Source of the DNA: an uncultured Bacilli bacterium
GTDB lineage: Bacteria; Bacillota_I; Bacilli_A; RF39; UBA660
DNA length: 41,137 nucleotides
NCBI GenBank assembly: GCA_947628895.1
Contig: CANRBS010000006.1
Coordinates: 1-41,137, forward strand
Direction of reading: 5' to 3'
Shown here: piece after piece, positions 1 through 41,137 of the stretch
How positions within the stretch are numbered: position 1 is the first letter of the stretch
Layout of the letters: each line of letters opens with the position of its first letter
Made by a program: the position numbers and the translations under genes
The notes under the pieces: model-generated
What the model was told of the DNA's origin: nothing
The model's input: the letters and a program-made list of their open reading frames with translations, nothing else
Databases searched by the model: none

Positions 1-144
1 TTCCTTTATCTTTTGTTTGGCTATTTTAATTATACCACCTTTTTATTTATCAGTCATTATGTTTAACACAACCTTTATAAAAAAGCTTTAATATTATATT
101 AATTAATGTTATAGTAATAATATAAATATTTAAAAGGAGTGTAT

Positions 145-1260
145 ATGAATAAAAAATCAAAATTATTAATATTATTTGCTACATTAATTTTATTATTAGT
201 AGTTGGAATTATTGTAGTAAGTAAAACAAATTTATTTAGGAAAAAAGCAACAAAATTAGAACCTACAGAAGGTATTACAGTTGTACCAACAATGAATGAT
301 AAAATAACTACAGATAGTAATTGGTGTGGAACATTTCAATTAGTTTGGAATGATATGAAAAATGAACTTGTAAAGCAAGCCGTAGTATTTAATCCTCAAT
401 TAGAAATGGTAGAAAACTTAAACAAAGAAGATTTTAATGAATCAATGATTTCAGAAGATTACTATTATAAAATTTATGGATTAAAAACATTAGCTTTAAA
501 AGAAGAAATAGAAAATGGAATAAAGGAAAAATTTAATCAAACTAGTGATATATTAGATAGCTTTAGTTGGGATGAAGAAGACTTAGATAATCCTAATAAT
601 ATGGATAGTAGAAGATATTTCTTTTATACAATGTTATATAGAAATTTTGAATTTTTAAAGGAATTTGATAAATTAGATAATGATAAATTTGGAAATAAAT
701 ATAAAGATGTAAAATATTTTGGAATAGATAAAAGTACTAAAAATTCTGTAGGAAATCAAATTAAAGTTTTATATTACAATTCTAAAAATGATTTTGCTAT
801 ATTAATAAATACTAAAACTGATGATGAAGTTATATTCTATAAAAATCCTATAGGAAATAATTTTAATGAAATATATGAAAATATGCTTGAAGAAACAAAT
901 AAATATGAAGGCGATATATTCTTTAATGATATAGATGAATTTAAAGCACCAAATTTAACATTTAATGAAATAAGAGAATATACAGAATTAGCTGGTAAAG
1001 AATTTACTACAGCTGATAATAGTAAAGCAAAAATAGAAAAAGCAATGCAAAGTATAAATTTTAGTTTAGATGAAACAGGTGGAGAAATAAAAAGTGAAGG
1101 TGGAATTGATATATCTTATGAAAGTTCTGAAAAACCAGAAAAAGAAATTAAACCAAGATACTTTTATGTAGATGATACATTTGCAATATTCTTAAGAGAA
1201 AAAGGAAAAGAAGAACCATATTTTGCAGGAAGAATAGATGATATAACAAAATATCAATAA
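145..1260 (+). CDS. membrane-anchored/secreted hypothetical protein
   Basis: ORF track 139..1260; AAAGGAG at 133-139 favours ATG at 145 over GTG at 139; N-terminal hydrophobic anchor (LLILFATLILLLVVGIIVV). Confidence 0.75.
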   Translation: MNKKSKLLILFATLILLLVVGIIVVSKTNLFRKKATKLEPTEGITVVPTMNDKITTDSNWCGTFQLVWNDMKNELVKQAVVFNPQLEMVENLNKEDFNESMISEDYYYKIYGLKTLALKEEIENGIKEKFNQTSDILDSFSWDEEDLDNPNNMDSRRYFFYTMLYRNFEFLKEFDKLDNDKFGNKYKDVKYFGIDKSTKNSVGNQIKVLYYNSKNDFAILINTKTDDEVIFYKNPIGNNFNEIYENMLEETNKYEGDIFFNDIDEFKAPNLTFNEIREYTELAGKEFTTADNSKAKIEKAMQSINFSLDETGGEIKSEGGIDISYESSEKPEKEIKPRYFYVDDTFAIFLREKGKEEPYFAGRIDDITKYQ

Positions 1261-1279
1261 AATAAATAGTTATTATAAT

Positions 1280-1310
1280 ACCTTGAAATATTCAAGGTGT
1301 TTTATTTTTT
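1280..1310 (+). terminator. Rho-independent terminator
   Basis: ACCTTGAA-ATA-TTCAAGGT hairpin followed by T-rich tract, just after stop at 1260. Confidence 0.8.
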
Positions 1311-1378
1311 TTAAAAAATTTTCAAAAAAAGAAGTGTTTTGCCTCACTTATGGCTAATTATATAGTAGAGGAGGTAAA

Positions 1379-2539
1379 ATGAAAAATATTTTAAAAATTA
1401 TATTATCTTTAATTATGTTTGCTTGTTTTATTAAAGTTTCCGCTTATGAACTAACCTATAGTGAGTGGTCAAGTGAATATCCAGAAGGTGTAAATAAAAA
1501 ATTAATTGAAAGTGAAGAGAGGTATTTATGGTATAAAGACACTATAGTAAATATTGAATATTTAAAAAAAGAAGATATTAAAGATAAAGAAGTAGATTAT
1601 AATGATTTTATATTAACTACTGAAAGTGAAGAATCTTTGATTGAACCAGAACACTTTATTGATAGAGTAATTAATAAAAAAGTTGGGAATACTACATATA
1701 CTGAAGATGATATTTATAGTTTTTCAATTGATAATATTAATTTTAAAGATAAAGTTTTAATATCAGAAATAGAAGTTACTAATAATAACCAAAAATTAGA
1801 ATTAATTGTTGATGATAAATTTTCTAGTTTAATAAATAATATTTATGATGATTATATAGAAAGTAAAGAAAATATTAATATTAAATTTAAAAGTAAACAA
1901 AATGTTAACAATTTATTAGTTAAACTTTATTATAAATGTGATTGTAAAAATGACAATACATTTACTTTTAATTATTTATCTAATGATGAATATTCAATAT
2001 ATAATAATACTTTTAAAGTAGAAAATTGTATTATGGAAATTAAACCAACTTCATTAAATCCAAATTTACTTAAAAGTCAGACATTTTACACTTATATTGA
2101 TAAACTTTATAAAACATATGATATTGATAGACAAGTAACAGAAGAATATTATAAAGAATATAATGATCAAAGTTATTCTAAATTAGAATCATCTAAAAAA
2201 ACATTTTATAGATATATAACTAATGATATAGTAATTTTAGATGCTGATGAAAATATAGTTACAAATCCAGATGAATATTGTAAAAAACAATATTGTCAAT
2301 TAGTTGAAAATAAAATTGAAGTAGAAGAACCTAAAATACCGGAAGAGCCTAAAATACCAGAAGAGATAAAAGAAGTACCTAAAAAAGTAAATAATCCTAA
2401 AACAATAGATAATATTTATTACTATTTTATATTATTATTTTTATCATTGTTAATAATTTGTTTAATACTTATTATAAATAAAAAGAAAATTAAAAAGATA
2501 AAATTAAATAATAAATCTAGTTTTGTCGAATCAATTTAA
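1379..2539 (+). CDS. secreted, C-terminally membrane-anchored hypothetical protein
   Basis: Signal peptide-like N-terminus, Pro/Glu repeat (EEPKIPEEPKIPEE), C-terminal TM helix with Lys-rich tail; GAGGAGG RBS. Confidence 0.75.
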   Translation: MKNILKIILSLIMFACFIKVSAYELTYSEWSSEYPEGVNKKLIESEERYLWYKDTIVNIEYLKKEDIKDKEVDYNDFILTTESEESLIEPEHFIDRVINKKVGNTTYTEDDIYSFSIDNINFKDKVLISEIEVTNNNQKLELIVDDKFSSLINNIYDDYIESKENINIKFKSKQNVNNLLVKLYYKCDCKNDNTFTFNYLSNDEYSIYNNTFKVENCIMEIKPTSLNPNLLKSQTFYTYIDKLYKTYDIDRQVTEEYYKEYNDQSYSKLESSKKTFYRYITNDIVILDADENIVTNPDEYCKKQYCQLVENKIEVEEPKIPEEPKIPEEIKEVPKKVNNPKTIDNIYYYFILLFLSLLIICLILIINKKKIKKIKLNNKSSFVESI

Positions 2540-2569
2540 AACTATATAAAAATATAGTATTATGTACTT

Positions 2570-2911
2570 ATGAAAACAGATATAGACTATAAAAAAGATA
2601 TACTTTATATTAAAGTAAATGGAGTACTTGTAGGTAATAAAGTAGAAAAATTTGAAACTGAAGTAATACCAATAATACTAGGACTTTCCGCAAAATTCGT
2701 AACTATTAATCTAAAAGCCGTAGATTTAATAGATAGAAGAGGTATTAATTCATTAATTAAAGTATCTAATGTAGTAAATAGATTTAAAGGAAAAGTAGTT
2801 TTATGTGAACTTAATAATTATTTAAAAGATAATTTTAAGCATAGTGATGTATTTGATTATTGTTATAAATCAAAAAATGAAAAATCAAGTATAGGAGTGT
2901 TTAAATTATGA
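2570..2911 (+). CDS. STAS-domain protein, anti-sigma factor antagonist-like (SpoIIAA/RsbV family)
   Basis: 113 aa; STAS pattern ..VTINLKAVDLIDRRGINSLIKV...GKVVLCELN..; overlaps downstream sigma gene by ATGA. Confidence 0.7.
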   Translation: MKTDIDYKKDILYIKVNGVLVGNKVEKFETEVIPIILGLSAKFVTINLKAVDLIDRRGINSLIKVSNVVNRFKGKVVLCELNNYLKDNFKHSDVFDYCYKSKNEKSSIGVFKL

Positions 2912-3555
2912 CTAACTTATTAAATCAAAGAATTAAAGAAACAGAAGGACTTATATATAAACTAGCTAATAGTTATAAAAACTATTCTAATTTAGAAGAT
3001 TTATTTCAAGCAGGATGTATTGGTGTAATTAAAGCAGATAAACTATATGATGAAAATAAATCTAATTGTAAATTTTCTACTTATGCATTTAATTCTATAA
3101 AAGGTGAAATGATTGATTTCTTAAGAAAAGATAAAAATATTATAGTAAGTGATGAAATATATAATATTTATAAAAAATATGTTAAAGTAAAAGAAATGTT
3201 ATATACTAAATATGAAAGAGAAGCTACATTTAATGAAGTATGTAATTTTATGGAAATAGATGAAAAAACAATGTTAAATATAATAGAAAGTATATCTTTT
3301 GCTAAAAGTATAAATGAAGATGAAACAATATATAATAACTTTAGTTTTGATGATAGAAATGAAATAGATGATGAAATACTTTTAAAAAGTGAAATAGAAT
3401 CGTTAGATACCACTTCACAAGAATTAATAAATTATAGATACTATCAAGGATTATCACAAATGGAAACAGCAGAAGCTATGGGACTTTCACAAGCAAAAGT
3501 ATCAAGACAAGAAAAACTAATATTAAGTAGAATTAAAGATAATATAGCAAACTAA
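2908..3555 (+). CDS. sigma-70 family RNA polymerase sigma factor (SigF/SigB-like)
   Basis: Region 2 (LEDLFQAGCIGVIKADKLYDENKSNCKFSTYAFNSIKGEMIDFLRKDK) and region 4 HTH (LSQMETAEAMGLSQAKVSRQEKLIL). Confidence 0.9.
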   Translation: MTNLLNQRIKETEGLIYKLANSYKNYSNLEDLFQAGCIGVIKADKLYDENKSNCKFSTYAFNSIKGEMIDFLRKDKNIIVSDEIYNIYKKYVKVKEMLYTKYEREATFNEVCNFMEIDEKTMLNIIESISFAKSINEDETIYNNFSFDDRNEIDDEILLKSEIESLDTTSQELINYRYYQGLSQMETAEAMGLSQAKVSRQEKLILSRIKDNIAN

Positions 3556-3582
3556 AACACAAAATTTATTTGTGTTTTTTAA
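3554..3582. terminator. bidirectional terminator between convergent genes
   Basis: AAAACACAAA-ATTTA-TTTGTGTTTT hairpin with T tract, between stops at 3555 (+) and 3566 (-). Confidence 0.75.
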
Positions 3583-4186
3583 GTGATACAATATATCCAA
3601 TAACACCAAGTATTACCCCAATAGCAACAATATAATAAATATATTTTCTTCTATCAATATTTATAACATTATCATCTTTAATAACAAAATTATTTATAAA
3701 AGAATATTCATCTTCATTTATTTCATTATCACTACTATAAATAATAGTAATAATATAATTATTAGTAGTAAATACATTACCAATTTGATATATATCATAA
3801 CCAGTTGCATCTTTAGTAGGATAATATAAATTATATCTTAAAATAGTTTTATCATTTAAATTAACTTTCTCAATATTAGTAACATCTACATTCACTTTAT
3901 ATTCTTCTAAATTAGAATTTAAATTATTTTTTAAATATTCTTTTTGTTTTTCAATATCTTCATTAGTATAAGTAGCTATATCATATTTAAGAGTATTATT
4001 ATTTGAAATAGTAATAGCAATATATTTATTATCTTTAGTCCATTTATAAACATTATCTTCTGTTTGTTCTTCTTTAAAATCATCAGGAATATCTATTTTA
4101 AAATAATCATTTTCGTAAGCTTTAATATTAGTAATTGATAATATTAATAGTAGTATTATAAATATTTTTTTCATTAAACACCTCAT
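3566..4186 (-). CDS. membrane-anchored secreted hypothetical protein
   Basis: 206 aa; N-terminal signal peptide (IFIILLLILSITNIKA) and C-terminal TM helix; likely start MKKIFII. Confidence 0.7.
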   Translation of the reverse strand: MRCLMKKIFIILLLILSITNIKAYENDYFKIDIPDDFKEEQTEDNVYKWTKDNKYIAITISNNNTLKYDIATYTNEDIEKQKEYLKNNLNSNLEEYKVNVDVTNIEKVNLNDKTILRYNLYYPTKDATGYDIYQIGNVFTTNNYIITIIYSSDNEINEDEYSFINNFVIKDDNVINIDRRKYIYYIVAIGVILGVIGYIVSLKKHK

Positions 4187-4225
4187 AAGATATTATAAAA
4201 CAATTGTGATAATTTTAAAAGATAG

Positions 4226-4254
4226 TTTACATTTCATAAAATAAATAATATAAT
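4226..4254 (+). promoter_or_regulatory. sigma-A type promoter upstream of 4293 ORF
   Basis: TTTACA-N17-TATAAT. Confidence 0.6.
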
Positions 4255-4292
4255 AAAATTACTATTTTGTTAAATAGTAGAAAGCAGTAAAT

Positions 4293-4988
4293 ATGAAAAA
4301 AGTATTAAAAATAATATTAATTTTAGTTGTTATATTTATTATTTTAGCAGCAGGTAGTTACATTGATTATTATGTTGCTAAAACTAAAAATACTAATCCT
4401 AAAATGGCAATCAAAAAAGAAATAAATAGTGATTTAATAGTTTATAATGGTATGTTTTACAAAATGTGGTATTGTAAAGTTAACAAAGTATATACAATTG
4501 GTAGTTATGGAGATAAAGATGCAATATGTAATAAGAATTATGAATATACAGATGGATATTATACAAATGCTTCAGGAATAAAAATATCTAAAAAAGATTT
4601 ACAATTACTTACAAATACTGGAATTTATACAGGTGAAATGATTGAAAATATGAGTAGTGATACTCAAGTTGAGAATGCAATACATGTAGCTGAGGATTAT
4701 GAGAGTACAAAATATAAAACAGTAAATCAAATAGATGATTATAAAATAGTAGTTTTCCAAAAATTTAAAGAAGATAGTAATGGTAATTATAAATGGATAT
4801 ATGATGAAAATGATACTAGTAAATATTATTGTCTTTCTAAAAATAAAAATATTTTAAGTAAAGCTAAATATGATGGAGTTGAATGTGGAGAATTTGAACA
4901 AATAAAAATGGATGATAAATGGTGTGAAAACTATAAAAATTCAACTCTTGTTTATGAAGATGATATTGAAAAGTTGTGTGAAGAGTAG
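4293..4988 (+). CDS. membrane-anchored hypothetical protein
   Basis: 231 aa, N-terminal TM helix; C-terminus EKLCEE*. Confidence 0.7.
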   Translation: MKKVLKIILILVVIFIILAAGSYIDYYVAKTKNTNPKMAIKKEINSDLIVYNGMFYKMWYCKVNKVYTIGSYGDKDAICNKNYEYTDGYYTNASGIKISKKDLQLLTNTGIYTGEMIENMSSDTQVENAIHVAEDYESTKYKTVNQIDDYKIVVFQKFKEDSNGNYKWIYDENDTSKYYCLSKNKNILSKAKYDGVECGEFEQIKMDDKWCENYKNSTLVYEDDIEKLCEE

Positions 4989-5002
4989 TGATACTCTTTT
5001 TA
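4980..5002 (+). terminator. Rho-independent terminator
   Basis: AAGAGTA-GTGA-TACTCTT hairpin then T tract; stem overlaps the stop codon. Confidence 0.75.
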
Positions 5003-5027
5003 TTTGTATTTAATTTAAATAAAAAAG

Positions 5028-5106
5028 TAACCGAATAAAAATTTAAAAAATGACCGAATAGAATTATAAAAAATGACCGAATACATTTTTAAAAAACGAC
5101 CGAATA
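5028..5106 (+). repeat. array of four 23-bp-period direct repeats, core TGACCGAATA
   Basis: TAACCGAATA at 5028, TGACCGAATA at 5051 and 5074, CGACCGAATA at 5097; starts spaced exactly 23 bp. Confidence 0.9.
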
Positions 5107-5109
5107 TAG

Positions 5110-5138
5110 TTGACAAATTTGCATTAATTTTATATAAT
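5110..5138 (+). promoter_or_regulatory. consensus sigma-A promoter of the ATPase gene
   Basis: TTGACA-N17-TATAAT (5110-5115 / 5133-5138). Confidence 0.85.
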
Positions 5139-5163
5139 TTCTTTATAGTGGAGGTCTTTGAAT

Positions 5164-6441
5164 ATGGAAATTAAAAATTATAAAAAAAGACTTGTTGATG
5201 AGAAAATAGAAGAGTATTTAAAATTATTTGGTGCTGTATGTATTGAAGGTCCAAAATATTGTGGTAAAACTTGGGCAGGTAGGTACCATGCTAACAGTGA
5301 AACACTACTTCATACAACAACAGGTGAATCTTCTAATGAAGTAGAATTAGCTAAGATATCACCTAAAATAATTTTAGAGGGAAAAAAACCAAAATTAATT
5401 GATGAATGGCAAGAAGCCACTAATTTATGGGATGAAATTAGAACTGATGTTGATAAAACAGGTTTAAAAGGTCAATATATTTTAACAGGTTCTTCTACAC
5501 CAAATAGAAAAGGGATATCTCATAGTGGTGCTGGAAGATTTGGAAAAATTCATCTTCGTACTATGTCTTTATATGAATCTGGGGATTCAAGTGGGTTAAT
5601 ATCTTTACAAGATATTTGTAATGGAAAAGAAATTTCAAAGTCTACTGGGGAAGTTGATTTAAGACATTTAATGCATTTGGTTATTAGAGGTGGATTTCCG
5701 GGATGTATAAATTATACTTCTGATCAATCAAAAAAAGTAATAAATGAATATATAAATTTAATTATAGATGATGACTTATATCGTTTAGATGGAGTAAATA
5801 GAGATAAACACAAGATGAAATTGCTACTTAAATCATTAGCAAGAAATGAAAGTACAACAGTATCAAACAAGACATTAAAAAATGATATTAAAGAAAACGA
5901 TAACAAAGATATTGATGAAGATACTTTAACTAAGTATTTAAATGCATTAGATAAATTATTTTTATTAGATAATGATGAGCCTTTTGGAATTAATATTCGT
6001 TCATCTATAAAAGTAAAACAATCAGAAAAAAGACATTTTGCAGATCCATCTATTGCTTGTGCATTATTAGATGTATCAGAAGAAAAATTAATAAATGATT
6101 TAGAAACTTTTGGCTTCTTATTTGAAGCTATGGTAGAAAGAGATTTAAAGATATATGCTGATTCTTTTGAAGCAAAAAACTACCATTATCAAGATTATCA
6201 AAATAGAGAAATTGATCACATAATAGAATTGAAAAATGGAAATTGGTGTTGCTTTGAAATTAAACTTGGTGTAAATGAAATAGATAATGCAGCAAATAAT
6301 TTAATAAAAATACATGACTCTATAAAAAATGAAGGTGGTCGTGCACCTAGTATTTTATGTGTAATTTGTGGTATGTCAAATGCAGCTTATAGAAGACCTG
6401 ATGGTGTATATGTAGTACCAATAACAGCATTAAAAAATTAA
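5164..6441 (+). CDS. DUF4143-type AAA ATPase / ATP-binding protein
   Basis: ORF track 5158..6441; Walker A-like GPKYCGKTW, Walker B-like PKLIDEWQE, LTGSSTP sensor, C-terminal nuclease-fold-like REIDHIIELKNGNWCCFEIKLG; ATG at 5164 better spaced from GGAGG than TTG at 5158. Confidence 0.85.
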   Translation: MEIKNYKKRLVDEKIEEYLKLFGAVCIEGPKYCGKTWAGRYHANSETLLHTTTGESSNEVELAKISPKIILEGKKPKLIDEWQEATNLWDEIRTDVDKTGLKGQYILTGSSTPNRKGISHSGAGRFGKIHLRTMSLYESGDSSGLISLQDICNGKEISKSTGEVDLRHLMHLVIRGGFPGCINYTSDQSKKVINEYINLIIDDDLYRLDGVNRDKHKMKLLLKSLARNESTTVSNKTLKNDIKENDNKDIDEDTLTKYLNALDKLFLLDNDEPFGINIRSSIKVKQSEKRHFADPSIACALLDVSEEKLINDLETFGFLFEAMVERDLKIYADSFEAKNYHYQDYQNREIDHIIELKNGNWCCFEIKLGVNEIDNAANNLIKIHDSIKNEGGRAPSILCVICGMSNAAYRRPDGVYVVPITALKN

Positions 6442-6462
6442 TAAATATAAAAAGTTATGTGA

Positions 6463-6484
6463 AGAGTAGGTGATACTCTTTTAC
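6463..6484 (+). terminator. Rho-independent terminator (near copy of the one at 4980)
   Basis: AAGAGTA-GGTGA-TACTCTTTT. Confidence 0.65.
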
Positions 6485-6499
6485 TTTTGTCATAATTTC

Positions 6500-6528
6500 T
6501 TGTTTAAAATCATATGTAGTGATATAAT
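6500..6528 (+). promoter_or_regulatory. promoter upstream of cdsA
   Basis: TTGTTT-N17-TATAAT. Confidence 0.6.
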
Positions 6529-6543
6529 AAAAAAGGTGGTTAA

Positions 6544-7338
6544 ATGAAAAAAAGAGTTATAAGTGCAATTATTGCATTAATAATAATTATTCCATTAATT
6601 ATATTAGGAGGATATGCATATTATTTTGGTGTAGGGGTTTTAAGTATAATTGGATTTTATGAAATAGTAAGTGTGTATGAAAAAGAAAATAAAATACATC
6701 CATTTGTTAAAATACTTATATTTATATCATATCTTTGTATAGTTTTATCATCATGTAATAAAAGTCTTGACTTTAATATTGATTATAGATTATACATACT
6801 TAATTTATTTGTATGTTTATTACCACTAATTTTTGTAAAGAAAAAAAAGTATAGTGTTAATGATGCAGTATTTATGTTAGCAGTTACAACATTATTATCA
6901 ACAGCATTTAATTTTTTAATAATAATTAGAAATATGAATGTATTATATTTAATTTATGTTGTTTTAATAACAATAATGTCTGATACATTTGCACATTTTT
7001 TTGGAACTAAAATAGGTAAAATTAAATTGTGTCCAGCAGTTTCACCAAATAAAACAGTTGAAGGACTAATAGGCGGAGTATTCTTTGGAACATTCTTTGG
7101 AACTGTATTTTACTTAACGATTATTAATACTTATGCAACCGTATTTAATATAATTTTAGTATCTTTAGTTTTATCATTAATTTCTGCATGTGGTGATTTA
7201 GTATTTTCAGCAATTAAAAGAAATTTTGGTGTTAAAGATTATGGAAATATTATGCCAGGACATGGTGGAGTATTAGATAGACTAGATAGTATATTATTTG
7301 CAGTACTTGCATTTTCTTATTTAATATCATTTTTCTAG
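6544..7338 (+). CDS. cdsA: phosphatidate cytidylyltransferase
   Basis: Polytopic; CTP_transf_1 signature SPNKTVEGLIGG...SACGDLVFSAIKRNFGVKDYGNIMPGHGGVLDRLDS. Confidence 0.95.
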   Translation: MKKRVISAIIALIIIIPLIILGGYAYYFGVGVLSIIGFYEIVSVYEKENKIHPFVKILIFISYLCIVLSSCNKSLDFNIDYRLYILNLFVCLLPLIFVKKKKYSVNDAVFMLAVTTLLSTAFNFLIIIRNMNVLYLIYVVLITIMSDTFAHFFGTKIGKIKLCPAVSPNKTVEGLIGGVFFGTFFGTVFYLTIINTYATVFNIILVSLVLSLISACGDLVFSAIKRNFGVKDYGNIMPGHGGVLDRLDSILFAVLAFSYLISFF

Positions 7339-7351
7339 GAGGATAATTTAA

Positions 7352-8404
7352 ATGAACTTTATAATTACGATACTTATATTATTTATAATTTTAGGATTAA
7401 TTATTTCTATACATGAATTTGGACACTTTATAGCTGCTAAGAAGAGTGGAGTATATGTAGAAGAATTTTCTTTAGGTATGGGTCCACTTCTTTTAAAACA
7501 TAAACCAAAAAAGAGTGAAACAACTTATTCACTTAGATTATTACCAATAGGTGGTTATGTTTCAATGGCAGAAAAAGAAATGCCAGATAAAAAGATTAAG
7601 AAAGATAGAATATTAGAAAATAAAGGATTTTTTAAAACATTTTGGGTTTTAATAAATGGAATTGTATTTAACTTTATTTTAGCTATTGTATTATTCTTTA
7701 TTAGTGGTCTTTTATATGGAAAACCAGTAGAAGAACCTATTATAAAATCAGTTGTTGAAAATGGTCCTGCTTATAATGCTGGACTTGAAAGTGGAGATAG
7801 AATACTTGAAATAAATGGTAAAAAGATTTCTACATTAGATGATTATATATTAGAAGCAGTTGCTAAAAAATTAAAAGATAATTATGAATTTATAGTTGAA
7901 AAAGAAAATAAACAAGTAAAAAAATATAATGTAGTACCAGAAGTAACTAAAAAAGATAACGAAGAAGTAAGAAACTTTGGTATTGAATATGGTGGAGCTA
8001 CATATAAAAAAGGATTCTTAAATGCAGTAAGTTATGCATTTGTAGGAACTTGGGATAATACAGTTACAATATTTAAAATACTAGGATCATTATTTACAGG
8101 TCAAGTATCTGCTGATAGTTTAAGTGGACCAGTTGGTATTTATTCATTAATTGATACAGTTAAATATCAAGGATTAGAAGTATTATTATATTTAACAGCA
8201 TATTTAAGTATCAATGTAGGAATTGTTAATTTAATACCAATACCTGTATTTGATGGTGGTAGAATATTTATACTAATTATAGAAAAAATTATAGGAAGAA
8301 AAACTAATGAAAAATTAGAAGCAGTATTAAATCTAGTTGGATTTGGACTTATGATTTTATTAATGGTATATGTAACTTTTAATGACATTTTAAGGCTTTG
8401 GTGA
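7352..8404 (+). CDS. rseP: RIP-type site-2 zinc metalloprotease
   Basis: HEFGH motif, PDZ domain (GLESGDRILEINGKKI), NLIPIPVFDGGRI C-terminal motif. Confidence 0.95.
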   Translation: MNFIITILILFIILGLIISIHEFGHFIAAKKSGVYVEEFSLGMGPLLLKHKPKKSETTYSLRLLPIGGYVSMAEKEMPDKKIKKDRILENKGFFKTFWVLINGIVFNFILAIVLFFISGLLYGKPVEEPIIKSVVENGPAYNAGLESGDRILEINGKKISTLDDYILEAVAKKLKDNYEFIVEKENKQVKKYNVVPEVTKKDNEEVRNFGIEYGGATYKKGFLNAVSYAFVGTWDNTVTIFKILGSLFTGQVSADSLSGPVGIYSLIDTVKYQGLEVLLYLTAYLSINVGIVNLIPIPVFDGGRIFILIIEKIIGRKTNEKLEAVLNLVGFGLMILLMVYVTFNDILRLW

Positions 8405-8408
8405 TATA

Positions 8409-8780
8409 ATGGAGAATAGATATCTTGAAAATAAAATAATTGTTAAGTATTGTAAAGATTATTATAGAATAATTAATGAAGAATTTAGTGAATTAGATTT
8501 TATGAGTGGAAGACTAATTCAAATATATCAAGCATATATATTTAGTATAAATGCAAGAGTTAAAGAACAGTTAAAGAGTGCTGTTGATTTAAATACTGCA
8601 GTTGCTAGATATTTTGATGATAGAGAATTTAAAACAATACTTACAAATATGTTAAAATCATTAAAAGTATCTAAAAGTGAAACTAATGTTATTGGATATA
8701 TAGTAACCGCTATAATAAAAGAATATGATAAATACATGGAGGGATATACAAGAAATTTATATATTTCTAGATGGATATAA
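8409..8780 (+). CDS. small hypothetical protein
   Basis: 123 aa helical protein in tight array with rseP and HD gene. Confidence 0.65.
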   Translation: MENRYLENKIIVKYCKDYYRIINEEFSELDFMSGRLIQIYQAYIFSINARVKEQLKSAVDLNTAVARYFDDREFKTILTNMLKSLKVSKSETNVIGYIVTAIIKEYDKYMEGYTRNLYISRWI

Positions 8781-8795
8781 GAGGTTGTGATAAAA

Positions 8796-9281
8796 ATGAA
8801 AAAGAATAAAGAAGTTTATTATGATATATATAGTGAATTTTATAATGTAAATAAATATAGAGAATTAAAATCAATTTTACATCATGGTAATAATAGATTA
8901 GATCATATAAATAGAGTAGCTAAGCTAAGCTTTTTAATGTCTAAAAGTTTAGGACTTGATTATGTATCTTGTACAAGAGGCGCTATGATGCATGATTTCT
9001 TTACATTAGATGATTTAAGTAAAAATAATATAAGCTATCATAGTTTTTTAAAGCAACATCCAAGAATTGCACTAGAAAATTCAGAAGAATGTTTTAAAGT
9101 AAATGATATTGAAAAAGATATTATACTTACACACATGTATCCTGTAGTAAAAGGAAAACCACATTATAAAGAATCAAAAGTAGTATGCATAAGTGATAAA
9201 TTAATAAGTGTATATGAATTTTTAAGATATGAATTAAAATTAGAAGTAAATGTATTATTAATGTTTTTAATGTTAAAATAA
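8796..9281 (+). CDS. HD-domain phosphohydrolase-like protein
   Basis: H..RLDHINRV..L...MMHDFF motif; ORF track begins 8787 but ATG at 8796 follows AGAGGTTGTG. Confidence 0.75.
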   Translation: MKKNKEVYYDIYSEFYNVNKYRELKSILHHGNNRLDHINRVAKLSFLMSKSLGLDYVSCTRGAMMHDFFTLDDLSKNNISYHSFLKQHPRIALENSEECFKVNDIEKDIILTHMYPVVKGKPHYKESKVVCISDKLISVYEFLRYELKLEVNVLLMFLMLK

Positions 9282-9297
9282 ATACATTTATTTATAT

Positions 9298-9374
9298 GTC
9301 CTAGTAACTCAGTTGGATAGAGTAACGACCTCCTAAGTCGTAAGTCGGCAGTTCGACTCTGCCCTAGGACGCCA
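9298..9374 (+). tRNA. tRNA-Arg (anticodon CCT)
   Basis: Cloverleaf by eye: acceptor GTCCTAG/CTAGGAC, D-arm ACTC..GAGT, anticodon arm ACGAC-CTCCTAA-GTCGT, T-arm GGCAG-TTCGACT-CTGCC, encoded CCA. Confidence 0.95.
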
Positions 9375-9451
9375 GTAGAAAATATAGTATTTTTAATATA
9401 AATTTTTATTAATCTTTTTTCAATAAAAAATATAATATTTAATAACTGTTA

Positions 9452-9480
9452 TTGATATTTTTTTTAAAAAAATATATAAT
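9452..9480 (+). promoter_or_regulatory. promoter with adjacent dyad AATAACTGTTATT
   Basis: TTGATA-N17-TATAAT; perfect dyad (AATAAC-T-GTTATT) abuts/overlaps the -35 box. Confidence 0.6.
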
Positions 9481-9509
9481 AAAATCTATTAAGAAAGAGA
9501 GGTAAAATA

Positions 9510-10172
9510 ATGCATTTAAAACCATTTAGTTCTCAAATAAGTGTTTTCTTATCTGATGGAGTTATGAATCCTTCTCGTTGTATAGATGAAGTGAATGCTA
9601 ACTTTAATGGGATTTTTACAATACAAGATTATTTACTTAATATTGAAGATGCACCTAGTGATATACCATTAGTTAGATATAGTTCAAAAGATGGAAAATA
9701 TACTTATGAATTTGCAAAAAAAAGAATAAATTTTTATATGGATTTCAATGAAAATGATTCTGTTTCAATATTTGAAGAATATAAGGATAATGTTAGAAAT
9801 TTGATAAAAAATGTTATTTTAAAATATTCAAATATTTCTAGGGTTGGCTTAGCAATTAATTATTATATAGACAAAAGGGATGATAAATATATTTTTTGGG
9901 TTAATAAATATAACTTCCCATTTTATAATTCTAATAAAACATCTGAAATATCTTATACAATAAATAACAATTTTATTAATAATGGCATAAAATATAATAA
10001 TATAATAATTTTATCTAATGCCAAACATAATAATTCAAAAGTTGTTCCAACTGTAACAGTTGATGTTAATAATTTGCCTACTGCTAAATTATCAAATGAA
10101 ACAATTGAGTTTATATTTAATGATATAAATAATTATAAACAAGATATTGTAGAAGGAATATTAAACATTTAA
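9510..10172 (+). CDS. hypothetical protein (accessory)
   Basis: 220 aa ORF with RBS GAGAGGT; no family recognised. Confidence 0.65.
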   Translation: MHLKPFSSQISVFLSDGVMNPSRCIDEVNANFNGIFTIQDYLLNIEDAPSDIPLVRYSSKDGKYTYEFAKKRINFYMDFNENDSVSIFEEYKDNVRNLIKNVILKYSNISRVGLAINYYIDKRDDKYIFWVNKYNFPFYNSNKTSEISYTINNNFINNGIKYNNIIILSNAKHNNSKVVPTVTVDVNNLPTAKLSNETIEFIFNDINNYKQDIVEGILNI

Positions 10173-10173
10173 T

Positions 10174-10653
10174 ATGAATAATAAAGATATTAGAGGGAGA
10201 ACTATTAGTTATATTAATGAAAGTGGTTCTTCTACATTAACATCAGCTTTTAATAATTATGATAATAATCAAAAAGATAGGGATAATTCTATATTATGTG
10301 AATTACTAGTAACAACAAATAAAATGACCAATAGATTGGATAATTTAGAACAAGAAAATAAGATATTGCATAAAGAAATAAAAAACAATAAAATTTGTGA
10401 AAATAAATTAATAAATCAGTTTTCATGCTTTTTGTTAATTATAAATATTGGATTAGTATTGCTTATGATTATTGGTGTAATACTATTTATTGACTCAGTT
10501 TATCCATTTATAAAAAATTTAATTGAGAATAGCCATGGTGCTAAAATAATTGTTGAATTAATAGGTGGTTCAATTGCTGCTGGAATATTTGGAATATGGC
10601 TTAGTGTTAACAAATATTTAATAAAAGTTACTCAAAAAGAAAAGGAAGAATAG
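10174..10653 (+). CDS. two-TM coiled-coil membrane protein
   Basis: 159 aa; coiled-coil segment (MTNRLDNLEQENKILHKEI) then two TM helices; starts 1 nt after the preceding stop. Confidence 0.65.
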   Translation: MNNKDIRGRTISYINESGSSTLTSAFNNYDNNQKDRDNSILCELLVTTNKMTNRLDNLEQENKILHKEIKNNKICENKLINQFSCFLLIINIGLVLLMIIGVILFIDSVYPFIKNLIENSHGAKIIVELIGGSIAAGIFGIWLSVNKYLIKVTQKEKEE

Positions 10654-10737
10654 CTTAAATGTTTTTTAATTATATAAAGCATTGAGTAATTAAACAAGCA
10701 TTTAGTTCAAATGATTTAAATTAATAGTTACATATAA

Positions 10738-10764
10738 TGAAAAAGAGCCTTAAGCTCTTTTTCC
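10738..10764. terminator. terminator hairpin
   Basis: AAAAAGAGC-CTTAA-GCTCTTTTT. Confidence 0.75.
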
Positions 10765-10906
10765 CTACAATACATTAAATATATTGGAATCACATTACTT
10801 ATAGATTATAGCAAAAAAAATACTTTTGTCTATATATAACTCATTATGTAATTATTAGTACAATATTTTATAAAATTGTTTTAAATATTAATATAATAGG
10901 AGAAAA

Positions 10907-11638
10907 ATGAAAATAAAAAAAGTATTAATTGAACAAAAAAATATGAATTTATTTGGAAATCTTTATCATAAAACACAAATAGACTTTTCATATCATTCTA
11001 ATTATATAGAGGGATCAACTATAACTTTAGATGAAACATCTAGTATTTATGATAATGGAACTATTCTTTCAAATAAAAATAAAGTTATTATTTTAAAAGA
11101 TGCAACTGAAACAAAAAATCATTTTACTTTATTTAAATATATGTTAGATACTATTGATGATAAATTATCTGAAGATATGATTAAAAAATTTCATTTTATT
11201 TTAAAAAATGGTACACTTACTGATAGTGAAAAAGAATGGTTTAATGTAGGAGAATACAAAAAACATAAAAATTTTGTAGGAGATATTACAACATCACTTC
11301 CAAAAGATGTTTCAAAAGATATGAAAGAATTATTGAACTGGTATAATAAAATTAAAAAGAAAAATTTAGAAGATATAATTGAATTTCATGTTAAATTTGA
11401 AAAAATTCATCCCTTTCAAGATGGAAATGGTAGAGTAGGAAGAATGATAATGTTTAGAGAATGTTTAAACAATGATATAATGCCATTTTATATAGAAGAC
11501 AGAAATAAAGATTTTTATATTAGAGGAATAAAAGAATATCAATTACATAATGAAAAAGGTTATTTAATTGATACATGTTTAAATAGTCAAGATAATTATG
11601 AAAAACTTGTTAATTACTTTTTAGAAGATGAAAAATAA
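10907..11638 (+). CDS. Fic-domain protein (copy 1)
   Basis: HPFQDGNGRVGR Fic motif; N-terminal SNYIEG class II-like inhibitory motif. Confidence 0.9.
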   Translation: MKIKKVLIEQKNMNLFGNLYHKTQIDFSYHSNYIEGSTITLDETSSIYDNGTILSNKNKVIILKDATETKNHFTLFKYMLDTIDDKLSEDMIKKFHFILKNGTLTDSEKEWFNVGEYKKHKNFVGDITTSLPKDVSKDMKELLNWYNKIKKKNLEDIIEFHVKFEKIHPFQDGNGRVGRMIMFRECLNNDIMPFYIEDRNKDFYIRGIKEYQLHNEKGYLIDTCLNSQDNYEKLVNYFLEDEK

Positions 11639-11655
11639 AAATTTTACAAAACGAT

Positions 11656-11738
11656 AAATAGCAATTTTAAAGTAAATTGCCACATTTGATTGACTATTGT
11701 GGCAACTTACTTTAAAATTATATCAAGAGGTGCTATTT
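11656..11738. repeat. long nested inverted repeat / hairpin
   Basis: ATTTTAAAGTAAATTGCCACA (11664-11684) vs TGTGGCAACTTACTTTAAAAT (11698-11718), one wobble mismatch in 21 bp; outer arms AAATAGCA (11656-11663) and TGCTATTT (11731-11738). Confidence 0.85.
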
Positions 11739-11816
11739 CTAAAGATAAAAGAAGAACAACACAAGATTTAGATATTGATTTTATTAGGTATTCTTTAGAT
11801 GATAAAGTTATCTAAA
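11721..11816 (+). pseudogene. remnant of AbiEii-type nucleotidyltransferase
   Basis: Frame reads SRGAISKDKRRTTQDLDIDFIRYSLDDKVI* ; resembles the conserved nucleotidyltransferase core of AbiEii-family proteins; no start and no C-terminal domain. Confidence 0.5.
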
Positions 11817-11934
11817 ATTCGTAATATGTTTCTAAGAAGAAAAAAGTCATATGAAAAATTGGGTTACGAAATAGTGGAAAATAACGAACAACAAATAATA
11901 AAGGTATAATTAATATTTCAAGCATCTATTTATA

Positions 11935-11969
11935 AAAAGGTAGTTTCAATTAAATTCTAACTACCTTTT
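11935..11969. terminator. terminator hairpin
   Basis: AAAAGGTAGTT...AACTACCTTTT. Confidence 0.6.
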
Positions 11970-12246
11970 CAACTAACAAAATTTTAAATTCAATTTAATT
12001 ATTATATTAAATAATTAATTTTTAAAGTTTTAAAATAAAGATAAAAGTATTTAATAAACTTAGAAATGCATGAATACACTAACCGCCCCCTGAAGAGAAG
12101 TGCTAAATGTACAATAATCATTTTATAAAAAACCATCTGCAATAAAAATAGAACTGCTCCATTATGGATTTGTGCAGTTCTTTTATATAGAATAAAAAAT
12201 ATTGTTACTACTAACAATGAAAATAACCACTATAAAAACAATTATA

Positions 12247-12741
12247 TTACTTAAAATTATATATTTTTTTAAGTTCTTCTAATATTTCATATACAACAGG
12301 ACAAACACTTGCATTAGAGATAACAGAATACAAACTAAATAATCTTTCTTCTTTATTGGTATATGGATATTCTTTACAACTTTTAGGTAAACATTCTTTA
12401 ACTTTACAATTATTATTTTCATCTAAAAATTTACATCTTTTTTCTTTAAATGTATATTCGCCATATTTTTCATTTAAATTTTCTTGAATAAATTTGTTCT
12501 TATCTAATTTCAAATAATTGCATATTTTATTTAATTCACTTTCATCCATACTAATTCCAATTTCCTTACAACAATTTCTACATTTTCTACAATCATAAAT
12601 TTTAAAATATTTATTATGTAATTCTTTAAATTGTTTATCTAGTTCATTTTCATCAGCATGTGTTTTTAAAAATTGTCTAAATCTATAATTTTCATTTTCT
12701 TTTTGATTTGCTAAAAATTTTAAATCTTTAATATCTATCAT
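12247..12741 (-). CDS. YkgJ-family cysteine cluster protein
   Basis: CRKCRNCCKEIGIS plus CKFLDENNNCKVKECLPKSCKEYP cysteine pattern. Confidence 0.85.
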   Translation of the reverse strand: MIDIKDLKFLANQKENENYRFRQFLKTHADENELDKQFKELHNKYFKIYDCRKCRNCCKEIGISMDESELNKICNYLKLDKNKFIQENLNEKYGEYTFKEKRCKFLDENNNCKVKECLPKSCKEYPYTNKEERLFSLYSVISNASVCPVVYEILEELKKIYNFK

Positions 12742-12885
12742 ATACTTCTCCTACATTTACTTGTAATTTCTATTATCATTATACTATATAATTAATATAA
12801 ATCAAAATTAAATAAAACTAATCAAATAAAATTTATTAATTTTATTAAAGTATGATACAATAATATAAATATTTAGGAGTAGTAA

Positions 12886-14547
12886 ATGAAAATAAATTTT
12901 GAAGATGAATTCTATGATTATATTTTAAAAAGAGGATTTGAATATTATTGTGAAAATAGAGTTAGCAATATAGTAGTAAATAATAATATTGTTAGTGCAA
13001 TAGTAATTGGAAATTATGATTATAAAGTTGAACTTGAAATTATAGATAATATTTTTATTGATGGGGAATGTAGTTGTCCTTATTTTGAATCTGGTGAATA
13101 TTGTAAACATATGGCTGCAGTATTATATTATTTGAATGAAAAAGGAATAGATAAAAAAAATAATGATTATAATTTAGAAAATATTGTTAATGTGATACCT
13201 GAAAAAGAAATAAAAAATTTTATTTATGAAAATTTAAGAAATGATATTGAATTATTAAATAGATTTAGAATAGAATTTAGTAAATATTTTCCAAAATTAT
13301 CAAAAGAAGAATATGAAAATAAGATTTATAATGCTATTGATAGATGTTGTAATAGAGATGGATATATTGATTATAATAATACATTTAAATATGAACATGC
13401 TATGAATGAATTTATTGATGAAGCAAGTAAATTAGTAGATAATGAAGACTATAAAACTGCATTAATAATAGTTATGACTATATTAGATTCAATTCCTAAT
13501 ACTAATATTGATGATTCAAGTGGTTCAACCTCTGTAATAGCAGAAAATTCTATTGAAATAATTTCTGATATTTTAGATGAAATTGATAATAAAAATAGTG
13601 ATGTATTAAAAATGATTTTAGATTATGTAATAGAAGAATTAAAAACAGATAATTTATATAATTATGGAGTAGAATTAGAACCTATATTAGAAAATTTTAT
13701 TTATGATGAATTATATTTAGATGATATTAAAGAATTTTTAGAAATAAAACTTGATAATTCTAATGATAAAAAATATTTTTATAATAGAATAGATTATGTA
13801 AATTATTTAACTAAAATTTATGAATTAAAAGGAGAAAAAGAAAAAATAATTCAAATTTTAGAAAAATATTCATATGATTCAAGAGTTTTTATGGTATATA
13901 TTGATTATTTAATAAAAGATGATAAAGTTTTTGATGCTATTAAAAAATTAGAAGAAAGATTAGATGAAAATGATTATGATAGTAAAACTTATGCAAACAA
14001 ATTATCTGAAATATATTTAACAAATAATATGATTGATAAATATAAAGATATATTATATAAAATCTTTTATAAATTTGATAAATATGATATAGATACTTAT
14101 ATTAAAATAAAGAAACTTTATAATAATAAAGACTGGAATATAGAAAAGAATAAAATAATAGAAAATTTAAGAAAAGATGAGTCAAATGAAGAAAAATTAA
14201 ATGAAATATTTATAGAAGAAAAAATGTATGATGAGTTATATTTAAATGTTTGTAGTCATGGTATGAATTATGTTATGGGTTATGAAAAATATTTACTTCC
14301 AAAATATAATAATGAATTATTATATAATTATAAGTATTCTTGTTTAAAATATGCAGAGTATGCAAATAATAGAAGAGAGTATCGTGATATTGCAAGAAAT
14401 GTAAATCATATAATACAAATGAAAAATTCTAATGAAACTGTTAAATCACTATTAAAAGAAATTAATGAAAAATATTTTGTTAAAAGACCAGCAATGTATA
14501 GTGAATTTAATATTGCAATAAAAAACTTAAATAAATATATAAAATAA
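12886..14547 (+). CDS. SWIM zinc-finger domain protein
   Basis: GECSCPYFESGEYCKHMAAVLYYL (CxCx(n)CxH) near N-terminus, followed by long helical repeat-like region. Confidence 0.85.
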   Translation: MKINFEDEFYDYILKRGFEYYCENRVSNIVVNNNIVSAIVIGNYDYKVELEIIDNIFIDGECSCPYFESGEYCKHMAAVLYYLNEKGIDKKNNDYNLENIVNVIPEKEIKNFIYENLRNDIELLNRFRIEFSKYFPKLSKEEYENKIYNAIDRCCNRDGYIDYNNTFKYEHAMNEFIDEASKLVDNEDYKTALIIVMTILDSIPNTNIDDSSGSTSVIAENSIEIISDILDEIDNKNSDVLKMILDYVIEELKTDNLYNYGVELEPILENFIYDELYLDDIKEFLEIKLDNSNDKKYFYNRIDYVNYLTKIYELKGEKEKIIQILEKYSYDSRVFMVYIDYLIKDDKVFDAIKKLEERLDENDYDSKTYANKLSEIYLTNNMIDKYKDILYKIFYKFDKYDIDTYIKIKKLYNNKDWNIEKNKIIENLRKDESNEEKLNEIFIEEKMYDELYLNVCSHGMNYVMGYEKYLLPKYNNELLYNYKYSCLKYAEYANNRREYRDIARNVNHIIQMKNSNETVKSLLKEINEKYFVKRPAMYSEFNIAIKNLNKYIK

Positions 14548-14581
14548 AGTAGTTATGAATTCTTAACATAATAGGAGAAAA

Positions 14582-15313
14582 ATGAAAATAAAAAAAGTAT
14601 TAATTGAGCAAAAAAATATGAATTTATCTGGAAGTTTATATCATAAAACACAAATAGATTTTTCATATCATTCTAATTATATAGAAGGTTCAACTATAAC
14701 TTTAGATGAAACATCTAGTATTTATGATACTGGGACTATTCTTACAAGTAAAAATAAAGTTATTGTTTTAAAAGATGCAACTGAAACAAAAAATCATTTT
14801 ACTTTATTTAAATATATGTTAGATACTATTGATGATAAATTATCTGAAGATATGATTAAAAAATTTCATTTTATTTTAAAAAATGGTACACTTACTGATA
14901 GTGAAAAAGAATGGTTTAATGTAGGAGAATACAAAAAACATAAAAATTTTGTAGGAGATATTACAACATCACTTCCAAAAGATGTTTCAAAAGATATGAA
15001 AGAATTATTGAACTGGTATAATAAAATTAAAAAGAAAAATTTAGAAGATATAATTGAATTTCATGTTAAATTTGAAAAAATTCATCCCTTTCAAGATGGA
15101 AATGGTAGAGTAGGAAGAATGATAATGTTTAGAGAATGTTTAAACAATGATATAATGCCATTTTATATAGAAGATAGAAATAAAGATTTTTATATAAGAG
15201 GAATAAAAGAATATCAATTACATAATGAAAAAAGTTATTTAATTGATACTTGTTTAAATAGTCAAGACAATTATGAAAAACTAGTTAATTACTTTTTAGA
15301 AGATGAGAAATAA
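14582..15313 (+). CDS. Fic-domain protein (copy 2)
   Basis: Near-identical to copy 1; HPFQDGNGRVGR. Confidence 0.9.
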   Translation: MKIKKVLIEQKNMNLSGSLYHKTQIDFSYHSNYIEGSTITLDETSSIYDTGTILTSKNKVIVLKDATETKNHFTLFKYMLDTIDDKLSEDMIKKFHFILKNGTLTDSEKEWFNVGEYKKHKNFVGDITTSLPKDVSKDMKELLNWYNKIKKKNLEDIIEFHVKFEKIHPFQDGNGRVGRMIMFRECLNNDIMPFYIEDRNKDFYIRGIKEYQLHNEKSYLIDTCLNSQDNYEKLVNYFLEDEK

Positions 15314-15314
15314 A

Positions 15315-15355
15315 AATATATAAATAGTTAATTTTGCTTATATATTTTTTTATTT
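15315..15355 (+). terminator. terminator hairpin
   Basis: AAATATATAA...TTATATATTT followed by T-rich tract. Confidence 0.6.
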
Positions 15356-15402
15356 TATTAAAAAGTTTTAATCTTATGTTGTATTAATTAAAACTTATTT
15401 AA

Positions 15403-15431
15403 TTGAAACTATAAATATTTTTTGCTATAAT
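15403..15431 (+). promoter_or_regulatory. promoter of phosphonate operon
   Basis: TTGAAA-N17-TATAAT. Confidence 0.65.
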
Positions 15432-15458
15432 AGGAAAAAGAAAGAGAAGTGTTAATGT

Positions 15459-16769
15459 ATGAAAAAGAAAGTGTATATAGCTATGTCAGCTGATTTTATT
15501 CATAATGGACATATGAATATTATTGATGAAGGAGCAAAATACGGAGATGTAATTATTGGTCTTTTAACTGATGAAGCTATAGCAATGTATAAGCGTGCTC
15601 CATTATTAAATTATGAAAGTAGAAAACGTATTTTTGAAAGTTTTAAAAATGTAAAAGAGGTAGTAAAACAAGATACTCTAGATTATACTAATAATTTAAG
15701 AAAAATTAAACCTGACTATGTTATTCATGGAGATGATTGGCAAAAAGGCATTCAAAGTGTTATTAGAGAAAAAGTAATAGAAGTATTAAAAGAATGGGAT
15801 GGAAAACTAATTGAAGTTCCATATACTGTTGGAAGCAATTGTACAGATTTAGAAGAACAATATCGTTCTCTTACAAATACACCAGATAATAGACGTAGTA
15901 AACTAAAGAAGCTATTAAATTTAAAACCATATGTAACTGTTATGGAAGCTTCAAATGGTTTAAGTGGCTTAATTGTTGAAAATGCTAAAGAAGAAAATTT
16001 AGAAGAAGGCAAAGTCAAAGAGTTTGATGCAATGTGGGTTAGTAGTTTATGTGATTCAACATTTAAAGGAAAACCAGATATTGAATTAGTTGATTTAACA
16101 AGTAGAATTAATACTATAAATGAAATAATGGAAGTAACTACAAAACCAATTATTTTAGATGGAGATACTGGTGGAAAAACAGAGCATTTTGTATATAATG
16201 TTAAAACATTAGAAAGATTAGGAGTATCTGCAATTATTATTGAAGATAAAACTGGTCTTAAAAAGAATTCTTTATTTGGAACAGAAGTTAAACAAATATT
16301 AGAAGATCCAGATGTTTTTGCAGAAAAAATAAGAGAAGGTAAAAGTGCTTTAGCTACAAGAGACTTTATGATTTTTGCAAGATTAGAAAGCTTAATTGCT
16401 GGTAAACCAATTTCAGATGCATTATTAAGAGCTGATAAATATATTGATGCTGGTGCAGATGGTATTATGATTCACAGCAAAGAAAAAGATGGAGAAGATA
16501 TAAAGAAATTTTTAAAACAATTTAGAAAAAAATATAAAGAAGTTCCAGTAATAGTTGTACCTACAACATATAATCAATTTACTGAAGAAGAATTACATTC
16601 ATGGGGTGCAAATATTATTATTTATGCTAATCATTTACTTAGAAGTGCATATCCTGCTATGTTAAATACAGCAAAACAAATTTTAAAAGATGGCCGTAGT
16701 AAAGAAGCATCTGAAAAATATTGTACACCAGTAAAAGAAATATTATCAATTATACCAGGAGAGAAATAA
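15459..16769 (+). CDS. aepX: nucleotidyltransferase domain fused to phosphoenolpyruvate phosphomutase
   Basis: N-terminal cytidylyltransferase HNGH motif ([13 protein letters not shown]); C-terminal PEP mutase signature [14 protein letters not shown] and LDGDTGG. Confidence 0.93.
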
Positions 16770-16770
16770 A

Positions 16771-17883
16771 ATGATTGAAACTAAAGATTTTTTTGAGTAT
16801 TTAAAAAGTAAAAATTTTGACTTTTTTACAGGTGTACCAGATTCGCTTTTAAAAGATTTTTGTGCTTGTATAAAAGAAAATTGTGATACAACTCACAATA
16901 TTATTGCTGCTAATGAAGGAAATGCTGTTGCACTTGCAGCAGGTCATTATTTATCTTCAGGTAAATATGGTGTTGTTTATATGCAAAATTCTGGTATAGG
17001 TAATGCAGTAAATCCATTACTTTCTTTAGCAGATGAAGATGTATATCAAATACCAATGTTACTTATAGTAGGATGGCGTGGTGAACCTGGGGTTAAAGAT
17101 GAACCACAACATTTAAAACAAGGAAAAGTTACATTAGATTTATTCAAAGCAATGGATATTGAAACAATTATATTAGATGAAAATTATAAAGAACAATTAG
17201 ATTATATTTATAATTATTTACAAAACAATTCTAAACCAATTGCTTTAATTGTTAGAAAAAATACATTCACACCATATGAATTAAAATTAGATGAAAATAA
17301 TTATGAATTAAAAAGAGAAAAAGCATTATCAATTATATTAAACGAATTAGATAAAGATGACTTTATTGTATCTACAACAGGGAAAACATCTAGAGAAATT
17401 TTTGAACTTCGTGAACAAAGAAAAGAAAATCATCATCGTGATTTCTTAACAGTTGGTTCAATGGGTCATACATCTTCTATAGCATTAGGAATGTCTATTG
17501 GTACTGATAAAAATGTTTATTGTATTGATGGTGATGGATCATTTATAATGCATATGGGTTCTTTTGCAATAATACCAACAGTTGCAAAGAAAAATTTTAA
17601 ATATATTTTAATTAATAATGGAGCTCATGAATCAGTAGGAGGTCAACCAACTGTTGGATTTAATATTGATTTTACTAAATTATTAACATCATTAGGATTT
17701 AATAAAGTATTTGTTGCTAAAAATAAAGAAGAAATTATTGAAGGTGTTAAATCTTTAAAAGAAAATAGTTTACAAGCTTTAGTAATATATACAAAACTTG
17801 GTTCTAGAAAAGATTTAGGAAGACCAACCGTTTCTCCAGTTGAAAATAAAAAAGCATTAATGGATGAAATGAAAAGAGGATAG
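16771..17883 (+). CDS. aepY: phosphonopyruvate decarboxylase (TPP enzyme)
   Basis: TPP-enzyme motifs (FFTGVPDSLLKDF, NEGNAVALAAGHYL, IDGDGSFIMHMGSFAII...NNGAHESVGGQPT). Confidence 0.93.
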   Translation: MIETKDFFEYLKSKNFDFFTGVPDSLLKDFCACIKENCDTTHNIIAANEGNAVALAAGHYLSSGKYGVVYMQNSGIGNAVNPLLSLADEDVYQIPMLLIVGWRGEPGVKDEPQHLKQGKVTLDLFKAMDIETIILDENYKEQLDYIYNYLQNNSKPIALIVRKNTFTPYELKLDENNYELKREKALSIILNELDKDDFIVSTTGKTSREIFELREQRKENHHRDFLTVGSMGHTSSIALGMSIGTDKNVYCIDGDGSFIMHMGSFAIIPTVAKKNFKYILINNGAHESVGGQPTVGFNIDFTKLLTSLGFNKVFVAKNKEEIIEGVKSLKENSLQALVIYTKLGSRKDLGRPTVSPVENKKALMDEMKRG

Positions 17884-17884
17884 A

Positions 17885-18628
17885 ATGAAAGCAATAATTT
17901 TTAATTCAGGATTAGGAAAAAGAATGGGTGATTTTACTAATACTCATCATAAATCTATGGCTGTTTTAAATGATGGAAGCACAATTTTAGAAAGACAAAT
18001 AAAAATATTAAGTGAAAATGGAATTAAAGAATTTATTATTACAACTGGTCCATTTAGTGAACAAATAAAAGAGGTTTGTAATAAATTTAATGATTTATCC
18101 TTTACATTTGTTCAAAATGATATATATGATAAAACAAATTATATTTATTCAATGTATTTAGCAATACCTTATTTAAATGATGATTTTCTACTTTTACATG
18201 GTGATTTAGTATTTAATAAAGAATTAGTTGAAAAAATGTTAAATGATGAAAGACCTTCATTATGCTTGATAAATGAAACTAAAGAACTTCCTCAAAAAGA
18301 TTTTAAAGGAAGAGTAGAAAATGGACTATTAAAAGAAGTATCAATAAATATTTTTGATGATAATTGTTATGCTTTTCAACCATTATATAAATTAGACAAA
18401 GAAAGTATATTGAAATGGGCTAATAAAGTAAAAGAATTTGTTCAAAATGAAAATACTGGTGTTTATGCAGAAAATGCTTTAAATCAAATTTTATCTGAAA
18501 TGAAAATATATGCAATGTCATATAAAGATGATTATATTGATGAAATTGATAATTTAGATGATTATGAACGTGTAAAGGATCAAATAAGTGATTATGAAAG
18601 AAGCAAAACAAGAACAATTAATTTATAA
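17885..18628 (+). CDS. LicC/PntC-like cytidylyltransferase
   Basis: AIIFNSGLGKRM...KSMAVLNDGSTILERQIKIL NTP_transferase signature; located in phosphonate operon. Confidence 0.85.
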   Translation: MKAIIFNSGLGKRMGDFTNTHHKSMAVLNDGSTILERQIKILSENGIKEFIITTGPFSEQIKEVCNKFNDLSFTFVQNDIYDKTNYIYSMYLAIPYLNDDFLLLHGDLVFNKELVEKMLNDERPSLCLINETKELPQKDFKGRVENGLLKEVSINIFDDNCYAFQPLYKLDKESILKWANKVKEFVQNENTGVYAENALNQILSEMKIYAMSYKDDYIDEIDNLDDYERVKDQISDYERSKTRTINL

Positions 18629-19691
18629 TAATTATGAATTATTTTTTAGAAATGATTTAAATATAAAACCATTAGTTGTATGTAAAGATTCAGCTAAACA
18701 AAATATTGTTTTTAAAGAAATAAAAAAGAAATATCCGGATTTAGTTATATTTAATAAATATAGTTCTAATCCTAAATATGAAGAAATTGTTGATGGAATT
18801 GAAGAATATAAAAAGAATAAATGTAACTTTTTAATTTCAATAGGTGGTGGAAGCTCTATTGATGTTGCTAAAACTATTAAAGCCTTTTTGAATTTAGATA
18901 ATAAAGAAAATTATTTAAATCAAAAAATAATTCCTAATGATATAAAACATTTAGCTGTACCAACAACAGCTGGAACAGGGAGTGAATCAACTTATTTTGC
19001 AGTAATTTATTATAATCATGAAAAGAAATCAATTTCTGATAAATCTTTACTTCCAGATTATGTAATTTTAGAAGCTAGTTGCTTAAAAGGTTTACCATCA
19101 TATCAAAAAAAATCAACATTATTAGATGCATTATGTCAAGCAATTGAATCATATTATAGTGTAAATTCTACTTCTGAAAGTCAAGAATATGCTAAGAAAG
19201 CAATTAAAATTATTTTAGATAATTATAAAAAATATATTGATGAAGATGAAAATACTTATTCTAAAATGTTAGAAGCTTCAAATTTGAGTGGTAAAGCTAT
19301 TTGTATTAGTAAGACAACTGCTGCTCATGCTATGAGTTATAAAATTACATCTTTATATAATATTCCTCATGGATATGCTGTTGCTTTATGTTTTCCACAT
19401 ATTTGGGAATATATGAATAATAATTTAGAAAAAACTATTGATCCAAGAGGAAAAGAATATGTAAAGAATACATTTAAAGAAATTTGTATGTTATTTAATG
19501 TTAATTCATACGAAGAAGTATATAAAGAATTTATTGAAATATTAAATACTTTAGATTTACCAATTACAGGAATTATTAAAGAAAAAGATTTAGAATTATT
19601 AACTAATTCAGTTAATGTTGAAAGACTAAAAAATAATCCAATTTCTTTAAATGAACAAACAATTAATGAAATTTATAAAAAATTATTGTAA
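18594..19691 (+). CDS. iron-containing alcohol dehydrogenase, probable phosphonoacetaldehyde reductase
   Basis: GGGSSIDVAKTIKAF, AVPTTAGTGSE, TTAAHAMSYKIT..YNIPHGYAVAL Fe-ADH signatures; follows aepX/aepY; ATG at 18594 within the end of the upstream gene. Confidence 0.85.
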   Translation: MKEAKQEQLIYNNYELFFRNDLNIKPLVVCKDSAKQNIVFKEIKKKYPDLVIFNKYSSNPKYEEIVDGIEEYKKNKCNFLISIGGGSSIDVAKTIKAFLNLDNKENYLNQKIIPNDIKHLAVPTTAGTGSESTYFAVIYYNHEKKSISDKSLLPDYVILEASCLKGLPSYQKKSTLLDALCQAIESYYSVNSTSESQEYAKKAIKIILDNYKKYIDEDENTYSKMLEASNLSGKAICISKTTAAHAMSYKITSLYNIPHGYAVALCFPHIWEYMNNNLEKTIDPRGKEYVKNTFKEICMLFNVNSYEEVYKEFIEILNTLDLPITGIIKEKDLELLTNSVNVERLKNNPISLNEQTINEIYKKLL

Positions 19692-19710
19692 TATACTAAA
19701 AATAAATTTA

Positions 19711-19751
19711 AAAAAATTGAATAAAAAAACATTTTATTCAATTTTTTTATA
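19711..19751 (+). terminator. strong terminator closing the phosphonate operon
   Basis: AAATTGAATAAAA-AAACA-TTTTATTCAATTTTTTT. Confidence 0.85.
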
Positions 19752-19796
19752 GAAAAAATTCAATAAAATTCAAGTTGTACCTCAACTAAATTTATC

Positions 19797-19825
19797 TTGA
19801 TATGTACATATATACATGATATAAT
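19797..19825 (+). promoter_or_regulatory. promoter with internal dyad
   Basis: TTGATA-N17-TATAAT; spacer contains ATGTA-CATATA-TACAT. Confidence 0.65.
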
Positions 19826-19889
19826 ATTAAAGACAAAAAGGGAGCTTTTGTATAAAAAAATAATTTTTATGATAAAGAATTATTGAAAG

Positions 19890-21515
19890 GTGGTAATCTT
19901 TTTGAAAAAATTAATATATTCATATATCCTTGTATTTTCTTTGTGCTTTATGTTATTAATTTATGAACCTATTATTATGTATGCAACAAATATTAATGAT
20001 TTTTGGTTTGATTTAAAAATAATGATAAAACCAGTATTTGTATTTTTTTTGTTAACTTTTTTAATAGGTTGTCTATTTTTTACAATAATTTATTTTGTAA
20101 ATAATAAGTTTTTTCAAAAAACAAAATTATATTATATAATGTTAATTTTGTTTTCAATTTGTTTTTTTGCTACATATATACAAGGAAATTATTTAATAGG
20201 TAATTTACCAGCTTTGGATGGAAGAAGTATTAATTGGAGTGGATATTTAAAAGAAAATATAGTTACATTAATAGTCTGGTTAGTAATTATTGGCATAAGT
20301 GTATTAATGATTAAAAAATTAAAAATAGAAAAAAGTGTAAAGATTTTTAGTTATGTATCACTTGTAGTATGTTTAATGCTTAGTACTTCATTAATAACAA
20401 CTTTAGTAAATAATAAAGCTTTTGTAAGTAAAGAAGGTTATTATGCAACTGATAAAAGTATAAATGATATATCTAGCAATAAAAACTTCTTGATTTTTAT
20501 GCTTGATGCAATAGATGAAGATACTTTTTATAAAGAATGGCAAAATAGAAGTGAGTATAAAGATTTATTTGATGATTTTACTTATTATACAGATGCAATG
20601 TCAGCATATGCATTTACTAGAGAATCAGTACCACAAATTTTAACTGGTTATTGGAATAAAAATGAAGAGGATTTTAGTGCATATGCAACTAATGCATATA
20701 ATAATTCTTCTTTATTTAAATCATTAAAAGATAATAACTATAAAATGAACATGTATGAAAATTATGTGGTTTGGAATGGTGAGCATTCATATAATATAGA
20801 AAATTTAGATCACATTGAAAATGCTAAAGTAAAATATTTTAAATTTTTTAAACAAGAACTTAGATATGTTTTATTTAAATATTTGCCATATAACTTAAAA
20901 AAGTATAGTAGAATTGATAGTATGGATTTTAATTTAACTATAAAAAAATTTACTATCGGTGATATTGAAAATTATAAAAATTTAACTGAAAATAAACTAA
21001 ATAAAATTGATTCAAATCTTTTCCAATTTTATCATATTGAAGGAGGACATGTACCTTTCAATGTTGATGAAAATTTAAATGAAATACCAAATGGTACTTA
21101 TGAACAAAAAGTATCTGCTTGCCTTAAAGTAATAAAAGCTTATTTGGATCGTTTAAAAGAAAACAATTCTTATGACAATTCAGTTATAATAATAATGGCA
21201 GATCATGGTTTTGATACTAAGGATATAACTTTAAATCGTTTTAATCCAATATTAATGATAAAAGGTATAAATGAAAAACATGAAACTATAATATCTGATC
21301 TTCCTGTATCTTATGATGATTTAAATAATGCTTATAATGATTTGTTATCAAATAAAAAAAGTACAGAACTTTTTGAAAATCGTAAAAAAGATAAAAAAAG
21401 AAATTTTATATTATATGAATATTTATATGAAAATCATATGGTTGAGTATAATACTACTGGTAGTGCAAAAGATATATCTAAATTTAAAGAAACAGGAAAT
21501 GTATTTGATAGGTAG
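19890..21515 (+). CDS. membrane-embedded alkaline-phosphatase/sulfatase-superfamily hydrolase or phosphotransferase (LtaS/EptA-like fold)
   Basis: N-terminal multi-TM region then FLIFMLDAIDEDTF...TRESVPQILTGY...HIEGGHVPF...VIIIMADHGFDT. Confidence 0.8.
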   Translation: MVIFLKKLIYSYILVFSLCFMLLIYEPIIMYATNINDFWFDLKIMIKPVFVFFLLTFLIGCLFFTIIYFVNNKFFQKTKLYYIMLILFSICFFATYIQGNYLIGNLPALDGRSINWSGYLKENIVTLIVWLVIIGISVLMIKKLKIEKSVKIFSYVSLVVCLMLSTSLITTLVNNKAFVSKEGYYATDKSINDISSNKNFLIFMLDAIDEDTFYKEWQNRSEYKDLFDDFTYYTDAMSAYAFTRESVPQILTGYWNKNEEDFSAYATNAYNNSSLFKSLKDNNYKMNMYENYVVWNGEHSYNIENLDHIENAKVKYFKFFKQELRYVLFKYLPYNLKKYSRIDSMDFNLTIKKFTIGDIENYKNLTENKLNKIDSNLFQFYHIEGGHVPFNVDENLNEIPNGTYEQKVSACLKVIKAYLDRLKENNSYDNSVIIIMADHGFDTKDITLNRFNPILMIKGINEKHETIISDLPVSYDDLNNAYNDLLSNKKSTELFENRKKDKKRNFILYEYLYENHMVEYNTTGSAKDISKFKETGNVFDR

Positions 21516-23591
21516 GTGTTGTTTGTGTTCTTGATAGATTTTTTAGGATTAATAATGAGATTTTGCTATAATTTATTTAAAAATTATGGTATAGCTATTA
21601 TATTTTTCACTTTAATTAGTAAGTTTGTATTATTACCACTTACAATTTGGGTACAAAAAAATTCAATAAAAATGGTAAAACTTCAACCTAAAATCAATCA
21701 AATTAAAATAAATTATTTTGGTGATAAAGATAAAATAGCAGATGAGCAATCTAAATTATTTAAAAAAGAAAAGTATAATGTATTTATATCTTTAATACCG
21801 CTTGCTATTCAAATTATACTATTATTAGGATTAATAGAAGTTATTAACAAACCATTAACATATATTGTAAATATATCTGATAATACAATAGAGCAATTAA
21901 AAAGTATTACAGTTAAAAATAATTCATTAAATCCAGAATCTTCTTCATTAGAATTAAATGTTGTAAGTGATATTCAAAATAATAATTATATAGATGAATA
22001 TAGTAAAATTGATAATAATAACATTGATAAAATTAAAGATTTAAATTTATCATTTTTAGGAATTAATTTAACATGGATTGCAAGTTCAAAATTAGGTATA
22101 GCTCTATTAGTTCCAATTTTGGCAGGATTAAGTTCTTTGATTTTATGTATCTTTCAAAATAGAATTAATGTTTTGCAATCTTCACAATCTACTGCAAATA
22201 AATATGGAACACTTATATTTTCAGTTGGATTATCATTATATTTAGGAATATTTGTTCCAGCAGGTGTTGCATTATATTGGGTATTTAGTAATTTGTTTTC
22301 TATTATTCAACAATTGCTTTTAAATTTATTTATTAATCCTAAAAAGTATATTGATTATGAAGCATTAGAAAAAACAAATTTAGAATTAAAAGAACTAAAT
22401 GAAATAAATAAGAAAAATAAAATGACAAGAGAGATGAAAATAAAATCTCGTAATGATTATAAAAAATTCTTTAAAATAATTAATAAACATTTAGTATTTT
22501 ATTCTGAAAGCAATGGATTTTATAAATATTTTAAAGGTTACATTGAATATATTTTAAATAATACAAATATAACAATTCATTATATAACTAGTGATTATAA
22601 TGATAATATCTTTGAATTAGCAAAGGAAAACCCACAAATTAAACCTTATTTTATTGATGATAAAAGATTAATAACATTAATGATGAAAATGGATGCTGAT
22701 GTTGTAGTTATGACAATGCCAGATTTAGATAATTATCATATAAAAAGAAGTTATTTAAGAAAAGATATTGAATATATATTTGTTCAACATAGTTTGTCTA
22801 GTATTAATATGACAATGCGTAATAGATGTTTAAATGCTTTTGACTCTATTTTAGCTTGTGGTCAAGATCAATATGACGAATTTGTTGAGATGGGTAAGTT
22901 ATTTAACTTAAATCAAAAAATAATAAAATGTGGTTATCCTCTAATTGATGATATGATTGAAGAATACAATAAAAATAAAGTAGAAAATAAGGTAAAGAAA
23001 ATTTTAATAGCACCATCTTGGCAAAAAGATAATATTATTGATTTATGTTTAGATAAAATTTTAGATAAATTAAAAGATAAAGATTATCAAATAATAGTAA
23101 GACCTCATCCACAACATGTAAGACATATGAAAGATAAATTTACAAAAATGCAAGAAGAATATAAGGATAATAAGAATATAATTATTCAAACAGATTTTTC
23201 TAAAAATGATACTGTTTTTAATGCTGATATTTTAATAACTGATTGGTCTAGTATATCATTAGAATATGCATTTGTAACAAAGAAACCAGTAATATTTATT
23301 GATACACCAATGAAAATAATGAATCCTGAATATAAAAAAATAAAAATTGAACCAATAAATATTTGGATTAGAGAAAAAATAGGTAAATTAATACCACTAA
23401 AAGATATTAAAAATATAGATAAAGAAGTAGATGAAATATTGAAAAATTATAAAAAATATCAAAGTGAGATTGAAAAAATTACAAATGAGCATGTTTACAA
23501 TATAGGTAAAAGTGGTGAAGTAGGTGCAGAATATATAATATCTGTTATTGAAGAAAAGATTAAAGAAAGAAAGGAGAAGGAAAATGAATAA
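21516..23591 (+). CDS. fusion protein: YidC/Oxa1-like domain + CDP-glycerol glycerophosphotransferase (TagB/TagF)-like domain
   Basis: N-terminal NYGIAIIFFTLISKFVLLPLTIWVQKNSIKMVKLQPKI and IFVPAGVALYWVFSNLFSIIQQ (YidC); C-terminal FVQHSLSS, IIVRPHPQH, LITDWSSISLEYAF (TagB/F); one uninterrupted 691-aa ORF, GTG start directly after upstream TAG. Confidence 0.85.
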   Translation: MLFVFLIDFLGLIMRFCYNLFKNYGIAIIFFTLISKFVLLPLTIWVQKNSIKMVKLQPKINQIKINYFGDKDKIADEQSKLFKKEKYNVFISLIPLAIQIILLLGLIEVINKPLTYIVNISDNTIEQLKSITVKNNSLNPESSSLELNVVSDIQNNNYIDEYSKIDNNNIDKIKDLNLSFLGINLTWIASSKLGIALLVPILAGLSSLILCIFQNRINVLQSSQSTANKYGTLIFSVGLSLYLGIFVPAGVALYWVFSNLFSIIQQLLLNLFINPKKYIDYEALEKTNLELKELNEINKKNKMTREMKIKSRNDYKKFFKIINKHLVFYSESNGFYKYFKGYIEYILNNTNITIHYITSDYNDNIFELAKENPQIKPYFIDDKRLITLMMKMDADVVVMTMPDLDNYHIKRSYLRKDIEYIFVQHSLSSINMTMRNRCLNAFDSILACGQDQYDEFVEMGKLFNLNQKIIKCGYPLIDDMIEEYNKNKVENKVKKILIAPSWQKDNIIDLCLDKILDKLKDKDYQIIVRPHPQHVRHMKDKFTKMQEEYKDNKNIIIQTDFSKNDTVFNADILITDWSSISLEYAFVTKKPVIFIDTPMKIMNPEYKKIKIEPINIWIREKIGKLIPLKDIKNIDKEVDEILKNYKKYQSEIEKITNEHVYNIGKSGEVGAEYIISVIEEKIKERKEKENE

Positions 23592-23859
23592 TAAAAAGGT
23601 GTTATTTGCTTCTTATACATTAATTGGATTAGGTACATATTTCTTACTTTCTCTTAATGTAAAAGCATACATAGATCCATCAGTAATGACATATGCTATT
23701 CAAGCAGTAGCAGGAGTAGTAATTGCAGTTGGAGCATTTGTAGGTATTTATTTTCGTAAAGCTAAGAAAAAAATTAGTAATAAATTAGGAATTGATGAAA
23801 ATAAAAATAAAGAAGTAGAAAAAGATGAAATAATAGTAAAGAATAAGAAGAATAAATAA
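23584..23859 (+). CDS. small membrane protein with AYIDPS motif
   Basis: ATG at 23584 preceded by AAGGAGAAGG; TM + basic tail; overlaps end of fusion gene. Confidence 0.75.
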   Translation: MNNKKVLFASYTLIGLGTYFLLSLNVKAYIDPSVMTYAIQAVAGVVIAVGAFVGIYFRKAKKKISNKLGIDENKNKEVEKDEIIVKNKKNK

Positions 23860-23886
23860 TTTTTAAGTTATTTGTTCTTTTTTTAT
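23848..23886 (+). terminator. terminator overlapping the stop codon
   Basis: AAGAATAAATAA-TTTTTAAG-TTATTTGTTCTT then TTTTT. Confidence 0.75.
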
Positions 23887-23909
23887 AATAAAATTTGTTA
23901 ATCTATAAT

Positions 23910-23939
23910 TTGACAGATAATTACTTTTTATGTTAATAT
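23910..23939 (+). promoter_or_regulatory. promoter
   Basis: TTGACA-N18-TAATAT. Confidence 0.6.
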
Positions 23940-23976
23940 ATTTTTTAGTTAAAAAACATTTTAAAGGAGTGTCATA

Positions 23977-25371
23977 ATGCTACAAAAAATGAAAAAATAT
24001 AAATTACTATTAATTGGTCTTATTGTTTTATTAATTTCAATATTATCAATTTCAAATTATAGTATGTGGGGAGATGAAATTTGTAGAGTTTTTGATCCCA
24101 TTTCTGGTAATTTTATAAATACATTAAAAACTAGTTTGGGATTTGCTCAACCTGGTTACATGATATATATGTATTTATGGGAAAGGATTACATTTAGTAC
24201 AAATGTTGAATTCTTTATTAGATGTAGTAATCTTATTTTTGTCCCTATAGCATTTTATTATGTATATAAAATTGTAAAATATAAAAAATGGAACTTATGG
24301 ATAATTTTACTGTTCTTTATGCACCCAATGTTTATATATTATATGGATGAAGCAACTCCTTATATAATAGTGTATACATTATCTCTAGCTTTTATATATT
24401 ATACATTTTTTACAGATGACTTTAATTCAACTTCAAATATTGTTAAATTAAATATTGTATATTTAATTGGTGTCTTTTTTCATTTTATTTTTGGATTTAT
24501 AATAATTCCTTATATTGTAAATTGTTTAATGATAAATCATAAAGATAAAAAAAGTATACTAAAACATATTTATATTTTACTTTTATTTTCTATTATTTAT
24601 GTTCCTCTTTTAGTTACATATTTGTTAAATTTAATTCATGTTACTACCGGATTTAGTTTAAAAAATATTGCATATGTTATATATAGCTTTATTGGTATGG
24701 CCGGAATTGGATTATCAAGAAATGATTTAAGAGCATTAAATTTTAATAAAATTAATAGTATACAAATTATATGCTTACTATTTATGATTATAGTTTGTGT
24801 TGGATTACTATACTTCATTATAAAAAATATTAAAACAATTTTGAAAAAAGAAAGAGAATATTTAATTTGTATATTAGCTTATTTTGTAATAATATTTGGA
24901 TTATCTTTTGTAATTAAATTTGGTGTTTGGGAAAGACATTGTTTTAGTATTTTTCCATTGTTTTTAATATCATTAATTGACATTCTATATATAATAAAAA
25001 ATAATAAAAAAAGTAATATTTTTATTGCTTTATATATCATAATATTAATATTTTCTTCAATTAATATAAGATATAACTATTATTATCAAAGTGATGATTT
25101 TAAAGGTGTATATGAATATATAGAAGAGATTTCACCAAAATATGTAATTTTAAATTATGAAACTTCAATATATGATATTACAAAAACTATAAATAAAGAA
25201 AATATTTCTATTATAGATGAAGAAGAAAAAATAAAAGAAAAATTTAATGAAATTGATGAGGGTGTATTAATTTTATTTGAAAAAAATAGTAGTGATGAAT
25301 TATATGAATATTTTGATTCTAATTATAAGGTAATTAATGAATTCAATTCATTTAAGATAATAGTAAAATAA
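23977..25371 (+). CDS. GT-C fold membrane glycosyltransferase-like protein (GT39/ArnT-like)
   Basis: Polytopic; SMWGDEICRVFDP acidic motif after TM1, YYMDEATPY. Confidence 0.75.
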   Translation: MLQKMKKYKLLLIGLIVLLISILSISNYSMWGDEICRVFDPISGNFINTLKTSLGFAQPGYMIYMYLWERITFSTNVEFFIRCSNLIFVPIAFYYVYKIVKYKKWNLWIILLFFMHPMFIYYMDEATPYIIVYTLSLAFIYYTFFTDDFNSTSNIVKLNIVYLIGVFFHFIFGFIIIPYIVNCLMINHKDKKSILKHIYILLLFSIIYVPLLVTYLLNLIHVTTGFSLKNIAYVIYSFIGMAGIGLSRNDLRALNFNKINSIQIICLLFMIIVCVGLLYFIIKNIKTILKKEREYLICILAYFVIIFGLSFVIKFGVWERHCFSIFPLFLISLIDILYIIKNNKKSNIFIALYIIILIFSSINIRYNYYYQSDDFKGVYEYIEEISPKYVILNYETSIYDITKTINKENISIIDEEEKIKEKFNEIDEGVLILFEKNSSDELYEYFDSNYKVINEFNSFKIIVK

Positions 25372-25374
25372 TTA

Positions 25375-25403
25375 TTTACATTTAATAAGAACAATAATAT
25401 AAT
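25375..25403 (+). promoter_or_regulatory. promoter
   Basis: TTTACA-N17-TATAAT. Confidence 0.55.
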
Positions 25404-25439
25404 ATTGTTGTAAAATTTAATGTAGGATGGTGAAAGAAA

Positions 25440-26336
25440 ATGGAAAAAGTAAAAAATTATATAAAATTAATTCGTGTAAAACATTATATAAAAAATTTGT
25501 TAATTTTTTTACCATTAATTTTTAGTGGAAACTTTTTTAATTTTAATATGTTATTATTAACAATTATAGAATTTATTGCTTTTTGTCTCGCTGCATCATC
25601 TATTTATATAATAAATGATTTAATGGATTATGAAAAAGACAAATTACATCCAATTAAAAAGAATAGACCAATTGCATCAGGAAAAATAAAAAAGAGTGAA
25701 GCAAAATTTTGTGTACTAATACTAATATTATTAATATTTGTAGTTCAATTTATGCTATTACAATTTAACATACTAAATACAAGTACTTTTGTTTCTTCCA
25801 CACTTATAGTTTTTGCTTATATAATAATAAATATTTTTTATAGTGTATATGCTAAACATATTCCAATTTTAGATATTTTAATATTAGCATTAGGCTTTAT
25901 ACTTAGAGTATATTTTGGTGGAAGTTTCTTAAATATAGAAATTTCAAATTGGTTATATTTAACAATATTAAGTTTTTCTTTATATCTTGTTTTAGGTAAA
26001 AGAAAAGGAGAATTACAAAAAAATAAAGATTTATCTAGAAAGGTATTAAAATATTATAATGAATCTTATTTAGATAAATTTATGCATATTTATTTAGCAT
26101 TAACATTAGTTTTCTATTCTTTATGGTGTATGAATTATGGCAATGATTTATTATTGTATAGTATTTTTATATTAATATTTATTGTTATGAAATATAGTTT
26201 AGATATTGAAAATACAGAAGATTATTTAGGAGACCCAGTAGAAACTTTACTACATGATAAAATTTTGTTAGTAAGTATATTTGTTTATGCTTTATATATA
26301 GGAGTTGTTTTATATGCAAAAAGCCTATGTCTATGA
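25440..26336 (+). CDS. UbiA-family prenyltransferase, decaprenyl-phosphate phosphoribosyltransferase-like
   Basis: RVKHYIKNLLIFLPLIFSG...YIINDLMDYEKDKLHPIKKNRPIASG motif typical of DPPR synthase-like UbiA. Confidence 0.88.
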   Translation: MEKVKNYIKLIRVKHYIKNLLIFLPLIFSGNFFNFNMLLLTIIEFIAFCLAASSIYIINDLMDYEKDKLHPIKKNRPIASGKIKKSEAKFCVLILILLIFVVQFMLLQFNILNTSTFVSSTLIVFAYIIINIFYSVYAKHIPILDILILALGFILRVYFGGSFLNIEISNWLYLTILSFSLYLVLGKRKGELQKNKDLSRKVLKYYNESYLDKFMHIYLALTLVFYSLWCMNYGNDLLLYSIFILIFIVMKYSLDIENTEDYLGDPVETLLHDKILLVSIFVYALYIGVVLYAKSLCL

Positions 26337-26973
26337 TTTTGATAAAACAATTTATAATTCTGATAGTACAATAGACTTTTTCTTTTTTTGTTTAAAAAAA
26401 AGAATTAAGTTAATTAAATATTTACCTATTATTTTATATTATTTTGTATTACATTTTTTTAAAATAGTTTCAACAAAACAATTTAAAGAAAAATTTTTCA
26501 GTTTTTTAAAAGAGCTTGATAATGTTGATGAAATGGTAGAATTATTTTGGAATAAAAATAATAATAAAATATGTGATTTCTTTATAAAAGATTTAGAAAG
26601 TAGTAATAGACCAATAATATATATTGTAAGTGCATCACCTGAATTTTTATTAAAAGGATATACTAAAAATTTAAAAAATGTAAAATTATTAGCTACTAAT
26701 ATGGATAAAAGAACTGGCAAAATAAAAGGAGAAAATTGTAAAGGAGAAGAAAAGTTAAATTTTTTACCTAAAAATATTATAATAGAAAAATTCTATTCTG
26801 ATTCTTATAGTGATAGATTTATAGCTGAAAAGTCAAAAAAATCATATATAGTTTCAAATGGAAAAATTTTAGATTGGGATAAAAAAATATTTAAAATAAA
26901 AAAGATAAAGAAATACTTAATTATGTTACTTTTTGTAATAATTATAATATTTTTGATATTAAATATATTATAA
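26314..26973 (+). CDS. HAD-IB-type phosphatase with C-terminal TM helix
   Basis: AYVYDFDKTIYNSDSTIDFF (DxDxT), IYIVSASPEFLL, C-terminal TM; ATG at 26314 inside end of UbiA gene. Confidence 0.85.
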   Translation: MQKAYVYDFDKTIYNSDSTIDFFFFCLKKRIKLIKYLPIILYYFVLHFFKIVSTKQFKEKFFSFLKELDNVDEMVELFWNKNNNKICDFFIKDLESSNRPIIYIVSASPEFLLKGYTKNLKNVKLLATNMDKRTGKIKGENCKGEEKLNFLPKNIIIEKFYSDSYSDRFIAEKSKKSYIVSNGKILDWDKKIFKIKKIKKYLIMLLFVIIIIFLILNIL

Positions 26974-27094
26974 TTTTAAAAAGTTGCTCTTGATATATAT
27001 ATATATAAGTTATAATGTAAATAGAAAATTTAGATATTAGTATTAAATTCACAGCAAATTTAAATTTTGTTTACAGATAATTAAATAAAATTTG

Positions 27095-27123
27095 TTGTAA
27101 CCTTAATTTTTGTATGCTATAAT
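27095..27123 (+). promoter_or_regulatory. promoter upstream of sugar transferase
   Basis: TTGTAA-N17-TATAAT. Confidence 0.6.
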
Positions 27124-27137
27124 TGTATGTAGTAAAA

Positions 27138-27166
27138 ATTTATAGGGTCTCTCTATAAATATTTTT
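27138..27166 (+). promoter_or_regulatory. 5' leader hairpin with trailing T-run
   Basis: ATTTATAG-GGTCTCT-CTATAAAT followed by ATTTTTG, just after predicted transcription start. Confidence 0.55.
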
Positions 27167-27198
27167 GACAAAAGCTATATAGTAAGGAGTTATATATT

Positions 27199-27870
27199 AT
27201 GAACGGTATGGAAGTTGAACTTGATAGTGATTCATCAAAAAAAATAGATTTCAAAAAAATCTTTTATTTATGTGTTAAAAGATTTTTTGATATTTTTGTT
27301 TCTTTGGTTGCCTTAATAATTTTATTACCATTATTTTTAATATTAGCTGTTTTAATAAAGATAGATTCTAAAGGTAAAGTGTTTTATAAACATAAAAGAA
27401 TAGGAAAAAATGGAAAAATTATTTATTTATATAAATTTAGAAGTATGTATAATGATGCTGAAGAAAGACTTAAAGAAATGTTAAAAGATCCAAAAATAAA
27501 AAAAGAATGGGAAGAAAATTTTAAAATTGATAATGATCCTAGAATAACTAGAGTTGGAAAAATATTAAGAAGAACTTCAATTGATGAACTACCACAATTA
27601 CTTAATATTATTAAAGGAGACATGAGTATTGTAGGACCAAGACCACTTGTAGAAGATGAAATAAAAAAATATGGTAAAAATAAAGATAAATTTTTAAGTG
27701 TAACTCCAGGTTTAACAGGATGGTGGGCTTGTAATGGTAGAAGTTGTAGAACATATAAAGATAGAATAAAATTAGAATTATATTATGTTGATAATAGAAG
27801 TATATGGTTAGACATTAAAATTATTTTTATGACTGTTGGTGCAGTTATAAAAGGACATGGAGCTAAATAG
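27199..27870 (+). CDS. priming sugar-phosphate transferase (PF02397-type)
   Basis: YLYKFRSMYNDAEE...LRRTSIDELPQLLNIIKGDMSIVGPRPL...PGLTGWWACNGR. Confidence 0.95.
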   Translation: MNGMEVELDSDSSKKIDFKKIFYLCVKRFFDIFVSLVALIILLPLFLILAVLIKIDSKGKVFYKHKRIGKNGKIIYLYKFRSMYNDAEERLKEMLKDPKIKKEWEENFKIDNDPRITRVGKILRRTSIDELPQLLNIIKGDMSIVGPRPLVEDEIKKYGKNKDKFLSVTPGLTGWWACNGRSCRTYKDRIKLELYYVDNRSIWLDIKIIFMTVGAVIKGHGAK

Positions 27871-27893
27871 AATTCTATATAAGGAGATGTTAC

Positions 27894-29342
27894 ATGAAAA
27901 GGAAAAAAACGGTAAAAAAATTAAAAACATATGTTTTACTAAGCACAATATTTGCTTTAATATCAATATTCAGTTTTATTTTATTTACTGGAATATTATT
28001 AAAATTGAATATTTTACCAACTAAATATTTAATTTTATTTTTTATAATTATATTTATAGTTTATTTAATACTATTTTTATTTTCTTTTAAAATAAAAAAT
28101 AAAGTAATAAAAATTATTTCTTATATTTTAAGTACTTTAATATCTATAATATTTATAGTTGGTTCAGTGTATCTTAAAAATACATCTAATTTTTTAAATA
28201 AAGTTCAAGGTGAAGATTATGATAGTTTATCTTTTTCTATGATTGTATTGAAAGATAGTAAATATAATGGTATTTCAGATTTAAAGGATAAATTTATTGG
28301 ATATTTAGATGATGAATATAAAAATGATATAATAGAAAATTTAAAAAATGTTTCTTTTGAAGAATTTTTAAGTACTGATGCAAATTCTTTATATGATAGT
28401 TTAATAAATAAGGATATAAGTGCATTTGTTATTGAAGATAATTTTTATCAAGTATTAAAGGAAGAGATAAAGGAAGTAGAAGAAAAAACAAAAATTATTT
28501 ATAATTTTGAAGTAAAAATTAAAGTTAAAAAAGAAGAAGAAAATTTAGCTTCAATTAATGAACCATTTATTGTTTATATAAGTGGTATAGATCAATATGG
28601 AAAAATAGAATCAGTTAGAGGTAGAAGTGATGTAAATCAACTTGCTGTAATTAATCCAAATACACATCATATTTTACTTTTAAATACACCTAGAGATTAT
28701 TATGTACAACTTGCTGGTACTAGTGGTACAAAAGACAAATTGACACATGCTGGTATGTATGGTGTAAATAAAAGTATAGAAACACTTGAAAATTTTTATA
28801 ATATAGATATTGATTATTATTTTAAAGTTAATTTTAATACTGTAGTTAAACTAGTAGATACAATTGGTGGAATTGAAGTATATTCTGATACAGATTTAGT
28901 TTTATTCCAAGATAAATCTACACATATAAAAGTTGGAGTGAATAAATTAAATGGAAAACAAGCATTAGCATATGCTAGAGAAAGATTTGGATATCTTACT
29001 GGTGATAGACATAGAGGAGAAAATCAACAAGCTGTAATTAAAGCAATAATAGATAAAGTTACTTCATCAAAAGTTTTAATTGGTAAATATAATAGTATTT
29101 TAAAATCATTAGAAGGTTCTTTTCAAACAAATATGCCGGCAAATACCATTACATCATTTTTGAAAAAACAACTAAATGAAATGCCAAATTGGAAAATAGA
29201 TACTTATTCAGTAACTGGTAGTGATGGAAGAGATTATACATATACTATGGGAAATAAGACAAAACTATATGTAATGATACCAAATGAAAAGACAGTAAAA
29301 ACAGCTAAGGAAAAAATTAAATCAATTTTAGAAGAAAAATAA
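27894..29342 (+). CDS. LytR-CpsA-Psr (LCP) family glycopolymer ligase
   Basis: ISGIDQYG...GRSDVNQLAVINPNTHHILLLNTPRDYYV...YARERFGYLTGDRHRGENQQ. Confidence 0.95.
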   Translation: MKRKKTVKKLKTYVLLSTIFALISIFSFILFTGILLKLNILPTKYLILFFIIIFIVYLILFLFSFKIKNKVIKIISYILSTLISIIFIVGSVYLKNTSNFLNKVQGEDYDSLSFSMIVLKDSKYNGISDLKDKFIGYLDDEYKNDIIENLKNVSFEEFLSTDANSLYDSLINKDISAFVIEDNFYQVLKEEIKEVEEKTKIIYNFEVKIKVKKEEENLASINEPFIVYISGIDQYGKIESVRGRSDVNQLAVINPNTHHILLLNTPRDYYVQLAGTSGTKDKLTHAGMYGVNKSIETLENFYNIDIDYYFKVNFNTVVKLVDTIGGIEVYSDTDLVLFQDKSTHIKVGVNKLNGKQALAYARERFGYLTGDRHRGENQQAVIKAIIDKVTSSKVLIGKYNSILKSLEGSFQTNMPANTITSFLKKQLNEMPNWKIDTYSVTGSDGRDYTYTMGNKTKLYVMIPNEKTVKTAKEKIKSILEEK

Positions 29343-29361
29343 CAATTGGAGGTAAATATAA

Positions 29362-30570
29362 ATGAAAATTGGAGTAGTAGGGACAGGATATGTAGGATTA
29401 TCTCTTGCTTGCTTATTTAGTAAAAGTAATAAAGTTAGAGCAATTGACATTGTAAAAGAAAAAGTTGATATGATTAATAATCATAAGTCACCAATAGTAG
29501 ATAAAGAAATAGAAAAATATTTAACAGAAGAAAAATTAGATTTAGAAGCAACTACTGATTCTGAATCTGTGTATAAATGGGCTGATTTAATCATAATAGC
29601 TACTCCAACAAATTATGATATAGATAAAGGATATTTTGATACTAGTAGTATTGAAAGTGTAATTGAAAATATTTTATCAGTTAATAGAAAAGTTGCAATA
29701 GTAATAAAATCAACTGTACCGGTTGGATATACTGAAAGTATAATAGAAAAATACAATTACAAAAATATAGTTTTTAGTCCAGAATTTTTAAGAGAAGGAA
29801 CCGCATTATATGATAATTTGTATCCAAGTAGAATTATAGTAGGTAGAGATATAAATTGTAAAGAAGCAGTAGAAACATCTAAAATATTTGCAGAATTATT
29901 GAAAAATGGTGCTGTATCAAAAGATGTTCCAGTATTATTTACTGATACTACAAAATCTGCTGAATGTATTAAATTATTTGCTAATACTTATTTAGCCTTG
30001 AGAGTAGCATATTTTAATGAAATAGATTCATATGCTGAAGAAAATAATTTAAACACTAAAGAAATAGTTGAGGGAATTTGTTTAGATCCAAGAATAGGAA
30101 TGTATTATAATAATCCTAGTTTTGGTTATGGTGGATATTGTTTACCAAAAGATACTAAACAATTACTTGCAAATTACAAAGATATACCACAAAAATTAAT
30201 AACAGCTATTATAGAAAGCAATGCTGTTAGGAAAGACTTTATTGCTAATAGAATTATAGAAATTTTAAATAAAAATAAAAGTGATAAAAAAACAGTTGGT
30301 GTTTACAGATTAACTATGAAATCAAATAGTGATAATTTTAGATCTAGTAGTATTCAAGATGTAATTAAAATATTAAAGAATAAAGGTATTGAAATTATAA
30401 TTTATGAACCAACACTTAAAAATCAAGAATTTTTTGATGATTATAAATTATGTAATGATTTTAATGAATTTAAAGAGAAATCAGATGTAATTATTGCTAA
30501 TAGATTTACAGAAGAGCTAGAAAATGTAAAAGAAAAAGTATATACTAGAGATATATATAGAAGGGATTAA
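29362..30570 (+). CDS. UDP-glucose 6-dehydrogenase family
   Basis: [71 protein letters not shown]. Confidence 0.95.
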
Positions 30571-30598
30571 AAATATAAATATATTTTAGGTGAGTATT

Positions 30599-31672
30599 AT
30601 GAAAAGTGTTAAAATATCAGTTATAATGCCTGTATATAATGTTGAAGAATTTTTACCAAAAGCCATAGAAAGTGTCTTAAATCAAACTCTTAAAGATTTT
30701 GAATTATTTGTTGTAGATGATGGCTCTACTGATAGTAGCGGAAAAATATGTGATGAATATGCAGCTAAAGATAAAAGAGTAAAGGCATTACATAAGAAAA
30801 ATGGTGGGGCTCCCGAAGCTAGAAATATGGCTATTGAAAAAGCAAAAGGAAAATATATATATTGTATTGATTCAGATGATTGGATTGAAAAAGATTATTT
30901 AGAAAAAATGTACGATTTAGCTGAAAAAAATAATGCTGATATTGTTATAACTGGTTTTTTAATGGAATATTATCAAAATGGAAAATCTGTAATTTATAGT
31001 ACATCTTGCGAAGATGTGGTATATTCTAATAAAAAAGATTTTAGAAAAAATGCATATAAATATTTTAATAATAGCTTTTTAAGCTTAGTTTGCAATAAGT
31101 TATTAAAAAGAGATATTATTATGAAAAACAATATTAGATTTCCTAAAACTAAGTGGGATGATCATCATTTTAATATGGATTTCTTAATGGATGCTAATGT
31201 TGTTGTAATATCTTCAATAGCAAAATATCATTGGTATCGTTCTAGAGCAGGAGCAGAAACAATGATTAATTATAGTGATCCAAATATGTTTGAAAAAAGA
31301 ATAGAACATTATGAACATGTTTTAAAACTATATAAGCATTGGAATTTACTTGACGATGAAAAAAGTATGGATGGAATTAGTTGCTATTTTGTTGGTAGGG
31401 CTTTTCAATGTATTCAAGAACTTACTGACAATAAAAATTTGACTATGAAAGAGAAAAGAGCAAAGATTAAATATATTTTGGAAAACAAATATACAAAAAA
31501 TTCTTTAAAGAATGCCAAATCATTATCTACTAAGTTCAAGATATTAGTAATACCAATGAAACTTAATAATATTACATTATGTATTATTTTTAGCAAAGTA
31601 ATAAATTTTATTAGAGCTCATTTTAAAGGCTTATTTATTAAGATAAAAGAAAAAGAAGTGCATGGTAAGTAG
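30599..31672 (+). CDS. GT2 family glycosyltransferase
   Basis: ISVIMPVYNVEEFLPKAIESVLNQTLKDFELFVVDDGSTDSSG...YIYCIDSDDWI. Confidence 0.95.
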   Translation: MKSVKISVIMPVYNVEEFLPKAIESVLNQTLKDFELFVVDDGSTDSSGKICDEYAAKDKRVKALHKKNGGAPEARNMAIEKAKGKYIYCIDSDDWIEKDYLEKMYDLAEKNNADIVITGFLMEYYQNGKSVIYSTSCEDVVYSNKKDFRKNAYKYFNNSFLSLVCNKLLKRDIIMKNNIRFPKTKWDDHHFNMDFLMDANVVVISSIAKYHWYRSRAGAETMINYSDPNMFEKRIEHYEHVLKLYKHWNLLDDEKSMDGISCYFVGRAFQCIQELTDNKNLTMKEKRAKIKYILENKYTKNSLKNAKSLSTKFKILVIPMKLNNITLCIIFSKVINFIRAHFKGLFIKIKEKEVHGK

Positions 31673-31679
31673 GTGATTT

Positions 31680-32948
31680 ATGAAAAAGACTAAATACTTA
31701 ATTATAGGTGCCGGAATTACAGGCCTAACATTTGCTAATTATGTTGATGATTATTTAATTGTAGAAAAAGATGAAAAAATAGGTGGTTATTGCAAAACAA
31801 TTAAAAAAAATGGATTTGTATTTGACTATGCAGGCCACTTTTTCCATTTTAAAACTGATGAATGGAAAAAGTTTTTTTTAGATAATGTTAAAAATAGTGA
31901 ATTAGTTAAAAAAAATAAATGTACTAAAATATATTATAAAGATAAATTAATAGATTATCCATTTCAAATGAACATTCATCAACTTGAAAAACAAGATTTT
32001 ATAAATTGTCTTTATGATTTATTCAATAAAGAAGAAAAAGAAAAATATTCTAACTTTTTAGAAATGTTATATGGAAAATTTGGTAAATCAATAACTGAAA
32101 TGTTTTTAAAACCATATAATGAAAAATTATATGCAGTTGATTTAAAAAAGCTAGATACTAATGCAATGGGTCGCTTTTTTCCATATGCAGATAAAGAACA
32201 AATAATCAAAAATATGAAAGAAGAAAATGCAAATTCCTATAATAATACATTTTTATATCCTAAAGAGGGAGCAGAATTTTTTATAGAAATTTTAGAAAAA
32301 AAATTAAATTCAGAAAAAATTTTATTAAATACTACTATTGAAAAAATAAATTTAAAAGAAAAATATGTGATAGTAAATAATGATGAAAAAATTTATTTTG
32401 AGTATTTAATTAACACTATACCATTTAATAATTTTTTAAAATTAACAGAAGAGAAAGAATATATAGAATTATCTAAAAAGCTATCATATAATAAAGTACT
32501 AGTATTAAATTTAGGATTCAATAAAAAATCTAAATATACACAAGAACATTGGATTTATGTACCTGAAAAAGAATATAATTATTATCGTGTAGGGTTTTAT
32601 AATAATATTTTGGGTCAAGATAAATTAAGTTTATATATTGAAATAGGTCTATCAAAAGATGATAAGGTTAATGTTGATTTAGAACTTAAAAAAACTCTTG
32701 AAAATTTAAAAGTTCAACATATTATAGATAAAGATATGAAATTAGAAGAAAGTGAAATTATTTTAATGAATCCTGCTTATGTACATATAGAAGATAAAAC
32801 AAATAAGCAAATAGATAATGTAATGAAAAAAATGAATGAAAATAATATTTATAGTATTGGTAGATATGGAGCATGGACATATTGTTCAATGGAAGATTGT
32901 ATGATAAGTGCTAAAGAATTAGCAAGTAAATTGATGAAAGGAAAATAA
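31680..32948 (+). CDS. FAD-dependent oxidoreductase, amine-oxidase/UGM-like
   Basis: YLIIGAGITGLTFANYVDDYLIVEKDEKIGGYCKTI dinucleotide-binding motif; FDYAGHFFHF. Confidence 0.8.
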   Translation: MKKTKYLIIGAGITGLTFANYVDDYLIVEKDEKIGGYCKTIKKNGFVFDYAGHFFHFKTDEWKKFFLDNVKNSELVKKNKCTKIYYKDKLIDYPFQMNIHQLEKQDFINCLYDLFNKEEKEKYSNFLEMLYGKFGKSITEMFLKPYNEKLYAVDLKKLDTNAMGRFFPYADKEQIIKNMKEENANSYNNTFLYPKEGAEFFIEILEKKLNSEKILLNTTIEKINLKEKYVIVNNDEKIYFEYLINTIPFNNFLKLTEEKEYIELSKKLSYNKVLVLNLGFNKKSKYTQEHWIYVPEKEYNYYRVGFYNNILGQDKLSLYIEIGLSKDDKVNVDLELKKTLENLKVQHIIDKDMKLEESEIILMNPAYVHIEDKTNKQIDNVMKKMNENNIYSIGRYGAWTYCSMEDCMISAKELASKLMKGK

Positions 32949-32964
32949 CTAATTGGTGATATTT

Positions 32965-34842
32965 ATGTATGATTATAAAAATATAATAAAGCAAATAGCT
33001 AAATATGAATATATATCATTTGATGTTTTTGATACTTTGATAAAAAGAAATATTGAAAATCCAACTGATTTATTTGATTTAGTTCAAAAAATTTATAATC
33101 AAACTAATAAACCATTATTAGAAAATTTTAAAGAAAAAAGAATTGAAGCTGAAAGGAAAGCTAGAGAATTATCAAGCCATAAAGAGCCTAATATAGATGA
33201 TATTTATAAAATAATTGATATAGATAATAAAAAACAAGTAAAAGAATTAGAAATTAAATTAGAAATAAATATATGTCAGCAAAATAAAGATTTTTACTCA
33301 ATATATAATTATGCTAAGCAAAGTAAGAAAAAAATTATTATAACTTCAGATATGTATTTAAGAAAAGAAACTTTAGAAGAAATATTATCAAATGCTAATA
33401 TTAAATACGATTATCTTTTTTTATCAAATGATATAAAATTAAATAAACATAATGGTAAAATATACCCATATATATTAAAAAAATTAAATATAAAACCAAG
33501 TCAATTATTGCATATAGGTGATTCTAAAAGATCTGACTATATAATTCCTAAATTATATAGAATTAAATCTATATTAATTCCTAAAAAAATTAATAAATTA
33601 AGATATTATAAAGATTATAAAGCAAATGAACTTAGTGATAATATTATAAAAAATTATATTAATAATAATTTACCATTAGATAAAGATATTTATTATCAAA
33701 TTGGTTACGAAATATTAGGTATTATATTATTGGGATATTCTAATTGGCTAAAAGATAGTTTACAAAAAGAAAAGATAAATAAAGTATTTTTTTTATCTAG
33801 AGAAGGTGCATTATTAAAAAAAGCTTTTGATTTAATAAACAACACGAAAATAGAAACAAAATATTTATATTTATCAAGAAGAAGTACAAGACCTAGTTTG
33901 CTTAAAAATATTAATAATTTAGAAGAAGTATTTGATATTTGTAAAACACGAAGAATAATAGATTTAGAAAGTTTTTTTATGAATGTTGGTTTGAATATTA
34001 ATGATTATAATGATTTAATAAAAAAATATAATATTACTAAAAATATTAATATTGATAAAATAGAGAATTTTGATAAATTATTTGATTCAATAAAAAAAGA
34101 TATATTAAAAAATGCTAAAAGAGAAGAAAAAAACTTACTATTATATTTAAATAGTCAAGGCTTTAAAGATAAAATAGCTATATCAGATATAGGATGGTCT
34201 GGAACAATGCAGTCATCATTAATAAATATTGCTTATCAAAATAAAATAGATGTTGATATAACTGGATATTATGTTGGACAATTAAAAGCAGCTTATAAAA
34301 ATATAAAAAAAGGTGATAAACAATTTGGTTATTTATTTAATTATGAATCTGATGAAATGCAAATTAGAGCATTTATAAGTTTATTTGAAAATTTATTTTC
34401 TTGTAATCACGGAACAACAATTAAATATGAAGAACATTCTGGTATAATTAAACCAATATTAGCGGATTATGAGCATTCAGATAAAGAAAGCAAAATTTTT
34501 GAAACAATACAAGAAGGAGCATTAGATTTTGTTAAAAATTTTCAAACTTTAAATATAAATTTAACTGAATTTAATATTTCATTTGTTTCTTATGGTATTA
34601 AAAGGCTTGGTATTAATCCAACATTATTTGATGTTAAACTTTTTGGAGATATTACTTATTTAGATACAAAAATATTTTATCTTGCAAAACCTAGAAATAT
34701 AATTTATTATATAATTAGACCAAAAATGTTATTAAATGATTTATTGAATAGTAATTGGAAAGTTGGATTTTTAAAAAGATTATTTAAAATAAAACTAAAT
34801 TATTATAAAATTTATAAACTTATGGCAGGTGGTAATAAATGA
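32965..34842 (+). CDS. large HAD-superfamily protein (COG5610-like) of polysaccharide loci
   Basis: ISFDVFDTLIKR, IITSDMYLRKETL, LLHIGDSKRSDY plus C-terminal domain with YLSRRSTRPSLL; ATG at 32965. Confidence 0.8.
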   Translation: MYDYKNIIKQIAKYEYISFDVFDTLIKRNIENPTDLFDLVQKIYNQTNKPLLENFKEKRIEAERKARELSSHKEPNIDDIYKIIDIDNKKQVKELEIKLEINICQQNKDFYSIYNYAKQSKKKIIITSDMYLRKETLEEILSNANIKYDYLFLSNDIKLNKHNGKIYPYILKKLNIKPSQLLHIGDSKRSDYIIPKLYRIKSILIPKKINKLRYYKDYKANELSDNIIKNYINNNLPLDKDIYYQIGYEILGIILLGYSNWLKDSLQKEKINKVFFLSREGALLKKAFDLINNTKIETKYLYLSRRSTRPSLLKNINNLEEVFDICKTRRIIDLESFFMNVGLNINDYNDLIKKYNITKNINIDKIENFDKLFDSIKKDILKNAKREEKNLLLYLNSQGFKDKIAISDIGWSGTMQSSLINIAYQNKIDVDITGYYVGQLKAAYKNIKKGDKQFGYLFNYESDEMQIRAFISLFENLFSCNHGTTIKYEEHSGIIKPILADYEHSDKESKIFETIQEGALDFVKNFQTLNINLTEFNISFVSYGIKRLGINPTLFDVKLFGDITYLDTKIFYLAKPRNIIYYIIRPKMLLNDLLNSNWKVGFLKRLFKIKLNYYKIYKLMAGGNK

Positions 34843-35990
34843 AAAAAATTTTGTTTGTTTCTAATGCAATTCAAGAAGGTGGAGCAACAAAATCATTATT
34901 TTATTTAGCCAATACTTTAAAAAATGATTTTGAACCTATAATATTAGTAACTAAAAAAGGTTATTTAACAGACATGTGTGATAAAAATAATATAAAATAT
35001 TTAATTTTAAATTATAAACCTTTTTTAATTGATGAAAGAGCAACAGGATTAAAAAAAATTATTAAAAGAATATTACGACCATTACTAAAATTAAGATATA
35101 TAATTTGTAATAAGATTTCATTAAATAAAATTGATAAATTAATTAATATGGAAGAAATCTCATTAATTCATACAAATGTAAATAGAGATGATTTTGGTGC
35201 TTTATTAAGTAAAAAATTTAATATTCCACATATATGGCATTTAAGAGAATTTGGTGATTTAGATTATAAATGTTATTCTTATAGAAAAAATTATATTAAA
35301 TTTATGAATGAAAATACCAAATATTTTATTGCAATTTCTAATGCAGTAAAGAATCACTTTGTTACAAAAGGAATTAACAAAGATAAAATAAAAGTTATAT
35401 ATAATGGTGTTAAAATAAATAATAATCCAAAAATAAATGAAAATAAAAATTTAAATATTTTATTTATGGGAGGAATTCAAGAAAGTAAAGGGCAGCATGA
35501 ATTAATAGAAGCTTTAAATCTTATACCAAAAGAAATAAGCAAAAATATAAAAGTTGATTTCTATGGTACAAGTGTTAAAGATTATAAAAATTTATTAATT
35601 AATAAAATAAATGAATATAATCTTCAAAACATAACATTTCATGATTACATAAATAATATTGATAATATAATGAGTAATTATAATGTGGGAATTATGTGTT
35701 CTAAATCTGAAGCTTTTGGTAGAGTAATTGTAGAATATATGGCAAATAAATTAATTACTATTGTACCAAATAGAGGGGCTTGTCCAGAAATAGTATCTAA
35801 TGGTACAGGATTTGTTTATAAATACGGTGATTATGATGATTTATCAAACATTATTATTAAAATCTATAAAATGAATTTTGAAGAAAGAAAAGAAATTTTT
35901 GATAAAGGTTATGAAAGAGCAAAATTAAATTTTTCTGCTGAAAAAAATGCTGAAAATATAATAAAATTATATGAAAAAATATTAAAATAA
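34839..35990 (+). CDS. GT4-type glycosyltransferase
   Basis: VSNAIQEGGATKSLFYLA, VIYNGVKI, SKSEAFGRVIVEYMANKLITIVPNRGACPEIV. Confidence 0.93.
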   Translation: MKKILFVSNAIQEGGATKSLFYLANTLKNDFEPIILVTKKGYLTDMCDKNNIKYLILNYKPFLIDERATGLKKIIKRILRPLLKLRYIICNKISLNKIDKLINMEEISLIHTNVNRDDFGALLSKKFNIPHIWHLREFGDLDYKCYSYRKNYIKFMNENTKYFIAISNAVKNHFVTKGINKDKIKVIYNGVKINNNPKINENKNLNILFMGGIQESKGQHELIEALNLIPKEISKNIKVDFYGTSVKDYKNLLINKINEYNLQNITFHDYINNIDNIMSNYNVGIMCSKSEAFGRVIVEYMANKLITIVPNRGACPEIVSNGTGFVYKYGDYDDLSNIIIKIYKMNFEERKEIFDKGYERAKLNFSAEKNAENIIKLYEKILK

Positions 35991-36004
35991 AGGAGTGAAT
36001 ATAT

Positions 36005-38053
36005 ATGTTTAAATTGAAAATAGAATCAGATAAAATTTTCTATTTTTGTTATATACTCTTATTTATGGAAAATATGTTTTCAATGGTGCCAATTGTAAAT
36101 AAAATTTTAAATTTTTTAGGCAATCTTACTTTAATTGTTTTAGTATTTTATATTATATATATAAATAGAAAGTGTGAAAAAAGTACTTTTATTAAAATTT
36201 TAATATATTTATTTTTTGCAGCAATAACAGCTATTGTTGCAAAAAATAAGTTGTTATTAAAAATACTACTAATAATAATGGCTTTTAAAGATATTGATTT
36301 TGAAGATTTTACTAAAAAAGATTTTATATGTAGAGCAATATTTGTATTTTTTATTATATTATTAAATATTTTTGGTATTATAGAAAGCAATAATATTTTT
36401 AGAAATAATGGTACAATAAGATATTCATTAGGCTTTTTTCATACTAATATTTTAGGATTGCATACACTTATTTTATGTTTAGAATATTTATATATTAATC
36501 GTAAAGATGTAAAAACTAAACAATTTATAGCAGTTATAATTACACTATTATTTAATATTTTTATTACTGATAGTAGAGCATGTATAGTTTCATTATTATT
36601 AGTAATAGCATATTTATGTTTTTCAAATGAAAATTTATCAAAAATCTATAACAATCCAAAATGTAAATTCCTTATTAAAAATAGTTATACTATTATTATG
36701 ATTGCTATGATAATCCTATCATTAAGTTTTAGTGCAAAAAATATTTTATTTAGAAAAATGGATGTTTTATTATCAGGAAGACTATATGCAGCAAATTATT
36801 ATGTAAACAATTATAGTATATTAAAACCTTTTGGACAATATATTGAAATATTGGATAATATAAAAAGTGAAAATTTCTTAGCTCTTGATATTGGATATAT
36901 TCATATATTAGTAATATTTGGTCCTATTATGATTGCACTATTCTTTTATATGTTTTATGTAACATTTAAAAGACTTTATAAAAATAAAAATTATACTTTA
37001 ATCTCAATTTTTATTATTTGGGCAGTCTATTCATTAATAGAGACTAATGCATTATATGATATATATAATCCATTTTTAATAGTACTTTCAGTATTTTTCT
37101 ATAGCTATATAAAAGGTATTGATAATAATTTACGACTAAAAAAGCAAAGAGATAAATTAGAACGAGATTCATATGAGATTCTAAAAGAAATATTAAAAGA
37201 AATATATCAAAAAAGTTTATATTATTTACCAAAATCTTTGGCCCATAAAATATATTATTATAGACATACTGGAAAAAAACTAGATTTAAAAAATCCAAAA
37301 GATTTTAATGAAAAAATACAATATTTAATGGTTTATAAATATAGAGAAAAATATGGTAATTTAGCTGATAAATATTTAGTTCGTGATTACATTAAATCAA
37401 AAGGATATGAAGATTTATTACCAAAATTATATGGAATATATGATAGAGCAGAAGATATAGATATAAATTCTCTTCCAAATCAATTTGTTTTAAAAACTAA
37501 TCATGGTAGTGGAGGAATATTTATTTGTACTGATAAAAAAACATTTGATATTAATAATGCAAAAAAAGAATTAGATGAATTGTTAAAACAATCTTTTTCT
37601 AAAAAATGTTTAGAATATCATTATGATTATATTAAACCAAAAATTATTTGTGAAGAATATTTAAAAGATAAAAATCAAATAAATCCAACTGACTATAAAT
37701 TTTATTGTTATGATGGTCATGTTGAATGTATGTTACTTTGTTCAGAAAGAGAAAAAAGTTTAAGACTTGATTACTATGATCTTGATTGGAATTATTTAGA
37801 TTATGCTAAAGATGAGTTTAAAAGTAATAAAAAACATAACAAGCCAAAAAAATATAAAGAAATGATACAAATAGCTAAAGAGTTATCTAAAGGTTTTGCC
37901 TTTGTACGAGTAGATTTATATGAAATAAATGGTAAAATATATTTTGGTGAACTTACATTTACACCATATGCAGGAGTTATTAATTATAATAAGCAAGAAG
38001 CTCTTGATTATCTTGGTAGTTTAATGAAAATTGATGATGTAAAAAAAGAATAA
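36005..38053 (+). CDS. fusion: Wzy/O-antigen-ligase-like membrane domain + TupA-type ATP-grasp domain
   Basis: N-terminal ~370 aa polytopic with TDSRACIVSLLL; C-terminal YYRHTGKKLDLKNPKDFNEKIQYL...FVLKTNHGSGG...DYKFYCYDG...FVRVDLYEINGKIYFGELTFTPYAG (ATP-grasp TupA family). Confidence 0.85.
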   Translation: MFKLKIESDKIFYFCYILLFMENMFSMVPIVNKILNFLGNLTLIVLVFYIIYINRKCEKSTFIKILIYLFFAAITAIVAKNKLLLKILLIIMAFKDIDFEDFTKKDFICRAIFVFFIILLNIFGIIESNNIFRNNGTIRYSLGFFHTNILGLHTLILCLEYLYINRKDVKTKQFIAVIITLLFNIFITDSRACIVSLLLVIAYLCFSNENLSKIYNNPKCKFLIKNSYTIIMIAMIILSLSFSAKNILFRKMDVLLSGRLYAANYYVNNYSILKPFGQYIEILDNIKSENFLALDIGYIHILVIFGPIMIALFFYMFYVTFKRLYKNKNYTLISIFIIWAVYSLIETNALYDIYNPFLIVLSVFFYSYIKGIDNNLRLKKQRDKLERDSYEILKEILKEIYQKSLYYLPKSLAHKIYYYRHTGKKLDLKNPKDFNEKIQYLMVYKYREKYGNLADKYLVRDYIKSKGYEDLLPKLYGIYDRAEDIDINSLPNQFVLKTNHGSGGIFICTDKKTFDINNAKKELDELLKQSFSKKCLEYHYDYIKPKIICEEYLKDKNQINPTDYKFYCYDGHVECMLLCSEREKSLRLDYYDLDWNYLDYAKDEFKSNKKHNKPKKYKEMIQIAKELSKGFAFVRVDLYEINGKIYFGELTFTPYAGVINYNKQEALDYLGSLMKIDDVKKE

Positions 38054-38076
38054 ACTATAAAAAGTAAGGTGAAAGA

Positions 38077-39432
38077 ATGAACAATGATGTATATATTAGA
38101 AATACAAAAATATATAATTATGATAATAGTACAATGTTTAATCCTAGTGAAAAATATCCCGAAGGATTAGATATTAAAATTAAAAGTGATAAAAAAATAT
38201 ATGATGAAATTCGTAATTTGTTTATTGATATGGAATTTGATAAAAAAAATATTGGTAAAAAATCATGGAATCCTTTTAAAGATTTTATAAAAAGTGGAGA
38301 TAATGTTGTTATAAAACCTAATTTAGTTAGTGATAATAATCCTATAGATAATAATACAGATTGCTTGATTACTAACTTTTCTGTTATAAGACCTATAATA
38401 GACTATACATTAAAAGTAATTGGAAAAAGTGGAACATTGATTGTTGGTGATGCTCCGGTTCAAGAATGTATTTTTGAAAAAGTAATAAAAATAAATGGAT
38501 TAGAAGATGCAATTAATACTTATAATCAAATGGGCTATAATATAAAATTAGTTGACTTGCGTAAACATCAAAATCCGGATTTAGAATGTAAAATAGTTGC
38601 TATAAATAATGATAGTTCTTTATGTGAACTTGATAATTATTGTAAAAAATATGCTATAACTAATTATGATTTAAGAAAGATGCATGATCATCATCATAAA
38701 GGAGTTCATGAATATTTATTGCCTAATTATATTTTAAATGCTAATGTTATAATTAATGTTCCTAAACCTAAAACTCATAGAAAAGCAGGAATTACTGCAT
38801 GTATGAAAAATTTTATAGGTGCTAATAGTTTAAAAGAATTTATTCCTCATCATAGAAATGGAAGTATACATGAAAATGGTGATGAATTTCCTGAAAAAAA
38901 TTTATTAAAAAAAGTCCAATCTAATATAAAAAATTATATGTATACTAGAAACATAATAGTAAGAGGTTTAAATAAATCATTACTTTTTATGGAAAAAAAG
39001 TTTAATTTGGATAAATATTTAGAAGGAAGCTGGTATGGAAATGATACAATATGGAGAACGATTTTAGATATTAATAAAGTTATATTGTATGCTGATAAGG
39101 ATGGAAAGCTAGAAGACAGTCAACAAAGAATAATATTTAATCTTGCTGATATGATTATAGGCGGAGAAAAAGAAGGACCATTATGCCCATCTCCAAAGAA
39201 ATCTGGAATATTAGTTGCAGGTTTTAATCAATTAAATATGGATAAAACCATTTGTCAAATTATGGGATTTAATCCTAAAAAAATCAAGTATATTTTAGAA
39301 GGTTATAATTTGAAAAAATATAAAATTTCGTTTTCAAAAAAATATAAAAATATATGTAATGAAAAATTAGAAAATTTAAATCAAAAATTTATACCAACAG
39401 AGGGGTGGGCTGATTATTTATTAGATAAATAA
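38077..39432 (+). CDS. DUF362-domain protein
   Basis: VVIKPNLVSDNNP...IIDYTLKVIGKSGTLIVGDAPVQ...NVPKPKTHRKAGITACMKNFIG. Confidence 0.8.
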   Translation: MNNDVYIRNTKIYNYDNSTMFNPSEKYPEGLDIKIKSDKKIYDEIRNLFIDMEFDKKNIGKKSWNPFKDFIKSGDNVVIKPNLVSDNNPIDNNTDCLITNFSVIRPIIDYTLKVIGKSGTLIVGDAPVQECIFEKVIKINGLEDAINTYNQMGYNIKLVDLRKHQNPDLECKIVAINNDSSLCELDNYCKKYAITNYDLRKMHDHHHKGVHEYLLPNYILNANVIINVPKPKTHRKAGITACMKNFIGANSLKEFIPHHRNGSIHENGDEFPEKNLLKKVQSNIKNYMYTRNIIVRGLNKSLLFMEKKFNLDKYLEGSWYGNDTIWRTILDINKVILYADKDGKLEDSQQRIIFNLADMIIGGEKEGPLCPSPKKSGILVAGFNQLNMDKTICQIMGFNPKKIKYILEGYNLKKYKISFSKKYKNICNEKLENLNQKFIPTEGWADYLLDK

Positions 39433-39473
39433 AAATAATTATTTTAAGGAGATAGTCAAAGTAGGTGAAACAA

Positions 39474-40970
39474 ATGAGTGAAAAAAAAATTATATTGCGA
39501 AATATATTTTCTTCTTTAATTGAGAAAATTGTATCTACAATTTATGGAATAATAATTCCAATTTTAATTATTAAACAATATGGTTCTGAAGTTAACGGAT
39601 TAGTTTCATCAATTACTCAATTTATATCATATATAGTTTTATTAGAATTTGGTATTGGTCCAGTTGTTAAATATGCATTTTTTAAGCCCTTAATTAATAA
39701 AAATGCAAATGAAGTAAATAAGGTACTTGGAGCTACAGATAGATTCTTTAAGAGAATTGCTGGAATATTTATAATATATTTAATTCTTTTATGTGTTATA
39801 TATCCTCATATAATTGATGGCTTTAATTATTGGTATACTGTTTCATTAATTATAATTATAGGTGTTAGTAGATTATTTGAATATTTTTTAGGAATGACTT
39901 ATAGTTTATTTTTACAAGCAGATCAAAAAAATTATGTTATTGATTATACTACTACGGTTGCTTATATATTAAGTATTATTTTAATATTAATATTATTAAA
40001 ATTAAATTTCAGTATTCAAATTGTAAAACTTATTGGTTCTCTTGCTTATATAATAAGGCCTATTGTATTAAAAATTTATTTTAAACACAAATATAAATAT
40101 AAAATTTTAAAGAAAGATAACTATAAATTGCCACAGCAATGGGATGCATTATTTCATCATATTGCTGCTACAGTCCAATCAAATGTTGATGTTGTAGTTT
40201 TAACTATATTCAACACATTATCAAATGTTTCAATATATTATGTCTATAGTTTAATCACTAATGGGTTAAGAACTATTATTCTTTCATTAACTAATGGCAT
40301 AGATGCTTTCTTTGGAAAAGTATTAATTAATGATTCAGAAGAATCAGTTAAAAATAAATTTGAAATATATACATTTTTTTTCTATACAATAACAACCATC
40401 ATTTTATCTTCTTCAATAGTTTTAATCATACCATTTATAAGTGTTTATACTAAAGGTATAACTGATGCTAATTATATAAATGAAATTTTTGCTTATGTTA
40501 TGATTTTTGCAGAGTATACATTTGTTATTAGATATCCATTTTCGGATTTAACTTTTGCTAAAGGGCATTTTAAGCAAACCAAAAATTTTTCTATAGTAGA
40601 ACCAATCGTTAATATAATACTATCTATTATATTTGTAATAAAATTTGGTTTAGTAGGAGTTGCACTTGGAACACTTATTTCAATGGCAATTAGAACAATT
40701 GGATTTATAGTATATGCTTCAAAAAACATTTTAAATGTTAAAGTTAGTAATAGCTTTAAAATAATAATTATTTCATATATTGAAATGATAATAATCTTTA
40801 TAGTACATATTTTAATTGGAAATGTAAATGTTATTAATTATTTTGAATGGATTAAATTAGGATTAATTGTCTTCATTATTATTTCAATATTTATTATAAC
40901 AGTAAATTGTTTATTATTAAAAAATACTTCAAAAAAAATATTTAATATTTTAAAAATCAAAAAAAAGTAA
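39474..40970 (+). CDS. MOP-superfamily oligosaccharide flippase (Wzx-like)
   Basis: 14-TM-like polytopic protein; IFSSLIEKIVSTIYGIIIPILIIKQYGSEVNGLVSSITQFISY; ATG at 39474 preferred over GTG at 39465. Confidence 0.9.
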   Translation: MSEKKIILRNIFSSLIEKIVSTIYGIIIPILIIKQYGSEVNGLVSSITQFISYIVLLEFGIGPVVKYAFFKPLINKNANEVNKVLGATDRFFKRIAGIFIIYLILLCVIYPHIIDGFNYWYTVSLIIIIGVSRLFEYFLGMTYSLFLQADQKNYVIDYTTTVAYILSIILILILLKLNFSIQIVKLIGSLAYIIRPIVLKIYFKHKYKYKILKKDNYKLPQQWDALFHHIAATVQSNVDVVVLTIFNTLSNVSIYYVYSLITNGLRTIILSLTNGIDAFFGKVLINDSEESVKNKFEIYTFFFYTITTIILSSSIVLIIPFISVYTKGITDANYINEIFAYVMIFAEYTFVIRYPFSDLTFAKGHFKQTKNFSIVEPIVNIILSIIFVIKFGLVGVALGTLISMAIRTIGFIVYASKNILNVKVSNSFKIIIISYIEMIIIFIVHILIGNVNVINYFEWIKLGLIVFIIISIFIITVNCLLLKNTSKKIFNILKIKKK

Positions 40971-40990
40971 TATATATATATATAATTATT

Positions 40991-41016
40991 GGTACATTAA
41001 AATGTACTTTTTTTTA
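40991..41016 (+). terminator. terminator ending glycan cluster
   Basis: GTACATT-AA-AATGTAC followed by TTTTTTTT. Confidence 0.85.
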
Positions 41017-41137
41017 TTTTGTATTTAAAATCTTTATTTTATAAATAAAAAACTTTAAACTTATTAATTAAAAAGTCAAGTGCAACTTTTAGAATAATCA
41101 ATAATAAGTATAAAAAGCGATTTATGCCGAGAAAACT

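Follow-up and report, generated by a model that had tools for sequence, protein, structure and literature searches.

The DNA described here, a window of 41,137 nucleotides (contig C6 of a 1.46 Mb genome in 76 contigs), encodes a single protein in which a YidC/Oxa1-type membrane domain is joined to a TagF-like phosphotransferase. Both families are known, and what is new, within the literature searched, is their joining and the module that surrounds it. The module includes a 91-aa co-inherited membrane partner (named YIDP here), a sulfatase-fold EptA/PbgA-like enzyme that is usually adjacent and in one locus (L093) fused in front, and synthesis of CDP/CMP-activated headgroups by genes near the fusion. 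From locus to locus the activated headgroup changes while the core of the module stays the same. The literature searched, with most subscription journals outside its scope, yielded no description of the fusion or of the module. The fusion, conserved groove and catalytic residues, co-inherited partners and donor-making neighbours can be read from the sequences, and the arrangement suggests that a protein-insertion fold was recruited to place phospho- or phosphono-groups on the cell surface. That the sulfatase-fold enzyme, the YidC-TagF protein and YIDP form a trans-membrane relay for such decoration has, in our judgement, about an even chance of being correct. The relevant features of the window are as follows.

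15459..16769, + strand: PEP mutase with N-terminal cytidylyltransferase domain (Fom1-like architecture; profile match, EDKXXXXXNS motif)
16771..17883, + strand: phosphonopyruvate decarboxylase, Ppd (TIGR03297 453.6 bits, cut-off 312.5)
17885..18628, + strand: LicC/PntC-type nucleotidyltransferase (PF12804)
18588..19691, + strand: iron-containing alcohol dehydrogenase (PF00465; TIGR03405 125 bits, below its cut-off)
19890..21515, + strand: sulfatase/alkaline-phosphatase-superfamily membrane enzyme, 541 aa, abutting the fusion gene upstream (PF00884 30.4 bits)
21525..23591, + strand: YidC-TagF fusion gene, 688 aa from the probable start GTG 21525; frame also open from GTG 21516
21585..22325, + strand: YidC/Oxa1 core (PF02096, 112.7 bits; match to YidC crystal structures; model helices)
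21621..21623, + strand: groove Lys K33 (K36 from 21516), codon AAG, aligned with the YidC groove Arg
21852..22079, + strand: extracellular helical insert between membrane helices 2 and 3 (about residues 110-185)
22482..23300, + strand: TagF-like phosphotransferase domain (PF04464; Pfam, TagF fold)
22788..22790, + strand: His 422 (QH/PH motif), counterpart by motif of TagF H444
23106..23108, + strand: His 528 (RPHPQ motif), counterpart by motif of TagF H584
23584..23859, + strand: YIDP gene, small membrane protein of 91 aa, overlapping the end of the fusion gene and directly downstream of it

The frame 21516-23591 (+) contains no stop codon. GTG 21525 is more likely than GTG 21516 to be the translation start, since homologues begin there and a ribosome-binding-like GGTAGGTG precedes it; the residue numbers K33, Q96, W252, N256, H422 and H528 are counted from this codon. 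An earlier note on this DNA had proposed a real YidC-TagF open reading frame, and profile searches agree: in the frame from 21516, PF02096 covers residues 24-270 at 112.7 bits (Pfam; cut-off 35) and PF04464 residues 323-595 at 58.1 bits (Pfam; cut-off 22.1). The N-terminal half also matches TIGR03592 (yidC_oxa1_cterm) at 107.4 bits (NCBIfam; cut-off 84.3), and a profile of nine fusions finds YidC crystal-structure sequences at 1e-13. The AlphaFold model, made from a 62-sequence alignment (mean pLDDT 90.3, pTM 0.71), comprises a five-helix YidC core with C1 hairpin, an outer helical insert, a linker and a two-lobed transferase. The core with its cytoplasmic hairpin occupies 21-35, 37-81 (hairpin), 86-108, 191-214, 223-243 and 246-270. 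The insert is variable, being short or missing in a class of fusions of about 630 aa. A sequence search of the C-terminal half against the PDB returned no useful match at E<=10 whereas fold comparison did, the top Foldseek matches being TagF 3l7k (E=1.3e-10) and 3l7l (2.2e-9), followed by a capsule-polymerase multienzyme. By topology, the TagF-like domain is cytoplasmic. H422 and H528, both invariant in 62 fusions, are assigned to TagF H444 (WHG motif) and H584 by motif and not by superposition; the roles of the two TagF residues have been described (PMC11666461; for H584 also PMC5974469).

The same architecture was found in other genomes, as the earlier note had proposed to check. Among 385 genomes of the order, nine full-length single-frame fusions were found, this one included; the other eight belong to various genera of its family and are 61-76% identical to it. 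For L036, one of these nine, the alignment runs up to a TGA near its end, and a broken copy occurs additionally in genome G083. A wider scan of 84,980 species genomes gave at least 352 relatives, and the best 80 of these, to which all locus counts below refer, are all fusions over essentially their whole length. The Bacillota hosts among these 80 belong to Bacilli, Erysipelotrichaceae/Solobacterium, Lachnospiraceae, Oscillospiraceae and other Clostridia, and more than ten Candidatus Saccharibacteria assemblies also carry the fusion, so that at least two phyla of gut and rumen bacteria include carriers. In genome G436, from Saccharibacteria, the fusion shares a contig with another YidC, which argues against a binning error. 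Because the source genomes are mostly metagenome assemblies, an assembly or annotation artefact joining two genes was considered, but the junction and single frame are the same in the family homologues and the best 80 loci, and the whole protein yields one confident model (AlphaFold, pLDDT 90.3). A frameshift or missed stop is ruled out by the full-length one-frame homologues (61-76%) and these 80 loci, and the artefact reading as a whole is extremely improbable. Nor is the fusion the genome's only YidC: the second, stand-alone copy whose presence the earlier note had wished confirmed exists as a 304-aa frame scoring 117.9 bits.

The fusion is rare, occurring in one of 392 genomes of an evenly drawn phylum sample, and we therefore regard its distribution as patchy and its movement between lineages as probable. 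In a YidC-domain tree the fusions make up one clade (100/100, with a long stem) apart from the stand-alone YidCs of the same or related hosts. This would fit a single fusion event followed by transfer and leaves a simple recent origin from the hosts' own YidC unsupported, although the long stem makes the root position uncertain. One tree row labelled as a fusion but lying outside the clade (L141) is a different protein. This protein (L141:1402-3564; G442:C1:36921-37484) is likewise long and contains a YidC domain (PF02096 84 bits); inspected by eye, it has Asn where the groove Arg would stand, and its long C-terminal region matches no Pfam family. No phage relatives of the fusion were found in a scan of IMG/VR. 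Three unannotated fecal "Bacteriophage sp." records of 5-9 kb (MT838376.1, MT836947.1 and MT836777.1) encode versions of the fusion with 46-54% identity; they are probably pieces of bacterial DNA.

Both halves of the protein have been kept by selection. Of 62 fusions, 61 have Lys at the groove position and one has Arg, while among 22 stand-alone YidCs of the family 20 have Arg and two have Lys; the stand-alone YidC of this genome has Arg. The earlier note took the change from Arg to Lys as compatible with altered function. That argument fails, as the charge is kept throughout the fusions and Lys occurs in stand-alone YidCs as well. A positive charge is strictly conserved in YidC grooves, and the E. 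coli R366K protein is active, in a sensitised Y517A background (PMC8920935). With groove chemistry kept, Lys is no sign of lost function. Across the 62 fusions the positive charge, W252, Q96 and N256 are invariant or nearly so, W252 being the invariant Trp that stands where other YidCs have an aromatic neighbour of the groove charge. Mean pairwise identity is 66-67% for the YidC half and membrane parts and 74% and 59% for the two transferase lobes, and dN/dS is well below 1 in both halves. Both halves are thus under purifying selection, and the YidC half is not a degenerate anchor.

YIDP consists of a membrane segment YIDPSVMTYAIQA (full form YIDPSVMTYAIQAVAGVVIAVGAFVGIYFRKAKKK) and, in the alignment, a conserved acidic tail like DENKNKEVESDE; no Pfam family scores above cut-off. 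By profile search it is present in all ten genomes of the order that have the fusion (broken in G083, as is the fusion) and absent from the other 375, bar one weak match of 22.7 bits. It lies directly downstream of the fusion in 55 of the best 80 loci. Many YIDPs have a signal-peptide-like N-terminus, and those of Saccharibacteria have only a short N-terminal tail. In G083 (G083:C2:145057-145906; L005, L153) stop codons interrupt the fusion gene as well as YIDP, as though the whole module were decaying together.

The 541-aa partner encoded upstream has five membrane helices and an extracellular domain (model pLDDT 93.3), and its closest solved folds by Foldseek include PbgA/YejM, MCR-1 and EptC. 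D206, T243, H382, H387, D438 and H439 are invariant in 42 homologues. From its helices, its domain and the Thr and metal-ligand-type residues, it is predicted to be a phosphotransferase of the EptA/LtaS/PbgA type. The gene is adjacent or fused to the YidC-TagF gene in 49 of the best 80 loci (of at least 352); in about 30 it is not adjacent, with many contigs ending early, and paralogues may serve from elsewhere in those genomes. In one metagenome-assembled genome the sulfatase-fold, YidC and TagF-like domains form one frame of 1204 aa (L093:1624-5235). Since the sulfatase domain would lie outside and the YidC half opens with an out-to-in helix, this order fits catalytic sites on both membrane faces, the first catalytic domain of the predicted topology being outside and the last inside.

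The genes upstream indicate what the transferase might use. A phosphonate setting is implied by the CMP-phosphonates that the earlier note named as test substrates, and the window does hold a PEP mutase (motif EDKXXXXXNS present, TIGR02320 above cut-off), Ppd, a second nucleotidyltransferase and an iron-type alcohol dehydrogenase. To judge from its context, the dehydrogenase probably converts phosphonoacetaldehyde to 2-hydroxyethylphosphonate. CMP-activated phosphonates are known intermediates of phosphonate tailoring, and the genes of the window, read with the logic of Fom1 and PntC, suggest a CMP-phosphonate donor here, probably CMP-hydroxyethylphosphonate (PMC6697681). CDP-glycerol, which the earlier note had named for testing as a donor, is not indicated, as the neighbours point to CMP-phosphonate here and to other CDP headgroups elsewhere. 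Phosphonate is not the common donor either, since PEP mutase occurs in only 6 of the best 80 loci (strict cut; at least 352 relatives). Among 103 near neighbours scanned there were 31 NTP_transf_3, 18 PLP/aminotransferase-fold, 8 CTP_transf_like and 7 IspD-like proteins, together with 3 choline kinases, 2 choline transporters, PEP mutase and Ppd. These suggest headgroup genes of choline, ethanolamine or polyol type at other loci, where phosphonate genes are mostly absent. A long nucleotidyltransferase of about 610 aa occurs in 22 of 80 loci and is joined to a CobD-like PLP domain in both examples examined. At L053:8093-9982 and L113:8002-9900 a cytidylyltransferase of about 630 aa is fused to a CobD-like PLP decarboxylase, which we take to be an FrbH-like architecture, and might make a CDP-ethanolamine-like donor. 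Downstream in the window (25440-40970) lies a polysaccharide cluster with UbiA phosphoribosyltransferase-like, HAD, priming sugar transferase, LCP ligase, UDP-sugar dehydrogenase, glycosyltransferase, TupA-like ATP-grasp and DUF362 genes, a possible source of an acceptor glycan. A type I signal peptidase gene is found near the module in 18 of 80 neighbourhoods, e.g. L048:6188-6649.

In the proposed relay, the cytoplasmic TagF-like domain would take a phospho- or phosphono-headgroup from a CDP or CMP donor (in this genome probably a CMP-phosphonate, either CMP-hydroxyethylphosphonate or a relative of it) and transfer it to a membrane-bound acceptor that would be held at the YidC groove or passed through the bilayer by it. 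YIDP would be an obligatory small subunit, and the sulfatase-fold enzyme at the outer face would hand the headgroup on to an acceptor outside the cell, probably the product of the polysaccharide cluster at 25440-40970. We infer the identity of the donor, the lipid acceptor, the crossing of the membrane (flippase step) and the order of transfer. The earlier note had imagined the YidC fold as a membrane tether, acceptor groove or flippase-like platform, and explanations of this class are reasonable. Lipid scrambling in vitro and in simulation is reported as a general property of YidC and other Oxa1 proteins (PMC10491306), and gives movement of a lipid here indirect support. The specific idea that a domain of the YidC/Oxa1 superfamily has the job of passing a lipid-linked headgroup across the membrane, while physically linked to the lipid-charging enzyme (and in L093 also to the one that unloads the lipid outside), is tentative and leans towards the doubtful.

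The main rival to the relay is that the YidC half serves YIDP as a dedicated insertase, inserting or holding it, while YIDP anchors or regulates the TagF-like domain and no lipid is moved; YIDP would then have one membrane helix, N-out/C-in in the forms that lack a signal-like N-terminus. Strict co-occurrence of YIDP with the fusion, the gene overlap and the retained hallmarks of the groove all favour such an insertase, as does the short N-terminal tail of the Saccharibacteria YIDP, a topology that YidC handles alone. However, another YidC is present in 10 of 12 host genomes checked and in this genome, so a second insertase for a single substrate seems unneeded, and the signal-peptide-like N-terminus of many YIDPs also speaks against it. 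We regard this reading as unlikely, although it and the relay could both hold. Slightly less probable is a passive tether, in which the YidC fold does no more than hold a TagB/TagF-type transferase at the membrane, the product being flipped by another transporter. TagF is itself a peripheral membrane enzyme, and ABC-2 transporter genes lie near some loci, as a tether would allow; yet conservation of the YidC half, groove residues included, is close to that of the enzyme half, and of a simple tether one would expect drift or replacement.

Known systems resemble parts of the module. The fusion shares with YidC/Oxa1/Alb3 insertases (PF02096, TIGR03592) the five-helix core, C1 hairpin, positive groove residue and aromatic LYW segment, but its C-terminal tail is replaced by a transferase of about 380 aa, Lys stands in place of Arg, it forms a separate clade and its insertase activity is putative. 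TagF/TagB/TarF-like CDP-glycerol phosphotransferases and TagF-like capsule polymerases (PF04464; 3l7k, 8a0c) have the same fold and two His motifs, whereas the transferase half of the fusion is joined to an integral membrane domain and its genomic setting points to other CDP/CMP donors. A PEP mutase motif, Ppd and two nucleotidyltransferase domains are common to the window and to phosphonate tailoring (Pnt) clusters with PepM-cytidylyltransferase and PntC, for which LicD-like phosphotransferases are named as neighbours while YidC and glycerophosphotransferase are absent from the text (PMC6697681). The partner encoded at 19890-21515 shares five membrane helices, an alkaline-phosphatase-superfamily domain, and Thr and metal-ligand-type residues with EptA/MCR, PbgA/YejM and LtaS, but is encoded with or fused to YidC-TagF. 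In the three-part GtrA-GtrB-GtrC decoration of periplasmic glycans, a lipid carrier is charged, flipped and unloaded by transfer outside. The logic of the module is alike; there is no sequence relation, the group is a phospho-headgroup and not a sugar, and two to three steps would lie in one polypeptide.

Whether any Oxa1-family member scrambles lipids as its real task becomes directly testable with this protein, since a YidC domain is fused to a lipid/glycopolymer-type transferase, co-inherited with YIDP and usually found beside an outer-face transferase. The final transfer step that is missing for phosphonate/CDP-headgroup decoration in gut Bacillota and Saccharibacteria would also gain a candidate in this module. 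A longer variant of the fusion, 823 aa (L106:9425-11893), has an extra N-terminal membrane helix and a domain of about 150 aa that matches no Pfam family and is presumably extracellular.
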